Positions 1 through 64,000 of a stretch of 64,000 nt of DNA are shown piece after piece. Every line of letters starts with the position of its first letter. Position 1 is the stretch's first letter. Position numbers and translations under genes: made by a program. The notes beneath the pieces were generated by a model. That model saw only the letters and a program-made list of their open reading frames with translations. It made no database searches and was not told the origin of the DNA. This stretch comes from Solobacterium moorei (GTDB lineage: Bacteria > Bacillota_I > Bacilli_A > Erysipelotrichales > Erysipelotrichaceae), in assembly GCF_036323475.1 (NCBI RefSeq), contig NZ_AP028934.1, positions 2,170,001 through 2,234,000 of the forward strand, written 5' to 3'.

Positions 1-1823
1 ATGAAAACAACAACTAAAATTAACACTGTAGCTGCTAACGATACCCAAAGACCAATCTTACCTAGATTGATAAATGGCTTGTTAGAAGTAGAAGTTGTAA
101 CACTTGCACCACTAGCTTCAAGATACTTCTCTAAGTCCTTTTGCACGATATCGAATGGACGATCACCATGTGTTAATAACATACGGTTGAATTCTACTAC
201 ATCATACTTCTTTCCCAGTGCGGACTGTGCCTGATCACGGAAGTGAAGATAGTATGTTAGACCAACACCATAAGGTACGATAGAACCCGGTTCTTGTGTT
301 ACAGCCGCAATTACATTTGAAGCTGCGGAAGCATTCAATCCTAGTGATTCATAGTATTTTCCTAACTTCTTCTCATCCCAACCCATACCATTTACTAAGA
401 AATCAGCCTGTGCAGGCAAGATGTAGTTTAAGTTTGTATTGATACGGTTTTCTTCCTTGGCACCATCATTTAAGTCAGAATATGCCCAAGAAACATCTTC
501 ACAATACATTGCCCAGCCTTCTATATAACCGATATTGCTGAGCTGTGTACGTAATGGATTTGGATTTGTATTCAAGTACCAAGTAATCTGGAATAAGTGT
601 CCAGGGAAACCTTCATGTGCTAAAGTACTATACATTTCATTTGTTGAATTTACATTATCGCCGCTAATCTTAATAACGTTGTTTACGATATCATCGATTG
701 GTGGCTGCATGTAATACGCAACAATACCATCATTGGCAACAGAACTATCTAAGTAGCTTGCTGTAAATGTTACTTCAGGACCTTCAGGAAATTCCTGTAA
801 ATGTCCTTGTAATGTATTTAGAATCTCTGTAGGATCTTTTTCTGGTAATGCTTCTTCTAAGTCATCATCCTTCTTAGCGTTCAAATACAAAGTTCTGGCT
901 TCATCAATTAACTTCTTTAGCTGTTCATCTGTTAATTCAAATAATTCTTGTAAAGAAGCGGATGAACTTGACTTTGAACGTAATAATGCTGCGTAATATT
1001 CTTTCCCATCTGGTAAGTCATACAAGCTTAAAGATGTACGTGTACCACGGAATGTTTCAAGTTCCTGCGCAAGCTTCTGATATTCAGGAATGTATGTGTT
1101 TAAAATAAAGTCACGATTCTTTTCTTTATATGCTGTACGCTGTTCCTCTGTCAAGCCTTCAAACTTATCTACATTCTGATTAAAAATCTGAATGAGTGGG
1201 TTGTTGTCTGTCTTCGCAACAAACTTTTCAATACCATCTAGTGTGCTATCTAAAGCAGCATCTGTCATGAAGTATCCATTCTGTACCTGTGTACGTGTTA
1301 CTTCTAGTGCACCTTCAATATATGCTGGAACACTCTCTAATACAGATAGATAATCATCGATATCTTCCTGCTTGTAGAACACAAACTCCGTAAAGTTTGT
1401 AATTAAATCACTTTGAATACCATGGTTTGGCAAGAACTGAAAATCAAACATTGGGTAGTTCAAGAGTTCACGAGTACTTTCTAGGTAATACTTATATGTA
1501 TCGTAATCATGTTGTTGTGCATCTGACAACTCATCATAATTGAACTTCTCCAATGCCTTTAAAGACTCCTCAATCTTTGCGATACTCTCTGAGTTATCTA
1601 AAGTTGGAGGTTCACCAATCGTTGGCTTTGGTTTTGTAATACCATATTTTTCATAATCCTTTAATGCAAAATGTAATGATGTATAATCATTTCCCATCAT
1701 TTCGATGAACTCATTTCGCATAAACTGATCAAAATCAGCATTTGTTTCTTCTGCATGTACAGGTGAAATTACACAAAGAAGCGCCATAGCAATTAAGCCA
1801 AGTAAAAACTTTCTTATTTTCAT
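1..1823 (-). CDS. DUF885-family secreted/membrane-anchored peptidase (3' end cut by window edge)
   Basis: The minus strand is open from an ATG at 1821-1823, preceded by a GGAGAA-type ribosome site, to the left window edge, giving about 607 residues without a stop. Residues 1-24 form a signal peptide ending near VHA-EE. A zinc-peptidase-like motif, TLAHEGFPGH (HExxxGH), lies about two thirds along and is the hallmark of the DUF885 family, whose members are presumed metallohydrolases of unknown substrate. The visible C-terminus (about bases 1-55) is a hydrophobic stretch, IGLWVSLAATVLILVVVF, that looks like a membrane anchor, so the enzyme probably acts outside the cell while tethered. The stop codon is outside the window. 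Confidence 0.85.
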   Translation of the reverse strand, partial: MKIRKFLLGLIAMALLCVISPVHAEETNADFDQFMRNEFIEMMGNDYTSLHFALKDYEKYGITKPKPTIGEPPTLDNSESIAKIEESLKALEKFNYDELSDAQQHDYDTYKYYLESTRELLNYPMFDFQFLPNHGIQSDLITNFTEFVFYKQEDIDDYLSVLESVPAYIEGALEVTRTQVQNGYFMTDAALDSTLDGIEKFVAKTDNNPLIQIFNQNVDKFEGLTEEQRTAYKEKNRDFILNTYIPEYQKLAQELETFRGTRTSLSLYDLPDGKEYYAALLRSKSSSSASLQELFELTDEQLKKLIDEARTLYLNAKKDDDLEEALPEKDPTEILNTLQGHLQEFPEGPEVTFTASYLDSSVANDGIVAYYMQPPIDDIVNNVIKISGDNVNSTNEMYSTLAHEGFPGHLFQITWYLNTNPNPLRTQLSNIGYIEGWAMYCEDVSWAYSDLNDGAKEENRINTNLNYILPAQADFLVNGMGWDEKKLGKYYESLGLNASAASNVIAAVTQEPGSIVPYGVGLTYYLHFRDQAQSALGKKYDVVEFNRMLLTHGDRPFDIVQKDLEKYLEASGASVTTSTSNKPFINLGKIGLWVSLAATVLILVVVF

Positions 1824-1876
1824 CTATTCATTCTCCTTGGTTCTAAGTATAACAGAAGTAGTATTTTTGAGAAATA

Positions 1877-2503
1877 TTACGATGTATACTCTGCCCCTCC
1901 CCACTCAACTACTGTAAAACCTTTGCGCTCTAAACCATCTAATTCTTGCGGCTCGATATCAATAGATTCTTTTAATGCTCTCCATGCCATCATAACACGA
2001 ATGACTGTATCAGGTTTTGGCGTAATATCCAATAGTGCATGGTCAGTATAATTTTGACTTTGAAAAGATATTAGATTGTATGCATTGTTCTGCATCTGAG
2101 GCAACCAATAGATTATAAATTCATTTCTTTCACGTTCATTGAGACCTAATTTTGCAAGTGCATCTTCCAAGAACACTTCTGTTTCAGATCCTTTTACAAC
2201 AAATCCAGTTGAAAAATCCGGCTTATAGCTTAGAGTCCCCTCCCAAAACAGACAATAATATGACTTTGTTCCATCTAAGGAACGCAATGTCCCATCGGGT
2301 TCAGCAACAATTTTCCATCCATCATTATATTTTGGATATGTTGCAATAAACTCACCATCAAGAGTAAGTTTTATATCCACTTCTGTTGTCTCTTGAGGAT
2401 AAAAATAAATGACAGGTTTTTTTACTCCTCTATCAATCAGTGGCGTACAACCCGCGACAAATAGCATTGCACTAGTAAATAAAGTTTTCATTAACTTCTG
2501 CAT
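1877..2503 (-). CDS. putative lipoprotein with a KPVIYFYP motif, function unknown
   Basis: A 208-residue protein. I chose the ATG at 2501-2503 because a G-rich ribosome site (GGGGGGTGAAAG) lies just upstream; a longer reading frame adds 16 residues without such support. The N-terminus (MQKLMKTLFTSAMLFVAGC) is a short lipoprotein signal with a lipobox ending at Cys19, so the protein is probably anchored on the outer face of the membrane. The mature protein begins with KKPVIYFYPQETTEVDI, a signature I recognise from uncharacterised Firmicute proteins that share a KPVIYxYP start. No catalytic motif is evident. It lies 70 bases downstream of the flavoprotein gene, on the same strand, with a weak hairpin between them. 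Confidence 0.7.
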   Translation of the reverse strand: MQKLMKTLFTSAMLFVAGCTPLIDRGVKKPVIYFYPQETTEVDIKLTLDGEFIATYPKYNDGWKIVAEPDGTLRSLDGTKSYYCLFWEGTLSYKPDFSTGFVVKGSETEVFLEDALAKLGLNERERNEFIIYWLPQMQNNAYNLISFQSQNYTDHALLDITPKPDTVIRVMMAWRALKESIDIEPQELDGLERKGFTVVEWGGAEYTS

Positions 2504-2525
2504 ACTTTCACCCCCCCTGTATAAG

Positions 2526-2548
2526 AAAGGTCTGATTTTACTCAGACC
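2526..2548 (-). terminator. weak hairpin after the flavoprotein gene
   Basis: The bases GGTCTGA and TCAGACC form a 7-bp stem with a 6-base loop. Read on the minus strand it is followed by TTTCTTAT, an imperfect T-tract. It would sit between the reductase stop codon and the lipoprotein start and may only partly stop transcription. Confidence 0.4.
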
Positions 2549-2573
2549 CAACCTTTCATACTTAATGATAGTT

Positions 2574-4559
2574 TTATTTTGTATCAGCTAGTAATGTATC
2601 AGCAGATAGCTTACCAAATACGACTGTATCTACTACAGCGTTACCACCTAAACGGTTAGCACCATGGATACCACCAGTAATTTCACCAGCAGCGTATAAG
2701 CCCTTGATTGGTTCTCCCTTTTCATTGAGTACACGTGCTTCTGCATCAATTGTTACACCACCCATTGTATGGTGAACGCAAGCCTGACGAGGAGTCACAA
2801 CCCATGGTCCATTCTCAAGTTTAGTGGAGTATAGAGTTCTTCCGAATTCATCACTTCCGCTTTCAACGCTCTTATTGAATTCATCTACAGTTGCCTGTAA
2901 TGTTGCAGGATCCATGTCTAACTTCTTAGCGAGTTCTTCTAATGTATCCGCGTAAACAATGAAACCATTCTTTTCTAGATATTCAAATGTAAATCCGTCA
3001 CCACTTCTCCATGATGGATCTTTAATATCTTTATAACCAGCACCATCGCCACTTTCAAGAATATAGAACATCTTATCGGTTTGCTTTAGAACGCCTCCGC
3101 AAATCTGATCACGACGACCATCTTCACGAACAAAACGCTTACCTTCTTTATTGATGAAGATAATTTGGTCTGTACCGTTAACTGTACGTGCTGGGAACTT
3201 AGAAATCTGACCATCAACTAAGTTACCTAAATATAGAAGCTGTAATTGTTCCATATCCGTTAAGGAAGCACCAGCATCCTTAGCCATTGTGATACCATCA
3301 CCCTGTGATGCTGAGAAACGGTTTGTTGTACCTATCTTAGAAAGATCCGGCCACTTACCTGTTGTATTGTATTCTTGAACCATCTTAGCGTTAGCACCGA
3401 AACCACCAGTAGCTAATACGACACCGTCTTTACCAGTAACTGTAATTTCTTTGCCTGTATGGTTATCTATAGCCTTAACTGCTGTAACTTTATTATTATC
3501 AAGTACAAGCTTTGTAGCTGTAGCTTCTGTTAATAATGTAACCTTATCACCATACTTTTCAAGCATATCAGCGTATACGGAAATAAAGCCTGTACCCATC
3601 TTCATTGTAGATGTGTGTGTACGTTGCCATAAGGAACCAGCACCCTGAGAAATCTTATCTTGGAATGTCATACCCATAGATTCAATCCATTCATAGCCAC
3701 CAAATGCGTTATAGCATAATGCTTTAACAAGATCGAGATTGGCTACCTTATCACCATTGATCCAAGTCTGTAATGCATACCAATCTTTAGAGTCAAATAG
3801 GTCTGTTCTACCAGCAGCCTTATATGCATCCCATTGAGCTTGCACTTCAGCAATTAATGCTGCATGTTGGTCATTGATTGGAGTTTCAGCTAAAGCCTTT
3901 TCAATTGTAGTCTTAACAGCATCACTCATCTCAGCGTGCTGCTGTAATGCTGGGTCTGGTGCATTATAAATCGCACCACAAACTAATGTATCACCACCGA
4001 TTTCACCAGCTTTTTCGATAATTGCTACGTTCTTACCATTCTGCAAGAGTTCAACAGCACTCGCAAGACCAGCTCCACCGCCACCTACTACAACAACGTC
4101 AGCTTCAACGTCTTTTCTATCTTCGTAAGTTACTTCTTTCTTAAATGCATCTGGATCACCACCTGCTTGTTTGATAGCATCCTTAACAGCAGTCTTAATA
4201 GCTCCTGTTGTAATTGTTGCACCAGTCACACTATCAACTGATAAGCTTTGATGCTTAACGATTTCTTCTGGAATTAATTGAACAGGTGCTACGCCCCCAG
4301 TTGTAACAACCTTTCCGTCCTTGTCAACTAGTTCCCCACCGATACCAGGAGTTTCAGCGTGAGAAGTTACCTTAACTGACTTAATTTCATTTTCTGTTAC
4401 TTCTACTTCTACAGTAACATCGTCGTTCATACCAGCAGCAGAAGCCGTATATGTACCAGGCTTCATTTTACTGGACGTTGTTGTCTCAGTTGTCTTGTTA
4501 CAGCCTACAAGTGATGCGGCTAAAACAAGAGTAACTAAAGAGATACTCAGTCTTTTCAT
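2574..4559 (-). CDS. flavinylated fumarate/urocanate-reductase-like extracellular flavoprotein
   Basis: A 661-residue lipoprotein starting at the ATG 4557-4559, with GGAGGG upstream. The signal peptide ends in the lipobox LVGC. Residues about 40-135 are an FMN_bind domain containing DSVTGATITT, which fits the consensus for covalent FMN attachment to Thr by ApbE. Residues about 150-660 are an FAD-binding reductase domain with the dinucleotide motif VVVVGGGGAGLASA and a C-terminal GLYAAGEITGGIHGANRLGG flavin motif. The family reduces enoate acceptors such as fumarate or urocanate outside the cell, using electrons from membrane carriers. The acceptor cannot be fixed from the sequence. No ApbE gene is visible in this window. 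Confidence 0.85.
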   Translation of the reverse strand: MKRLSISLVTLVLAASLVGCNKTTETTTSSKMKPGTYTASAAGMNDDVTVEVEVTENEIKSVKVTSHAETPGIGGELVDKDGKVVTTGGVAPVQLIPEEIVKHQSLSVDSVTGATITTGAIKTAVKDAIKQAGGDPDAFKKEVTYEDRKDVEADVVVVGGGGAGLASAVELLQNGKNVAIIEKAGEIGGDTLVCGAIYNAPDPALQQHAEMSDAVKTTIEKALAETPINDQHAALIAEVQAQWDAYKAAGRTDLFDSKDWYALQTWINGDKVANLDLVKALCYNAFGGYEWIESMGMTFQDKISQGAGSLWQRTHTSTMKMGTGFISVYADMLEKYGDKVTLLTEATATKLVLDNNKVTAVKAIDNHTGKEITVTGKDGVVLATGGFGANAKMVQEYNTTGKWPDLSKIGTTNRFSASQGDGITMAKDAGASLTDMEQLQLLYLGNLVDGQISKFPARTVNGTDQIIFINKEGKRFVREDGRRDQICGGVLKQTDKMFYILESGDGAGYKDIKDPSWRSGDGFTFEYLEKNGFIVYADTLEELAKKLDMDPATLQATVDEFNKSVESGSDEFGRTLYSTKLENGPWVVTPRQACVHHTMGGVTIDAEARVLNEKGEPIKGLYAAGEITGGIHGANRLGGNAVVDTVVFGKLSADTLLADTK

Positions 4560-4724
4560 TATTATGTTCCCTCCATGTGTTAAATTCATGATAGCCCATT
4601 TTTTCACTAAATAGTACCCCCCTAACAATGTTATTTTTATGATTTATATCTATACTTGTAATTTCTTTCAATTTTACGCAAGCTTTATTTCTGAAAAACA
4701 TATCATTTTGATGTATCATGCATA

Positions 4725-4762
4725 CAAAAAAACCGGAATACTGTTTGATTAGCACCCCGGTT
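4725..4762 (-). terminator. strong intrinsic terminator after secA
   Basis: On the minus strand a 12-bp stem (arms 4751-4762 and 4731-4742, allowing G-U pairs) with an 8-base loop is followed by seven T. It lies 11 bases after the secA stop codon and closes the glgB-pulA-secA transcription unit. Confidence 0.85.
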
Positions 4763-4772
4763 TCCATCATGC

Positions 4773-7100
4773 TTACATGGCTGATTCATGATTTGTCTGA
4801 ATCTGTAACAATGTAGAAACTGTCTGTTCAGAGATGTTCTGCATCATTGCATTGAAGCGATTAAAGCCTTCTTCTCGATATGCATCGATTGGCTTTACAT
4901 TCGCATAACTGCGTAAACGAACACTAGTCTTTAAATGTTCCATAACATCCACATGGTGAATCCACTCACGATCTAGAATCTGTAAGAAGATGAACTTTAC
5001 CATACTCTGCAGTTCTTCTTGTGGAAGCTCTGCAGTTTGTTTATGGTATATATCAATGATTGCATCCGTAATTTCTTCTTGCGATCCTCTGTGGATTGTC
5101 TCCGCATACTGCTTACCATCAATTCCTAAACCGTTTAAATATTGTGCAAGCTTCTCTTTTGCATCATTCTTGTTAGGAATCTGATAATATCCTTCCATTG
5201 CAGAAGATACATTCTCTTTCACGAGTTCATAAACAAGCGGTTCCATATCCTCAAGATCAAGTACCTTATCTCTTTGGTCATAGATCAAATGACGTTGTGC
5301 CATTAATACATCGTCATATTCAAGTGTATTTTTACGTGTATCAAAATGTAAGCCTTCTGCTCTTTCTTGCGTGCGATCAATGAGTGCTCTCATCTTATTG
5401 ATATTTTCTTTATCATGTTCAAAGCGCTCAATGATACCTTCACTTTCATCTGTATGATATTCCACAATCAGATCATCATCCATGGAACAATAGAATCTGG
5501 AGAAGCCTGGATCACCTTGACGACCTGAACGTCCACGTAACTGATTATCAATACGCTTTGCCTCATGACGCTCACTACCAAGCACTACAAGACCACCAAG
5601 CTCTGCAACACCTTCCCCAAGCTTAATATCTGTACCACGACCAGCCATATTCGTCGCAACCGTTACCGCAAACTTCTGCCCAGCCTTCGCAATAATCTCA
5701 GCTTCATTTTCATCATTTTTTGCATTCAATACATGATGCGGAATATTCTGTTTCTTTAACATTTCGCTAAGTGCCTCATTGATACCAATAGATAATGTAC
5801 CGATTAAGACTGGCTGTCCCTGTTCATGCAATTCTTTTGTATGTTTAACGATAGCTTCATACTTTTCATGTCTATCTTTGAATACTAAGTCAGGTTCATC
5901 AATACGCGCTACTGGTCTATTGGTAGGTACCTCATACACACGCATGTTATAGGTATTCAAGAACTCGTTTTCTTCTGTCTTTGCTGTACCAGTCATACCA
6001 CTTAACAGATCATATAAACGGAAGAAGTTCTGGTAGGTAATGGTCGCAAGTGTGATTGTCTCTTGTTTGATACCAACATTTTCTTTGGCTTGAATTGCTT
6101 GATGTAATCCATCGCTGAATTCACGTCCAGCCATCTTTCGACCAGTAAATTGGTCAACGAGAATAATTTCATCGTCACCAACCACATACTCAACGTCTCT
6201 AGTCATAAGATAGTTAGCACGCATTGCATTTTGAATATAGTGAACTATGCTTGCATGTTCACCATTGTAGATGTTTTCAATACCGAAAGCACGGTCAGCT
6301 TTCTTTAAACCAGCTTCCGTTAATACAACTGTACGGTCTTCACGGTCGATTTCGAAGTCCACAGCTCTCTTACAACTCTTCGCAAAACGATCAGCCTGAA
6401 TATACTGCTGGTCTAATACTGGACCTGGACCACTGATAATCAATGGTGTTCTGGCTTCATCGATTAAGATAGAGTCAACTTCATCCAATACTGCATAATG
6501 TAAACCACGTAATACACGCTGTTCCTTACGCATGACCATGTTATCTCTTAGATAATCAAATCCAAGTTCTGAGTTTGTTGTATAGGTAATATCACAAGCA
6601 TACGCTTGTCGTTTCTCACTTTCTGAAAGGGAATGTAAATTACAGCCTACCGTTAGGCCAAGGAAAGTATATACACGTCCCATCCACTCCGCATCACGCT
6701 TTGCGAGATACTCATTGACAGTCACAACATGTGCACCCTTACCTGCTAGGGCATGTAGGTAGATTGGCATAACCGCTGTCAATGTCTTACCTTCACCAGT
6801 CTTCATCTCCGCAATATCACCTTCATGTAAGAGGATACCACCCAATACCTGAACACGATATGGAAACTCATTTAATACACGCTTTGCGGCTTCACGAGCA
6901 TTCGCAAAAGCATCAGGCAGTACATCCTTTAAAGATGCTCCTGCCTGTATTTTTTCTTGTAGTTGTTTTGTTACTTCGCGTAACTCATCATCTGTTTTCT
7001 GCGCATAAGCTTCTTCTAATTTCAAAACTTTATCTGCGAGTACTTCAGCTTGATGAAAGTGTCTTTTTTCACTATCGAATAGATTTCCAAATAATCCCAT
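4773..7100 (-). CDS. secA: protein translocase ATPase SecA
   Basis: A 775-residue DEAD-like motor that pushes preproteins through SecYEG. Visible features are Walker A GEGKTL in MKTGEGKTLTA near residue 100, the DEVDSILIDEARTPL segment of nucleotide-binding fold 1, the MTGTAKTEENEF motif and VATNMAGRGTDIKLG of fold 2, and QLRGRSGRQGDPG. The usual C-terminal zinc-binding CxCxSGxxxxxC tail is absent and the protein ends at TNHESAM, so it is shorter than the roughly 840 residues of Bacillus SecA. The start codon is 3 bases past the pulA stop and its ribosome site (AGAGGTAG) overlaps that stop, implying translational coupling to a glycogen gene, which is unusual for secA. Confidence 0.97.
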   Translation of the reverse strand: MGLFGNLFDSEKRHFHQAEVLADKVLKLEEAYAQKTDDELREVTKQLQEKIQAGASLKDVLPDAFANAREAAKRVLNEFPYRVQVLGGILLHEGDIAEMKTGEGKTLTAVMPIYLHALAGKGAHVVTVNEYLAKRDAEWMGRVYTFLGLTVGCNLHSLSESEKRQAYACDITYTTNSELGFDYLRDNMVMRKEQRVLRGLHYAVLDEVDSILIDEARTPLIISGPGPVLDQQYIQADRFAKSCKRAVDFEIDREDRTVVLTEAGLKKADRAFGIENIYNGEHASIVHYIQNAMRANYLMTRDVEYVVGDDEIILVDQFTGRKMAGREFSDGLHQAIQAKENVGIKQETITLATITYQNFFRLYDLLSGMTGTAKTEENEFLNTYNMRVYEVPTNRPVARIDEPDLVFKDRHEKYEAIVKHTKELHEQGQPVLIGTLSIGINEALSEMLKKQNIPHHVLNAKNDENEAEIIAKAGQKFAVTVATNMAGRGTDIKLGEGVAELGGLVVLGSERHEAKRIDNQLRGRSGRQGDPGFSRFYCSMDDDLIVEYHTDESEGIIERFEHDKENINKMRALIDRTQERAEGLHFDTRKNTLEYDDVLMAQRHLIYDQRDKVLDLEDMEPLVYELVKENVSSAMEGYYQIPNKNDAKEKLAQYLNGLGIDGKQYAETIHRGSQEEITDAIIDIYHKQTAELPQEELQSMVKFIFLQILDREWIHHVDVMEHLKTSVRLRSYANVKPIDAYREEGFNRFNAMMQNISEQTVSTLLQIQTNHESAM

Positions 7101-7103
7101 CTT

Positions 7104-9218
7104 CTACCTCTTGCATACGATTAAGCTTAATGCTGGAACACATACGTGATTTGATTTAATCTCTTGGCTATTCCCATTTTCATCAAAAATAACCTGCCAC
7201 TTCTCATCAAAACTATAGAAGCGATTACCAGTTGATGGATTAATCATGACACGAATCGTTTCCGCATTACCCTTCGAACCTGCAATATCATAGAACACCG
7301 TCTGGTCATCCGCAACCCAAACCTTCACTTTTTCATTGATTTCTAACGCAGTTTTCAGACAGAATTCACTTACCGATCTGCGTAGAGCGGTTGCTTTACG
7401 GAAATACTTCACAACTTCTTGATAATATTCCATTCTTTCCCAATCCATACGATTGATTTCATCTGGAGCATTGTAGGAGTTATGATTATCCTTCTTTGTA
7501 TCACAGAATTCAAAACCGGCATGTACAAATGGTACACCTTGCGCAACCATTGTAATCGCAATCATCATTTTTTGGCGACGAATACGAGTGGCTCTATCTT
7601 CATTATTACAGCATGCATGCATCTTATCCCATACAGTGCTATTATCATGTGTTTCAAAACTGTTGATAGACTGATCCGGAGAGAAGAATCTCTTATAATG
7701 CGGTGTATCTAGAACATTCGCTGTTAAAGCTGCTAAACTAGCAAACGCATTGTTCCAGTTACCGGTCGCATAGCCACGTTCATACTTTTCACTTTCACTT
7801 GTCTTTCCTTTGATTACATCACGGAAGTAATCATTAAAGTGACCGATGTGAGGCATAGCACCTTGGTTATGAATGTTTGCCTTTTGTGATTCTTGTAACA
7901 TCGTTGGCATATCCCAACCCTCCCCATAGATGAGTGCATTAGGATTATTTCGGATTGCCTCATTGCGAATCTTATTCATCGTTGCCACATCAATGATACC
8001 CATTAAGTCAAAACGGAAACCATCAATGCCATAAATCTGCATTAAATTACGAATAACATACACAAGATATCTAGAAGCCATCGGCATCTCTGAGGCAAAA
8101 TCATTACCACAGTAAGAACCGTTAGACATATATCCTTCTTCGTTATAGCGGAAGTAATAGTATGGAACCAAACAATCAAACGCAGTTTCCGCAACATCAT
8201 ATGCGTGATTAAACACAACATCTAGCGTGACACGAAGATGGTTGCGGTGAAGACAAGCTACAAGCTCTTTAAATTCTTTCATGCGTACATATGGATGGTC
8301 TGGAGCAGAACTAAAACTACCCTTTAAAGATAGATACTGACGAGGATCATATCCCCAGTTATAGTTAAGCTCCGGTTTAAAATCATCAACTGTACTAAAG
8401 TCTGTTAGTGGCATAAACTGCACATGCGTTACACCCAAGGATTTAATATAGTTTAAACCAGTAGGTAGACCCCTATACTCAGTTCCATCCTCACATAGAG
8501 AACTGAACTTTCCATGTGTTTTTGTTCCTGTAAATGGATGCATTGTCATATCGCGAACACTACACTCATAGACAATAGATTCTGTCGGCGCAATTGGTTT
8601 CTCAATTGGATAATCCTTAATCTTATCTAACTCAGATAAATCAATGACTGCACTTGCCTTTGCATTGCCATTACAACTATATGCATATGGGTCTAATGAC
8701 TTCACTACCTTACCATTGCGCTCTACCAAATATGTATATGTCGCATGTTTAAAGTCTCCAGGCACTTTTACATACCAAGTACCCATTTCACTAGGTTCCA
8801 TTGCCTTTAGTATCTGAATACCACTAACATCCAAGGACAGTGTTACATTAACAGCTGTTGGTGCCCACACCTTGAACCATGTATGTTCTGGTGAATAATG
8901 TGATCCTAAATCATCCTTCTCATAACCATACAAAGCATTGAAGCGTTCACGCTTTACAATGAGTCTAGTAACTAACGGAGTATATCTACCATGACTTTCA
9001 CGCACTTGATAATCCATACGGAAATTAGGCTCATATAGACCCTTTAGACGATATAAGATAAAACTATCGTGTGTCTCCACACCTTCGATTGACAATTCCT
9101 CGACATAACCGCCCATTCCCGTCAATTGGAAACGACTTGATTCACCCCGATAAAAACTGCGATCAATCGTTACTGCTATCTTTCCAAAATCATCTAAATA
9201 CGCATTAAATATTGACAT
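7104..9218 (-). CDS. pulA: type I pullulanase (GH13)
   Basis: A 704-residue alpha-1,6-glucan debranching enzyme. It has an N-terminal CBM48-like beta domain and a GH13 barrel with the pullulanase signature YNWGYDP, the nucleophile region GFRFDLMG, the acid/base region IYGEGWD and the transition-state Asp in FETHDNSTVWDK. There is no signal peptide, so it is probably cytoplasmic and acts on glycogen or imported branched maltodextrins. It starts 2 bases after the glgB stop and runs into secA with a 3-base gap. Together with the upstream branching enzyme and nearby phosphoglucomutase it suggests intracellular alpha-glucan turnover. Confidence 0.93.
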   Translation of the reverse strand: MSIFNAYLDDFGKIAVTIDRSFYRGESSRFQLTGMGGYVEELSIEGVETHDSFILYRLKGLYEPNFRMDYQVRESHGRYTPLVTRLIVKRERFNALYGYEKDDLGSHYSPEHTWFKVWAPTAVNVTLSLDVSGIQILKAMEPSEMGTWYVKVPGDFKHATYTYLVERNGKVVKSLDPYAYSCNGNAKASAVIDLSELDKIKDYPIEKPIAPTESIVYECSVRDMTMHPFTGTKTHGKFSSLCEDGTEYRGLPTGLNYIKSLGVTHVQFMPLTDFSTVDDFKPELNYNWGYDPRQYLSLKGSFSSAPDHPYVRMKEFKELVACLHRNHLRVTLDVVFNHAYDVAETAFDCLVPYYYFRYNEEGYMSNGSYCGNDFASEMPMASRYLVYVIRNLMQIYGIDGFRFDLMGIIDVATMNKIRNEAIRNNPNALIYGEGWDMPTMLQESQKANIHNQGAMPHIGHFNDYFRDVIKGKTSESEKYERGYATGNWNNAFASLAALTANVLDTPHYKRFFSPDQSINSFETHDNSTVWDKMHACCNNEDRATRIRRQKMMIAITMVAQGVPFVHAGFEFCDTKKDNHNSYNAPDEINRMDWERMEYYQEVVKYFRKATALRRSVSEFCLKTALEINEKVKVWVADDQTVFYDIAGSKGNAETIRVMINPSTGNRFYSFDEKWQVIFDENGNSQEIKSNHVCVPALSLIVCKR

Positions 9219-9220
9219 CT

Positions 9221-11047
9221 TTATTTCTTACCTCTGTTTTTCTTCGCTACAAACCAAATGGCCGTAAATGGCGCAAGATTCATCTTCAAGAGATTCTTTC
9301 CAGTCTTCTTAGAAGTTCGGATCGCTCTTGGATGGACCATTCCATTACCACCATAAATTTGATTATCTGAGTTCAAGATTTCCTTATAATATCCACTTTG
9401 TGGCATCTCTAACTCAAAGCTTTCATATGTTGTATTACTTAAGTTCAATACACATACAAGGTATTCATCCTTACTACTACGGTAGAAGGAATATACACTC
9501 TGTACATTATTATCCGCATCAATCCACTTGAAGCCATCATAGCTATAATCCGCTTCATACAAGCATGCATGTGATAGATATAACTCATTTAACTTTTTAA
9601 TAAATAAATTGAAGGAATAGTGCTTAGGATACTGGAGTAATTCCCAATCAATTTCACGAGTTTCATCAAACTCACGGAAAGAACCAAGTTCATTTCCCAT
9701 AAAATTTAACTTCTTGCCAGGATGAGCATACATGTATGCATATAAGTTCTTCGCTTGTGCAAACTTTGCATCATAGTCCCCCCACATACGGTCGATGACA
9801 GTATGCTTACCATGTACATTTTCATCATGGCTAAATGGCATTAAGAACTTTTCACTATAGAAGTAAGCCATTGAGAAAGTCAACTTGTGATGATCATAAT
9901 AACGATAGATAGGATCCGTTCCATAATACTTTAATGTGTCATTCATCCAACCAAGATCCCACTTATAGTCAAAGCCCAGACCATCCTTTTCCGTAGGTGC
10001 TGTTACATTAGGGAAATCGGAGCTATCCTCTGCAATCATCATGACAGTTGGAAATTCCTTATGCATGTAATAGTTCAAACGCTTTACAAAGTAGATAGCA
10101 CCGTCATTTGTACCTCTATCACGATTGCCAGCCCAATAAATGAGGTTAGAAACCGCATCGATACGGATACCATCCATATGATACATATTCACCCAGAACG
10201 CTGCAGATGACATCAAGAAGGAACGTACTTCTTCATTCCATAAGTTAAAGTTCAGCGTACCCCATTCAGAGTTTGCGTCATATTCATTTGGATATTCATA
10301 TAACGCTTCTCCATCAAAGTAACGTAACCCAAAGTCATCCTTCACGAAGTGAACAGGCACCATGTCAATAATGACACCAATTCCTGCCGCATGGCAACGG
10401 TTCACAAAGCGGTTAAACTCCTGTGGATTTCCATAACGACTTGTTAAGGAATAGTAACCACTGACTTGATATCCCCAAGATCCATCGAATGGATACTCAC
10501 TGAGAGGCATTAGCTCAATATGTGTATAACCATTCTCCTTGATATATGGAATCAGTTCATCCGCGAGCATGTCATACGAATATGGATGCTCACCATTACG
10601 CTTCCATCCACCAACATATAGCTCATAGATATTCATTGGCTTATCAAAGTTTAAACTACGATTATTTAGCCACTTCTCATCCGTCCAAGATAACTTGCTT
10701 AAATCAACAAGCTTACTCGCAGTATTTGGTCTTGTCTCACTATAGAAAGCAAACGGATCTGCTTTATATAGAATACTTCCTGTTCTAGTTTGAATCTTAT
10801 ACTTATAAACTTCCCACTCATTCAAAGATGGAACTGTGATTGTCCATACACCCTGGAAGTTCATTCTTTCCATTAAGATTTGATTTTCATCCCAGTTTGT
10901 AAATGATCCAACAACCCATACATTTTCCGCATGGGGCGCATACACTGTGAATCGAACTCCCCCGTCCACAAAGTGGGCGCCAAACACCTCATATGCATTC
11001 AAGGAATGACCCTGATGAAACTCTTCAATGATACGTTCTAAATTCAT
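9221..11047 (-). CDS. glgB: 1,4-alpha-glucan (glycogen) branching enzyme
   Basis: A 608-residue GH13/CBM48 protein. Motifs seen in order are the CBM48 carbohydrate module (residues about 20-110), WGYQVSGYYSLTSRYG, GIRIDAVSNLIYW (nucleophile Asp), MIAEDSSDFP (acid/base Glu) and FSHDENVHGKHT (third Asp), all characteristic of branching enzymes. It transfers alpha-1,4 chains to form alpha-1,6 branches in glycogen. The ATG at 11045-11047 has a GGAGG site 7 bases upstream. It is the first gene of glgB-pulA-secA. A terminator separates it from the phosphoglucomutase gene upstream, so its promoter should lie in 11048-11140. No glgA, glgC or glgP is in the window. Confidence 0.93.
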   Translation of the reverse strand: MNLERIIEEFHQGHSLNAYEVFGAHFVDGGVRFTVYAPHAENVWVVGSFTNWDENQILMERMNFQGVWTITVPSLNEWEVYKYKIQTRTGSILYKADPFAFYSETRPNTASKLVDLSKLSWTDEKWLNNRSLNFDKPMNIYELYVGGWKRNGEHPYSYDMLADELIPYIKENGYTHIELMPLSEYPFDGSWGYQVSGYYSLTSRYGNPQEFNRFVNRCHAAGIGVIIDMVPVHFVKDDFGLRYFDGEALYEYPNEYDANSEWGTLNFNLWNEEVRSFLMSSAAFWVNMYHMDGIRIDAVSNLIYWAGNRDRGTNDGAIYFVKRLNYYMHKEFPTVMMIAEDSSDFPNVTAPTEKDGLGFDYKWDLGWMNDTLKYYGTDPIYRYYDHHKLTFSMAYFYSEKFLMPFSHDENVHGKHTVIDRMWGDYDAKFAQAKNLYAYMYAHPGKKLNFMGNELGSFREFDETREIDWELLQYPKHYSFNLFIKKLNELYLSHACLYEADYSYDGFKWIDADNNVQSVYSFYRSSKDEYLVCVLNLSNTTYESFELEMPQSGYYKEILNSDNQIYGGNGMVHPRAIRTSKKTGKNLLKMNLAPFTAIWFVAKKNRGKK

Positions 11048-11140
11048 ATGTGATCCTCCGTAACTACGTTACACTTATTTTAACATTGCCAGTATCGAAT
11101 GAATACAGATAGATAACGAAAAACGTATAAACTAGCATAG

Positions 11141-11170
11141 AAAAAAAGATGCAGACATCAACCTGCATCT
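11141..11170 (-). terminator. intrinsic terminator after phosphoglucomutase
   Basis: The arms AGATGCAG and CTGCATCT form an 8-bp stem with an 8-base loop. On the minus strand it is followed by a run of T (11141-11147 read as A on the plus strand). It lies 18 bases beyond the pgcA stop. Confidence 0.85.
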
Positions 11171-11187
11171 ATCTATATTCTAATTCC

Positions 11188-12870
11188 TTAGGAGAATAAA
11201 GGCTTAAGTACTGCTGCTAACTCATCCTTTTCCTTCTGTGCTTCTCCCAAATCCTTACCTAAAGTTGTAAAGTATGTCTTGATCTTAGGCTCTGTACCAG
11301 AAGGACGAACAACAACTGTAGCACCATCTTCTAGACCAAAGATAAGTACATTTGCCTTAGGTAAGCCCGTCTCTTCAGGCTTGTTGTAGTCTGTTAGAGA
11401 AACAACCTTACGTCCTGCAAATTCCACTGGTGGATTTGTACGTAATGTATTCATGATACCAGCCATCTTATCCATACCAGAAAGACCATCAAACTCATAG
11501 CTATCAACCTTGTTGAGGAAACGTCCATACTGTGCGTAAATTTCTTCTAGGCGCTGCTTAATGGAAGATCCAATGCTACGATAGTACGCAGCCATCTCAC
11601 AGATTAACATTGATCCAACAATCGCATCCTTATCACGTACATAAGAACCTGCTAGATAACCATAGCTCTCTTCAAAACCAAAGATGAAACGTTCTTCTTC
11701 ACCGTTTTCTTCAAGTTGTGCAATCTGATCACCAATCCACTTGAAACCTGTTAGAGTATGACGTAATTCAACACCATAGTGCTTCGCAACTAAATCAGCT
11801 AGCGGTGTAGATACGATAGACTTAACCGCTACTGGATTCTTAGGCATTGTGCCCTTCTCAATACGTCCAGCACAGATATAATCTAGTAAAAGCACACCCA
11901 TTTCATTACCAGATACAAGTTCATACGAACCATCTGGACACTTCATCGCAATCCCTACACGATCAGCGTCAGGATCAGTCGCCAGCATTAAATCAGCTCC
12001 AACCTTCTTTGCAAGTTCTAAGCCCTTCTCTAATGCTTCATAGATTTCAGGGTTTGGATAAGGACATGTTGTAAAGTATCCATTTGGATATTCCTGTTCA
12101 GGAACGATAGTAATATCTGTAATACCCATATCACTTAATACGCGTGTTACAGGCACAAGACCAGTACCATTTAATGGAGAATACACAAGTTTCAAGCCTG
12201 CCGTCTTACAAAGATTTGGACGAACTTGTCTAGATTCAATTGCTTGATAGAGTGCTTCCTTACAATCATCTCCAACAAACTGGATAAGACCCTTCGCAAC
12301 ACCTTCCGCAAAGGAGATATATTTCGCACCTGTTAATACATCTGTCTTTTGAATCTGATCATATACGATTGCAACCGCATCATCTGTCATCTGGCAACCA
12401 TCTGGTCCATATGCTTTAAAGCCATTGTACTTTGCAGGGTTATGTGATGCAGTAATCATAATACCTGCATTGCAATGATAAAATCTTGTCGCAAAGCTCA
12501 AAGCAGGTACAGGCATTAGTTCATCATATAAACGAACATTGATACCATTCGCTGCTAATACAGCAGCCGCATCCTTCGCAAAAGTCCAACCCTTTAAACG
12601 GCTGTCATAGCTAATCACAACAGTCTGAGTTCCACCCTGTGTCTTAACCCAATCCGCAACACCCTGCGTTGCTTGACGGACAACCCAGATGTTCATACGG
12701 TTAGTACCAGCACCAAGAGTACCTCTTAGACCAGCTGTACCAAACTTCAAAGCTACCGCAAATCTCTCCTTGATTGCTTCATCATCATTTTCAATACTAG
12801 CTAATTCTGCATGTAAATCAAAATCGATTAAGTTTGCAGAAAGCCAACGCATATACTCATCTAAATACAT
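11188..12870 (-). CDS. pgcA: phosphoglucomutase / phosphomannomutase
   Basis: A 560-residue alpha-D-phosphohexomutase, probably interconverting glucose 1-phosphate and glucose 6-phosphate. The phosphoserine loop is in GIMITASHNPAKYNGFKAYG, the metal-binding loop is DPDADRVGI, the sugar-binding loop is GFEESYGYL, and the phosphate-binding loop is RPSGTEPKIK. Length and motifs match the Firmicute PgcA type, which also feeds glycolipid and cell-envelope glucose. The ATG has an AAGGAGCTG site. It is flanked by terminators on both sides, so it is probably monocistronic. Confidence 0.92.
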   Translation of the reverse strand: MYLDEYMRWLSANLIDFDLHAELASIENDDEAIKERFAVALKFGTAGLRGTLGAGTNRMNIWVVRQATQGVADWVKTQGGTQTVVISYDSRLKGWTFAKDAAAVLAANGINVRLYDELMPVPALSFATRFYHCNAGIMITASHNPAKYNGFKAYGPDGCQMTDDAVAIVYDQIQKTDVLTGAKYISFAEGVAKGLIQFVGDDCKEALYQAIESRQVRPNLCKTAGLKLVYSPLNGTGLVPVTRVLSDMGITDITIVPEQEYPNGYFTTCPYPNPEIYEALEKGLELAKKVGADLMLATDPDADRVGIAMKCPDGSYELVSGNEMGVLLLDYICAGRIEKGTMPKNPVAVKSIVSTPLADLVAKHYGVELRHTLTGFKWIGDQIAQLEENGEEERFIFGFEESYGYLAGSYVRDKDAIVGSMLICEMAAYYRSIGSSIKQRLEEIYAQYGRFLNKVDSYEFDGLSGMDKMAGIMNTLRTNPPVEFAGRKVVSLTDYNKPEETGLPKANVLIFGLEDGATVVVRPSGTEPKIKTYFTTLGKDLGEAQKEKDELAAVLKPLFS

Positions 12871-12905
12871 AATTTATCAGCTCCTTAACCTTATTTTAAC
12901 ATAAC

Positions 12906-12934
12906 GAAAAAGAAAGATGTGAAAACATCTTTCT
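12906..12934 (-). terminator. intrinsic terminator after ptsH
   Basis: A perfect 10-bp stem (AGAAAGATGT / ACATCTTTCT) with a GAAA-type tetraloop. On the minus strand it is followed by TTTTCG. It lies 17 bases after the HPr stop. Confidence 0.88.
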
Positions 12935-12951
12935 CCCCTTATCGTTATCTA

Positions 12952-13218
12952 TTAAGCAATAACTTTTTGAGCGCGTAATACGTCTTCAATTGTCTTAACA
13001 GCTGAATCTTCGTCATCACCTTCACAGGAAATTGTAATTTCAGACTGTGTAGGAATTCCAAGTGACATAACACCCATAATGGACTTCATATTCACGGTAC
13101 GTCCCTTGTAAGATACCTTCACTTCGCTCTTAAACTTGCTTGCAGCATTTACAGCAACTGTAGCAGGACGTGCATGTAATCCTACTGGGTCAACAACTGT
13201 AACAGTAATTTCTTTCAT
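12952..13218 (-). CDS. ptsH: phosphocarrier protein HPr
   Basis: An 88-residue HPr. The PEP-dependent phosphorylation site is His in GLHARPA, and the regulatory serine is in VNMKSIMGVM, as in Firmicutes with HPr kinase control. It transfers phosphate from EI to sugar-specific EIIA proteins and would serve the PTS at 36.3-38.3 kb. No ptsI follows; a terminator closes the unit. The ATG has an AGGAGG site 8 bases upstream. Confidence 0.96.
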   Translation of the reverse strand: MKEITVTVVDPVGLHARPATVAVNAASKFKSEVKVSYKGRTVNMKSIMGVMSLGIPTQSEITISCEGDDEDSAVKTIEDVLRAQKVIA

Positions 13219-13257
13219 TGGTTTATCCTCCTGATAATTTTTACTTACTATATCTGT

Positions 13258-13286
13258 ATTTTATAACATACTTGTTTCAGATACAA
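13258..13286 (-). promoter_or_regulatory. probable sigma-70-type promoter of ptsH
   Basis: On the minus strand the -35-like TTGTAT (13281-13286) and -10-like TAAAAT (13258-13263) are separated by 17 bases, about 40 bases upstream of the HPr start. The match is good but not perfect. Confidence 0.5.
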
Positions 13287-13339
13287 GCGGTTACATATTA
13301 AGAAGTTGCAATTCGATACAATATTTCTATCTTAGAAAT

Positions 13340-13816
13340 TTACTTATGATATGGCTCGTTATGTAGAATACGAAAGCTACGATAGATTTGTTCTACTACT
13401 AGTATTCTACAAAGTTGATGTGGAAAGGTTACCTTAGAGATACGCCAGCGGAAATCAGCACGCTGAATCAATTCATTGCTTAACCCCAAAGACCCACCAA
13501 TCACAAATGTAATCTTACTTCTTGCATGATTATAACAATCCTGTATTTTATTTGCCAGTGCGATAGAATCGATATCCATGCCCGCAAGATCTAGTAAAAT
13601 CACATATTCATCATCACGTATTTTTTTTAATATCCGCTGTCCTTCCACAACCTTTACCTGTTCATTTTCGGCAACAGAGTTTGTCTCTGGTGCTTTTTCA
13701 TCCTGTACTTCAATGACTTCAAGCTTATCATAAGGACGAATACGCTTTACATACTCTGCGACACCATCCTTCATCCACTTCTCTTTTAGTTTGCCACAGG
13801 CAATAATCTTGATCAT
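13340..13816 (-). CDS. rlmH: 23S rRNA pseudouridine-1915 N3-methyltransferase RlmH
   Basis: A 158-residue SPOUT-fold methyltransferase that modifies helix 69 of 23S rRNA. Diagnostic stretches are IIACGKLKEKW at the N-terminus, FVIGGSLGLS (the SAM-binding knot) and LVVEQIYRSFRILHNEPYHK at the C-terminus. It overlaps the end of the HtrA-like gene by 4 bases (ATGA), so the two are translationally coupled. It is the last gene of the yybS-to-rlmH operon. An rlmH downstream of walJ and an htrA homologue matches the order in Bacillus. Confidence 0.96.
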   Translation of the reverse strand: MIKIIACGKLKEKWMKDGVAEYVKRIRPYDKLEVIEVQDEKAPETNSVAENEQVKVVEGQRILKKIRDDEYVILLDLAGMDIDSIALANKIQDCYNHARSKITFVIGGSLGLSNELIQRADFRWRISKVTFPHQLCRILVVEQIYRSFRILHNEPYHK

Positions 13817-14853
13817 TGTAGAACCACACCAATCTGCTTACTTTCACCGCCACGAATGATGGATACATTTACAGTATCGCCAGCAGAGTGCATGTACATT
13901 CTTGCGAGCACATCTTGATAAGAAGATATTTCGATACCATCAATCATTGTAATGATATCTCCAACCTGAAGATCATCTCCTGCATCTTTCTTCTCTACGA
14001 CTGTTTGGACATATACGCCAGTCTTCATATCAATGTTAATGCCCTGCGCACTCTTTTCATACGCAAGCATACTTGATACATTACGCACCACAACACCTAG
14101 TGCACCTCGTGTTACTTTTCCATTTGTTTTAAGTGCATTGTAAATTAGTTTGATTTCATTGGCAGTGATTGCATATTCCATACGAGAATTACCTTGGAAT
14201 GGTTGACTGGCAACAACACCAACGAGTGACCCATTTAAGTCAATCACTGCACCACCTTCTTGAATCGAAGTGATTGGAGTATCCATTTCTAGCATGGAAG
14301 ATAACCAAGTTGTTGTGCCATTCATTCGCCAAACACCAGGTTCTGAAACAATACCACTGCTGACGACAGCACTACCAGTCGTTAGATTTCTACCACTCAT
14401 CACAACCACATTTGCACCTTGTGCTAAAGCAGTTGTATCTAAAATCGTAAATGGCTTCACTTCAAAGTTTGTTGTTACCTGTATCACCGCAACTCCACTT
14501 TCACCATCATCACCAATAACAGTAGAGCTAACACGTACACCACTGTCAAACACAACATTTGGACTACCATTCTTTGTTGCCTTTGCGGTTGTTAAAATAT
14601 GCACTGTTTCCTTTTCCTTCGCAATGATAATCCCACTATAATAAGAACCATCACTTTCAACCGTAACCACACTACTTCTGCTCTTTTCAATCGCACTAGT
14701 ATAGTCTGATGTTGTATAGTTTATACTGTTCATATCCTCAAGGGCGCTATTACCTGTAGTATTCTTTTGCAGATTCCTAATCAACATTATTGTTAGGACT
14801 AGATTCCATACCAATAATAGCGCTAACGCTACCGGCATCAACTTCTTCATCAT
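13813..14853 (-). CDS. HtrA-like membrane protein with PDZ domain, catalytic triad lost
   Basis: A 346-residue protein with one N-terminal transmembrane anchor (residues 4-25), a trypsin-like S1C beta-barrel region (about 50-235) and a C-terminal PDZ domain (about 245-346, with GDIITMIDGIEISSYQDV). Fold motifs align with HtrA but the catalytic residues do not. Where HtrA has TNNHVV this protein has LTTAKAT; TDLAVIK is replaced by SGVAVIQ; GNSGGALV is replaced by IQEGGAVI. His, Asp and Ser therefore all appear to be missing. It occupies the htrC position next to walJ and rlmH. It starts inside the walJ gene (77-base overlap) with an AGAAAGGG site. It probably binds peptides or partners rather than cutting them. 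Confidence 0.85.
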   Translation of the reverse strand: MMKKLMPVALALLLVWNLVLTIMLIRNLQKNTTGNSALEDMNSINYTTSDYTSAIEKSRSSVVTVESDGSYYSGIIIAKEKETVHILTTAKATKNGSPNVVFDSGVRVSSTVIGDDGESGVAVIQVTTNFEVKPFTILDTTALAQGANVVVMSGRNLTTGSAVVSSGIVSEPGVWRMNGTTTWLSSMLEMDTPITSIQEGGAVIDLNGSLVGVVASQPFQGNSRMEYAITANEIKLIYNALKTNGKVTRGALGVVVRNVSSMLAYEKSAQGINIDMKTGVYVQTVVEKKDAGDDLQVGDIITMIDGIEISSYQDVLARMYMHSAGDTVNVSIIRGGESKQIGVVLQ

Positions 14854-15598
14854 ATATACCCTTTCTAATCATCTCATACTGTCCTGCTGCACATACAAGC
14901 AGGTTTTTATGCAGTAACCCAGAATGATTTTGTAATGCATGTACTGTTGTATCTAGTGCTTTCTTGCGTGTATTTGCTTGTTCACTCAAATGCGCAAGAA
15001 TTATCATCTTTGTCTTCTCTGTCACAATTTTATCAAGAACAGCTGCACAATCCTCATTGCACAAATGTCCTGTATCACTATAAATTCTTTGTTTGGTAAA
15101 CTGTGGACGACTCGTTGCCATCAACATCTGTACATCATGATTCGACTCTAACACAATATAGTCCGCATCTTTGATGCGTGGAATATGCTTCTCATTGATA
15201 TACCCAGTATCTGTAATATAGACAAGTTTTTCAATTCCATTTTCAACAATATATCCAACTGTGTTTAACGCATCATGTGATAACGCAATTGGCGTAAAGC
15301 GTAAGGTTTCAATTGTAAAGGAAGAACCTGGCTTTACGTAGAAAGTATCAATCTTTGGTATCTCAATTGGAGAGTAGATTGGTAGTGATGCAAAATGCTT
15401 GATTTGCGAGATATGATCAGAATGATTATGTGTGATTAGCACTGCATCTAAATCATCTAATGCTATCTGTAATTCTTTTAGATGCTCAAATAAATATTTC
15501 TTTGTTGTACCACAATCAATCATAACTTTTGTAGTACCATCTACTATTACAAAACTATTTCCTTTTGAGCCACTCGCTAATAGTGCAAAGTCCATCAT
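14777..15598 (-). CDS. walJ: WalJ/YycJ metallo-beta-lactamase-fold nuclease
   Basis: A 273-residue MBL-fold protein. It shows the metal motif THNHSDH, a VYITDTGY segment with a metal-binding Asp and conserved LASGSKGNS at the N-terminus, all typical of WalJ, which is reported as a 5'-3' exonuclease linked to DNA repair and cell-wall/replication coordination. The start overlaps the stop of the upstream M23-like gene (ATGA type). walR, walK, walH and walI, which normally precede walJ, are not present here. The preceding gene is instead the LysM/G5/M23-like protein, with dnaB before it. Confidence 0.9.
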   Translation of the reverse strand: MMDFALLASGSKGNSFVIVDGTTKVMIDCGTTKKYLFEHLKELQIALDDLDAVLITHNHSDHISQIKHFASLPIYSPIEIPKIDTFYVKPGSSFTIETLRFTPIALSHDALNTVGYIVENGIEKLVYITDTGYINEKHIPRIKDADYIVLESNHDVQMLMATSRPQFTKQRIYSDTGHLCNEDCAAVLDKIVTEKTKMIILAHLSEQANTRKKALDTTVHALQNHSGLLHKNLLVCAAGQYEMIRKGIYDEEVDAGSVSAIIGMESSPNNNVD

Positions 15599-17100
15599 CA
15601 GTCTAAACCCTCACAATCCATTAATGCAGAACATGCATTCACCGATTCACCATTCTGCAATAAGCTAAATGTTACATGTGGTCCTGTCGCTTTTCCAGTC
15701 ATACCAATCTTGCCAATGACATCACCTTTTCTTACAACAGTATCAACTTCAAGTGAACATGGTAAGTATAGATGCCCATATACACTCTGATAACCATTGT
15801 GGTGATCAATGATGACATAGTTTCCTAATTCATCCGTATAACCCTTTTCCTTGATGATTCCAGTATCAACAGCCATGACATTGCCCCATCGATTGTATCG
15901 ATTGATAAAATCAATCGACTCAAAACCTGCATAGCAACCATACTTACAGATGATTTCAGGATGTTCAACCGGATAGGCAAAACTACCACTACCGATCCCT
16001 AAATCACTATTCTTCCCAATTGCCACAACTTCATCTTGTCCAACTGCTGTTACAACAGATGAAAGCTCTTGCCCCGTTTTGAGTACTCCATTCACCCATG
16101 TCTCATGGTAGAGTACATTCTTTGAACCATTTGCACCAGTTTGTCTAACAACTGTTTTACCACTTTCAACAGTATTATCCTCTAGCACAGAAGTCTTATA
16201 GAACAATGTTTCCTTTTGTAGTCTTTGCTTATAAACATACACATCAATCGGTGATGTAAAGTAAGTCACACACAGTTTTGTGCCTGCAGTTAATGGTTTG
16301 CTACTATCTTTAATGATATCTTGATTGATACGCATTAACTGTTCAGCAGTTAATCCATAATTCTGTAAACCAATTGAATCTAGTGTATCTCCTTCTTCAA
16401 CTGTGTAATCCACTAGCTCCTCATTATCTCCATAGGATAAGTAATGTAATACTTCTTCTTCCGTGGTTTTAATATCCTTTACGGATGCGTACGCATCCGC
16501 AATCTGTACTGTTTCATTGATTTTAAAGCCCATTGTCATGACACCATATTCCGTTAAATTTGAAATTGTATGATGCTCGTGAATGGCTTCTAATGTATCT
16601 TCATCGATGAAATAGGAAAGATACTTTTGTAAAGCTGCCTGATAGATATCTTCTGACTTTACAAAGATTCTTGCATATTCTTTATTATCTGAGAAAGAAA
16701 TTGATTTACAGGCAATACTATATAGAGAATGGTCATCTAAATACTGCATAATTTCTGCATCAGCATTTGTATAGACATTTGAACTCATTTCTTCTACAAG
16801 ATACATATTATCCGCAATACCAATATGTGTATTTGGAAACATGCTTGCATACTTTTCTTTATAGACGGTCTTTAGATGCTCATCCATATAAGTCTTATCC
16901 TTGATGGTACCAATCAATTTATGATCTTCATATAATTTATAAATCTTATGCACATCAGAAGTCGTTACTTCTACAGTCTGGTTAAAGTTACCTACTGTAC
17001 CAACTTCAATTCCTTCAAAAGAAGGATAGAAAAAAGAAGGCACGATGACAATTGCGATTGATAGCACTAAGCATATTGTTACAGCAATCAAGTTTTTCAT
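15598..17100 (-). CDS. membrane-anchored LysM/G5/M23-like protein with incomplete zinc site
   Basis: A 500-residue protein. I chose the ATG at 17098-17100 because AAGGAGG precedes it; an upstream ATG overlapping the dnaB stop is also possible. There is one N-terminal transmembrane segment (about residues 4-22), a LysM-like repeat (VEEGDTLDSIGLQNYGL, about 235-285), a G5-like domain (about 300-375) and a C-terminal LytM/M23 domain (about 390-495). In the M23 domain the expected HxGxD motif reads FESID (His lost, Asp kept), YGHL is present, and the HxH motif reads GPHVTF (second His lost). Two expected ligands are absent, so peptidoglycan hydrolysis is doubtful; a binding or activator role like EnvC is possible. 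Confidence 0.82.
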   Translation of the reverse strand: MKNLIAVTICLVLSIAIVIVPSFFYPSFEGIEVGTVGNFNQTVEVTTSDVHKIYKLYEDHKLIGTIKDKTYMDEHLKTVYKEKYASMFPNTHIGIADNMYLVEEMSSNVYTNADAEIMQYLDDHSLYSIACKSISFSDNKEYARIFVKSEDIYQAALQKYLSYFIDEDTLEAIHEHHTISNLTEYGVMTMGFKINETVQIADAYASVKDIKTTEEEVLHYLSYGDNEELVDYTVEEGDTLDSIGLQNYGLTAEQLMRINQDIIKDSSKPLTAGTKLCVTYFTSPIDVYVYKQRLQKETLFYKTSVLEDNTVESGKTVVRQTGANGSKNVLYHETWVNGVLKTGQELSSVVTAVGQDEVVAIGKNSDLGIGSGSFAYPVEHPEIICKYGCYAGFESIDFINRYNRWGNVMAVDTGIIKEKGYTDELGNYVIIDHHNGYQSVYGHLYLPCSLEVDTVVRKGDVIGKIGMTGKATGPHVTFSLLQNGESVNACSALMDCEGLD

Positions 17101-17114
17101 GCCTTCCTCCTTCA

Positions 17115-18476
17115 TTATTGTGGTCTATTTGGGGCAATGTTATAGAGTGCGTTTGTATCTGCTTCAAACGCTACATATACCCTGCCCGTCGCACCATTAC
17201 GATGCTTTGCAAGATTGATTTCTAGACGCTCTGTTCCAGATTCTTTTGCTTGTTCTTTCGCCTCTTCGTTATAGTAAGACTCACGATACAACATCATAAC
17301 GATATCGGCATCCTGCTCAATCGCTCCAGATTCACGTAAGTCACTTAACATCGGCCGCTTATCTTCACGCGCTTCAACGTTACGACTTAACTGTGATAAT
17401 GCCACAACAGGTACCTTTAATTCGCGCGCAAGTGCTTTTAAACTACGTGAAATATCAGATACTTCCTGTTGACGGTTTCCACTAGAACGATCCGATGGTC
17501 CACTAATCAACTGAATATAGTCAATCATAACCATGTTTAATCCATGTTCCGCCTGTAATCGGCGACACTTCGAGAAAATTTCAGGAATCTTGATTCCTGC
17601 CATATCATCGATATAGATATTAGAAGCTTTTAATTCTGCCGAAGCTTCGTTAATACGGTTCCACTCTTCATTGGTTAAACGACCTGTCTTTAACTTATCA
17701 CCTTGGATATGACTCTTCGCACTTAATAGACGCATTGCGAGCTGTTCCGCACCCATCTCAAGTGAGAAAATCGCAATTGCACCCTTTTGTGCTTGTGGAA
17801 TTAGTGCAACGTTCATCGCTAGGTTTAGCGCAACCGCAGTCTTACCCATAGACGGACGTGCGGCTAAAACAATCATATCTCCACGCTGTAAGCCATGCGT
17901 AATACGATCAAAATCATTAAAGCCCGTCTTTAACCCTGTAATCTCAGATGAATTCTCCGAAGCTGCACGGATGGTCTTTAACACTTCATTTAAGACATCA
18001 TTTGGATTCTTAAACTCACCAGCTTTACGATTACGAGATACATTCAAGATTTCTTTCTCAGAACGATCCAAGTAATCATTTAAATCTGTTTGTCCATTAA
18101 ATCCTTCTTCCGCAACTCTTTCAGCAGCTTCAATCATACGACGCATCATCGCTTTATCACGAATCAAATTCACATATGTTAGTGTATTCGCACTCGTTAC
18201 TGCTGCGTTCATTAAGTTTAAAATATACTCCATTCCACCGGACTTATCTAAAAGATCAGTATCCTTTAAACGCGTAGCAACAGTGGTGGAATCAATCTGT
18301 GTTCCTTCTTGATACAATTCTTCACATGCATGATAAATACGACGATTGGCTTCAATGAAGAAATCGTCAGCTTCAAGCCCTTCTTCTAGCGCTGTACGAG
18401 AAGAACTTGGATATACAAGCATGGTTCCAAGCAAACTAGCTTCCGCTTCAGGTGCAGAAGGCAATACACGTGGCAT
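17115..18476 (-). CDS. dnaB: replicative DNA helicase DnaB
   Basis: A 453-residue hexameric replicative helicase (DnaC in Bacillus naming). The N-terminal DnaB_N domain is followed by the RecA-type ATPase with Walker A ARPSMGKTA, Walker B MVMIDYIQLI and the conserved LSQLSRNVEAREDKRP motif. It is in the canonical place after rplI (2-base gap). No purA follows; the LysM/G5/M23-like gene is next. Confidence 0.97.
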   Translation of the reverse strand: MPRVLPSAPEAEASLLGTMLVYPSSSRTALEEGLEADDFFIEANRRIYHACEELYQEGTQIDSTTVATRLKDTDLLDKSGGMEYILNLMNAAVTSANTLTYVNLIRDKAMMRRMIEAAERVAEEGFNGQTDLNDYLDRSEKEILNVSRNRKAGEFKNPNDVLNEVLKTIRAASENSSEITGLKTGFNDFDRITHGLQRGDMIVLAARPSMGKTAVALNLAMNVALIPQAQKGAIAIFSLEMGAEQLAMRLLSAKSHIQGDKLKTGRLTNEEWNRINEASAELKASNIYIDDMAGIKIPEIFSKCRRLQAEHGLNMVMIDYIQLISGPSDRSSGNRQQEVSDISRSLKALARELKVPVVALSQLSRNVEAREDKRPMLSDLRESGAIEQDADIVMMLYRESYYNEEAKEQAKESGTERLEINLAKHRNGATGRVYVAFEADTNALYNIAPNRPQ

Positions 18477-18478
18477 AA

Positions 18479-18928
18479 TTAGTTCTCACTTCCCAGTACT
18501 TTCACAACAATCGTACCGATTACATTCTTGTGTAATTCAACTTTTACTCTTGTTGTGCCAAGACTATGAATCGGCTCCATATCAATAATCTTACGCTTTT
18601 CGATAATAATACCTTGTTTATTCAAAGCCTCCACAATCTGCTTTGTAGATACAGAGCCGAAGACTCTTCCTTCTTTACCAGACTTCACTGTAAAAGTAAT
18701 CACTGTCTTTTCTAATAAGGCAGCTTTCTTGCGTGCTTCTTCTTCACGCTGTGCTTCTAGTGCAGCTTCTTCAGATTTCTGTTCTTTTAAGATTTCTAAG
18801 CTAGCCTTAGATTCCGCTACCGCAAGCCCTCTTGCTATTAAGAAATTTCTTCCGTAGCCGTCAGATACATCAACGATATCTCCACGCTTACCTACTTTTT
18901 TAACATCTTGTTTAAGAATTACTTTCAT
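18479..18928 (-). CDS. rplI: 50S ribosomal protein L9
   Basis: A 149-residue protein starting at MKVILKQDVKKVGKRGDIV (ATG 18926-18928, AGGAGG upstream). The N-terminal rRNA-binding domain carries VSDGYGRNFLIARGLA, the central part is a long charged helix (EEAALEAQREEEARKKAAL), and the C-terminal domain has GRVFGSVSTKQI. Its start lies within the last 17 bases of gdpP. Confidence 0.97.
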   Translation of the reverse strand: MKVILKQDVKKVGKRGDIVDVSDGYGRNFLIARGLAVAESKASLEILKEQKSEEAALEAQREEEARKKAALLEKTVITFTVKSGKEGRVFGSVSTKQIVEALNKQGIIIEKRKIIDMEPIHSLGTTRVKVELHKNVIGTIVVKVLGSEN

Positions 18929-20882
18929 CTTCTGCCTCCTTCTTCTGTTGTTCAATAATATTAATTAACTCTTCTTTTAATTCTTTGACTGCCGCATCCT
19001 TACGCTGTGTTGCGGCAGCGGTCATATGTCCACCACCATGCATGGCTTCCATAATTGCCTGTACATTGATTTCACCATTTGAACGCGCAGAAATACTATT
19101 AATTCCTGTGCTCTTATCCTGAGCAATCACAAAGGCTGCCTTCACATCTTGGATACTTAATAAACTATCCGCAACTTGGCTCATAATAGAACGTGTAATC
19201 TTCTCATTTTCTATAGCCGCAATCACAATACCATCTGGGTATCTTTCACTTGCATTCATAATCGCACTCTTTAGTACAAACTCATCATAAGTATCTTTCA
19301 AGTAATCGTACGCTACTTGAGGATCTGCACCGAGTTTACGTAAAGCACTGGCCGCATCATATGTACGTACACCAGTTCTTTCACGCCACTTACGTGTATC
19401 AATTGTCATACCTGCAAGCATGAATGTCGCCTCTAATTCAGAAATATCTGCTTTACTAGACACAAATGGAATCATCTCCGTCAAAATTTCACAAGTACTT
19501 GATGCACCTGCCTCAATATAAATCAGAATTGGTTTCACACCCATATCTGTACTTCTACGATGGTGATCAATCACCACAATCCGTTCTGCCATCTCTAATA
19601 GCTTTGCACCATTAGATTGTAGAATGTTGTGATGGTCTGTCATGATGACTAGCGTATCATCCTTGAGTTGGTTGATTGCTTCGCCTTCCGTAACAAACGT
19701 GATATCCTCTGCAAGGTCTTTTTCATTTCGTTTCATCGCCGCATCTAACTTTTCTTCAATGCCACCAGTCTTGGCAATAATACTGACTGGCTTATTGAAA
19801 GCGGATGCCATCTTCGATAAACAGATTGCAGAACCAATGCAGTCAAAGTCTGCGTTTTTATGTCCACAGATAATAACGTTGGAAGAATGTTGAATCAGAT
19901 CACGTAATGCATGCGCCATAACACGTACACGTACACGACTTCTCTTCTCGGCCGCTTCTGTAGAACCACCAAAGTACTTCACATCCTCACCAACAACCTG
20001 AATCGCAACCTGGTCACCACCACGTGTTTGGGCAAGGTCCATTAACTTCGTAACAGTCTCATCTAGCTCCGCAAAGTTTGAACTACCCTTGGCGAAAGCC
20101 ATAGATAATGTGATAGATACTTCAGCCTTCTGAGACGCTTTGCGTACGATATTTAAGATAGAGAAACGATCTGCCGCAATCTCACGATAAATTTTCTCAT
20201 TGAGAACTAACAAGTAACGATTGTTATTTAATCTTCTTAAGAAGACACCAAACTTTTGGAAGTATTCATTGAGTGGTGTACGAATTGTCGCATTGATATT
20301 TGCGATATCCGCATCATCCGCATACATTGTACTCTCTTCATAGTTATCAAAACTAGCCAAACCAAGTACGACATGTTCTTCGTTATACTTGCCACGATAC
20401 TTATTTAATAGCGTAATATCCTTAAAGAAAATCGTCGGCGCATTTTCGCGCTTACTCACCTCATAGACATATTGATCAATCGTAACACTTACCTTTTCCG
20501 TTTCCCCGGAAATAATATCGTTGGCTTCTGGTAACCAAGTCAATAATTTAGAGCCAATACGATCAAGGCCTCTTTCCTTAAAAAGTTCGCTTTGCCATGT
20601 GATGACATAGTTTTCATCATAGTTCATCATACCGACGCCACCAACTAGATATGCTTCTGCGTAAGAACCACCTAAATATTTCTCTAGTCCAATGGATTCT
20701 TCTTCATTTGCGGATTGAAAATAATCCAGCAAATAAACCGTAATCAACGCTTCCGCAATTAATACTAGGATACCTGGTAAAATATTTATCTGAAAAATTA
20801 ACTGTAATAGAATGATAACCGCAAGCTGGATAGCAAGTGCCACAAAAACAATTTGTTTAATTCGACTCATTTTTTGTTGCAT
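18912..20882 (-). CDS. gdpP: cyclic-di-AMP phosphodiesterase GdpP
   Basis: A 656-residue membrane phosphodiesterase. Two N-terminal membrane helices (residues about 8-52) are followed by a degenerate PAS-like region, a degenerate GGDEF region (about 175-300) and the DHH/DHHA1 catalytic part. Catalytic motifs are GHKNADFDCIGSA, MTDHH, VIDHHRRS and the C-terminal GGGHMTAAA. It hydrolyses c-di-AMP and so tunes potassium, osmotic and cell-wall homeostasis. It overlaps yybS by 26 bases upstream and rplI by 17 bases downstream, in the same order as Bacillus yybS-yybT-rplI-dnaC. Confidence 0.95.
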   Translation of the reverse strand: MQQKMSRIKQIVFVALAIQLAVIILLQLIFQINILPGILVLIAEALITVYLLDYFQSANEEESIGLEKYLGGSYAEAYLVGGVGMMNYDENYVITWQSELFKERGLDRIGSKLLTWLPEANDIISGETEKVSVTIDQYVYEVSKRENAPTIFFKDITLLNKYRGKYNEEHVVLGLASFDNYEESTMYADDADIANINATIRTPLNEYFQKFGVFLRRLNNNRYLLVLNEKIYREIAADRFSILNIVRKASQKAEVSITLSMAFAKGSSNFAELDETVTKLMDLAQTRGGDQVAIQVVGEDVKYFGGSTEAAEKRSRVRVRVMAHALRDLIQHSSNVIICGHKNADFDCIGSAICLSKMASAFNKPVSIIAKTGGIEEKLDAAMKRNEKDLAEDITFVTEGEAINQLKDDTLVIMTDHHNILQSNGAKLLEMAERIVVIDHHRRSTDMGVKPILIYIEAGASSTCEILTEMIPFVSSKADISELEATFMLAGMTIDTRKWRERTGVRTYDAASALRKLGADPQVAYDYLKDTYDEFVLKSAIMNASERYPDGIVIAAIENEKITRSIMSQVADSLLSIQDVKAAFVIAQDKSTGINSISARSNGEINVQAIMEAMHGGGHMTAAATQRKDAAVKELKEELINIIEQQKKEAEDESNS

Positions 20883-21807
20883 GATATCCCTCCTCTACAA
20901 TTCGTTTATGCATGTTTGTCGTAATATATAAAAATCCATAAAGCGCTACTGGAAATGACAACACTAACGCTAAGATAAACACTACAAATGTTAAGATTCT
21001 ACGACTCTCCTTTGCCATTAATCCAATCATCACCAATAGACCAACAACACCCATCGCTGTTAGATAGAAGTAGGCAAACGTTCCTAACGCTGAAAGAATC
21101 GTCATCGCCGGTTCTGTTTTAATATAGCCAGATCCAACATATAAATACCCAATCATTCCAACTAGTGCTACATAGCCAATCCACTTTGGTGGATAGTATA
21201 GATAGAGCGGTGTCGATTCAGGCAACTTCATACGTAGTCTCTTCAATAATAGTCTAGATGAAATATGCGTTACAATTGCTTCTAATACGCCTAACATCAG
21301 TGTGCTAACAAAGAATACATTCCGTAATAGTACGTTGATATCTACATTTGCAGCTACTGTTACACCCATTGTTTTCTGCATCATATCAAAGGTTGAACGT
21401 AATTCGAGAACTAGCTGATCTAAACTTACACCAAAGATTGCTACGTTGATAACAACCGCAAGAAGTTCCGTAAGTCCACCAAGAACCATCGTTCTTAGCA
21501 ATAATCGCTTACTCTCTACATTCTGATAAATGCCACATCCATATACCAATCCAATAATCGCCTCAGCGACAAAGAAAAATACCGTAAATGGACTTGCAAA
21601 GATAAAAGACACAAAGATGATAGCAACCAAAACCATCAAACTATCACGCAATCCATACTTAACTCCAAAATATACCATCGGTAATGGTAATAAGAACGCA
21701 AACGTACTGCTAAATGTCCCTTGGAATTGTCTATCAATTAACATAAATACGCCGATTAAGGCAACCATCATTGCCCCTTCGGTAATCTTTCTTACATTTT
21801 GATTCAT
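20857..21807 (-). CDS. yybS: YybS-family (DUF2232) polytopic membrane protein
   Basis: A 316-residue protein with about eight hydrophobic segments. The conserved position upstream of gdpP and the N-terminal pattern (ITEGAMMVALIGVFMLIDRQ) identify the DUF2232/YybS family. These resemble substrate-binding membrane subunits of ECF transporters, but no substrate is known. It is the first gene of the long minus-strand operon and is preceded by an extended -10 promoter. Confidence 0.85.
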   Translation of the reverse strand: MNQNVRKITEGAMMVALIGVFMLIDRQFQGTFSSTFAFLLPLPMVYFGVKYGLRDSLMVLVAIIFVSFIFASPFTVFFFVAEAIIGLVYGCGIYQNVESKRLLLRTMVLGGLTELLAVVINVAIFGVSLDQLVLELRSTFDMMQKTMGVTVAANVDINVLLRNVFFVSTLMLGVLEAIVTHISSRLLLKRLRMKLPESTPLYLYYPPKWIGYVALVGMIGYLYVGSGYIKTEPAMTILSALGTFAYFYLTAMGVVGLLVMIGLMAKESRRILTFVVFILALVLSFPVALYGFLYITTNMHKRIVEEGYHATKNESN

Positions 21808-21854
21808 AACGATCTCCCAAAAAGCAGTATAAAAATCGCTTTTCGCATGCCAAT

Positions 21855-21863
21855 ATTATACCA
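21855..21863 (-). promoter_or_regulatory. extended -10 promoter of the yybS-gdpP-rplI-dnaB operon
   Basis: On the minus strand TGGTATAAT gives a consensus -10 with the TGn extension, about 48 bases before the yybS start. No clear -35 is visible, as is usual for extended -10 promoters. Confidence 0.6.
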
Positions 21864-21934
21864 TAACCAACCAAATTCGATTGCCTTAGGTTTTGCTAAA
21901 TTGCTTGCATTGAAAGTCTCATCATTTTATCGCT

Positions 21935-21963
21935 TTCATAACAGTATTAAATTCTGCTATGAT
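21935..21963 (+). promoter_or_regulatory. promoter of the VanZ-like gene at 21983
   Basis: TTCATA (21935-21940), 17 bases, then TATGAT (21958-21963) with a TG extension. It is followed by AAGGAGG at 21971-21977 and the start codon at 21983. Confidence 0.6.
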
Positions 21964-21982
21964 ACTCCCCAAGGAGGTCGCT

Positions 21983-22384
21983 ATGTTAACAAAAATTCTC
22001 TATTTTCTAATTGAACTCATCACTTCCATTCACAATACAATCTTGACATGGAACGATAATAACCTCATCGGATTATCTGATAAAGACTTACACTTTATAG
22101 TCATTGGTATATTAGGAATTTTAATGATTGCGATTGTATATCCACTCTTTAAATTCCTCGCAAAGCGTCATCACTACCTTACACTAACATTTATCTATGT
22201 ATTTACATTGATTATCGTGATTACCTTTGCAATCGAAATCGGTCAAGGCATCACACATACCGGCACAATGGACTTTGTCGATATCGTTGCAGGTATCGCT
22301 GGTTTCCTGTTGATGTATGTCGTACTTGCGATTATTACAAGCGTCATCAGTGGTATTATCTATTTGATAAAACGACCAAAGTAA
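21983..22384 (+). CDS. VanZ-like small membrane protein
   Basis: A 133-residue protein with four predicted membrane helices; the start is fixed by AAGGAGG six bases upstream. The segment IEIGQGITHTGTMDFVDIVA resembles the conserved E-x-x-Q...D-x-x-D core of VanZ-family proteins, although the match is partial. VanZ relatives affect envelope or glycopeptide sensitivity by an unknown mechanism. It is monocistronic, divergent from yybS, and about 50 bases upstream of tRNA-Pro. Confidence 0.6.
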   Translation: MLTKILYFLIELITSIHNTILTWNDNNLIGLSDKDLHFIVIGILGILMIAIVYPLFKFLAKRHHYLTLTFIYVFTLIIVITFAIEIGQGITHTGTMDFVDIVAGIAGFLLMYVVLAIITSVISGIIYLIKRPK

Positions 22385-22417
22385 TCATTTTTCACACTCC
22401 ATATTTTCTTTATTTGA

Positions 22418-22423
22418 TATAAT
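22418..22423 (+). promoter_or_regulatory. -10 box of tRNA-Pro
   Basis: TATAAT lies 14 bases before the tRNA. The -35 region is poorly conserved (no TTGACA at 17 bases), so only the -10 is reported. Confidence 0.5.
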
Positions 22424-22437
22424 ATGCAATAGAGTAT

Positions 22438-22514
22438 CGGGGTGTGGCTCAGCTTGGTAGAGCGCTTCGTTCGGGACGAAGAGGTCGTGAGTTCGAATCT
22501 CGTCACCCCGACCA
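22438..22514 (+). tRNA. tRNA-Pro (anticodon CGG)
   Basis: A 77-nt cloverleaf. The acceptor arms are CGGGGTG and CACCCCG, the anticodon stem CTTCG/CGAAG encloses TTCGGGA (anticodon CGG), and the T-loop is GTTCGAATC. The CCA is encoded. A hairpin terminator follows at once. Confidence 0.97.
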
Positions 22515-22516
22515 TT

Positions 22517-22544
22517 AAAAAAACCGTCAACGACGGCTTTTTTT
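22517..22544. terminator. bidirectional terminator between tRNA-Pro and the C-S lyase gene
   Basis: CCGTC-AAC-GACGG forms a hairpin flanked by A7 on the left and T7 on the right. It can terminate the tRNA on the plus strand and the aminotransferase gene on the minus strand, whose stop codon is 2 bases away. Confidence 0.85.
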
Positions 22545-22545
22545 G

Positions 22546-23760
22546 TTACCAATTTGCGTTGAATACGTATTGATTCAAACGTTCAAAAGCTTCCTGCGCC
22601 CGTGCTAAAGGCAGCGCTAGATTCATGCGAATACTATACGGTCCATGAAACATGCGTCCATCCTGCCAAGCTACACCCACACGATACCCAGCCTTTTCAA
22701 CCTCTTCAATCGTTTTTCCATGTTGTTTACACCATTTTTCACAATCAATAAACAACATGTATGTGCCTTCTGGCTTCATCAGTTCTACACCCTCAAAGTG
22801 CCTTCTAATATACTCTATAGCATAATTCACATTACCAGTAATTACTTCCCGCAATTCATCTAACCATACATATCCTTCTGGTTGATACGCACCTATGAGT
22901 GCATGCATGGATAACACATTCATATTATTATAGTGGGATTTCGATGCTTTCGAATTGATACGATCACGTAGTGTCTGATTATAGATGATGTGGTATGCAC
23001 CTATAAGTCCTGCAAGATTAAACGTCTTACTTGGTGCGTATAACGCTACTACATGTTCATGTGCCCATGCATTCACAGACTGTGTAGGAATATGCTTATG
23101 TCCCTCTAAGATAATATCTGACCAAATTTCATCCGAGATAACAATCACATCATTACGTTCATAGATTTCCATTGCTTTTTGGATTTCATCCAACTGCCAC
23201 ACACGCCCACAAGGATTGTGTGGGGAACAGAAGATTGCCACATGAATATGATTCTGTTTGATCTTCTCTTCCATATCCGCAAAATCCATTCTCCATATAC
23301 CATCTTCATCTTTTACAAGCGGACTGTGGGCAATACGGAAACCATTATTATTTAAACAATGCGTAAATCCAATATACGTAGGACTATGCACTAACACCGC
23401 ATCTCCAGGTGCAGCGTAAGCTGTCAAAGCAGAAACCACACCGCCTAACACACCATTTTCATAGCCGATATGCTCTTCGCTCAAGTCCATTACACCATTA
23501 CGACTTTTCTGCCAGTGAATAATGCATTGATAATATTCCTCCGTTGGTGCAAAATAACCAAATGCCGGATGCGTCGCACGTTTGATGATTGCCTCCTGAA
23601 TAGTAGGAACAGTTGGAAAGTTCATATCTGCCACCCACATTGGAATAACATCAAAACCCTCATCTGGTAACATTGGTCTTCCTGGTTTCCTACCCAATCC
23701 ATCAATCGCAATCGCATCTTTACCGTGGCGATCTATTATTGTTGTGAAATCATATTTCAT
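22546..23760 (-). CDS. MalY/PatB-type PLP-dependent C-S (cystathionine) beta-lyase
   Basis: A 404-residue fold-type I aminotransferase-like enzyme. The PLP lysine is in YAPSKTFNLAGLIGAY. SDEIWSDI supplies the cofactor-binding Asp and is typical of MalY/PatB, and FCSPHNPCGRVW is the class I/II signature. Such enzymes cleave cystathionine or cysteine to ammonia, pyruvate and a thiol, and may produce hydrogen sulfide. The ATG has AAAGGAGG upstream. It stands alone between terminators. Confidence 0.88.
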   Translation of the reverse strand: MKYDFTTIIDRHGKDAIAIDGLGRKPGRPMLPDEGFDVIPMWVADMNFPTVPTIQEAIIKRATHPAFGYFAPTEEYYQCIIHWQKSRNGVMDLSEEHIGYENGVLGGVVSALTAYAAPGDAVLVHSPTYIGFTHCLNNNGFRIAHSPLVKDEDGIWRMDFADMEEKIKQNHIHVAIFCSPHNPCGRVWQLDEIQKAMEIYERNDVIVISDEIWSDIILEGHKHIPTQSVNAWAHEHVVALYAPSKTFNLAGLIGAYHIIYNQTLRDRINSKASKSHYNNMNVLSMHALIGAYQPEGYVWLDELREVITGNVNYAIEYIRRHFEGVELMKPEGTYMLFIDCEKWCKQHGKTIEEVEKAGYRVGVAWQDGRMFHGPYSIRMNLALPLARAQEAFERLNQYVFNANW

Positions 23761-23833
23761 CGTATGATCCTCCTTTTATAAAACCCACACCACCATCATA
23801 ATACCTTACACACCCAATTTCATTACCCCATAC

Positions 23834-23861
23834 AAAAAAGTGAACCCCCTCAAATTCACTT
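23834..23861 (-). terminator. terminator after the glycosyltransferase gene
   Basis: AAGTGAA and TTCACTT form a 7-bp stem with a 10-base loop. On the minus strand it is followed by six T, just past the glycosyltransferase stop. Confidence 0.75.
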
Positions 23862-23871
23862 CATGCGTTCT

Positions 23872-25161
23872 CTATTGATCGTTTTTCTTATTGAGTTCTT
23901 CTGTAGAATGATGCTCAATAGGCGCCCAATGCACCTTGGAAAACAGGGCTTGAATCGAAATCGGCAGATAAGACAATAAGAATAGCGGAAATAACAATAG
24001 ATGCTTGATTTTCGACCAATTATTTGTCTCAATACGATCCCACTCCATACCAACAGTAATGGCACCAATAATCATTAACGATACCCAGAAGCCACCGATT
24101 GTCTTAAGCACAAACCATAGCATCTCTCTTTGGAAGACAAGACGCACATAGTATGGCATAAGCCCAGCTGAAGCCATGATCCATAATACAAAACCAAGAA
24201 TCACAATTGTTAATAAGCTAGCTGGCAATACTGTCATCAAGATATCATAGAACGCAAGGCGCCGGCCTTTTGCCGTAAGCACACCCTTTGTCAAATCACC
24301 CAAATACCTACTATCAATCTGATAGAAGCCCTTTGCCCAACGCATACGTTGTTTCCAAGATTGTCTCCAAGTAGATGGTTGTTCATCGTATAGAATCGCT
24401 GTATCACAATAGCCAATCTTCAACTGATTAATAGTACTTACAACCGAGAATTGAATATCCTCTGTTAATAAGTAATATGGCCAGCCATCGTTATCCTTCA
24501 TGACTTTTGCCGAAACAACAAAACCCGTACCAGAGATCATACACTGCGCACCCAATAACATACGTGGATAATTTAAATGCCGTGCTTCATGCATAAACCA
24601 GATAGAATAAGCCGCTGTTAACCAATTCTCATCAAAATTCTTAGAGTTACGATACGTCGTCATCGCATCATACTGCCCCGTATCAAACGTCTTATTTACT
24701 TCATGCAAGAAATTTTGATCAATGATATTATCCGCATCAAACACCATGAAAGCTTCATAGTAATTTTCACCCTTCAACGCGATTACATTATGATAGAGAT
24801 AATTTAAGGCATATCCCTTCCCTACTTCTTCTTGATTAAAACGTTCAAATACACTGGCACCATGTTGGCGAGCTATCGCAGCAGTTTCATCGGTACAATT
24901 ATCCGCAACAACATACATATCATACATCTCATCCGGATAAGTCTGCTTCCGTAAACTATCCAGCAATTCACCAATAACACCTTGTTCATTTCTCGCAGAG
25001 ATAAAAATTGCATATCTGTGATTTTTCTTCGCTTCTGGTAGTTTTGGAACCTTACGTTTAAACATACTGACCGCAATATAAATAATCTGATATAGATATA
25101 GCAAAATCATCAGTCCAAAGATAATATCTGTGATTAATGTAAACTGTTCAAGAAATTTCAT
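23872..25161 (-). CDS. membrane family-2 glycosyltransferase (processive type)
   Basis: A 429-residue protein; the ATG at 25159-25161 is preferred because GGAGG lies 5 bases upstream. One N-terminal membrane segment (about residues 5-30) is followed by a GT2 domain with FISARNEQGVIGELLDSL, the DxD-type motif VFDADNIID, TEDIQFSV and the processivity motif QRMRWAKG (QxxRW). There are three or more C-terminal membrane helices. This resembles enzymes that make and export polysaccharides such as poly-N-acetylglucosamine or hyaluronan, but the sugar cannot be read from the sequence. No accessory polysaccharide genes are next to it. Confidence 0.85.
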   Translation of the reverse strand: MKFLEQFTLITDIIFGLMILLYLYQIIYIAVSMFKRKVPKLPEAKKNHRYAIFISARNEQGVIGELLDSLRKQTYPDEMYDMYVVADNCTDETAAIARQHGASVFERFNQEEVGKGYALNYLYHNVIALKGENYYEAFMVFDADNIIDQNFLHEVNKTFDTGQYDAMTTYRNSKNFDENWLTAAYSIWFMHEARHLNYPRMLLGAQCMISGTGFVVSAKVMKDNDGWPYYLLTEDIQFSVVSTINQLKIGYCDTAILYDEQPSTWRQSWKQRMRWAKGFYQIDSRYLGDLTKGVLTAKGRRLAFYDILMTVLPASLLTIVILGFVLWIMASAGLMPYYVRLVFQREMLWFVLKTIGGFWVSLMIIGAITVGMEWDRIETNNWSKIKHLLLFPLFLLSYLPISIQALFSKVHWAPIEHHSTEELNKKNDQ

Positions 25162-25226
25162 TTGACCTCCGTCCACACAACAATCATTTTTACATACTTT
25201 CTATCATTTGTGTTAATATAATTTCT

Positions 25227-25721
25227 ATGTATATTAACATTCTACCCATGTTACCAGATTTTATCGCATTAACATGTCTATACTACTATATTTGGCTACC
25301 AAGGTGGAGACGTCTTTCACATTCCAATTTTATTTGGCATACGGTACTATACATATACATCTGCATCATATTGATGTTGACGCTCATGCCGATTATTACA
25401 AACTTACCGAATATATTCAGCGGATTTTCTGCGGAAATTAACTTCCATCCGTTTATCGACTGGCAATTACAGCGCGGTTCTTATCTGACTGAATCTTTAT
25501 TAAATATATCACTGTTTATCCCGTTTGGATTCTTAATTCAGAAAACCTTAAGACTTAAACCGCTATCGGCAATTATGATTGGGATGATATTCAGCATCTC
25601 CATTGAAGTCCTACAACCACTTATCTCTACGAACCGCGTAGGTGACATCAGTGATGTCATCACCAACACTGTCGGAACATGTATCGGAATATTGCTTTAT
25701 CAACTTTATAAGCACAAATGA
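25227..25721 (+). CDS. VanZ-family membrane protein
   Basis: A 164-residue protein with four membrane helices. It carries the family core LLNISLFIPFGFLIQK and SIEVLQPLISTNRVGDISDV with N-terminal RxGD/D-x-x-N-type residues. The start is uncertain. The ATG at 25227 has no ribosome site and lies only 5 bases past a TATAAT (25217-25222), suggesting a leaderless transcript; the next ATG (25248) also lacks a ribosome site. It is divergent from the glycosyltransferase gene and followed by a clear terminator. Confidence 0.75.
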   Translation: MYINILPMLPDFIALTCLYYYIWLPRWRRLSHSNFIWHTVLYIYICIILMLTLMPIITNLPNIFSGFSAEINFHPFIDWQLQRGSYLTESLLNISLFIPFGFLIQKTLRLKPLSAIMIGMIFSISIEVLQPLISTNRVGDISDVITNTVGTCIGILLYQLYKHK

Positions 25722-25772
25722 TTTTGATAATTTTTTCTTTAAAAGTAGCACCATACAACATGATTTTGTGTG

Positions 25773-25808
25773 AAACCTCCAAAGTCGGATATAACCTTGG
25801 AGGTTTTT
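25773..25808 (+). terminator. terminator after the VanZ-family gene
   Basis: AAACCTCCAA (25773-25782) and TTGGAGGTTT (25797-25806) form a perfect 10-bp stem with a 14-base loop, followed by T. I take this as the last clear piece of core chromosome before the mosaic region. Confidence 0.85.
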
Positions 25809-25945
25809 ATGACATTTATCTACGCAACGTATAACAAGAATATCATTTGACTTTGTTTTGTTTTTGAACATTCGAAATAACTACAACTCTTGCAAAACAT
25901 AAACATCGATAAATGGCTTAAAAATCAAATATAAAATTTCGGCTC

Positions 25946-26668
25946 TTAAGAGACATAATAGGCGATTGTAGCCAATAACCATAGATGTGCAGGATAAAAT
26001 ACGTAGAAGAAATATTTACTGAAGTTTGTATGAGAACCGTGCTCTCCATTGTACATATACAAGAACGGAATTACAAGTATAAACATAAAGCCAGAATTAT
26101 ATGCAAGCATGGAAATCGTTGCGGCAATTGTCTCATAAGGAACAAATGATCCCGCAAACAAGATTATCGACAACACAAAATAACAAGCATTTCGAATGAC
26201 AGGTTTCTTGTATGTATAATAGCTAATCAACATAAACGGTAATACTATGCTTCCACCTTCTGTAACTATAAACCCTACAGAAAACGCAGCCACGGCCATA
26301 AGATAGGAAAGTGGCTTATTCTTTATATATTTCAAAGCAGACAGCATTGTTACACCAAGCGCAAGTGTTAAAAAGATATTATTCGAAATAAGAATATTTT
26401 TTGCAGCAAACAGTATTTCCAACAATTTACTACCGGCAAACATAACTGCTGCTGCACCATACAAACGAAGAATGTATCTCTGAATGTTGTGAGAATATAT
26501 CACGCCCTCTACCGCACCATAGGCAAACCAGACTCCAACGCAGCGCGTTAATACATGAAATATCATTGCAAGAGAATCCGGAATCAATCCCGGAACATGA
26601 TTCAAATGGTCTGTTACCATTAATAATGCCATCAATATTTTGATTTGATATTGGTTAAATTTTTTCAT
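25946..26668 (-). CDS. TraX-like polytopic membrane protein
   Basis: A 240-residue protein with about eight hydrophobic segments. The start at 26666-26668 is supported by GAGG 9 bases upstream; a longer frame is open but overlaps the permease gene. The N-terminus (MKKFNQYQIKILMALLMVTD followed by HLNHVPG) and the C-terminal FYPAHLWLL match the TraX/acyltransferase-like family, first named for F-pilin acetylation but common in Firmicutes with unknown role. It begins 1 base after the permease stop, so the two were probably one operon. Confidence 0.75.
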   Translation of the reverse strand: MKKFNQYQIKILMALLMVTDHLNHVPGLIPDSLAMIFHVLTRCVGVWFAYGAVEGVIYSHNIQRYILRLYGAAAVMFAGSKLLEILFAAKNILISNNIFLTLALGVTMLSALKYIKNKPLSYLMAVAAFSVGFIVTEGGSIVLPFMLISYYTYKKPVIRNACYFVLSIILFAGSFVPYETIAATISMLAYNSGFMFILVIPFLYMYNGEHGSHTNFSKYFFYVFYPAHLWLLATIAYYVS

Positions 26669-26669
26669 T

Positions 26670-28028
26670 TTATAAGCCTCCTCGATAAATGCTTTTTGCG
26701 CCTTGATACGCAACGAAGTAATACCCTCCATACAGAACAAATAGAATTGAAACTGTCACCAAAATTGTTCCAAGGTATATCTTATTCTCCGGTATAAACT
26801 TCGGAATTACTGACAGAATACCAACCCCCGCATGAAATACCGCAAGTATAAGCGGAAGCAAGAAACTGAAAAAGATTTGTCTAAATATTGCTTGGTTGAT
26901 CATCTTTTGATCTGCACCAAGTTTTTCTAACATCACATATACATTTCTGCTGTCTTCAATCTGTGTTAATTGTTGTAAGGGCAGAATTGTTGCACAACTC
27001 AAAATCATTATGGTTGCTACATACAACACAACAAAGATGATTGCTGTCCGTAAATCAGAAACTTCTCCATACATACCCTCTCTTGTATTTACATTTACAT
27101 ATGCATTGTTACGTATTACAAGAGATGCCCGTGAAATATAGTCATCACCATAGGTTTTCTCTAATGCACTTCGAAAATTATTTTCACTTATTTGATTAGC
27201 AAAGGAGAAATTCAATAATTCAAATTGAGCGGACTTCCCTTTCAAAATAGAATCATGTACCACAAGAACCTGTTTGCATAGTCCACTGTTTACACTCATG
27301 TTCCAAAGGTATGTGTTCAAGATACGATTTTGATGCCGTGTAAGATTTTTCCCAAATACGGTGATTTGCTCTTCTTTTTCAGATAAGTTCTCTTTTGTAT
27401 CGTTCGAAATTACAGCAAACTCTCCTTCTTCTAGTTCAATTGCATGTTTATTCTCCATTGATAAGATTTGATTACATTCAGACTGTGAAAGAACTATCGT
27501 TGATATGCCGTTTATCGTCTGTTTATACAGTTGTGCGTGTGATTGCTTTGAACTGAATTGCTTTAAAACTAATCCTGCATCTTCAAAATATGCGCATATG
27601 CCATTCGATATTTCATGACCGCTTCTGGCAAGAATACTTACATCAAAAGGTGTACGTCCAAAAAGGTTGTTCCGAAGAGTATCATAGATTCCCAAGCCGC
27701 CGCAAAACATGGTAATCGATGCCGCTAAAAGCAGGCTGATCATTGCCATCGACCCAGATGTAGTGCGAACTCTTGCCGCAATTTGTCGTATCACCACCAT
27801 GTTCAGATTCTTCAAATACCCTTTACCTCGGGTTTTGATCCACAATACCATTCCGGAAAGCGAATGGAAAAATAGATAACTTCCAATCAGTGCACCTGCA
27901 CCTGCAATCAAAAGCTGTCCAGTAAAATCTCGTACAGGTAATATAACAAGCGGTACATATCCTGCAATCATTAATAAGATAGAAAACACAAACAAGATTA
28001 CACTCCTGCCCAAATGAGAAATCTGCAT
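26670..28028 (-). pseudogene. FtsX-type ABC transporter permease, N-terminus missing
   Basis: 452 residues remain of a permease of the MacB/BceB-like FtsX class, which usually has about 650. The visible part starts near the second membrane helix region (HLGRSVILFVFSILLMIAGY) and contains an extracellular domain and the C-terminal three-helix FtsX unit ending AKSIYRGGL. Upstream of 28028 the frame continues only to a stop at 28050-28052. The DNA there belongs to a different gene on the opposite strand, so the first third and the partner ATPase gene have been lost. The ATG at 28028 has no ribosome site. Confidence 0.75.
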
Positions 28029-28772
28029 GCCATTCTGGAAAACAATATTTTACCAATGGAAGAAGTGCTCCATCACTTAACAGACTATGTTTCCTCTGGC
28101 AGAATATCCTTCACAAATGATGCAATGTACACTTTGCCCCATTTGGATTCTTTTGAAGATATAAAACCAAATCTATTTATCAAAGTGTGTGACAAGCAAG
28201 TAGCTGCAGAGTACCTCTTAGATAAACCACATTTTGATATACTTAATCTTTCTGCAACTTTCCACATTCGCTTGGATCAATCGGAAACCTCAATATCTTC
28301 TTTTCCTGTTATGAATGAATATCTAAAAACATGGGATATTTCAGAACTTGATCTATTTAAAATGGCAATTGATGTCTGTCAGAACAGATCTCCTCTTTCA
28401 ATTATTCCCTTAGGAGATATGTTAGGACTTCCATCCCCTGCTCCAATGTATGTTTGCACTGGATCACAGAAACTGAATGATGCTGCTGTACTATTTTACC
28501 CGGAAACATTAAAACATATTTCTGAAGAAGTAAAAGATAACTACTATGTTTTGCCTTCCTCTATTCATGAATTAATAGTAGTTCCTGAATCAGCAGGAAT
28601 AGAGCCCCATAGATTAGAAAAAATGGTGCATAACGCAAACCGTACAGTTGTAGATTCTAAAGATTTTCTCAGTGATACAGTTCTCTATTACAACAAAGAT
28701 ACCAGAATGCTTATGCCTTCACGAAAACATGAGCAAAAAATTTCGAAGAAACACGCATCAATGGAGCACTGA
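28014..28772 (+). pseudogene. DUF5688-family mobile-element protein, 5'-truncated
   Basis: 252 codons from the first ATG; a more realistic start may be MEEVLHHL at 28056, but neither has a ribosome site. The sequence matches the C-terminal two thirds of DUF5688 proteins, including the repeated conserved block PMYVCTGSQKLNDAAVLFYP and YVLPSSIHELIVVPE. These proteins are frequent in Firmicute conjugative and integrative elements and have no known activity. About 70 N-terminal residues appear to be missing at the junction with the truncated permease. The downstream gene follows after 3 bases. Confidence 0.7.
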
Positions 28773-28775
28773 ATT

Positions 28776-30134
28776 ATGGCGATAAATAAAAGCAATGAAG
28801 AAATTAATAAAGCATTTGAATTGATTGAAAATGGTGTTCGTTCTTTTTTAGATTCAGATAACTACAAAAAATATCTATCATTTCTGTCAAAGTTTCATGC
28901 ATATTCTTTGAACAATACAATTTTGATTCTTTTACAACGTCCGGATTCTTCTTTGGTTGCATGGTATCAAGCACGGAAAACAAATTTCAACAGACAAGTC
29001 AACAAAGGAGAAAAAGCAATGCTGATTCTGGCTCCATGTCAATCTTTTATTACTCATGAAGTTGATAAAAAAGATGAAAATGGGAATATTCTCCTAGATG
29101 ATTCAGGCAAACCAATCAAAGAAACGAAAGAAGAGAAAGTTCTCCATTTCAAAACCGCAAAAGTATTTGATATTGCACAGACATCTGGAGAGCCAATACC
29201 AGAAATGATTCATGATTTACGAGGATCTTCCAAAGAAATTGTTGCTTTGATTGAATCCATTCAAGAAATAAGCACAATTCCAATTACATTTAAATCATCA
29301 GAAGAAGAACCTTTGTTTAAATCCGGAGTAAAAGGCTTCTACACTCCTTCAACTGACTCTATTGTTATTAACAAGACCATGGAGAATATGCAAATTGCCA
29401 AAACACTTGTTCATGAATATGCTCATTCTCGCTTACACAAAGATTCCAATAAGACAGTAGATCAAAAAGAAATCGAAGCAGAATCGTTAGCATTTGTCAT
29501 ATGTGATCATTTCAACATTGATACTTCCGATTATTCTTTTGGATATATAGGTTCCTATGCACAAGAGGATACTTCAAAGCTAAAAACAATTCTCAGCAAT
29601 ATCAAAAATGAAGCACACGAGATAATCCAAACTATAGAACCAGTATTCCAGGATAAAGTATTAGAAATGGAAAACTATGAAGCTTTAAAAAACATTGCTT
29701 CACCTATTCTTACAGGAGAAGCAATGTATATCAAATATCAAAAGACCGGATTTATGGATCTGAACATTGAAAATATTGGTGATAATCGTATTGCAATGTC
29801 ACAGAACTACGTTATGAATGGTGATCTAATGGCGGATCCAGACGTAGAAATGATTGTAGATAACAAAAAACAAAGAGTATATCCACAAACCTATCAGCAA
29901 GATACGTTAGGTATTTATCAGGCTGTAGAACATGATCCTGATTTACAATCTGATCTCAATATATTTATGAAAGACTGGCTGTCAAATATTAAAGACAATC
30001 ATTTCAAAGTTTCTGAAATTCATACTGAAGAAGCAGTATTAAAAACATCTGAAAATCTTCAAAAGGTTCGTTCCTTCTGCAAGGAACATGGCATTGCTTT
30101 TATGTCTCCAAAAAACAAGGAGATAGAACGATGA
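28776..30134 (+). CDS. ArdC-like antirestriction/metallopeptidase protein
   Basis: A 452-residue protein. Residues about 1-130 form an ArdC-type ssDNA-binding domain (KFHAYSLNNTILILLQRPDSS, with a conserved VAWYQARKTNF). Residues about 200-260 contain the zinc-peptidase motif LVHEYAHSRLH (HExxH). The C-terminal part (about 300-450) matches the accessory domain found behind such peptidases in conjugative elements. ArdC proteins protect incoming plasmid DNA from restriction in the recipient. It overlaps the next gene by 4 bases (ATGA). Confidence 0.8.
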   Translation: MAINKSNEEINKAFELIENGVRSFLDSDNYKKYLSFLSKFHAYSLNNTILILLQRPDSSLVAWYQARKTNFNRQVNKGEKAMLILAPCQSFITHEVDKKDENGNILLDDSGKPIKETKEEKVLHFKTAKVFDIAQTSGEPIPEMIHDLRGSSKEIVALIESIQEISTIPITFKSSEEEPLFKSGVKGFYTPSTDSIVINKTMENMQIAKTLVHEYAHSRLHKDSNKTVDQKEIEAESLAFVICDHFNIDTSDYSFGYIGSYAQEDTSKLKTILSNIKNEAHEIIQTIEPVFQDKVLEMENYEALKNIASPILTGEAMYIKYQKTGFMDLNIENIGDNRIAMSQNYVMNGDLMADPDVEMIVDNKKQRVYPQTYQQDTLGIYQAVEHDPDLQSDLNIFMKDWLSNIKDNHFKVSEIHTEEAVLKTSENLQKVRSFCKEHGIAFMSPKNKEIER

Positions 30135-31054
30135 GCCGATATATTCCTAAAAAACAGTTAGTAAATATCCGCAAAATATCTGCCTATGACTATCTGACTA
30201 ACTATAATCCAGATATCCTTGTCCATCTCTCAAAAGATGTTTATTGTACAAAGGAACATGATTCACTTCATATTTCTCCACATGGCTGGAGTTGGTGGTC
30301 TAAGGGAATTAAAGGATTTTCTGCTATAGATTATTTCGTTTGCGTGGAAGGATACAGTTTTCTTGATGCATGTCATATCATTATGGACACCGTAAAAACG
30401 GCACCAATGATAGCGAATGAATCAGATAAATCAGTTTCAAAAAATACATTTACTCTCCCTGAAAAAGATGACAACAATTTTGAGGTATTTCGTTATCTCT
30501 GTAAAGAGAGAAAGATTGATAAAGATGTTGTTGCTTACTTCATTAGCAAAGAACAAATCTACCCGGATAAGAAGTTTCATAATGTTGTCTTTGTTGGCTA
30601 CGATGGAACAAGACCAGCATATGCATTTAAGCGTTCTATCACCGGCAACTTCAAACAAGATGCGTCTGGAAGTGACAAAGCATACAGTTTTTCTTTCAAA
30701 AATCCAAAAAGTGATACAGTACATGTATTTGAAGCTGCAATTGACCTTCTTTCTTATATGAGTCTTCTCCATATGAATCACATTGATTTTCGAAAAGATA
30801 ATTGCTTATCTTTAGCCGGTGCAACAAATGCTGAAGTACTTCCAATGGCATTGAAAGTTTTTTTAACAGATAACAAGAATATCAAAAACATTCAGTTTCA
30901 CCTGGATAATGATATTGTTGGAATCGAATCCACAGAGAAAATGATGAATGTACTTTCAGGAACATACAACTGTATCAACAAACCTCCACGATATGGAAAA
31001 GATGTCAATGAGGAATTGCAAATCTGCTCTCTCAGAACACAAAAAATAGCATAG
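30131..31054 (+). CDS. DUF3991/Toprim primase-like protein
   Basis: A 307-residue protein. The N-terminal DUF3991 region (with HGWSWWSKGIKGFSAIDYF, residues about 50-75) replaces a zinc-finger primase start. The C-terminal Toprim-like fold contains VFEAAIDLLSY, LAGATNAEV and FHLDND (catalytic acidic residues). These proteins are typical of Tn916/ICE-type elements and are thought to help replicate the transferred strand. Its start overlaps the ArdC-like stop. Confidence 0.8.
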   Translation: MSRYIPKKQLVNIRKISAYDYLTNYNPDILVHLSKDVYCTKEHDSLHISPHGWSWWSKGIKGFSAIDYFVCVEGYSFLDACHIIMDTVKTAPMIANESDKSVSKNTFTLPEKDDNNFEVFRYLCKERKIDKDVVAYFISKEQIYPDKKFHNVVFVGYDGTRPAYAFKRSITGNFKQDASGSDKAYSFSFKNPKSDTVHVFEAAIDLLSYMSLLHMNHIDFRKDNCLSLAGATNAEVLPMALKVFLTDNKNIKNIQFHLDNDIVGIESTEKMMNVLSGTYNCINKPPRYGKDVNEELQICSLRTQKIA

Positions 31055-31173
31055 TAAGATAGCTAGATTTAAATTGCCTTTTATTCAAGCATTGGTAAAA
31101 TCCACCAATGCTTTTCTTCTATCTGATTTTCAAAAAAGCAAATCAATAAAATACAGAAAGGATAATAGTGAAT

Positions 31174-31347
31174 ATGGAAAATAAAAATGTTGTAATTGAA
31201 AAACAAGAAGTTAGCAAAACCGAAATCGAAGATAAAGAATATTTAAATCTGTATTTTCGAAATATTAATTCTTTGATTTTGAAAACCCATTTTTTGCACA
31301 GATGTGCTGACAGGCATATAATTGTAGATGACTTCAAAATAGTCTAG
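31174..31347 (+). pseudogene. start of a mobile-element gene interrupted by the IS1595-type element
   Basis: A 57-codon reading frame begins MENKNVVIEKQEVSKTEIED at 31174, with AAAGGA upstream. From about 31282 the sequence is the inverted repeat of the insertion sequence, so only about 36 codons are genuine host coding. The lost gene followed the Toprim gene in the same direction. Its family cannot be told from this stub. Confidence 0.45.
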
Positions 31348-31355
31348 AAAGTATG

Positions 31356-31425
31356 CTTAGGCAGGCAGCTATGTACTTGAGCGTGGTGGCCATTCATAGC
31401 TGCCTGCCTAAGCGAATGGCCACCA
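31356..31425 (+). repeat. two overlapping perfect inverted repeats in the transposase leader
   Basis: Arms 31356-31373 and 31395-31412 form a perfect 18-bp stem (starting CTTAGGCAGG). Arms 31384-31395 and 31414-31425 form a perfect 12-bp stem (TGGTGGCCATTC / GAATGGCCACCA). The second stem's left arm lies in the loop and first base of the first stem, so the two are mutually exclusive or form an H-type pseudoknot. The transposase ATG is at 31429, 3 bases beyond, without a Shine-Dalgarno sequence. Confidence 0.9.
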
Positions 31426-31428
31426 ACC

Positions 31429-32442
31429 ATGAAAACCGATAATCAAAACAAGTCCCGTCGGAGAACCCCATGGGATAATTTTGAGCGTACAGAAATGCAG
31501 GACTTCATACGCACCGCTCATATGCAGCTATATGCTCAGAAGTACTCGAAACTTGCAGACAGTAATGAAGCTGAATTGTTGAACTCAATAACCGTAGAAA
31601 AATGCAGGAGATGCAGTTCAGGTGACATTAAGCGCAATGGCTATACCAGCAACGGCATTGCTAAATACTACTGCAAGGAGTGCAGAAAAAACTTCACAGT
31701 TACAACAGGAACAGTATTTCAGGATCATAAGATCTCATTGAAAGAATGGATAGAATACCTTCGTAATCTATTTGGATACCTAAGTCTGACTGCTGATTCA
31801 TGGAATAACAGAAATGCATTTACTACGTCTAAATACTGGTTTAAAAAGACTTCTATCGTATGTGCTGTCTACCAGGAACAGTTCACATTGAAAAGTCCGA
31901 TATATCTAGATAAAACATATATCTCGGTTATCAAATCAGACATTGTCGCAAATGATGGTAAGAAATTACGCGGAATATCAAGGAATCAGATATGTATCGG
32001 AACTGCAACTGATGGCGAACATACAATCATTAAAATACTGGGGTATGGAAAGCCGACGCAGATTGCTGTTCGTGATGCCTTCATACAGTTCATAAGCCGG
32101 AATTCGCTGTTGATTCATGACAGAGAAAGAGCTCATAGGAAACTGATTAAAGACCTTGAACTTATGGAAGAAGTATACTCTTCAAAAGAACTGAAGAAAC
32201 TCGAAGACAAAGACAATCCACTGGATCCGGTTAACCGAGTGCATGCATTACTGAAGAAGTTCTTCAAAGCACATTCGGGATTCAATAGAGCAGAGCTACA
32301 AGACTATCTTCATGTGTTCTCCTTCATGTTAAATACACCTGATGATGCACTGCAGAAGATTGAAATAATGCTGACGTGGGCATTGCGTAACCCACATACG
32401 CTGAAATATAGGGTTTATTACAAGCGAAAAAGCGTAAAATAA
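31429..32442 (+). CDS. IS1595-family transposase
   Basis: A 337-residue transposase. An N-terminal zinc ribbon (CRRCSSGDIKRNG with a second pair YYCKEC, residues about 57-85) precedes the ISXO2-like DDE domain, with first Asp in IYLDKTYISV and second in LIHDRERAHRKL. The ribbon plus DDE layout is that of IS1595. It appears full-length. The ATG (31429-31431) has no ribosome site and sits just behind the overlapping hairpins, which suggests translation is kept low. Confidence 0.85.
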   Translation: MKTDNQNKSRRRTPWDNFERTEMQDFIRTAHMQLYAQKYSKLADSNEAELLNSITVEKCRRCSSGDIKRNGYTSNGIAKYYCKECRKNFTVTTGTVFQDHKISLKEWIEYLRNLFGYLSLTADSWNNRNAFTTSKYWFKKTSIVCAVYQEQFTLKSPIYLDKTYISVIKSDIVANDGKKLRGISRNQICIGTATDGEHTIIKILGYGKPTQIAVRDAFIQFISRNSLLIHDRERAHRKLIKDLELMEEVYSSKELKKLEDKDNPLDPVNRVHALLKKFFKAHSGFNRAELQDYLHVFSFMLNTPDDALQKIEIMLTWALRNPHTLKYRVYYKRKSVK

Positions 32443-32495
32443 GCCTATTTTTAAACTTCATCCAGCACACCTGTGCAAAAATGGTTTTAAAAAGT

Positions 32496-33232
32496 TCAAC
32501 TGGTTGATCTTCAAAAGACCGGACTCTACCGACAAGAAAGGACGGCTACTGTTCGATTCAAACAATGAGAAGAAGATGAACCGAAAGCTGAACCGCTATC
32601 TAAATTTCTACGACATACAACAACTTATATTAGACATTCATCCCGATTTAAAGGCCGCATGGCAACTGAAGGATGATTTAGTGGACTTCTATGACAATAA
32701 CACCTACGAGACCGCACCAGAGGCACTCAAGGAACTGATCCGTGCCTTCGCTTCTAGTGACATCGAGGAAATGATAGATTTCTCTAGAACATTGCGTAAT
32801 TGGCAATATGAAATCATCAACTCCTTCATCATCGTAAAGAAGACTCATAAAGTCGATAAGGATACAGGCCAAGTGGTAGTATCCGAACGAAAATTAAATA
32901 ACGGATTAATGGAGAATCGTAATTCTATACTCAAGGCGATCAAGAAGTCTTCGAATGGTTACACCAATTGGGACAGATTCCGCAATCGTTGCCTATATGT
33001 ACTACGAAAATCATCTGTACCAAGCCTGAACCCCATCATTCCAAAAAAGAGAAAAGAAAATTATATGAAATAGAGGATAGCCCACCTCTATTTCTTCATT
33101 TCAACTCTAAAATGGCAAAAAACCATACACTTGCGTGCATGGTTAGCGATGGTCAAAGAAAGATGGGGTCAATATTCGCCCCATCCTTCTTTACAATCTA
33201 TTTTTCGACACCCCATCTAATTTTGGAGCGCC
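32496..33232 (+). mobile_element. 3' remnant of an ISL3-type insertion sequence
   Basis: The remnant contains the C-terminal part of an ISL3 transposase and a right end near 33232. That end reads inward as GGCGCTCCAAAATTAG followed by ATGGGGTGTCG, which resembles ISL3-group ends. The left half is absent. A GATGGGG/CCCCATC hairpin lies at about 33162-33186. Confidence 0.55.
32504..33073 (+). pseudogene. ISL3-family transposase, C-terminal fragment
   Basis: 189 codons starting from a TTG, open in frame a further 20 codons upstream into the IS1595 boundary. The segment with LTRTLRNWQ-type spacing (SRTLRNWQYEIINSF), LNNGLMENRNSILKAIKKSS and YTNWDRFRNRCLYVLR is the conserved C-terminal part of ISL3 transposases. 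The zinc finger, HTH and first two catalytic Asp residues are missing, so it cannot be active. Confidence 0.8.
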
Positions 33233-33234
33233 AA

Positions 33235-33265
33235 TAAAAACAGGAAAGTATATGCTACTTTCCTG
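33235..33265 (-). terminator. terminator of the PTS-DUF1177-M81 operon
   Basis: CAGGAAAGTA and TACTTTCCTG form a perfect 10-bp stem with a 5-base loop (33241-33265). On the minus strand it is followed by TTTTTATTGG. It lies 10 bases after the M81 gene stop. Confidence 0.88.
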
Positions 33266-33274
33266 AATAAAACA

Positions 33275-34735
33275 CTACTTTATAAAATACAAGTCTTCAA
33301 ACTCATCCATTGGCCACATTGGTCTGGCAATCTTCTTGAATGGAATTCTTTCACTTCTCTGGATTGTAGGACCATCCGTCAAAGCCATGATATGGAATTT
33401 TGTTTCTGGAATCAAATATGTATCCAGGTATCCCATCTTTACTACGACGATATCATAGTCATGGAATGGTGCATTCGCAGCATCGAACTGTTCCATAGTA
33501 CCATACTGCATATTGTCATTCATAATAATCACATCAATATTGGTATCCTTGATATTAAACAGATATGACTTTCCCAGATCAACTTCAAGTTCATATCTAT
33601 GCTTCTGTTCGCCAATTACCTTTAACGTACCTTCCAGTGAAACAGACTTGCTGTTTTCATCTTCTTCCACGCCAACATTCAAACTCAATTTTTCTCCAAC
33701 TTCACATTTGGAAATGATGTCATAGCTCTTTGAATCATTGATGCCTGCAATCAGGATTTTCTTGTCTGTCTTATGTTTCAGAAGCTCTCTCAGCACAATT
33801 GTATTCTGGCCATATCCGCCAGCACCGCAGTTATCTCCAGAGTCAGTAATAACGACTGTCTTCTCCGGATAGTTCAGAGCAGTTTCAACAGACTTGTCCA
33901 CTTCATCAAAGTTGCCATTGAATTTAAACTCATGGCGATGATCCCATGTATACTGGCTGATCCTGTCTGCAACTTCATTGCAGTAATCCACGTCATTCAT
34001 CGTATTAGGGACCACAACGATTGCAGCACCAAGCTTGTCATCATCATGTCTGATAAATCCTACATGGAAGGAAGTAGAGAATACTCTTGGATCCTTTTCT
34101 GCTTCATCAAGCAGCTGATTGATTGAACGGACAGGTTCATTTGCAGATACACTTCTTTCACCGCCAACCATGATCGGAAGCTTTTTGATGACAGGCTTCA
34201 TCACTCTGCGATTATGCATCAGATCACACAGCAGCTCAGCTACTTTTCTTTCAGACTCGACAGCATCAAAGTGTGGTGATTCACGATAGCATCTCACAAT
34301 ATTCAGCTGACTGGACAGTTCTTCTGTCAGATTGCCATGTGGATCCATCACCATTGCGATAGGCATATATCTGCCTACGATTTTTCTCATTTCCTTCACC
34401 AGGTAATGTTCCCCGGAAATGCAGTCCAGTCCGTCTATACCGCTTGCTCCATGAAACTGAAGATAGATTCCATCAATTTCAGATAAATGCTCTTTCAATG
34501 GATTCAATATACATTCACAGATATAATCAAATGTTTCTCTGCCGATCATTCCGTTAGGGGAAACACTGGCACATACAGAAGGAATGATTTCAATATTATT
34601 CTGACTGAAGATATCTTCTATGTGCATTGCTTTAATGCAGCTGTCTCCAAACAGAAACTGGAAGTCATTATTATTTACGATATGACTAATGTGTTCATTA
34701 CATTCTGCAGTAAAATGTGCAACAAAAACTTTCAT
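33275..34735 (-). CDS. M81-family metallopeptidase (MlrC-like)
   Basis: A 486-residue cytoplasmic protein. The N-terminal M81 domain has FTAECNEHIS, YLQFHGASGIDGLDCISGE and MVMDPHGNLTEEL with potential metal ligands. The C-terminal MlrC domain has VITDSGDNCGAGGYGQNT. MlrC in Sphingomonas opens linearised microcystin; most family members have unknown substrates, generally peptides or amide compounds. It is the last gene of the PTS operon, beginning inside the end of the broken membrane-protein gene, and is followed by a strong terminator. Codon choice (CTG, ATC, CAG) is unlike the core genes. Confidence 0.88.
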   Translation of the reverse strand: MKVFVAHFTAECNEHISHIVNNNDFQFLFGDSCIKAMHIEDIFSQNNIEIIPSVCASVSPNGMIGRETFDYICECILNPLKEHLSEIDGIYLQFHGASGIDGLDCISGEHYLVKEMRKIVGRYMPIAMVMDPHGNLTEELSSQLNIVRCYRESPHFDAVESERKVAELLCDLMHNRRVMKPVIKKLPIMVGGERSVSANEPVRSINQLLDEAEKDPRVFSTSFHVGFIRHDDDKLGAAIVVVPNTMNDVDYCNEVADRISQYTWDHRHEFKFNGNFDEVDKSVETALNYPEKTVVITDSGDNCGAGGYGQNTIVLRELLKHKTDKKILIAGINDSKSYDIISKCEVGEKLSLNVGVEEDENSKSVSLEGTLKVIGEQKHRYELEVDLGKSYLFNIKDTNIDVIIMNDNMQYGTMEQFDAANAPFHDYDIVVVKMGYLDTYLIPETKFHIMALTDGPTIQRSERIPFKKIARPMWPMDEFEDLYFIK

Positions 34736-35332
34736 TATTTATTTACCTTCTCATTTCTACTTGCGTAATAGATTGCTCCTATTATAGAGATCATCAATAA
34801 AATTGCTATCCATTTATTAACGGCTGAAATACATACATGATATGAGCAGAAACAGATAGTATTCAACTGGAATAGATGTATAAGTACTGACTATCTTTTC
34901 AATTTCCAGCTGGCTTTACCCCTGCAGTGATTCATTTATATTTCCAAAGTTGATCATAAAGAAGTACGCGCCAAGATTGATCAGATTAGGCATATTGGCA
35001 AGCAAGACTTCACTCAGAGTTTCACCTATCGTAAAAGATACAGTTTTTTCAGCATTGGTCTTGTCTGCCTTCAATACTTTTGTAATATATATTTTCTTGC
35101 AGATGACGGTAATAAAAACCAGATATGCAAAATCAGTCAGAAGTTTGATCAACAAAGAGCTTCCATCTATTGCGTTTGCAATCAGAGGATAGCAGATCAC
35201 TCTGAATATCAGGTAGAAAAGCACACCTGAAAAGCAATCTTTCACATTGAAAACTGTCTTATTCCTTATGATCAGGACCATCGGCAGGCCAATACCTGCA
35301 GCCATAGATAACAAAATTAATATAATGCTCAT
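34734..35332 (-). pseudogene. YhfC-like (DUF2324) membrane protein, broken
   Basis: An intact 138-codon start (34916-35332; MSIILILLSMAAGIGLPMVL, four membrane helices) ends at a TAA. The same frame then continues for 32 sensible codons (SQLEIEKIVSTYTSIPVEYY and onward). A second frame resumes with VNKWIAILLMISIIGAIYY and ends in a TGA overlapping the M81 start codon (ATGA). This looks like one gene of about 200 codons with a nonsense mutation and a frameshift, still coupled to the gene after it. The N-terminal half resembles YhfC-family intramembrane-protease-like proteins; the family match is tentative. Confidence 0.55.
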
Positions 35333-35368
35333 AATACTCCAAAGGAGAGGAATTTCCTCTCCTGCTAT

Positions 35369-36301
35369 TTAATTTTTAGGATTTGTCTGAAAAATGTTCA
35401 TCTTTCCATAAAGATCTACTAATTGTTCAAATTCATCTCTGTCGTAAAAACTGATTCTCTCTTCAGTAAACTGTTTTGCAACTTCGATCGTAAATCGTGC
35501 TGCTTCAGCAATATCAACTTCATGCGATGCGCTTGTTGCACATCCAGGCACAGCTGTTTCAGTAGTTATAGCAACACCTACGACCGGTGCGTCAGTAGAT
35601 GTTGCAGGCTGAAGAATACTGTTGATATGGTACATGTCATTTGAATACGGGGTTATATCCAGCTGACACAGAGGGAATACATTTGCTCTCTGGCCAGAAG
35701 TCACATGCATGATATTGACCAGATCCTGGCATACCTTCAAAATATAGCCTTCCTTTACCGTCGGAGATATAGAGAAACCCTTGTTTGTAATAATGTTATT
35801 TCCCTTTGTCGTATCAATAGTGATCACAGCATCTGCATCTTTAACGACTTCATACTGATTCATCTGATCCATGTCTACTGGAGATCCCATGAAATCAACT
35901 GGAAAGTGCGGTTCTGTCGGTGCATCCGGACAGATGTGGGTAGTGACGATGACATCGCCATCAAGTCTGTCATTCCTCACGGACATTTCTGACAGCTTCA
36001 AAGCCACAGAAAGAGCAGTAACGCATCCATCAGCATCAGATACCATTCCGACATATTTAGGTCTGGCTCCGATTCCGCCCAGCCTTCCAATGACAGACAG
36101 TGTAGGTCTGTCACCGCTGCTGGATTTCCCGTTTTTCCCTTTAATCAGGATCTTGACGAAATCTGTATAGCCCTGTTCCCCATACACCCTTTCACATACT
36201 GCTTCAGTATATGGAAAATCTTTGAACAGCTGTACTACCTTGTCTCCATTGACAAGACCGTCATCAATGACATCAATAATGTCTAATACCTGTCTCAGCA
36301 T
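35369..36301 (-). CDS. DUF1177 family protein
   Basis: A 310-residue cytoplasmic protein recognisable as DUF1177 from LSVIGRLGGIGARPKYVGMV, DADGCVTALSVALKL, VTTHICPDAPTEPHFPVDFM and AVPGCATSASHEVDIAEAA. The His, Asp and Glu residues in VTTHICPDAPTEPH look like a metal-dependent active site. The family is often encoded near peptidase or amidohydrolase genes but no activity is assigned. It begins 1 base past the IIB stop, so it is in the PTS operon. Confidence 0.88.
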   Translation of the reverse strand: MLRQVLDIIDVIDDGLVNGDKVVQLFKDFPYTEAVCERVYGEQGYTDFVKILIKGKNGKSSSGDRPTLSVIGRLGGIGARPKYVGMVSDADGCVTALSVALKLSEMSVRNDRLDGDVIVTTHICPDAPTEPHFPVDFMGSPVDMDQMNQYEVVKDADAVITIDTTKGNNIITNKGFSISPTVKEGYILKVCQDLVNIMHVTSGQRANVFPLCQLDITPYSNDMYHINSILQPATSTDAPVVGVAITTETAVPGCATSASHEVDIAEAARFTIEVAKQFTEERISFYDRDEFEQLVDLYGKMNIFQTNPKN

Positions 36302-36302
36302 C

Positions 36303-36614
36303 TTACTCTTCCAGTTTTTTCATTACCTTATGAAATACACTGGCTCCATCCATTTTCCCGAAATCGATTGAGTCGATCACCATATGCTTGGTTACGCCGG
36401 CAAGTTCCTTTTCTACGGATCTGGCAGCATATCTGATCTGCGGTGCCATTAAGACGACGTCATACTTACTTGCTTCTTTTTTGATTTCATCCAGTCCAAC
36501 AGCCTGGATTGTGATCTCAACGCCGCATTTCACTGCTTCTTCAGTGATCTTTTTTTTCATGATGCCAGTACTCATACCGTTCTGACATGCCAATAAAATA
36601 TTTACCTTATCCAT
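36303..36614 (-). CDS. PTS system lactose/cellobiose-type EIIB
   Basis: A 103-residue EIIB of the lactose/chitobiose class. The phosphocysteine is Cys10 in LLACQNGMSTGIM, with the typical P-loop-like turn after it. It accepts phosphate from the neighbouring EIIA and passes it to the sugar on the EIIC. It lies 11 bases after the EIIC gene and 1 base before DUF1177. Confidence 0.93.
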   Translation of the reverse strand: MDKVNILLACQNGMSTGIMKKKITEEAVKCGVEITIQAVGLDEIKKEASKYDVVLMAPQIRYAARSVEKELAGVTKHMVIDSIDFGKMDGASVFHKVMKKLEE

Positions 36615-36625
36615 AAAGCCTCCAT

Positions 36626-37951
36626 TTATTCACTGCCCTTTGCCAGTTCTGCTTCTTCCTGCAGCTTTTGCTTTTCAAACAGCTTGAAAAATGGGTAATA
36701 CAGTACAATGTCTGCTGCAATGACTACAAGCAGTAGAATTATAGATCTGAAATCCAGATTTCCTAAGACATGTGCCAATCCGATTGGTGTCTGTGCGGAT
36801 AATGACATGACAATCTTGTTGACCAAGTTCATGCTCATTGCATAGTAGCAGAGGATGATATTTACAATGTGGGAAAGAAGGAATGGAATCAGGAACATTG
36901 GATTCAGTACGATTGGAAGTCCAAACAATACCGGTTCATTGATTCCAAAGAATGCAGGAACGATTGAGAGCTTGCCAATTGTTCTGATCTGTTCAGATTT
37001 GCTCTTGAGCATCAGCAATACAAGTCCGAAAGTAGCTCCGCCGCCACCGATAGCAACATAAGTATAGTAGAAAGTAGAGTTAACGATAGTTGGAAGTGCA
37101 CTTAATGGTGTACCAGCAGCATACGCATTGATATTAGCAAGCATATTTGCTTCGAGTGAAGGTGTTACTACTGAAAGGATAGCTGATGAATGGATACCGA
37201 ACCACCATGCAATCTGTGACAATGTAGATGCAAGTGAGATTCCAAAAACTGTATCTACTGCCATATTCAGTTTTGAACCGATTGACATGATAAGTTCTGG
37301 GAATGGAATTCCGATGATATCGCCAAATACAGCTCTGATGCCAAGCATCAGCAAGAAAATCAAAGCAATTGGTACAAGAGTACTGATTGAACTTGACAAT
37401 ACTTCTGGAACACTGTCAGGGAACTTGATATATCCGATTTTCTTTTCAGAAAGAACTGTATACAGATCGATTGCAATAAATGAAATGATGATTGAGCTGA
37501 ACAGACCTGTTCCGCCAAAGTAGGCTGTATCCCAGTTCCAATCAACAAGTCCACTGTTAACGATCATAAATGATACGAAAACAACGATGATTGAGTTGAG
37601 CATATGCAGATTTCTGCGCTTCGCAGCAGTATATGCAATAGAGATTGACAGCCATGCGCCCTGAGCGCCCAGTGTGATGTTGAATAAATAGCCCAGATGC
37701 TTTCCAAAGCCTTCGCTGAACATTGCCCATGCCTTAAAGAAACCGTAGAATGCATCTGTTTCAGCCATTGTAGTATAATCCATGAATGGGAATGCCAGGA
37801 TCAATGCAAATGATCCGATCATGATCAGTGGCAGGATGCTCATAAAAGCACCTGAAATAATCTGTAAGTGTTTGTTTCCGGCGATCACTCCAGCTATAGG
37901 AGTCATGAATTTTTCAAGGAAACTCGCCATTTTGTCTAAAAATTTTTTCAT
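36626..37951 (-). CDS. PTS system lactose/cellobiose-type EIIC permease
   Basis: A 441-residue membrane protein with about ten helices. It begins FLEKFMTPIAGVIAGNKHLQ, as in CelB/ChbC permeases, and has the signature FFGINEPVLFGLPIVLNPMF, where the Glu contributes to sugar binding. It translocates and phosphorylates a sugar, probably a disaccharide or glycoside. No glycosidase accompanies it, so the substrate is open. Confidence 0.92.
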   Translation of the reverse strand: MKKFLDKMASFLEKFMTPIAGVIAGNKHLQIISGAFMSILPLIMIGSFALILAFPFMDYTTMAETDAFYGFFKAWAMFSEGFGKHLGYLFNITLGAQGAWLSISIAYTAAKRRNLHMLNSIIVVFVSFMIVNSGLVDWNWDTAYFGGTGLFSSIIISFIAIDLYTVLSEKKIGYIKFPDSVPEVLSSSISTLVPIALIFLLMLGIRAVFGDIIGIPFPELIMSIGSKLNMAVDTVFGISLASTLSQIAWWFGIHSSAILSVVTPSLEANMLANINAYAAGTPLSALPTIVNSTFYYTYVAIGGGGATFGLVLLMLKSKSEQIRTIGKLSIVPAFFGINEPVLFGLPIVLNPMFLIPFLLSHIVNIILCYYAMSMNLVNKIVMSLSAQTPIGLAHVLGNLDFRSIILLLVVIAADIVLYYPFFKLFEKQKLQEEAELAKGSE

Positions 37952-37982
37952 AAACTTCAGTGATTGCTCACTTTCTCCTTTC

Positions 37983-38285
37983 TTAATTATCTGTTAGTAA
38001 TAGTGTGACAATTCTTTGCCAGTTGATTGCGCTTGTCAGATGATCCTGCGCATGTGTCATGATCAGTGTACTTGGGATGACCTGATCATTGACTTCATCT
38101 TGAATCAATTTTGTCTGAATTAGATGTGTCTTGTTTAATGCTTTGTTACCTTCCTCCAGTCTTTTCTTTGCTTCTTCTAAATTTCCGCTCTTGTAGTCAA
38201 GAACTGCATTATAGAAACAATCCATTGCATCACCTGCATAGGAAATTATTTCAAATGCCAATTGTATAACTTCGGCTCTTTCCAC
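37983..38285 (-). CDS. PTS system lactose/cellobiose-type EIIA
   Basis: A 100-residue EIIA with the phosphohistidine in LIMTHAQDHLTSA and the three-helix pattern of the LacF/CelC class. It starts with GTG at 38283-38285, preceded by AGGAGG. It is the first gene of the operon, divergent from the PRD regulator, and receives phosphate from HPr. Confidence 0.92.
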   Translation of the reverse strand: MERAEVIQLAFEIISYAGDAMDCFYNAVLDYKSGNLEEAKKRLEEGNKALNKTHLIQTKLIQDEVNDQVIPSTLIMTHAQDHLTSAINWQRIVTLLLTDN

Positions 38286-38342
38286 AAGCCACCTCCTTCT
38301 TACTTAAATGTTACTGATTATCAAAAATGCTTACAAACATCT

Positions 38343-38365
38343 TTTTTCCACCCACCCTGGAAAAA
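38343..38365. promoter_or_regulatory. palindrome between EIIA and regulator genes, possible operator
   Basis: TTTTTCCA and TGGAAAAA are perfect 8-bp arms around CCCACCC, a 23-bp dyad in the divergent control region. It is well placed to bind the PRD regulator. This is an inference; no -35/-10 pair is obvious beside it. Confidence 0.5.
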
Positions 38366-38409
38366 CAGTATTTCAAAAAAAGACTATTCGTATTAATATT
38401 ATTTTGCAT

Positions 38410-40257
38410 ATGTATGATTTAAAAGACAGAGAAAGACAAATCGTATTCTATCTGTATTCAAAGCCAAATACTTCTGCAAATACTATTTCGGCTATTTTTA
38501 ATGTTTCAGATAAAACTATCAGAAATGATATTAAATCAATCAATAAAATCGTTGGCGTTCCATTAATAGTTTCAACCAATCAGGGCTTTCTTGTGAATGA
38601 GCAGTATTATGATCTGATCACTCAGATACCATTGACTTCCAATACCTACAATGAGCAGAATGAAATAATTTATTATCTGCTGTCGGAAGAGAAAAACAAT
38701 ATTTTTGAGCTTGCAGAGAAGATCAATCTGTCTGAAAACACTCTGATACTTCATCTGAACAATCTGAAGGAATTACTGAGCAGATACAATTTATCAATAG
38801 AAAGAAAAAACAATGATATTACTATAAATGGGCTAAGTTCCAGGAAAAGACAGATTTATATTGACAAGCTGATTGATGAAGCAGGTACTTCTTTCCAGGA
38901 CATCAATATTTTCCAGAAATACTTTGACAACGTTGAGATTGAAACAGTAAAGCAGGAAGTGATAAGCATTTTAAATAAATACAATTATGGAATTTCAAAA
39001 TTCTATTTCAACCACTTTCTACTCAACCTGTGTGTCATTCTGAATTTTGATTTCAATGATAATATCAAGTGCAGCACAATAATCAACAACAACGTCCTGA
39101 AGATAGCAAAAGATATCGACAGTACATTGAATACTTCCGATATGCCAAGAATAAATGAAATCTACAGTACTCTGTGTGGCGTACTGAATGTAAATGAAGA
39201 TGCTCTTGATTCTCTGGAAGATGAAGTCAAACAGATCACAAGCAAGGTTTTCAATGATTTTTCAATAGATATCGACATAACGGATTTCTTGCATATTTTT
39301 TCACGTCATATCAACGATATGATCACCCGATGCAAGAACAACAATCCCGTCAATTATGACGGAGGCCTTTCAATAAAGGAATCATGCTTTTTCATATATG
39401 ATGTCGCTGTAGCAATTGCCAAGGAAATAAGTGAAAAGCATAATATCTTTATCAATGAACAGGAGATTTCCCTGATTGCAATGCACATTGGTTTTTTAAT
39501 AGAAAACAGCATCGACTCAGAAGTAGAAGAAAACAAAATTAAAATTGGCCTGATTGCCGGTCTCTATATTGACAAGCAGAATCTGATAGACAAGATCAAC
39601 AAATGCGTCCCTCATCAGACTGATGTAATCGTTATTGATGACCTGAATAATCAGTCAGATCTATCTCTTGATTTTACGATTTCCATTAACTTTTCTGAGG
39701 CTTCATCTTCATTGCCGAACTGTCACATTACTCCTCTGTTCACTAGAACTGACAAGTTAAAGCTCATTGATTTTTCAAACAGAATAATGGCGATGAAGAA
39801 AAATAATCTTTTCAAGAAGCTCTTCAAGCTGTATTTCAACGAAAAAAACTTTTTCTGTGATACGTGCCTGGACAACAGTGAGGATGTCATTAAATTCCTG
39901 ACTGCCGAACTTGAACGACAGGATATTGTAAACAGTGAGTTCTGTTCTTCCGTCCTGGTAAGAGAAGCAATTGCTTCAACAAATATCGGAAATATGTATG
40001 CAATTCCACATGCCATGGAATTCACTGCCAACAGGACTTCCATGAGTATCTATATCAATCCAAAAGGCATCAGATGGAATGATTCCGAAGTCAAAATCGT
40101 ATTTCTCAGTGCAATCAACAAAAAGAATATAAAGAACCTGCGACTGATCTATGACTTCATCATTGATACTGTAAGTGATCAGAAAAAATATTCAAAGCTG
40201 ATACAGTGTAAATCCATAAGTCAGTTTGAAGAAGCCTTGTTTGAATTTGTATTTTGA
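38410..40257 (+). CDS. PRD-domain transcriptional regulator with EIIA-like domain (MtlR/BglG type)
   Basis: About 615 residues from MYDLKDRERQIVFYLYS; an earlier ATG (38308) is open but would use up the divergent promoter region, and neither has a ribosome site. An N-terminal HTH (ISAIFNVSDKTIRNDIKSIN) and a second HTH (LSENTLILHLNNLKELL) are followed by two PRD-like regions, the second with IAMHIGF as a phosphorylatable His, then an EIIB-like part and a C-terminal EIIA-2-type domain with His in MYAIPHAME. Such regulators sense PTS phosphorylation and activate the neighbouring PTS operon. Confidence 0.85.
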   Translation: MYDLKDRERQIVFYLYSKPNTSANTISAIFNVSDKTIRNDIKSINKIVGVPLIVSTNQGFLVNEQYYDLITQIPLTSNTYNEQNEIIYYLLSEEKNNIFELAEKINLSENTLILHLNNLKELLSRYNLSIERKNNDITINGLSSRKRQIYIDKLIDEAGTSFQDINIFQKYFDNVEIETVKQEVISILNKYNYGISKFYFNHFLLNLCVILNFDFNDNIKCSTIINNNVLKIAKDIDSTLNTSDMPRINEIYSTLCGVLNVNEDALDSLEDEVKQITSKVFNDFSIDIDITDFLHIFSRHINDMITRCKNNNPVNYDGGLSIKESCFFIYDVAVAIAKEISEKHNIFINEQEISLIAMHIGFLIENSIDSEVEENKIKIGLIAGLYIDKQNLIDKINKCVPHQTDVIVIDDLNNQSDLSLDFTISINFSEASSSLPNCHITPLFTRTDKLKLIDFSNRIMAMKKNNLFKKLFKLYFNEKNFFCDTCLDNSEDVIKFLTAELERQDIVNSEFCSSVLVREAIASTNIGNMYAIPHAMEFTANRTSMSIYINPKGIRWNDSEVKIVFLSAINKKNIKNLRLIYDFIIDTVSDQKKYSKLIQCKSISQFEEALFEFVF

Positions 40258-40289
40258 AAAACCATTTTGTTTATTACATCCATTGAAAG

Positions 40290-40343
40290 CAAAAAGATAT
40301 GATTTATGAACTATAATCCTTGTTTATTGATCATATCTTTTTT
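40290..40343 (+). terminator. terminator after the PRD regulator
   Basis: AAAAGATATGAT (40292-40303) pairs with ATCATATCTTTT (40330-40341) around a 26-base loop and ends in T-rich sequence. The interval from here to 40530 holds no gene that I can see, apart from one copy of the 40455/42746 repeat. Confidence 0.65.
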
Positions 40344-40454
40344 GTTTGATTTATTATTTAAGAATAAACCTTATTTTATCCATTTCTACATTTATTTCAT
40401 TCAAAATTGTTAAGTACATTTTTGCAAATACTGTCTTTTTTTATTTTTCCTGCG

Positions 40455-40500
40455 TTTTATGAAAAAATTCACTCTTTCCATCGGCTATTAAGTGAAGGAT
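40455..40500 (+). repeat. copy 1 of a degenerate direct repeat in the mosaic element
   Basis: The segment beginning TTTATGAAAAAATTCACTC and containing CATCGGCTATTAAGTGAAG is matched at about 42746-42790 (CATCGGCTATATAAGTGAAG). It lies just upstream of the small gene at 40533 and may be a shared leader or module boundary. Confidence 0.55.
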
Positions 40501-40532
40501 TTTTCTTCATATAGAGAAAGGGTGAAAACAAA

Positions 40533-40715
40533 ATGGCTAAAGCATATAATCACGCAGCAGAAGAGCTCAAATTCAAAAAGAAAAGAGACGCAGAAAACGA
40601 AACATGTCGTAATAATGGCATGAAAGAAGTGGCAATTCATGAAAAAGATAAGTATGATCGAAAAGATTTCAACTCTGCACGCAGAAATGCAGAAAATTCA
40701 ACAATTCTTTCATAA
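40533..40715 (+). CDS. small charged mobile-element protein, possibly the 5' part of a broken gene
   Basis: 60 codons (MAKAYNHAAEELKFKKKRDA and onward), rich in Lys, Glu, Asp and Asn, with GAAAGGGTG as ribosome site. The coding style continues in another frame from 40722 with an HTH-like C-terminus, so this may be the first part of a frameshifted gene. No domain is recognised. Confidence 0.5.
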   Translation: MAKAYNHAAEELKFKKKRDAENETCRNNGMKEVAIHEKDKYDRKDFNSARRNAENSTILS

Positions 40716-40721
40716 GACTTT

Positions 40722-40991
40722 AACTTTGAAAATATACCTGCGCCAACAAAAAGTCCTCTTACAAATGTTAAAAATATTGATGCGTTCACGGATGCACTTA
40801 CGCAGACTATATCTCCATTAGAAACAGCTTGAGAAGCATATCAAAATCGAGTAAGAATGCTAGTCTTTTATATTCATCTGGGATTTTCAGAATCAGAAGC
40901 AGCTAAAAAAATCGGAATATCTCCATCAACTGCTTCGAAAGATTTAAAAGCCTATATACTGCCTATCTATGGGCAAAAAACAAACAGATGA
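40722..40991 (+). pseudogene. HTH-containing mobile-element protein, decayed
   Basis: A 90-codon frame (NFENIPAPTKSPLTNVKNID at its start) with an in-frame TGA at 40830-40832. The second part reads YQNRVRMLVFYIHLGFSESE then AAKKIGISPSTASKDLK, a sigma-region-4-like helix-turn-helix. With the preceding 60 codons it makes a plausible small regulator of about 150 residues broken by one frameshift and one stop. Confidence 0.6.
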
Positions 40992-41091
40992 AGGTAATTG
41001 ATAAATTTTCTTACTTTTTTTCTATTGCTCAAGTGAAAAGATAAATTCCACTTCTAAAGAATAAACAATAAAGTGGAAGTAAGTCATTCAG

Positions 41092-41135
41092 AAATAGTAC
41101 TATCAAGGATTGATAATCTAAGATAGTACTATTTT
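41092..41135. terminator. hairpin near the 3' end of IS30 type A
   Basis: AAATAGTACTATC and GATAGTACTATTT form a perfect 13-bp stem with a 17-base loop and T5 on the plus side. It may stop transcription entering the element from outside. The equivalent at about 58420-58455 has base changes in the stem. Confidence 0.65.
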
Positions 41136-41319
41136 TAAGTTGAAAATGATTTTATTTTAGTTAGAATGAAGATGAAGTTACAGAAAAATGTGCGTATGAA
41201 AGGTAGGCAGAATCTACTGTTCAAAAAATTTGTAAGAGTTGATTCTACTTCGTTGTTTGGTGAAAGTTATATGCCGATCCTTCGTGTGTAATTGATTTTG
41301 AAACTTCTTGGTTATCTTC

Positions 41320-42594
41320 TTACTTTAGAAGATATGGTTTTAGAATTACTTCGTCTGGTGGGATTTCGGTAATTCCAAAATCATAGAGTTTCTTGGCCAT
41401 TTCTTCGTTGTAGAAATGGAGCAGCTGTATGGACGATCTTCCGTGCAGCTTTTCTTTTGGATATGAATTAATATGGATACTGATGAGATTTGCCTTTTCT
41501 TGTGATGTAAGTCCCAATGCATGGAGATCACATCCCTTTGGGCATATCTCTCTTACCAATAGGTGTAGGTTCTCTAGACTACCTTTCTGCCAAGAGGCCA
41601 TCGAATCACAGTAGAACATACGTGTCCTGCGAGTTCCATCTTCACGTATCTCCGCTTCTTCAGCTAGGACGAATTCACTTCCTCTGTCGGTTAATATGAC
41701 CTCGGCTTCTTTTTCGAACATTTCTTTTCCTAATATCTTTTCCAATAATAGGATCCCATCCAACATATGTAAGGAGTCCTTTACGGTTTGATAGATACAT
41801 ATCAACAGGTCATACTCTCTGAATTTGAAGGTCTGTAGGAAAGGTCCGTTGGACACGTCGTTGTATACCGTATCCATCTCTACGACCTTGGCATTTGGAT
41901 TCTTTTCCATGTATATCAAGAAGTCGGAGTACTTTCTTCCTGTCAGGTATCGATTGTCTTTACGTGGCTTGTATGTATTGCGCTTTTGTTTGGACATCTT
42001 TCGTCTTACGACACGTTTCAAATCGATGGCACCGATCGATACACCCACATCTTGGAAGACACCATTTTCGATATAGTTATATATCGTCTTTTCGGATAGT
42101 TTGATCTCTTTGTGGCTTTGAAGAATAGAGTAGATGGACTGACCTTTCTTAATCAATGGTAATAAGAGTTCACCGAGCTGCTTGATATCATTTACTGTCG
42201 CATTGACACCTTGTCGTGAAGATGTAAGTGTCATCTGGTAGTCGTGCTGTGCATCGAGGGCAGAGTATCGATATTTGTCATAGCGACAAGAGCGATAGTT
42301 TCCACATCCATTACAAGCTCCTGGTGACTTGTCCCTGCGAGTACATTTGAAAGGGACATAATCGATACAATCCAGAGTACAATGGCGTTCATGTTTACAG
42401 CGTTTGTAGTTAGCACACTCTAGAGGCAGATTACATTTGTATGCAAGGAAGCGATGTAGTTTGATTTCCTTTCCTATGGTTGATTTGTCTTTACCAAGGG
42501 TAGTAGCGATAGCTTGTCTGGTAGAACCATTTTCGATACCAGTTTCAATGATCTGTCTATCTGAATAAGACATGTGTGAATTCTTCGTTAACAT
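41320..42594 (-). CDS. IS30-family transposase (type A)
   Basis: A 424-residue transposase. The N-terminal HTH (SDRQIIETGIENGSTRQAIA, with DKSTIGKEIK) is followed by a Cys-rich stretch and the DDE catalytic domain: VVEMDTVYND, ILTDRGSEF and WQKGSLENLHL supply D, D and E. The ATG has AGGAGG upstream. It appears intact. Confidence 0.92.
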   Translation of the reverse strand: MLTKNSHMSYSDRQIIETGIENGSTRQAIATTLGKDKSTIGKEIKLHRFLAYKCNLPLECANYKRCKHERHCTLDCIDYVPFKCTRRDKSPGACNGCGNYRSCRYDKYRYSALDAQHDYQMTLTSSRQGVNATVNDIKQLGELLLPLIKKGQSIYSILQSHKEIKLSEKTIYNYIENGVFQDVGVSIGAIDLKRVVRRKMSKQKRNTYKPRKDNRYLTGRKYSDFLIYMEKNPNAKVVEMDTVYNDVSNGPFLQTFKFREYDLLICIYQTVKDSLHMLDGILLLEKILGKEMFEKEAEVILTDRGSEFVLAEEAEIREDGTRRTRMFYCDSMASWQKGSLENLHLLVREICPKGCDLHALGLTSQEKANLISIHINSYPKEKLHGRSSIQLLHFYNEEMAKKLYDFGITEIPPDEVILKPYLLK

Positions 42595-42745
42595 AATGTT
42601 TTCCTCCTAAAACACGAAGAATCGGCACTTATATTGAACTAGAAGTGTAAGAGTAAATTCAACTAGAGCTTGGTGAATAACTAAATTCAACTTTCGTACC
42701 TTAGAAGTGGAATTTAACTTTTCACTTGAGGCTTTTTTTCTATTT

Positions 42746-42790
42746 CATGAAAAAATCGGCTCTTCTCATCGGCTATATAAGTGAAGAGCG
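42746..42790 (+). repeat. copy 2 of the degenerate direct repeat
   Basis: It starts TTTCATGAAAAAATCGGC and contains CATCGGCTATATAAGTGAAG. It lies immediately right of the IS30 element, whereas copy 1 lies about 570 bases left of it. Confidence 0.55.
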
Positions 42791-43047
42791 ATATATTCAT
42801 ACTCTTCCAGATCTTTGAAAACAACATAACAACTGGCAGATACCAAACTTATATATTCGAGCTGGATCACTGAAGCGCCATGATGTAGTTTCCTACGAGC
42901 GAGATACTTCAGACTGATCAGCAGTGATTGCTGACTGTGCGATGATGGTATATAAGATAATGATACTTCCTCGATGGGCTCACGCGTAAGATGGGTTGGT
43001 GAAACTCCAATGAAAGATATCCTGCAATTATCTTGTCTGACAGTCAT
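42766..43047 (-). CDS. hypothetical small protein (uncertain)
   Basis: An open minus-strand frame of 93 codons from MTVRQDNCRISFIGVSPTHL (ATG at 43045-43047, weak AGGG site). The frame is open for 156 codons overall, which is long for this A+T-rich region, and the composition is protein-like. I recognise no family. It is opposite in direction to the surrounding element genes and could be a shadow of degraded plus-strand coding. Confidence 0.3.
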   Translation of the reverse strand: MTVRQDNCRISFIGVSPTHLTREPIEEVSLSYIPSSHSQQSLLISLKYLARRKLHHGASVIQLEYISLVSASCYVVFKDLEEYEYIALHLYSR

Positions 43048-43101
43048 TCCCTGTTTCCGGGTAATCAGGCGATAAATAGGAAACACGATAAATATTTTTT
43101 C

Positions 43102-43131
43102 AACCGGATGGTTCATACTATCCGGTTTTAC
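43102..43131 (+). repeat. hairpin just upstream of the mazF ribosome site
   Basis: AACCGGAT (43102-43109) and ATCCGGTT (43120-43127) with a 10-base loop, then TT. It ends 6 bases before the AAGGAGG of the toxin gene. It may be a terminator or may limit access to the ribosome site. Confidence 0.6.
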
Positions 43132-43145
43132 ATAAGGAGGAACTT

Positions 43146-43518
43146 GTGAAAGTAAAACGTGGTGAAATCTACCTTGCAGATTTATCAGACGGAACTGGAA
43201 GCGAACAAAAAAGTTCGACCGGTTCTTATCATACAAAATAATCTTGGAAATAAATACAGTCCAACAACAATCGTTGCCTGTTTATCTTCCAAGACAGCTA
43301 CAAAAGCAAACATACCTACGCATTACCACTTACCAGAGATTGATGGTTTACGCTATAGGTCTATGGTTTTATGTGAACAAATACGTGTTATAGACAAAAA
43401 TCGTCTCATGTGTAAACTTGCTAGACTATCTAAGTCAGATATGTATGCAATCAATGTAAGACTACGCATCAGTCTGGATATGTCCAGAAGTAAAAAAGGC
43501 ATAAAAGTCACTCCCTAG
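43146..43518 (+). pseudogene. MazF/PemK-type mRNA interferase with frameshift in an A6 run
   Basis: A GTG at 43146-43148 with AAGGAGG six bases upstream starts VKVKRGEIYLADLSDGTGSE, the canonical MazF N-terminus. At the A6 tract 43207-43212 the frame is lost. The other frame then continues KVRPVLIIQNNLGNKYSPTT and onward through SMVLCEQIRVIDKNRL to the stop at 43518. Removing one A would give an intact toxin of about 123 residues. MazF toxins cleave mRNA at short sequences. No MazE-like antitoxin gene is visible upstream. The shift may be inactivating, programmed slippage or a sequencing error. Confidence 0.75.
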
Positions 43519-43538
43519 ACTTTTATATATTGAACATG

Positions 43539-43575
43539 GCAGCAACCTTGATATCCCCTATGGTTGCTGCTTTTT
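43539..43575 (+). terminator. terminator after the mazF-like gene
   Basis: GCAGCAACC and GGTTGCTGC form a perfect 9-bp stem (43539-43547, 43562-43570) followed by five T. Confidence 0.88.
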
Positions 43576-43657
43576 ATGTTTTGCAGGTGCAAATCTCAAA
43601 TTTGAACCTGAGAAACTTTTTTCTCATTTCACTATGATTTGAAAGGAGGTGAAAACT

Positions 43658-43930
43658 ATGGAAAGAGAACGCTTAAAGCCTGTTTACACAAACGCTCCAA
43701 AATTCACTGGCAGAAATGTAAAAATCACAGAAATCGCTAAAGCTGTCGGCAAATCGGACATGTTCTTACGCGAAGGCCTGAAACGTGGCATATTCCATTT
43801 TGGTTATATCATTCAGAAAGGTCCTGGTAAAAACTATTCATTCTACTGCCCTGACAAGCTTGTCTGGGAAGAACTTGGATATTTTAACGAACATCCAAAA
43901 GATTTGGATGATATTGGAGAGTTGGATTAA
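43658..43930 (+). CDS. small excisionase-like DNA-binding protein
   Basis: A 90-residue protein from MERERLKPVYTN (ATG 43658-43660, AAAGGAGGTG upstream). The central VKITEIAKAVGKSDMFLREG resembles the winged-helix excisionase/MerR-like fold used by integrative elements, followed by GIFHFGYIIQKGPGKNYSFY. It sits 2 bases before the integrase gene in the same direction, the usual xis-int layout. Assignment as excisionase is by position and size. Confidence 0.7.
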   Translation: MERERLKPVYTNAPKFTGRNVKITEIAKAVGKSDMFLREGLKRGIFHFGYIIQKGPGKNYSFYCPDKLVWEELGYFNEHPKDLDDIGELD

Positions 43931-43932
43931 TT

Positions 43933-45165
43933 ATGGCTGGATTACCTAAAGGTTACGGTAGTGTTGTCAAGATGAAAGGCAAACGTATTAAACCATATAT
44001 GATCCGTGTGCCAGATGGAACGTATTTCAACGAAGAAACAGAAAAATGCTATGTACAATACAAGGTCATAGGCTACGCAAAGACAAAAGCAGAAGGCATC
44101 AGTATGCTTGAAAGATACCACGAAGCACCATTCGATGTGGATAACGAGATGACTTTTGCAGATATCTTTAAGAAAATGTTTGATGAAACTTTAGAAGACA
44201 AATCACATTCTACACATATTGCTTACGCAGCTGCCTTTAAAGCAGTACCTGTTCTTCATAATATGAAGTTCAAGGATATCAAAGTGATCCATCTTCAGAA
44301 AGCGATAGATAAATCCGGGAAAAACTATCCAACGATGAAGAAGATCAAGGTGATGTATAACGTCATGTATAAGTATGGAATGAAATATGATATCTGCCCA
44401 AGAGATTTATCATCTTACGTAGATATTATCCAGTACCACAAAAGAAATCCTAAAAAAGAAGATCGAAATCCATTTACGATTGAACAAATCAATACTTTCT
44501 GGTCTTTATCAGAGGATATGTGGTATGACGTAATTCTGATTCTTATCTATACCGGTGTACGTATCGGAGAACTCCTCGAGTTAAAAAAGGAAGACATTCA
44601 TCTGGATGAACAATGGTTCCAGGTTACACAAAGCAAAACCGAGAGCAGAATTCGAAGAGTACCTATTGCAGACAGTATCCTGCCATTCTTTCAGAAATGG
44701 TACGACTACTCGAAAGCAGATACTCTTCTCTGCACTCCGGATATGGAACCGTTCAAGTACAGAAACTATTACGACAGTTACTGGAAACCGTTAATTGAAA
44801 ATCTCAATCTGAGGTACTACACCCCACATTGCACAAGACACACATGTATTTCACTCCTGACAGAAGCAAGAGTCGATCAAACAAGTATCAAAAAGATTGT
44901 CGGTCATGCAGGAGCGATGACACTGACAGAAAGAGTTTATACACACCTGGATATTGGTGTACTGATTGCTGCAGTCAATCAGATGTATGTTCCTTCTGAA
45001 TACAGACAGGTGCTAAAAAATAGAACGGAAAAGACTACCACAGTTCTCCACCACAGAATTGGTGAGAATTTGCTACATGTTTTGCTACATGTTTTGCTAC
45101 AACTTGTAGCAAATCCCCCTTCAGCAAGGTACAAAAAAAGCCCCAAAATATGGGACTTTTCCTGA
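43933..45165 (+). CDS. int: tyrosine site-specific integrase of the rpsI-proximal element
   Basis: A 410-residue integrase. An N-terminal arm-binding region and SAM-like core-binding domain (about 75-175) are followed by the catalytic domain with TGVRIGELLEL (Arg), HCTRHTC (His-x-x-Arg), VGHAG and ERVYTHLD (Tyr nucleophile). The stop codon is 17 bases from the rpsI stop, converging on it, so rpsI's 3' end is the probable attachment site. The last 35 codons contain tandem 12-bp repeats and a perfect dyad (45069-45113), and the final codons overlap the rpsI terminator hairpin. Confidence 0.93.
   Translation: MAGLPKGYGSVVKMKGKRIKPYMIRVPDGTYFNEETEKCYVQYKVIGYAKTKAEGISMLERYHEAPFDVDNEMTFADIFKKMFDETLEDKSHSTHIAYAAAFKAVPVLHNMKFKDIKVIHLQKAIDKSGKNYPTMKKIKVMYNVMYKYGMKYDICPRDLSSYVDIIQYHKRNPKKEDRNPFTIEQINTFWSLSEDMWYDVILILIYTGVRIGELLELKKEDIHLDEQWFQVTQSKTESRIRRVPIADSILPFFQKWYDYSKADTLLCTPDMEPFKYRNYYDSYWKPLIENLNLRYYTPHCTRHTCISLLTEARVDQTSIKKIVGHAGAMTLTERVYTHLDIGVLIAAVNQMYVPSEYRQVLKNRTEKTTTVLHHRIGENLLHVLLHVLLQLVANPPSARYKKSPKIWDFS
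45069..45113 (+). repeat. 12-bp tandem repeats and dyad at the 3' end of int
   Basis: TTTGCTACATGT is repeated at 45069-45080 and 45081-45092. A third partial copy opens the perfect dyad TTTGCTACAA-c-TTGTAGCAAA (45093-45113). Their place next to the probable attachment site suggests integrase arm-type binding sites. Confidence 0.75.
45133..45162 (-). terminator. terminator of rplM-rpsI, lying inside the last codons of int
   Basis: On the minus strand AAAAGTCCC-ATATTTT-GGGGCTTTT with one mismatch is followed by a T-run. It lies about 20 bases after the rpsI stop. The same bases encode KKSPKIWDFS at the integrase C-terminus. Confidence 0.7.
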
Positions 45166-45182
45166 TTTCCAAACTGAATAAA

Positions 45183-45584
45183 TTAACGCTTGGAGAACTG
45201 TGGAGCGCGACGTGCGCCCTTCAAACCGTACTTCTTTCTTTCCTTCTCACGGGAATCACGTGTTAGGAAACCAGCCTTCTTTAGTGCTGGTCTGTAATCA
45301 GCAGAAGCTTCGAGAAGAGCTCTTGCAATACCATGACGCATTGCACCAGCTTGGCCAGTATATCCGCCACCTGCTACATTGATCTTAATATCGAACTGTT
45401 CCTTAGTTTCTGTAAGTACTAATGGTGAGTTTACTACCATACGTAATGTTGCTTGTGGTAGATATTCTTCTAAAGTACGACCATTAACTGTTACAACACC
45501 TGTACCCGGAGTCATGAAGACACGAGCAACGGACTGCTTACGGCGTCCTGTTCCAACATAAGTTACTTTCTTCTTAGTTGCCAT
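45183..45584 (-). CDS. rpsI: 30S ribosomal protein S9
   Basis: A 133-residue S9. The N-terminal [19 protein letters not shown], central [19 protein letters not shown] and basic tail RRAPQFSKR are typical. It follows rplM by 15 bases with AAGGAGG upstream. Its 3' end lies next to the converging integrase gene and is probably the element's attachment site; the protein end appears intact. Confidence 0.97.
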
Positions 45585-45599
45585 CTTGTCTTATCCTCC

Positions 45600-46034
45600 T
45601 TACTTTACCTTCAGCTCAACAGGCTTCTGAGCTGCATGTGGGTGTTCGGCACCCGTGTAAACAAATACATGCTTACGTTGTACATCACCCAATTTGTTAT
45701 GTGGTAACATACCCTTGATAGCTTTTTCAACCCATTCAACAGTGTAGTTTTCACGCATAACCTTTGTACTCCTTGTACGAAGTCCTCCTGGATACATAGA
45801 ATGACTATAGTAGAACTTCTTTGCATCCTGGTCACCACTGATCTTAATCTTGTCTGCATTGATTACGATTACATAATCTCCACAGTCAACGTGTGGTGTG
45901 TAGGCAGGCTTGTGCTTGCCTCTTAATAATGTTGCTACCTGAGTAGCTAGACGTCCTAATGTGCAGTCTGTTCCATCAACGATATACCACTGACGAACAA
46001 CTTCACTTGGCTTTAACATAGTTGTCTGACGCAT
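45600..46034 (-). CDS. rplM: 50S ribosomal protein L13
   Basis: A 144-residue L13 starting MRQTTMLKPSEVVRQWYIVD (ATG 46032-46034, GGAGG upstream). Features are LGRLATQVATLLRGKHKPAY, HVDCGDYVIVINA and GMLPHNKLGD. It normally follows truA, but here truA lies 6.4 kb away behind nested insertion sequences. The gene keeps its own promoter. Confidence 0.97.
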   Translation of the reverse strand: MRQTTMLKPSEVVRQWYIVDGTDCTLGRLATQVATLLRGKHKPAYTPHVDCGDYVIVINADKIKISGDQDAKKFYYSHSMYPGGLRTRSTKVMRENYTVEWVEKAIKGMLPHNKLGDVQRKHVFVYTGAEHPHAAQKPVELKVK

Positions 46035-46092
46035 TTTTACTTTCCTCCATATGTAGTTTCCGGGGCTACATTGGCATGAAGTGCCATTTATC

Positions 46093-46121
46093 ATTTTAGC
46101 CGCTGATACCTCACAAGTCAA
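46093..46121 (-). promoter_or_regulatory. promoter of rplM-rpsI
   Basis: On the minus strand TTGACT (46116-46121), 17 bases, TAAAAT (46093-46098), with a leader of about 50 bases to the L13 start. The -35 ends exactly one base before the first base of the target duplication of the IS1202-type element (46122), so the promoter just escaped the insertions. Confidence 0.8.
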
Positions 46122-46149
46122 TTAGATTATTTCGATTCTGTTAAGTTCC

Positions 46150-47787
46150 CCTCAATTATTTTTAAAAGTTCCTCTTTGCACTATTTTCTTAGTGAAAGTT
46201 CCCTTTTATGATAATGGCACAAGGGATATGTGCCAGGAAAGTGGAGAAAAGGAGGAATATTTTATGACTAGCACATACAAACAGCTTTCTTTTGACGAAC
46301 GACTCATTATTCAAAATCTGTTGTCTGATCCTAACATCACGCTCAAGATGATTGCCCTTACTCTTAACAGGAGTCCCAAGGCCATTCGCTATGAGATAAC
46401 ACACCATCTTAGAATTGTCGTCCGTGCCAATACTCATAATAAGTGTGGTAGACAAAATCAATGTAATCGCACAAGGTTATGTACTCACTGTCTACAAGGT
46501 CGTTGTAAGTTCTGTAAACATGATAACTGCAATGATCTATGTTCCGATTTCATCTCTTCACCAATATGCAAACATACATCTCGTTTCCCCTATGTCTGCA
46601 ACAATTGCCCAGATGCCAAAACCTGCAAGTTGCCAAAGGTATTCTATATGGCCGATGTTGCCCAAAAACAGAGGGATGACAATGTCAGTAGTTGGAAGGA
46701 AGGACCAAAGAAATCAGAAGCACAAATGAAGATGATTGTCGATGCCTTTGAGAAAGGCGTCAAACAGAACCTTTCACCAGACATCATCATACACAACAAT
46801 CAGTTGGACATATCAGTATCTACCGCATATCGTTATATTCATTTTCGTCATATGGGCGCCATCATCAATGTAGACCTCAAGCGTCAGGTCAAATATAAAA
46901 CACGCTCTTCCAGCAAACATGTCGTGATACCAATCAACTATGATTGGCTTGAAGGCAGAAGATATGAAGACTATCTCGAACGTATCGAGAATGAAGATGT
47001 TTCCATCAATATATGGCAAATGGATACAATACTCGGCAAGCAAGGCGATGAAGAGAAATGTGTCCTTTCACTCCTGCATACAAGATCGAATCTACAGTTA
47101 TATTTTCTGTTAAAGGAAAAAAGCATGTTGGCTGTCCAGCGTGCATTCGAAATCATCAAGGATGTACTGGGACCTGAACTATTTTCTATGACCTTTCCAA
47201 TCATTCTTACTGACAATGGCTCTGAGTTCCACGATCCTCTAAGTCTAGAGACCGATGCATATACAGGAGAAAAACTAATATCCATCTACTACTGCAAGGC
47301 CGGAAGAAGTGATCAGAAAGGTAAATGTGAGAAGAACCATGAACACTTTAGAGAATGTGTTCCAAAGGGAAAGAGTATGAATGCATTGACCCAGAAGGAC
47401 ATCAACTATGTGTCTGACATGGTAAACAATTATCCTCGTAGATCCTTAAACTACAATTCACCTATCGATATCGCCGCTCTATCACTAAACAAAAAGGTGT
47501 TAAGTCTTAACAAGTTGACTCACCTCAACATCAAACAAGTTAAGCTTACACCTATCATCCACTAGCCGATTTGGCACATATCCCTAACCTACAAAAAGGA
47601 ACTTTCGATGAGAAAAAATTTAAACCATCATTGAAAGCCGAGCTTTCGTATGCCCAAATCGCCTGTCTATACATATTCAATATCACAAAATATCTTATAA
47701 GTACACTATTACAGTAAAATGTTTCTTCTCTTTAGCCCTAAAAATGGGGAACTTTCGTTGAAAAGGAACTTTCGTTGAAAATTGAGC
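46150..47787 (+). mobile_element. IS30-family element (type B)
   Basis: A 1,638-bp element with ends reading inward CTCAATT-type (CCTCAATTATTTTTAAAAG at left; GCTCAATTTTCAACGAAAG at right). The 12-bp target duplication CTGTTAAGTTCC lies at 46138-46149 and 47788-47799. It carries one transposase. The 3' 220 bases are non-coding and contain repeated AACTTTCGTTGAAAA units. It is inserted into the left target duplication of the IS1202-type element. Confidence 0.9.
46264..47565 (+). CDS. IS30-family transposase (type B)
   Basis: A 433-residue transposase from MTSTYKQLSFDERLIIQNLL (AAAGGAGG upstream). It has an N-terminal HTH, a Cys-rich domain (CGRQNQCNRTRLCTHC and further Cys pairs, about residues 62-130), and a DDE domain with IWQMDTILGK, ILTDNGSEFHD and KGKCEKNHEHF. 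It appears intact and is about half identical in pattern to the type C transposase at 49487. Confidence 0.92.
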   Translation: MTSTYKQLSFDERLIIQNLLSDPNITLKMIALTLNRSPKAIRYEITHHLRIVVRANTHNKCGRQNQCNRTRLCTHCLQGRCKFCKHDNCNDLCSDFISSPICKHTSRFPYVCNNCPDAKTCKLPKVFYMADVAQKQRDDNVSSWKEGPKKSEAQMKMIVDAFEKGVKQNLSPDIIIHNNQLDISVSTAYRYIHFRHMGAIINVDLKRQVKYKTRSSSKHVVIPINYDWLEGRRYEDYLERIENEDVSINIWQMDTILGKQGDEEKCVLSLLHTRSNLQLYFLLKEKSMLAVQRAFEIIKDVLGPELFSMTFPIILTDNGSEFHDPLSLETDAYTGEKLISIYYCKAGRSDQKGKCEKNHEHFRECVPKGKSMNALTQKDINYVSDMVNNYPRRSLNYNSPIDIAALSLNKKVLSLNKLTHLNIKQVKLTPIIH

Positions 47788-47869
47788 CTGTTAAGTTCCT
47801 CTGAATCGAAGTTGATATTGTCTTAATGAACCGAAAGGGAAAATGCCCCATTTATAGAAAGGAATTGTT

Positions 47870-47896
47870 ATGATTCATTCCATTAGATTGGATTGA
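47870..47896 (+). CDS. 8-residue leader peptide before the IS1202-type transposase
   Basis: ATG ATT CAT TCC ATT AGA TTG GAT TGA, preceded by AGAAAGGA at good spacing. Its stop ends 2 bases before the transposase ATG at 47899, which itself has no ribosome site. This arrangement would make transposase synthesis depend on translation of the leader. The same leader is present in copy 2 (62110-62136). Confidence 0.5.
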   Translation: MIHSIRLD

Positions 47897-47898
47897 AT

Positions 47899-49299
47899 AT
47901 GAAAAAGATTATATTAACCCCTATGGAAGAAAACAAATACAACATTATTAAAGAACTGGTTGATCATTCTGGCAATAAACGCCGTGCGGCATTAAAACTA
48001 AATTGTTCTATTCGTACTATCAACCGCCTGATTACACGTTATAAGTCTGAAGGCAAATCCTCATTTTCACATGGTAATCGTGGACGATTACCATCAAACA
48101 CATTCTCACTGGAAACGAAAAACAAAATCATTGAACTCTATCTTAACGAGTATCTTGATGCCAACATCACTCATTTCAGTGAAATCGTCCAGATGGACCT
48201 CGGCATCTCCATCAGTGACACCACTATTAGAAACTGGTTATCAGAACACGATGTCTTGTCCCCAAAGGCCCATCGAAAAACCAAGAAACAATTAAAGGAA
48301 CGTTTGACAAAACGATTAGACCAAACAACATCTACAAAGGCCAGAAACGCAATCAATGAACAAATCGAATCAATTGAAGATGATACGCCTCATTCACGAA
48401 GATCTAGATCCAAATATATGGGAGAGATGATTCAAATGGACGCTTCAAGCTACGAATGGATTCCTGGCGAGATATGGCATCTACACCTAGCTGTAGATGA
48501 TGCGACCGGTACTGCTGTTGGAGCCCACTTTGATATACAGGAGACCCTACGTGGCTATTACAACGTTTTCCATCAGATACTAGTCGACTATGGCATACCC
48601 GCTCTATTCTATACGGATAAACGAACCGTATTTGAATACAGAAAGAAAACCAAGGCCTTCGACGACGAGGATACCTTCACACAGTTCTCCTACGCCTGCC
48701 ATAACCTTGGTGTCGAAATCAAAACAACGAGCATCGCACAAGCCAAAGGACGCATCGAACGTCTCAACCAGACTTTCCAATCACGTTTGCCAGTTGAACT
48801 TAGACGTGCTCGTATTACTTGTATGGCGGACGCGAATAAGTTCCTAAAATCCTACCTAAAGGAATTCAATGCAAGGTTCGCCCTACACTTGAATAGTACC
48901 AATTCTGTATTTGAAGTACAACCAGATATAGAAACAATCAATCAAACATTGGCAATCATTTCATCGAGAATAGTCGATCAAGGCAACTGTATCAAGTTCA
49001 AAAACAAGTATTGGATGGCCTATGACAAGGAACACAATAGAATTCCACTAAGACCTAAGATGGAGGTATTGGTTATTGAATCATTTGATCAAAAGATCTT
49101 TGTCAATGCGATGGATACACTATACATCTTAGAAGAAGTACAAGTGTTTGAAGAAAATTCGGGTGAGTTCGATAATATCATTGAAACTCCTGAGAAAAAG
49201 AAAGTATATATTCCGCCGATATCTCACCCTTGGAGGAAGTATTCATATCAATTATTTACAAAAAAGCAGAACTATTATAGCTCCGCTAATGTTCGTTAA
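47899..49299 (+). CDS. IS1202/ISNCY-type transposase, copy 1
   Basis: A 466-residue transposase. An N-terminal HTH (KRRAALKLNCSIRTINRLI) and second HTH region (ISISDTTIRNWL) precede an integrase-like DDE core: MIQMDASSYEW, LFYTDKRTVFEY and AQAKGRIERLN. The C-terminal beta domain resembles the Mu-C type. The protein is identical to that of copy 2. A TTG six bases earlier could also be read as the start. Confidence 0.88.
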   Translation: MKKIILTPMEENKYNIIKELVDHSGNKRRAALKLNCSIRTINRLITRYKSEGKSSFSHGNRGRLPSNTFSLETKNKIIELYLNEYLDANITHFSEIVQMDLGISISDTTIRNWLSEHDVLSPKAHRKTKKQLKERLTKRLDQTTSTKARNAINEQIESIEDDTPHSRRSRSKYMGEMIQMDASSYEWIPGEIWHLHLAVDDATGTAVGAHFDIQETLRGYYNVFHQILVDYGIPALFYTDKRTVFEYRKKTKAFDDEDTFTQFSYACHNLGVEIKTTSIAQAKGRIERLNQTFQSRLPVELRRARITCMADANKFLKSYLKEFNARFALHLNSTNSVFEVQPDIETINQTLAIISSRIVDQGNCIKFKNKYWMAYDKEHNRIPLRPKMEVLVIESFDQKIFVNAMDTLYILEEVQVFEENSGEFDNIIETPEKKKVYIPPISHPWRKYSYQLFTKKQNYYSSANVR

Positions 49300-49329
49300 T
49301 TTTTAAGACATTTTCATTTTTGGTTGACA

Positions 49330-49359
49330 TTAGATTATTTCGATTCTGTTAAGTTCCTC
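49330..49359 (+). repeat. right target duplication of the IS1202-type element
   Basis: 30 bases starting TTAGATTATTTCGATTCTG. The left copy is 46122-46149 plus 47800-47801. Its last four bases (CCTC, 49356-49359) are also the first bases of the neighbouring IS30-type end, so that IS30 was there before the IS1202-type element arrived. Confidence 0.85.
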
Positions 49360-49374
49360 AAGTGAAAAGTTAAA

Positions 49375-51008
49375 CCTCAATTATTTTTGAAAGTTCCTCT
49401 TTTGATTTTATTATTGGTGAAGGTTCCCTTTTTTAATATGATGTCTTTAGAGATGGTGCTGGCAGTTCAAGAAAGGAGGCAATCATATGGTTGCCAGCGG
49501 TTATAAACATCTATCTTTAGAAGAACGTAAATCTATAGAAGTTCTATTGAATCATTCCGACATCACCCTCAAACAGATAGCACTCTCTATCAATCATTCA
49601 TCGAAATGCGTACGTGAAGGAATCAGAGCACACAGGGTCGTACGTGTCCACTCGAATAAGACGAACAAATGTGGACGGCAAGATTCTTGTAAGAAACATC
49701 GCTTATGCACATATTGCATAAGCGGTGATTGTAAGTCTTGTAAGCACAAGGACTGCAACGAGCTATGTGATGACTTCGTCTCATATCCCGTTTGCGAGAG
49801 AATAGAGCGATTCCCTTATGTCTGTTCAGGTTGTCCTGACATACATAAATGTCATCTTCCCAAGTACTTCTACATCGCACGAATAGCACAGGATAAATAT
49901 ACGCAAGACAAATTAGAATGGAGGTCCGGACCTCGCAAGAGCGAAGCAGAAATGAAATCTATCGTGGAGGCATTTCAAAATAATATTCCTAAAAAGCAAT
50001 CCATCGATACGATTATCCATACTAACGACCTGAATATATCCGCCTCTACTGCATATAGATACATTCGTGAGCACCAGATTCCCGGGATTTCAAACATCGA
50101 CCTAAAACGTCAGGTACGCTACACGCAACGCAGTTCTTCAAGGCATCATCCTATATCGATTGACTACGATTTCCTCGAAGGACGCAAATACGAGGACTTC
50201 CTAGCAGCCCTAGAAACAGCAGGACCGGATGTAAACGTATGGGAAATGGATACGATCATCGGGAAGAAAGGGAGCGATGAGAAGTGTGTACTGAGCCTGT
50301 TACACAGACGTTCCAATCTTCAATTATATTTTCTCTTACGACACAAGAATATGTTTGAGGTAACGTATCTATTTGATACTATCAAAAGTTTCTTAGGCAT
50401 CGACTTATTCAAAGATACGTTCACTATCATACTCACCGATAATGGCACTGAGTTCCATGATCCACTATCGCTTGAGACAGACCCTGAAACGGGAGAAAAA
50501 CTCATCAGTATCTATTTCGCAAGGCCTAGACGTTCTGATGACAAAGGCAAATGTGAAAAGAACCATGAGCACTTCAGAGAGAAGATTCCAAAAGGATGCA
50601 GTATGAACAGCCTTACAAAATACGACATCAATTTCGTATCAAATCAGGTAAATAATTATGTACGCAGGAAGTTAAATTACCAATCACCCTACAGCATTGC
50701 CAAACTAGTACTAAACGAAAAGGTATTAGAACTAAACCGCCTTCATCCCATTTCACCCAAGGCAGTTGATCTAACACCTATCCTCCATTAGCATCAGACC
50801 CTAACAGCACCATCTCTTTATATTCAAAGGGAGCTTTCAAGAGAAATTCAAAAAAATTTCATTTGAAAGTATACTTTTCGTGCGGTCAAAATGCCCAATA
50901 TCTATTTAGATTATAGCTTAAAAACGCATCAATTCAAAACCCACAGAAGGAAAAGCCCCCAATTAAAGGGAACTTTCGTTAAAAGGGAGCTTTCACTGAA
51001 AATTGAGC
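49375..51008 (+). mobile_element. IS30-family element (type C)
   Basis: A 1,634-bp element with the same CTCAATT-type ends as type B. The 13-bp target duplication GTGAAAAGTTAAA lies at 49362-49374 and 51009-51021. The target is the terminal inverted repeat of the type A-like element. The 3' 217 bases are non-coding, with AACTTTCGTTAAAAGGGAGC-like repeats. Confidence 0.9.
49487..50791 (+). CDS. IS30-family transposase (type C)
   Basis: A 434-residue transposase (MVASGYKHLSLEERKSIEVL, AAAGGAGG upstream). The layout matches type B: HTH, Cys-rich domain (CGRQDSCKKHRLCTYC, CKSCKHKDC), then DDE with VWEMDTIIGK, ILTDNGTEFHD and DDKGKCEKNHEHF. It appears intact. Confidence 0.92.
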   Translation: MVASGYKHLSLEERKSIEVLLNHSDITLKQIALSINHSSKCVREGIRAHRVVRVHSNKTNKCGRQDSCKKHRLCTYCISGDCKSCKHKDCNELCDDFVSYPVCERIERFPYVCSGCPDIHKCHLPKYFYIARIAQDKYTQDKLEWRSGPRKSEAEMKSIVEAFQNNIPKKQSIDTIIHTNDLNISASTAYRYIREHQIPGISNIDLKRQVRYTQRSSSRHHPISIDYDFLEGRKYEDFLAALETAGPDVNVWEMDTIIGKKGSDEKCVLSLLHRRSNLQLYFLLRHKNMFEVTYLFDTIKSFLGIDLFKDTFTIILTDNGTEFHDPLSLETDPETGEKLISIYFARPRRSDDKGKCEKNHEHFREKIPKGCSMNSLTKYDINFVSNQVNNYVRRKLNYQSPYSIAKLVLNEKVLELNRLHPISPKAVDLTPILH

Positions 51009-51140
51009 GTGAAAAGTTAAATTCCACTTCTAAGGTATGAAAGTTGAATTTAATCATTCACCAAATTCTAGTTGAATTGACTCTTACACTTCTAGCTCAA
51101 TATAAGTGCCTATCCTTCGTGTTTTTAGGAGGAAAACATT

Positions 51141-52244
51141 ATGTTAACGAAGAATTCGCATATGTCTTATTCAGATAGACAGATCATCGAAACTGGTATC
51201 GAAAATGGTTCTACCAAACAAGCTATCACTCCTACCTGCAGCCGTATCATGAAGGCCCCTTGGGTATGCAATGGCTGTCCTCGTTTCTCTGCATGCAAAA
51301 AGAGAAAGTATCGCTACATCCCTGCACAGGCACATAGTGCTTATGAATCTACTCTTCATCTGTCTAGAGAGAAGATCCGTACTGGGGAAAAAGGTCTTAG
51401 ATTTCTCGATAATCTCGTCACACCTTTGATTCATGACCAAAGGCAAACTGTCGCTCACGTATTCTCCACTCATGGTGAACAGATGGGAATATCCCGTTCT
51501 ACTTTTTACCGCTATGTCAATGACAATAAACTCACCACCCGCAATATAGATCTTCCCAAGCGAGTTCGCTATCCGCTCTCCAAAAAGAATATCAAACGTG
51601 GCGATAACACAATGATAGACAATCAATCGTGCCGTGTGGGACGCGATTATACTGCCTTTCAGGAATTCATTGCCCAACATCCGAAAGCTAATATCGCTGA
51701 GATGGATTCCGTCATCGGTAAGAAAGGTGTCGGCGAAAAGGTACTTCTAACCCTACTATTACGTAAGAGTAAATTTATGTTTGCCTTCCTAAGGAATAGA
51801 AATACACAAGCTTCTGTAACAGAAGTATTCGACTACATCCAAAGGAAAATCGGCTTTGCAAGGTTCGCTACTATGTTCCGTGTAGTGCTTACGGACAACG
51901 GTCCTGAATTCAAGGACCCCATTTCCTTGGAACATGGTACACGCAACGTACAGCGCTGTCGTATATTTTATTGTGATTCCCGTGCTTCCCAACAAAAGGG
52001 GCGTATTGAAAAGAATCATGAATATATTCGAAAATATCTGCCCCAAGGAACTTCCTTTAACGACCTTACACAAGAAAAGGTAAATCTAATGATGAGCCAT
52101 ATCAATTCCGTCAAGCGTGACTCATTGGATGGTCGTTCACCATTTGAATGTCTCACTAGAGCAGAACTCAAAACAATAAAAAAGCTTGGATTAACACCAA
52201 TCGATCCAGATGAAGTCAATCTAAGCCTAGACCTAATTCAATAG
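51141..52244 (+). CDS. chimeric IS30-family transposase, probably inactive
   Basis: 367 residues. Residues 1-29 (MLTKNSHMSYSDRQIIETGI and onward to KQAI) match the type A transposase almost exactly. From residue 30 (TPTCSRIMKAPWVCNGC) it matches a different IS30 lineage up to the normal C-terminus, with DDE motifs IAEMDSVIGK, VLTDNGPEFKD and QQKGRIEKNHEYI. The second half of the HTH and the first Cys-rich segment (about 70 residues) are missing at the joint. The catalytic core is complete, but DNA recognition should be impaired. Confidence 0.8.
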   Translation: MLTKNSHMSYSDRQIIETGIENGSTKQAITPTCSRIMKAPWVCNGCPRFSACKKRKYRYIPAQAHSAYESTLHLSREKIRTGEKGLRFLDNLVTPLIHDQRQTVAHVFSTHGEQMGISRSTFYRYVNDNKLTTRNIDLPKRVRYPLSKKNIKRGDNTMIDNQSCRVGRDYTAFQEFIAQHPKANIAEMDSVIGKKGVGEKVLLTLLLRKSKFMFAFLRNRNTQASVTEVFDYIQRKIGFARFATMFRVVLTDNGPEFKDPISLEHGTRNVQRCRIFYCDSRASQQKGRIEKNHEYIRKYLPQGTSFNDLTQEKVNLMMSHINSVKRDSLDGRSPFECLTRAELKTIKKLGLTPIDPDEVNLSLDLIQ

Positions 52245-52377
52245 GTCCCCGAAGTCCAACGGATACTCGACTTACACAAACTGAACTGTTGCGTTTAGTT
52301 GACACCTAAACCCTTCAGTTGTTTTCATTGCGCCCAAAAAGCAAGTATCCCTACATAGAAGATACCATATTACCATT

Positions 52378-52419
52378 AAAAAGAGTCATTATAGATTAAA
52401 AAATCATCTGATAATGACT
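52378..52419 (-). terminator. terminator of the ecfA1-ecfA2-ecfT-truA operon
   Basis: On the minus strand AGTCATTAT ... ATAATGACT (9-bp arms 52411-52419 and 52384-52392, plus an inner AGAT/ATCT pairing) is followed by CTTTTT. It lies about 60 bases after the truA stop. The rest of 52245-52480 holds no gene. Confidence 0.75.
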
Positions 52420-52480
52420 ACATTAGTTCATTATCTGTTGCCTTTGCTTATCGTGTTGCATTTACTTTGAAACTTAAGCA

Positions 52481-53566
52481 TTATTTCGATTCTTCGACTG
52501 AATTTGATACAATTCTTCCACTTTTTGTATAAATGAGAATTGGCTTAAAGTTTGCTTGCTTGCGTAAGCGTTCTTCAAGTTGTGGAAGTAGAATATTTGC
52601 TAGTGGGATTCCACGTTCTTCTTCAAGAATATGAATGCTAGCTTCCCCTTGATTAATTTCATAATATCCCAATAATTCTTGGCTGTGTCTTGTTGTCATT
52701 GCATAGAACTGATGACTAGCATTTTCTTTGATAGCTTGTTCTAAAGCAGGTAGTTCTTGGCTTGTACAAGAGATATTATCTCCCACTAAAAACTCTCGAA
52801 CCATTCCTGTTTCATGTAGTGCTAATGTTTTAAAGTAATCAACATACTCCAATGTCAGTCCTTCTGCTGGACTATTTTTATGCGGGAAGCTTTTACGCTT
52901 TGCCTCTAGAATCTCTTGGATATGTGATGGTTCATACTTACGCTTCCCAATTTCAATTAGCACAGAAGCCATCATGCGAACCATATAACGTAAGAAACCC
53001 TTTCCTACAAAGGCTAATGTAATGACACCCTCCTCTTCCGTTAATGTAATGGAGCGAACTGTTCTTACTTGATCCGGATATTCTTCTAGTGAACTGGAAT
53101 TTAAGGATGTAAAATCATGTGTTCCTACAAGGTAAGGTATACCTTCCTTCATCTTTTCTACATCTAGATGAATTGGACATTGGAAGGCTGTATCCTTTGT
53201 AAATACGTTGTATGGTCCATTATTGATGCGATAGTTATACTGCTTAAAGCGTACATTATATCTTGCGTGGAAACAATCATCCTCTTCTTCTACCGACATG
53301 ATATGAATATCATTTGGAAGGAAAGCATTAATTGCGCCCATCCACTTACGTGCTGGCATCTCACGTTTTGTATCAAACATGAATACCTGTACTTTTGCAT
53401 TTACTCCTGCATCCGTTCTACCAGATCCAATCACATTGACCTTTTCTTGTGTAATACGCTCAATCACTGCCTCTAGGATTTCCTGAATAGAATCACCCTT
53501 ACGCTGTGATTGCCAACCAGAGTAGTTTCTGCCGACGTAAGATACGACACATTTATAGCGCATCAT
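52481..53566 (-). CDS. truA: tRNA pseudouridine(38-40) synthase TruA with C-terminal extension
   Basis: A 361-residue protein. Residues 1-250 are a normal TruA: VSYVGRNYSGWQSQ, catalytic Asp in GSGRTDAGVNAKVQ, FHARYNVRFKQYNYRI and GKGFLRYMVRMM. It modifies the anticodon arm of many tRNAs. The usual length is about 245 residues; here about 110 more follow (HETGMVREFLVGDNISCTSQ to VEESK) with no motif I can name. The ATG overlaps the ecfT stop by 4 bases. Confidence 0.93.
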   Translation of the reverse strand: MMRYKCVVSYVGRNYSGWQSQRKGDSIQEILEAVIERITQEKVNVIGSGRTDAGVNAKVQVFMFDTKREMPARKWMGAINAFLPNDIHIMSVEEEDDCFHARYNVRFKQYNYRINNGPYNVFTKDTAFQCPIHLDVEKMKEGIPYLVGTHDFTSLNSSSLEEYPDQVRTVRSITLTEEEGVITLAFVGKGFLRYMVRMMASVLIEIGKRKYEPSHIQEILEAKRKSFPHKNSPAEGLTLEYVDYFKTLALHETGMVREFLVGDNISCTSQELPALEQAIKENASHQFYAMTTRHSQELLGYYEINQGEASIHILEEERGIPLANILLPQLEERLRKQANFKPILIYTKSGRIVSNSVEESK

Positions 53567-54363
53567 AATAAAATCGCCAATCCAATCATCACAATTAGAG
53601 TTGTAAAGGCACCAAGTAATAAGAAGTAATCACGCCTTCCCATCTTTAAGACTTTATAACGTGTACGCTTTTCTCCTGGCGCATAGCCTCTAGCCTCCAT
53701 GGCATTCGCAAGATCTTCTGCACGCTGTAAAGCAGATACAAATAGTGGAACAATCAGAGAAAGGATCGCCATGACTCTCTCCATGAGTTTTCCTTCCTTC
53801 ATATCGACACCACGTGATTGTTGTGCCTTCATAATACGTTGTGTTTCCTCAATTAGGTCTGGAATAAAACGTAGTGCAATACTAATTAGCATCGCAATTT
53901 CATGTGCAGGCACATGGAATTTCTTCAAAGGCATTAACAAATCTTCAATCCCTAATGTCATATCTAAAGGTTTGGTTGTGGCAGTCAGACAGGTTGTAAT
54001 CATAATCATCAACATCAGTCGAATCGCAATATAGAGTGTTTGAAATACTGCTCCACTATAGATGACAAAGCTACCAAGCGTTAATAATGGTTCTCCTGTC
54101 TTCATCACAAATGCATTGATGATTAGCAAGAAGAATAACATCATTAACATTGGCTTCATCGATTTCCAAATAAAGCCAAAGCTCAGCTTTGAAATTAAGA
54201 TTGTGCTAGCAGCCACGATAAAGATAACTCCATAACCAATCCAGCCCGCTGGAATAAACACCGCAATTAACATCACCAACATCGCAATGATCTTCGCGCG
54301 TGGATCCATCTTATGGATTGGTGAATCTAACGGCAGATAACGTCCAAGTGTAAAATTACCCAT
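53563..54363 (-). CDS. ecfT: energy-coupling factor transporter transmembrane protein EcfT
   Basis: A 266-residue protein with five or more membrane helices. The coupling-helix motifs are AQQSRGVDM (ARG-type) and AMEARGYAPG, the second being typical of EcfT. It links the two ATPases to interchangeable vitamin-binding S components. It overlaps ecfA2 (8 bases) and truA (4 bases). Confidence 0.95.
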   Translation of the reverse strand: MGNFTLGRYLPLDSPIHKMDPRAKIIAMLVMLIAVFIPAGWIGYGVIFIVAASTILISKLSFGFIWKSMKPMLMMLFFLLIINAFVMKTGEPLLTLGSFVIYSGAVFQTLYIAIRLMLMIMITTCLTATTKPLDMTLGIEDLLMPLKKFHVPAHEIAMLISIALRFIPDLIEETQRIMKAQQSRGVDMKEGKLMERVMAILSLIVPLFVSALQRAEDLANAMEARGYAPGEKRTRYKVLKMGRRDYFLLLGAFTTLIVMIGLAILL

Positions 54364-55216
54364 GTTTCTTCACCTGCCTTACAATCTCTTTCGCAAGCGA
54401 AGGAATATCATTGATTTCATCCGAAATTTCAAATCCATTCTTGCGTAAGCTATCTTTCATCTGAATAAATGCTGGCGGTAAAATATTCATACTGCGACAA
54501 AGCTCAGGGTTATCAAAGAACTTCTTCGTACTATCATGAAAGCGAATCTTTCCATCTTCCACTACAACTACTTCATCACAATACTTATATACCTGTTCCA
54601 TATCATGCGATACAATCAGCACTGTCTTATTGTATTTACGGTTTAATGCATAGAACAGCTCCATCATCTGTATTGTACCGATTGGATCAAGTCCTGCTGT
54701 TGGCTCATCCAAGACAATGACCTTTGGATCCATTGCTAAGATACCCGCAATTGCTGTTCTTCTCTTCTGTCCTCCAGATAATTCCAGCGGACTCTTTTCA
54801 TAGTTTTCTACACCAAGACCAACTAACTTGAGTGCATCTTTTGCCTTCTTGATGGCTTCCTCTTCCGTACATCCAAAGTTCTTTGGACCAAACGCAACAT
54901 CCTTCAACACAGTTTCTTCAAACAACTGATATTCAGGAAACTGGAATACAAGACCTACATCCCCACGCAAAGATTTGAGCTTCTTTGGTGTCTCCTTTGC
55001 GCTAATCGTACGATCAAGAATATGAATCGTTCCTTCGGTTGGTAACAGTAATGCATTCAAATGTTGAATCAGTGTGCTCTTGCCAGACCCCGTCTGGCCA
55101 ATAATCGCTGTAATTTTATTTTCTGTAATATTAAGGTTGATATCCTGTAAGGCATCATATTGATAAGGTGTCCCGGTGCTATAGACATGTTTTACATGCT
55201 CGAATGTAATTGGCAT
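54356..55216 (-). CDS. ecfA2: energy-coupling factor transporter ATPase EcfA2
   Basis: 286 residues from MPITFEHVKHVYSTGTPYQY (ATG 55214-55216). Walker A is GQTGSGKSTL, the Q-loop region VFQFPEYQLF, the signature LSGGQKRRTA, Walker B VIVLDEPTAG and the switch His in VSHDMEQV. It is one of the two ATPases of the shared ECF vitamin-uptake module. The start lies inside the last codons of ecfA1. Confidence 0.96.
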   Translation of the reverse strand: MPITFEHVKHVYSTGTPYQYDALQDINLNITENKITAIIGQTGSGKSTLIQHLNALLLPTEGTIHILDRTISAKETPKKLKSLRGDVGLVFQFPEYQLFEETVLKDVAFGPKNFGCTEEEAIKKAKDALKLVGLGVENYEKSPLELSGGQKRRTAIAGILAMDPKVIVLDEPTAGLDPIGTIQMMELFYALNRKYNKTVLIVSHDMEQVYKYCDEVVVVEDGKIRFHDSTKKFFDNPELCRSMNILPPAFIQMKDSLRKNGFEISDEINDIPSLAKEIVRQVKKHG

Positions 55217-56019
55217 AATTCTTCCACCAGTCCTTCCTGTGTAATATGCGATGAAACATGCAGACCACATGCCTGCAATTCCTCACTCAACTTTAAGCTA
55301 AATGGAACATCAAGCTTCATTTTCTTTAATTTCTCTGGATCCTGAAAGACTTCCTTTGGTGTTCCTGTGATTGCCACATGACCACCATCCATTGCAATGA
55401 CATAATCACTCTTGGCAACTTCATCAATGTCATGTGTGATAGAAAGAATCGTCAATTTACTTTCACCATGTAGTTCAGTAATTACACGTTTGATTTCATC
55501 CTTCCCCTGTGGGTCTAACATGGATGTTGCTTCATCAAAGATGAGAATCTTTGGTTTCATCGCAAGAACACCCGCAATCGCAACACGCTGTTTCTGACCA
55601 CCGCTTAATCGTGTAGGTTCTTGATTCAGATACTTCGTCATACCGACTAGAGCTGCGTTTTCTTCGATGATATGATCCATATCTTCTTGAGGAACACAAT
55701 GGTTTTCAAGTCCAAAAGCGATATCATCTCTCACCGTGGAACCAATAAACTGGTTATCCGGGTTCTGGAAAACAATACCGATATCGGAACGAATTTTGTT
55801 TAAGTTTTCTACATTTAATTCCATACCGTCCACCATGATAGAACCGGAAGCCTTCTCTAATAGACCCGCAATCAACTTTGCGATTGTGGATTTTCCACTA
55901 CCATTATGTCCGATAATTGTTGTATAGGTTCCTTCCTCAATCGAGAAGGAAACTTCATCAATTGTCTTCGCACTTTCATCATATGCAAAACTGAGATTTT
56001 TTACTTCAATAATCCCCAT
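55192..56019 (-). CDS. ecfA1: energy-coupling factor transporter ATPase EcfA1
   Basis: A 275-residue ATPase with Walker A GHNGSGKSTI, Q-loop VFQNPDNQFIG, signature LSGGQKQRVAIAG, Walker B ILIFDEATSMLD and switch SITHDIDEV. It is the first gene of ecfA1-ecfA2-ecfT-truA with AGGAGA upstream. The usual upstream neighbours rpoA-rplQ are not here; a group II intron lies 130 bases upstream. Confidence 0.96.
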   Translation of the reverse strand: MGIIEVKNLSFAYDESAKTIDEVSFSIEEGTYTTIIGHNGSGKSTIAKLIAGLLEKASGSIMVDGMELNVENLNKIRSDIGIVFQNPDNQFIGSTVRDDIAFGLENHCVPQEDMDHIIEENAALVGMTKYLNQEPTRLSGGQKQRVAIAGVLAMKPKILIFDEATSMLDPQGKDEIKRVITELHGESKLTILSITHDIDEVAKSDYVIAMDGGHVAITGTPKEVFQDPEKLKKMKLDVPFSLKLSEELQACGLHVSSHITQEGLVEELCQLHSSM

Positions 56020-56075
56020 GTGCTTTTATCTCCTGTACTTCTTACACAGCTTTTGTATCCTTACAAAGCGTGCAT

Positions 56076-56105
56076 ATTATATCATTCTTTTTCACTTACA
56101 CTCAA
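56076..56105 (-). promoter_or_regulatory. promoter of the ecf-truA operon
   Basis: On the minus strand TTGAGT (56100-56105), 18 bases, TATAAT (56076-56081), about 57 bases upstream of the ecfA1 start. The leader contains a small CTTTGTA/TACAAAAG hairpin. Confidence 0.65.
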
Positions 56106-56148
56106 ACTACAGACCTAAATCTCGTTCATTTCTATGAATTTCTTGTAA

Positions 56149-58084
56149 ATAGAGTAGAGTGAGAATATCTTATCCAGATATTCCTCGACCCTCTCATTGC
56201 ACCGTACATACGGGTCTCGTATACGGCGCTACATTTGTATTGTTTCTACCTTTACTTAGATTGATAATATTCTAGTGGATTGATTAATCCCGGTCTGTCT
56301 TTGCTTTTCATCGATAGTACCTTTGGACTCAATAAGAATTTTATTGTGTTTCCATTTGCCTGTCGATATAGACCTAGTCTAGTATTGGCTGTACTGTAGA
56401 TTCTTTCATCAGAGATATTGACCTTGAGTATCCGATTTAGACTTTGTAGGTTGGTATAGATACGTTTTGGTTTCTTCCATTGTTTTAGAATTATCACACG
56501 TATCTTGTGTCGCAACCATTCTCCAAATTCTTTTAAGAAGGTCTTCATCGAGCCAATCCTGAAGTAGTTTATCCATCCTCTCACGATTTGGTTTACTTGG
56601 GTGAATACAGTCGATAAAGGAAGTGCACTTGCCTTTTTACGGCATAGCACTTCTTTTATTTTCTTACATAGTTTTTGTTTCCTATCGTATGTAGGCATAC
56701 TTTTCCATCCATCTTTGTTTTTCCAGAACGTGAAGCCAAGAAACGAACTATTGCTAGGTCTTACTACTTTTGTTTTTGTCATGTTGACCTTTAGAAATAG
56801 TTTTCTTTCTAGCCAACTTGATACAGACTTCATGACTCTGTTGGCTGACATCTCACTCTTCACGAGGATATTACAGTCATCTGCGTATCTTACGAATCTT
56901 AGCCCTCTGCTTTCCAGTTCCTTATCAAACCTATCTAGGTAGATATTGGATAATATTGGACTGAGCGGACCTCCTTGTGGAACTCCTTCTTCATTTCTGT
57001 GGATGATTCCATCTTCCATGATTCCAGCCCTCAAAAAGGACCTTACGAGATGTAGCGTTACATCATCTTTTACTTTCTCTCTAAGTATGGATATCAACTT
57101 ATCATGATTCACTGTGTCAAAGTACTTTTCAATATCTAGGTCTATTACCCATTCACACCCTTCGTTTAGGTAGAAGAGTACTTCCTCCATCGCTTGGTGG
57201 GCACTTCTGTTTGGTCTGAATCCGTAACTATGCTCACTAAAGCACTCGTCATAGAGTTCACTAAACACTTGTGCCACTGCTTGTTGGATTACTCTATCCA
57301 CTACAACGGGTATCCCCAATGGTCTTTTCTTTCCATTTGGTTTTGGGATATAGACTCTTTTTACTGCCCGAGGTCTGTATTTCTTTTCCCATATCGAAGT
57401 TTTGATTTCTTCTATATGTTTACTGAAGTATTCGTCAATTTCTTCCACAGACATCTTGTCAATGCCCGATGCACCTTTATTACTCTTGACTCTTTTCATC
57501 GCCTCTTGTAAGTTCTTTTGACTTAGAATCTTGTCCATTAATTCCATGGCTGCTCCTCCTTCTATTGCACAAATAATGAAATTCTCTTCTTGCCTTTTCA
57601 CCATCCATAGTTACGTTCTATGGTTCTAGGTGATATCTCAATTCCAGAGTATTCATTTTCTTACATATAGTGATTTGCACTATACAAACATTAACCCCTT
57701 CAGTATTGGTGTATACCTACTATGGGCTCAGCTGACTTCTTGTGATAGACCTTTTCCGACCGATGGTACTATAGTTGTTTGAAAACGTCTAGGATTCATC
57801 GTCCACAAGACCTCACAGGGTAAGTCACATACCTTTCTCTCTTCTTTCACAAGTTCCTGATTTACTGTTTTGGTTTTACGTTTACCTTTTGGGCTTCGAT
57901 TTGTAGAGCAATCTCACCCTCCATTTAGCCTTATATCAGATTTCTGTTCGTAACCTCGAAAGAATCGCTACACCACTTCCTTCACCCAAAGCCTCACGGC
58001 TTACGGCTTGTGGTTCGCTACGCTTGGCGGTAACTACCTACGACTGGACTTTCACCAGTTAGGTTTGCGACATGCCCGTCACAC
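56149..58084 (-). mobile_element. group II intron with reverse transcriptase
   Basis: About 1,936 nt on the minus strand. The 5' end is GTGTGACGGGCATG at 58084, a typical group II start. Non-coding 5' RNA domains fill 57548-58084. Domain V lies around 56185-56225 (GCCGTATACGAGACC and GTATGTACGGTGC arms), and domain VI and the 3' end (CTCTACTCTAT) run to about 56149. The 5' flank is IS30 type A DNA read antisense to its transposase; the 3' flank is the ecfA1 upstream region. Exact ends need RNA folding. Confidence 0.82.
56252..57547 (-). CDS. ltrA: group II intron-encoded reverse transcriptase/maturase
   Basis: A 431-residue protein from MELMDKILSQKNLQEAMKRV (ATG 57545-57547, GGAGGAGCAGCC upstream). 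RT motifs include PRAVKRVYIPKPNGKKRPLG, YGFRPNRSAHQA, VIDLDIEKYFDTV, GVPQGGPLSP and the catalytic FVRYADDCNI. A maturase region (about 300-430) has RGWINYFRIG. No HNH endonuclease domain follows, so it would use En-independent mobility. It appears intact. Confidence 0.93.
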   Translation of the reverse strand: MELMDKILSQKNLQEAMKRVKSNKGASGIDKMSVEEIDEYFSKHIEEIKTSIWEKKYRPRAVKRVYIPKPNGKKRPLGIPVVVDRVIQQAVAQVFSELYDECFSEHSYGFRPNRSAHQAMEEVLFYLNEGCEWVIDLDIEKYFDTVNHDKLISILREKVKDDVTLHLVRSFLRAGIMEDGIIHRNEEGVPQGGPLSPILSNIYLDRFDKELESRGLRFVRYADDCNILVKSEMSANRVMKSVSSWLERKLFLKVNMTKTKVVRPSNSSFLGFTFWKNKDGWKSMPTYDRKQKLCKKIKEVLCRKKASALPLSTVFTQVNQIVRGWINYFRIGSMKTFLKEFGEWLRHKIRVIILKQWKKPKRIYTNLQSLNRILKVNISDERIYSTANTRLGLYRQANGNTIKFLLSPKVLSMKSKDRPGLINPLEYYQSK

Positions 58085-58519
58085 TCCAAAAGAAAAGCTG
58101 CACGGAAGATCATCCATACAGCTGCTCCATTTCTACAACGAAGAAATGGCCAAGAAACTCTATGATTTTGGAATTACCGAAATCCCACCAGACGAAGTAA
58201 TTCTAAAACCATATCTTCTAAAGTAAGAAGATAACCAAGAAGTTTCAAAATCAATTACACACGAAGAATCGGCATATAACTTTCACCAAACAACGAAGTA
58301 GAATCAACTCTTACAAATTTTTTGAACAGTAGATTCTGCCTACCTTTCATGCGCTCATTTTTCTGTTACTTCACCTTCATTCTAACTAAAATAAAATCAT
58401 TTTCAACTTAAAAATAGTACCATCTTGGATTATCAATCCTTGCCAGTACTATTTCTGAATGACTTACTTCCACTTTATTGTTTATTCTTTAGAAGTGGAA
58501 TTTAACTTTTCACTTGAGC
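58085..58519 (+). mobile_element. 3' remnant of IS30 type A
   Basis: It matches the transposase-proximal 3' end of the element at 41027-42731, in the opposite orientation, up to the terminal GCTCAAGTGAAAAG-type end at 58519. The 5' three quarters are absent; the group II intron begins at the break. Non-coding from 58227 to 58519, it includes the mutated version of the subterminal hairpin. Confidence 0.88.
58086..58226 (+). pseudogene. IS30 type A transposase, last 46 codons
   Basis: PKEKLHGRSSIQLLHFYNEE and onward to PYLLK is the same as the end of the transposase at 41320. The upstream coding region is replaced by the intron on the other strand. Confidence 0.9.
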
Positions 58520-58575
58520 CTATTTCTTTTATTATTTTGACAAATATAAAAAATTGGATATTTTTTTTCAATTTT

Positions 58576-59217
58576 TTATTTCATATCTTCTGGTGTTGTG
58601 ATTTTATAGTTCGAGTATTTCCCTTCAACTACTGCCACTTTTACATCAGAATACTTCTCCACTAAGGAAGTATCATCCGTACCAATAAAGTGATCTTTTT
58701 TTGCTTTATGCATGCATGTGAGTAATAAATCCGTTTCAAATGCCTGCGGAGTTTGTGCACACTGTAAAGTACTACGTTCATATGTCTCTACAACATATCC
58801 ATTCTGAACATGCTTTACAGTATCCTTGCATGGAACACATAGTAAAGCTGCTTTCTCTGTTTCCATTGTCTTTTTAATTTTTTCTAATGATTCTTGATCT
58901 AAGAAAGGTCTAGCACCATCATGGACCAAAACAACATCCGCTAGCACTGCACGCAATCCATTATAAACACTATCCTGTCGTGTCTCTCCACCACTAGCAA
59001 ATACAATCCTACCGTCTTTTCTTCCGTGCACTTTTTCAAAGTGTTCTGCACAATCTGTTACCAGAACAATTTGTACACAATCACTATCATTTAAAAACAC
59101 AGAAAGCGTTTTATCCAAAATAGTTGTACCATCTGATAGTTTTGCGTAAACCTTATTATATCCAAGATTCATTCTTGTTCCACTACCTGCCGCAACGATT
59201 AGAGCACTGTATTGCAT
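58576..59217 (-). CDS. ispD: 2-C-methyl-D-erythritol 4-phosphate cytidylyltransferase
   Basis: A 213-residue enzyme of the MEP isoprenoid pathway. It has the nucleotide-binding IVAAGSGTRM, GGETRQDSVYNGL, VLVHDGARPFL and KITTPED near the end. Most IspD proteins continue 10-20 residues past TPED; this one stops at DMK, so the extreme C-terminus is short, but all active-site residues are present. It is divergent from the HAD gene. An A/T-rich hairpin follows the stop at about 58545-58575. Confidence 0.92.
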   Translation of the reverse strand: MQYSALIVAAGSGTRMNLGYNKVYAKLSDGTTILDKTLSVFLNDSDCVQIVLVTDCAEHFEKVHGRKDGRIVFASGGETRQDSVYNGLRAVLADVVLVHDGARPFLDQESLEKIKKTMETEKAALLCVPCKDTVKHVQNGYVVETYERSTLQCAQTPQAFETDLLLTCMHKAKKDHFIGTDDTSLVEKYSDVKVAVVEGKYSNYKITTPEDMK

Positions 59218-59305
59218 AACTATCTCCCTCTTTTTTCATATATTAAAACACAATCAAGTGTCATACGCATCAATAAAATGTATAATAATCAAAAAAGGAG
59301 ATGCC

Positions 59306-59968
59306 ATGCGCTATAACGGAATTATTTTTGACTTTAACGGCACACTATTCTTTGATACAGACATCCATATTCAGGCTTGGGATACTATCGCAATGAAAGT
59401 CATAGGAAAACACATGACAAAGGAAACACTTGTCCAAAAATACTGGGGTCTAGCCAATGTTGATTTAATTCAACAAATGACTAATAACACACTTTCCAAA
59501 GAAGAATGCAAGCGTTTATCTGCCGAAAAAGAAGCGCTGTATCGTAAGTATGTAAAAAATGATCCTAGCGCGACATTAGCACCAGGTGTCATTGAATTCT
59601 TTCACTACCTTAAACAGCACAACATTCCATTTACAATTGCCTCTGCATCCATCAAAGAGAACATCGACTTCTATGTATCTGAGTTCCACTTAGACCAATG
59701 GATTGATCCAGATACAATTGTCTATGATGATGGTACATATAAGAATAAATATGAGATGTATATAGAAGCTATGAGACGTCTTCATATAAAGAATCCTGTC
59801 ATCGTCTTCGAAGATTCAATCAATGGCGTCCTAGCCGCAAAGGAAGCTAACGCAAAAGTAATTGCTATCTCCAGCGATTCTTTAGAAGCACACGATCTTC
59901 CATTCTTATCTGCTACAATCAAAGACTTCCAAGGTATTGTTGAACTACTTGAAACTTTACCCGAGTAA
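59306..59968 (+). CDS. HAD-superfamily phosphatase/phosphomutase-like protein
   Basis: 220 residues from MRYNGIIFDFNGTLFFDTD (ATG 59306-59308, AAAAGGAG upstream). HAD motif I FDFNGTLF contains the nucleophile Asp and the second Asp position replaced by Asn; motif II is ASASIKEN; motif III and IV residues are in KNKYEMY and VFEDSINGVLAA. The cap and overall length resemble beta-phosphoglucomutase relatives. The Asn at D+2 is atypical for phosphatases, so substrate and activity are uncertain. Confidence 0.82.
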   Translation: MRYNGIIFDFNGTLFFDTDIHIQAWDTIAMKVIGKHMTKETLVQKYWGLANVDLIQQMTNNTLSKEECKRLSAEKEALYRKYVKNDPSATLAPGVIEFFHYLKQHNIPFTIASASIKENIDFYVSEFHLDQWIDPDTIVYDDGTYKNKYEMYIEAMRRLHIKNPVIVFEDSINGVLAAKEANAKVIAISSDSLEAHDLPFLSATIKDFQGIVELLETLPE

Positions 59969-60026
59969 TTTCATCAGTATACATAAAGAAAAAGACCTCA
60001 AAATGAAGTGAACCCAAAATGAGATC

Positions 60027-60524
60027 TTATCCAAACACTGCACCTAATAATCCATAGGATACTAATGTCATAATCACTGCAGCCATCGCAACTCCAATCA
60101 AAATTGATAGAGTTGCTTTTTTTAAGTCCATTTCAAATAAAGCCGCAATCAAACACCCTGTCCAAGCACCTGTGCCAGGTAATGGAATGCCTACAAACAG
60201 TGCCAAGCCCCAGAAACCATATTTATCAATTTTTGGTTTATTCTTAATGGCTTTCTGTTCCAACCACTCCGCAACCTTTGATAAATGATGTGTAGATAAC
60301 CAATGAATTAATTCCTTAATACCAAATAAAATAAATGGTATTGGTAAAATATTTCCAATTACACACACAAATACTGCCTCCCACATAGGGACTCCTAGCA
60401 TCTTTGCAAGTAGTAACCCACCGCGTTCTTCAATAAGTGGTAATAAGCTAACTAAAAAGATTGATAATTTAGGTGATAAGAACTTTCCAATAGTTCCTGC
60501 CCACCAGATAATAAAACCTTCCAT
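60027..60524 (-). CDS. small multidrug-export-family membrane protein (COG2426 type)
   Basis: 165 residues from MEGFIIWWAGTIGKFLSPKL (ATG with GGAGG six bases upstream). There are four or five membrane helices with SLLPLIEERGGLLLAKMLGV near the N-terminus and LALFVGIPLPGTGAWTGCLI in the middle, the paired motifs of the family annotated as small multidrug export. A transport role has not been shown for most members. Confidence 0.82.
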   Translation of the reverse strand: MEGFIIWWAGTIGKFLSPKLSIFLVSLLPLIEERGGLLLAKMLGVPMWEAVFVCVIGNILPIPFILFGIKELIHWLSTHHLSKVAEWLEQKAIKNKPKIDKYGFWGLALFVGIPLPGTGAWTGCLIAALFEMDLKKATLSILIGVAMAAVIMTLVSYGLLGAVFG

Positions 60525-60676
60525 GCAAAACCTCCGCATATCCTTGCTAACTTTACCATAGACGACTATTCATCGCAATTACACTAAGAGAAAGTCAGCT
60601 AAAATCGGCAAAAATCAACCTGCGCTCTCTGTTTCTGAGGTTTCCAAATTATTTTCCGAAAAATTACAAAAATGTG

Positions 60677-62204
60677 TGTCAACCAAAAATGAAAATGTCT
60701 TAAAAATTAACGAACATTAGCGGAGCTATAATAGTTCTGCTTTTTTGTAAATAATTGATATGAATACTTCCTCCAAGGGTGAGATATCGGCGGAATATAT
60801 ACTTTCTTTTTCTCAGGAGTTTCAATGATATTATCGAACTCACCCGAATTTTCTTCAAACACTTGTACTTCTTCTAAGATGTATAGTGTATCCATCGCAT
60901 TGACAAAGATCTTTTGATCAAATGATTCAATAACCAATACCTCCATCTTAGGTCTTAGTGGAATTCTATTGTGTTCCTTGTCATAGGCCATCCAATACTT
61001 GTTTTTGAACTTGATACAGTTGCCTTGATCGACTATTCTCGATGAAATGATTGCCAATGTTTGATTGATTGTTTCTATATCTGGTTGTACTTCAAATACA
61101 GAATTGGTACTATTCAAGTGTAGGGCGAACCTTGCATTGAATTCCTTTAGGTAGGATTTTAGGAACTTATTCGCGTCCGCCATACAAGTAATACGAGCAC
61201 GTCTAAGTTCAACTGGCAAACGTGATTGGAAAGTCTGGTTGAGACGTTCGATGCGTCCTTTGGCTTGTGCGATGCTCGTTGTTTTGATTTCGACACCAAG
61301 GTTATGGCAGGCGTAGGAGAACTGTGTGAAGGTATCCTCGTCGTCGAAGGCCTTGGTTTTCTTTCTGTATTCAAATACGGTTCGTTTATCCGTATAGAAT
61401 AGAGCGGGTATGCCATAGTCGACTAGTATCTGATGGAAAACGTTGTAATAGCCACGTAGGGTCTCCTGTATATCAAAGTGGGCTCCAACAGCAGTACCGG
61501 TCGCATCATCTACAGCTAGGTGTAGATGCCATATCTCGCCAGGAATCCATTCGTAGCTTGAAGCGTCCATTTGAATCATCTCTCCCATATATTTGGATCT
61601 AGATCTTCGTGAATGAGGCGTATCATCTTCAATTGATTCGATTTGTTCATTGATTGCGTTTCTGGCCTTTGTAGATGTTGTTTGGTCTAATCGTTTTGTC
61701 AAACGTTCCTTTAATTGTTTCTTGGTTTTTCGATGGGCCTTTGGGGACAAGACATCGTGTTCTGATAACCAGTTTCTAATAGTGGTGTCACTGATGGAGA
61801 TGCCGAGGTCCATCTGGACGATTTCACTGAAATGAGTGATGTTGGCATCAAGATACTCGTTAAGATAGAGTTCAATGATTTTGTTTTTCGTTTCCAGTGA
61901 GAATGTGTTTGATGGTAATCGTCCACGATTACCATGTGAAAATGAGGATTTGCCTTCAGACTTATAACGTGTAATCAGGCGGTTGATAGTACGAATAGAA
62001 CAATTTAGTTTTAATGCCGCACGGCGTTTATTGCCAGAATGATCAACCAGTTCTTTAATAATGTTGTATTTGTTTTCTTCCATAGGGGTTAATATAATCT
62101 TTTTCATATTCAATCCAATCTAATGGAATGAATCATAACAATTCCTTTCTATAAATGGGGCATTTTCCCTTTCGGTTCATTAAGACAATATCAACTTCGA
62201 TTCA
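60677..62204 (-). mobile_element. IS1202/ISNCY-type element, copy 2 (inverted)
   Basis: 1,528 bp, the same length and, as far as I can read, the same sequence as copy 1, in the opposite direction. The flanks (ATTACAAAAATGTG at left, GAAATTTGAAAAAAAG at right) do not form the long duplication seen for copy 1. It ends about 30 bases before the promoter of the tRNA-Ile/Ala genes. Confidence 0.88.
60707..62107 (-). CDS. IS1202/ISNCY-type transposase, copy 2
   Basis: 466 residues, identical in protein sequence to the transposase at 47899-49299, including the DDE motifs and the 8-codon leader (62110-62136). It appears intact, so both copies could be active. Confidence 0.88.
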   Translation of the reverse strand: MKKIILTPMEENKYNIIKELVDHSGNKRRAALKLNCSIRTINRLITRYKSEGKSSFSHGNRGRLPSNTFSLETKNKIIELYLNEYLDANITHFSEIVQMDLGISISDTTIRNWLSEHDVLSPKAHRKTKKQLKERLTKRLDQTTSTKARNAINEQIESIEDDTPHSRRSRSKYMGEMIQMDASSYEWIPGEIWHLHLAVDDATGTAVGAHFDIQETLRGYYNVFHQILVDYGIPALFYTDKRTVFEYRKKTKAFDDEDTFTQFSYACHNLGVEIKTTSIAQAKGRIERLNQTFQSRLPVELRRARITCMADANKFLKSYLKEFNARFALHLNSTNSVFEVQPDIETINQTLAIISSRIVDQGNCIKFKNKYWMAYDKEHNRIPLRPKMEVLVIESFDQKIFVNAMDTLYILEEVQVFEENSGEFDNIIETPEKKKVYIPPISHPWRKYSYQLFTKKQNYYSSANVR

Positions 62205-62233
62205 GAAATTTGAAAAAAAGAAATTAAAAAGTG

Positions 62234-62262
62234 TTGACGATGAAAAGTCACCATGCTACTAT
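62234..62262 (+). promoter_or_regulatory. promoter of tRNA-Ile/tRNA-Ala
   Basis: TTGACG (62234-62239), 17 bases, TACTAT (62257-62262), 21 bases before tRNA-Ile. It starts only 30 bases from the end of the IS copy. Confidence 0.65.
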
Positions 62263-62283
62263 ATTAAAGCATTCGATGAAGTT

Positions 62284-62360
62284 GGGCCTGTAGCTCAGGT
62301 GGCTAGAGCGCACCCCTGATAAGGGTGAGGTCGCTGGTTCAAGTCCATTCAGGCCCACCA
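62284..62360 (+). tRNA. tRNA-Ile (anticodon GAT)
   Basis: A 77-nt cloverleaf with acceptor arms GGGCCTG/CAGGCCC, anticodon loop CTGATAA and T-loop GTTCAAGTC, with CCA encoded. Confidence 0.97.
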
Positions 62361-62391
62361 TTTTCGGTAAACTCATCGAATTGATATACAT

Positions 62392-62464
62392 GGGGTTATA
62401 GCTCAGCTGGGAGAGCACCTGCTTTGCAAGCAGGGGGTCAGGAGTTCGATCCTCCTTAGCTCCA
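62392..62464 (+). tRNA. tRNA-Ala (anticodon TGC)
   Basis: A 73-nt cloverleaf with acceptor arms GGGGTTA/TAGCTCC, anticodon stem CTGCT/AGCAG around TTGCA and T-arm AGGAGTTCGATCCTCCT. The CCA is not encoded (discriminator A is followed by CTT), unlike the other two tRNAs here. The 3' end is next to an integrase gene and is the likely attachment site. Confidence 0.96.
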
Positions 62465-62476
62465 CTTATTTACAAG

Positions 62477-62502
62477 AATACCGTAATTATACGGTATTTT
62501 TT
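62477..62502. terminator. terminator between tRNA-Ala and the integrase gene
   Basis: AATACCGTA and TACGGTATT form a 9-bp stem with a 4-base loop, followed by T6 on the plus strand. It serves the tRNA operon and overlaps the integrase stop at 62501. Confidence 0.82.
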
Positions 62503-63583
62503 ATTGTTTGAGAAGAAACTGAGAAGAATTGTTTATTTGTGATATCAATTCATCTTCATTTTGTTTTAATAAGTGAGTATAAATCTTTAATGTCATATTT
62601 ACATCAGCATGTCCTAAACGTCTACTCACTGCAACGATATTTACACCAGAAGCGATAAGATTAGATGCATGAGAATGTCTAAAATCATGTATTCTGATTC
62701 TTCTTACTTTAGCACTATTTATTGCTGATTCTTTTACTTTATCGATGGTTGCTTGTGGTAATGGTTCTAATCTTCCAAATATAAACCATTCTTTTCTAAA
62801 CCCACATATTTTTTCTTCTTTAGACAGATACTCACTGAGTAGATTGGCTATATTATTACCTAAGGATATATTCCTTATACTAAATATATTTTTGGGTTGT
62901 TTAACAATATATTTTCCTTTGTCTGTTTTTCTACTGATTGACTTACTGATATTTAGTGTCTTACCGTCGAAATCATTCCATGTTAAAGCCAATGCTTCAC
63001 CAAGTCTAAGACCTGTAAAATACAGGATTATAAATAACATTTTATAGTTTTCTTTTTTTACATGCTTAATAAAGTTGTTGAATGTATCTACATTCCATAT
63101 ATTTAATTCTTTATTGAGTTTATTCCGTATTTCTTTATCTGATGACCTAACCTTTTTAATCACTTCATAGCAATTATTTTTTATTTCATAATATTCTTCA
63201 GCATATTTAAAAACTGCTTTAAATTGGGAAAAAATATAATTAGTATGACTTGAAGAGTACTGCATATCTACAATTTTATCTTTGAATTCTTTACAATCAA
63301 TTTTTGTTATTTCATTTATGGGCTTATCCGGAATATTAGGTAAAATAATATTTTGAATAGCATTATTACTTTTTTCATAAGTACCATAAGACACCGCCTT
63401 ATATCGATTTAGAATATATTCTTTTGCGTATAAAGAGTACTTTCCTATATTAGAATCAGCAACAATATTTAGCCTCATTTTAGCTTCATATCTTTGAGCT
63501 TCTACTTTTGTTTTAAATCCTCTTTTTGTTTTATTATGATACTTTATATACCATGTACCATTAGAACTCTTATATGCACTCAT
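62501..63583 (-). CDS. tyrosine integrase of an element at tRNA-Ala
   Basis: A 360-residue phage/ICE-type integrase. An N-terminal AP2-like arm-binding region (NGTWYIKYHNKTKRGFKTK) and SAM-like domain (about 55-155) precede the catalytic domain with TGLRLGEALAL, HDFRHSHAS, RLGHADVNMT and KIYTHL (Tyr). It points toward the tRNA, with its stop 37 bases from the tRNA 3' end, as expected for an element integrated there. It is unrelated in detail to the integrase at 43933. Confidence 0.93.
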   Translation of the reverse strand: MSAYKSSNGTWYIKYHNKTKRGFKTKVEAQRYEAKMRLNIVADSNIGKYSLYAKEYILNRYKAVSYGTYEKSNNAIQNIILPNIPDKPINEITKIDCKEFKDKIVDMQYSSSHTNYIFSQFKAVFKYAEEYYEIKNNCYEVIKKVRSSDKEIRNKLNKELNIWNVDTFNNFIKHVKKENYKMLFIILYFTGLRLGEALALTWNDFDGKTLNISKSISRKTDKGKYIVKQPKNIFSIRNISLGNNIANLLSEYLSKEEKICGFRKEWFIFGRLEPLPQATIDKVKESAINSAKVRRIRIHDFRHSHASNLIASGVNIVAVSRRLGHADVNMTLKIYTHLLKQNEDELISQINNSSQFLLKQ

Positions 63584-63845
63584 AACGCACCTGTTTAGCT
63601 TCTAAAAGCATTTTCTCATAATAGTAATTTATATCATGTCCTGTAACAATCAAAACTACTTCAGTAGGAACCTTTTTTGCCCCAATTTCAATATCATGAA
63701 TAAGGCAATATTCGACAGCCTTATTTCTAATGATTTGAGCTTTGCTAAAGCTAACACCTCTTAATTTCATAATATCTTTTCCTGTCATTTCTTCTGTAAG
63801 TGAAAGCATATATTTTTCTGACCAACTAAGTTGTTTAATATTCAT
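63570..63845 (-). CDS. small DNA-binding/excisionase-like protein (DUF3173-like)
   Basis: A 91-residue protein. GVSFSKAQIIRNKAVEYCL and KVPTEVVLIVTG resemble the layout of DUF3173 proteins that accompany integrases in Firmicute elements, and an excisionase role is plausible from position. It overlaps the integrase start by 14 bases and the upstream gene's stop by 3-4 bases (ATGA), forming a tight module. Confidence 0.55.
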   Translation of the reverse strand: MNIKQLSWSEKYMLSLTEEMTGKDIMKLRGVSFSKAQIIRNKAVEYCLIHDIEIGAKKVPTEVVLIVTGHDINYYYEKMLLEAKQVRYECI

Positions 63846-64000
63846 ATTTTGACCCCTCTACTTTCTAAATAACTATTCACAGATTCGAATTCTTCTTTTT
63901 GGCTATAATCAAAATAAATAATTTTGTTTATTCTTCTTAAAAATGCTCTGTAAGTTTCAACTTCTTTTCGTTGTATATCTGTATATTGTGCTAATAAATC
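63842..64000 (-). CDS. C-terminus of an unidentified mobile-element gene (5' end outside window)
   Basis: 52 codons run from the window edge to a TGA overlapping the next ATG (DLLAQYTDIQRKEVETYRAF at the visible start, ending YLESRGVKI). The residues are hydrophilic and helix-forming; no family is recognised. The coupling shows it belongs to the integrase module. Confidence 0.55.
   Translation of the reverse strand, partial: DLLAQYTDIQRKEVETYRAFLRRINKIIYFDYSQKEEFESVNSYLESRGVKI

Follow-up and report, generated by a model that had tools for sequence, protein, structure and literature searches.

An HtrA-like pseudoprotease in the HtrC position of Solobacterium moorei and its LysM-G5-M23 neighbor: triad loss throughout a genus and zinc-site loss in a few lineages

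The wal locus of Bacillus carries HtrC (YycK) in the order walJ-htrC-rlmH, and the HtrA-like gene analyzed here has the same neighbors. Little is understood of this HtrC/WalJ end of the locus in Gram-positive bacteria, and HtrA-family pseudoproteases with a known history are few. In Bacillus, the cortex-lytic enzyme SleB has a partner, YpeB, which HtrC cleaves (PMC13393411), so that proteins in the HtrC position already touch on hydrolase regulation. MamO is an HtrA-family pseudoprotease that acts as a scaffold beside active HtrA proteins (PMC4794232). Among M23-type proteins, degenerate LytM proteins serve as hubs for cell wall enzymes (PMC9662197), and SpoIIQ has lost one zinc-coordinating histidine in B. 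subtilis but kept it in Clostridium (PMC4982068).

The locus lies in a window of 64,000 nucleotides (positions 2,170,001 to 2,234,000 of contig NZ_AP028934.1), whose minus strand reads DUF2232, gdpP, rplI, dnaB, the LysM-G5-M23 gene, walJ, the HtrA-like gene (htr), and rlmH (Table 1). Neighboring genes overlap by 1 nt (dnaB/M23 and M23/walJ), 77 nt (walJ/htr), and 4 nt (htr/rlmH). Neither walR nor walK is found in this gene order; the genome's best match to WalK is a kinase about 580 kb from the locus that scores below the family cutoff. The overlaps and the missing walRK genes agree with the original prediction, which had described the two proteins as tightly coupled with walJ and rlmH in a locus without walRK. 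A promoter scan of the operon region gave results at chance level.

Table 1. Positions in the window of the genes, domains, and active-site codons discussed in the text
Feature	Position	Strand	Evidence
HtrA-like pseudoprotease, HtrC position, 346 aa	13813..14853	-	Pfam Trypsin_2/PDZ_2, AF2, Foldseek
K91 codon, triad His position	14581..14583	-	Alignment with intact relatives
G120 codon, triad Asp position	14494..14496	-	Alignment
E199 codon, triad Ser position (GNSGG -> IQEGG)	14257..14259	-	Alignment
PDZ domain of HtrA-like protein, residues about 250-345	13825..14106	-	Pfam PDZ_2 2.3e-14
walJ, MBL-fold hydrolase; 3' end overlaps htr by 77 nt	14777..15598	-	Metal motif THNHSDH intact
LysM-G5-M23 protein, 505 aa, membrane anchored, zinc site lost	15598..17115	-	Pfam, AF2, Foldseek
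F398 codon, replaces first zinc His (HxxxD)	15922..15924	-	Alignment
T482 codon, replaces third zinc ligand (second His of HxH)	15670..15672	-	Alignment
LysM domain, residues 237-284	16264..16407	-	Pfam 2e-8
G5 domain, residues 296-367	16015..16230	-	Pfam 2.2e-11
rlmH, conserved downstream neighbor	13340..13816	-	NCBIfam RlmH above cutoff
dnaB/dnaC replicative helicase, conserved upstream neighbor	17115..18476	-	NCBIfam TIGR00665 above cutoff; order kept in relatives

The HtrA-like protein comprises a transmembrane (TM) helix (residues 5 to 32), a protease-like domain (residues 50 to 244; Pfam Trypsin_2, 8.9e-13), and the PDZ domain. Its AlphaFold2 model has a pLDDT of 91.5 and is matched by Foldseek to DegP/DegQ (E value of 8e-24). 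The trypsin-like fold and the PDZ domain of HtrA/DegP (S1C) are thus present, and the His-Asp-Ser triad is absent: the three motifs read ILTTAKAT, GESGVAV, and IQEGGAV, with K91, G120, and E199 in place of His, Asp, and Ser. The LysM-G5-M23 protein, anchored by a TM helix at residues 4 to 29, was modeled with a pLDDT of 92.4, and its M23 domain (Pfam, 9e-20) resembles LytM-type domains, including those of EnvC (TMt of 0.80), DipM, Csd2, and SpoIIQ. Two of its three zinc ligands are lost (H398F and H482T), whereas D402 is kept, as are H448, the catalytic histidine of the YxH motif, and H480, the first histidine of HxH. The changes read from the sequence in the original prediction, namely, the complete loss of the triad in one protein and of two zinc ligands in the other, with membrane anchors and binding domains (PDZ, LysM, and G5) retained, therefore hold for both proteins, and the structure predictions and alignments that it had called for returned confident HtrA- and LytM-type folds.

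Could catalysis persist through relocated residues, such as a Ser-Lys dyad or other zinc ligands? We regard this as highly improbable. In this species and its sister, a lysine (K91) stands at the triad His position, and C390, C394, H438, and H439 lie within the M23 domain, but position 199 is a glutamate, and at the triad site the genus conserves neither Ser nor His nor Cys. E399, which adjoins F398, is often found in intact relatives too and is hence not a replacement ligand, and C390, C394, C495, and C501 are near-invariant in zinc-intact relatives and so probably form disulfides. A relocated triad or zinc site was rejected on these alignments, which offer no conserved candidate residues. 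As judged from sequence, catalysis has very probably been lost in this species by both the HtrA-like and the M23 protein.

For comparison, we read and aligned about 70 loci of congeners and more than 50 of other family members (about 120 loci, many of them from draft assemblies). The order gdpP-rplI-dnaB-M23-walJ-htr-rlmH is kept in most of the first 60 loci, with walJ or htr missing from some. The triad is not intact in any of the 65 operon HtrA copies of the genus, whereas 33 of the 42 copies examined in other genera of this family retain it. Loss of the HtrA triad is therefore conserved among congeners, a point on which the original prediction had asked for relatives to be checked. A tree of 118 HtrA proteins groups the genus copies in a single clade (support of 100) nested among triad-intact copies, and the triad is intact both in orthologues from another family and in the second HtrA proteins (see below); parsimony counts eight changes of triad state in total, which implies one loss ancestral to the genus and several separate ones. 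Orthology with HtrC by descent is indicated both by the walJ-rlmH position and by the tree, in which the protein falls with the operon copies and not with the second HtrA. The TM-protease-PDZ architecture is likewise that of Bacillus HtrC; here, in contrast, the triad is fully lost, a LysM-G5-M23 gene precedes walJ, and the locus has no walRK.

The absence of the triad from all 65 genus copies, together with the recurrence of F398 and T482 in the independent genome of the sister species (G244), shows that the losses are due neither to chance nor to sequencing error; an annotation or sequencing error was rejected, since the losses recur in independent genomes. For the HtrA-like gene, a pseudogene was rejected as well, since its dN/dS between congeners is low (0.02 to 0.31, i.e., purifying, somewhat above the neighboring genes) and the htr frame is open in 65 genomes of the genus. 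Within the genus alignment the triad columns hold many different residues, and the protease domain has a higher entropy than in active copies (2.13 versus 1.69 bits), whereas the PDZ domain, at about 2.05 bits, matches that of active copies in its conservation. Residues W16, N17, and L20 of the TM helix are retained.

The M23 protein has a different history. Relatives of it occur in 38 of the family's 59 genera. Of the copies aligned, 56 of 61 within the genus and 56 of 58 outside it have all five M23 positions intact; adding one further congener, G034 (HDHAS), brings the genus count to 56 of 62. Within the genus, losses affect this species (G000), its sister G244 (with identical F398 and T482), G025, G241, G034, and G134; outside it, they affect G085/G181. 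On a tree of walJ, rlmH, and dnaB, these represent at least three loss events within the genus, and the G000/G244 pair stands beside the M23-intact G035/G198. Unlike this tree, the M23 gene tree places the degenerate genus copies in one clade, a grouping that we attribute to their long branches (long-branch attraction). Zinc-site loss is thus not a general feature of the protein. As M23 is intact in nearly all relatives, the picture of two dead enzymes that the original prediction had drawn fits the species pair and not the system; judging from the active-site residues, the conserved system in the relatives is a dead protease with a live hydrolase, the second enzyme having been lost in a few lineages only.

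The M23 sequence also changed faster where zinc ligands were lost. Relative to control genes, M23 evolves fastest on the branches of lineages with losses: G241, G034, the G000+G244 stem, and G025 (z of 2.7 to 4.1; 3.0 for the G000+G244 stem). Of 90 highly conserved columns, 10 are changed, whereas intact congeners average 2.9 such changes. G000 and G244 share 64% identity in the M23 protein at 76 to 78% in WalJ, whereas congener pairs of similar WalJ identity are mostly 72 to 85% identical in M23. Such acceleration is what gene decay would produce, with both proteins losing function and persisting by inertia. This explanation is nevertheless unlikely: the pseudoprotease is under purifying selection in open frames throughout the genus, and the M23 protein after the loss retains full-length frames, a confidently predicted fold, LysM, G5, and its cysteines, with a dN/dS of 0.17 between G000 and G244, though at a high dS (1.6). 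We read this as a changed or relaxed constraint on a protein that is retained.

A second HtrA is encoded elsewhere in all 44 genomes checked, with its triad motifs kept; 34 of the 44 match a strict triad pattern, and the remaining 10 fail only at residues after the Asp, which is present in the 6 of these shown, all reading DIG. In this genome (C1:1887007 region, L126) it is, like the operon protein, a membrane-anchored member of the HtrA family with a single PDZ domain, but it has intact TNNHVI, DIAV, and GNSGG motifs and belongs to another locus and clade. In other genera, an association of triad loss with a second HtrA is a trend only (7/9 versus 16/33; Fisher P = 0.15).

Rate covariation among these proteins, an indirect line of evidence, was determined from branch lengths fitted on a shared tree with the general rate removed; note that branches are not fully independent, so the P values are optimistic. 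The HtrA-like and M23 proteins covary with r = 0.55 (P = 5e-9), the highest of ten gene pairs, and r remains 0.53 when the second HtrA is added as a control, with or without the M23-dead genomes. The M23 protein and the second HtrA, an extracytoplasmic control, give r = 0.01, or 0.17 without the M23-dead genomes. The HtrA-like protein also covaries with WalJ (r = 0.36 to 0.44), and these two genes overlap. In triad-intact genera, the value for the HtrA-like and M23 proteins is 0.35 and not distinctive (0.53 for M23 and GdpP). At the domain level, with three control genes, every part of M23 is tracked by the dead protease domain (0.46 to 0.50) and the N-terminal part alone by the PDZ domain (0.38); the contrast with the controls is weaker there, and WalJ gives similar values.

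From the HtrC/YpeB, MamO, degenerate-LytM, and SpoIIQ precedents together with this covariation, we infer that the pseudoprotease in the HtrC position is a nonproteolytic partner of the M23 protein and that in this species and its sister the pair acts by binding, a reading to which we give an even chance. The ancestor would have been an active HtrA whose catalysis was lost before the genus diversified, leaving a membrane-tethered protease-plus-PDZ scaffold. This scaffold may serve as an anchor, chaperone, or allosteric regulator of the wall-binding LysM-G5-M23 endopeptidase, which it would hold or present at the membrane-wall interface. Since the M23 zinc site was lost secondarily in this species and its sister, action of the pair there would be limited to the binding of peptidoglycan and other wall proteins. 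Physical interaction of the two proteins, the direction of regulation, and peptidoglycan binding are parts of the reading that we likewise infer. Against the reading, M23 does not depend strictly on htr: G090, G134, and about a dozen other genomes keep it without htr in the operon. A complex of dead enzymes, as proposed in the original prediction, is therefore tenable for this species, where both proteins are very probably dead, anchored, under selection, and correlated in their evolution, but not for the relatives, whose M23 proteins are intact. More tentatively, and with less confidence than in the partnership itself, we consider a dedicated pair in which the protease quit proteolysis at the origin of the genus and in a few descendants the endopeptidase followed, leaving in the walJ operon a complex that binds the wall and has a purely structural or sensory role. 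The family offers a natural series, from sister genera with active copies through a genus whose copies are all dead to repeated, later losses in the hydrolase partner, which suits the question of what a noncutting HtrA scaffold does for wall hydrolases.

The second HtrA bears on two other explanations. The pseudoprotease might be a general secretion chaperone, with proteolysis taken over by the second HtrA and M23 merely one client. HtrA proteins act both as chaperones and as proteases, and a protease-inactive HtrA raises fitness and enzyme yield in B. subtilis (PMC12826053); the intact second copies and the PDZ conservation also fit. We nonetheless hold this to be rather unlikely, as the covariation is selective for M23 and WalJ and not for the second HtrA, and in most of the family htr remains part of the walJ operon. 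Alternatively, the pseudoprotease could modulate the active second HtrA, e.g., in mixed trimers or by substrate delivery, just as MamO promotes proteolysis by MamE (PMC4794232). As with MamO, there is an HtrA fold without catalysis, active HtrA relatives occur in the same cell, and the loss was repeated independently. However, MamO binds metal via surface histidines, whereas the genus alignment of the HtrA-like protein contains no conserved His column, two copies lack His altogether in the extracytoplasmic part, and PDZ and a single TM helix are kept. Moreover, the two HtrA proteins covary weakly, at borderline significance (r = 0.23 to 0.24), and their genes are about 297 kb apart, making modulation of this kind improbable.

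The M23 protein of this species invites comparison with EnvC, NlpD, DipM, Csd2, and SpoIIQ, with which it shares the M23 fold, the loss of zinc ligands, and membrane or wall association. It differs in its LysM-G5-M23 architecture and in that the loss is recent and confined to few species, copies in the family being otherwise intact. The fold matches given above would suit an Amidase_3 activator like EnvC/NlpD, but a search for Amidase_3 (PF01520) found no match in the genome while being positive in 8 of 14 control genomes. The activation complex of the original prediction, in its classical degenerate-LytM form, can thus not apply directly, and we consider such a role of the M23 protein very unlikely. 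Other wall hydrolases of the genome comprise about 10 NlpC/P60 matches and 1 CHAP match, and DipM-like control of these lytic enzymes by the M23 protein is possible. The genome encodes one other M23 protein, which has intact motifs and lies beside a CtpA-type gene.

Two sets of near-invariant residues stand out in the proteins encoded on either side of walJ, the gene for an MBL-fold hydrolase. In the HtrA-like protein, a WNxxLT motif (residues 16 to 21) lies within the transmembrane helix and is near-invariant family-wide, in copies with an intact catalytic triad and in those that have lost it alike; this pattern of sequence conservation suggests a contact made within the membrane. In the LysM-G5-M23 protein (gene at 15598-17115), cysteines 390, 394, 495, and 501 of the M23 part are near-invariant throughout the family, a pattern that points to a secreted protein with two disulfide bonds.

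Among relatives, the operon varies in gene content. Four loci of one genus in the family, g73 (L103, L108, L117, and L118), carry a tandem duplication of the M23 gene within the same operon. In eight operons (L074, L077, L080, L084, L089, L093, L094, and L100) the M23 gene and htr, the gene for the HtrA-like protein, are adjacent and walJ was not detected. The overlap between walJ and htr measures 50 to 185 nt in all 64 loci compared within the genus; in the loci compared from other genera, it is often just 4 nt. In the window it spans 77 nt (14777-14853).

Elsewhere, the window carries several mobile elements and repeats (see the table). A 1,530-nt element from the transposase stack between truA and rplM is found again at 60677-62206, identical in sequence but in inverted orientation, and the rpsI 3' end next to the integrase gene is a possible integration site.

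Mobile elements and repeats outside the operon, in window positions
Feature	Position	Surroundings or description
Four stacked transposase ORFs	45600-52244 region	Between rplM (45600-46121) and truA (52481-53566)
Integrase gene	43933-45165	Its end and the rpsI (45183-45584) 3' end are 18 nt apart
Reverse-transcriptase/maturase ORF, group II intron type	56252-57604	Flanked by ecfA and ispD-like genes
Inverted repeat	41027-41461 and 58085-58519	435 nt, 97% complementary
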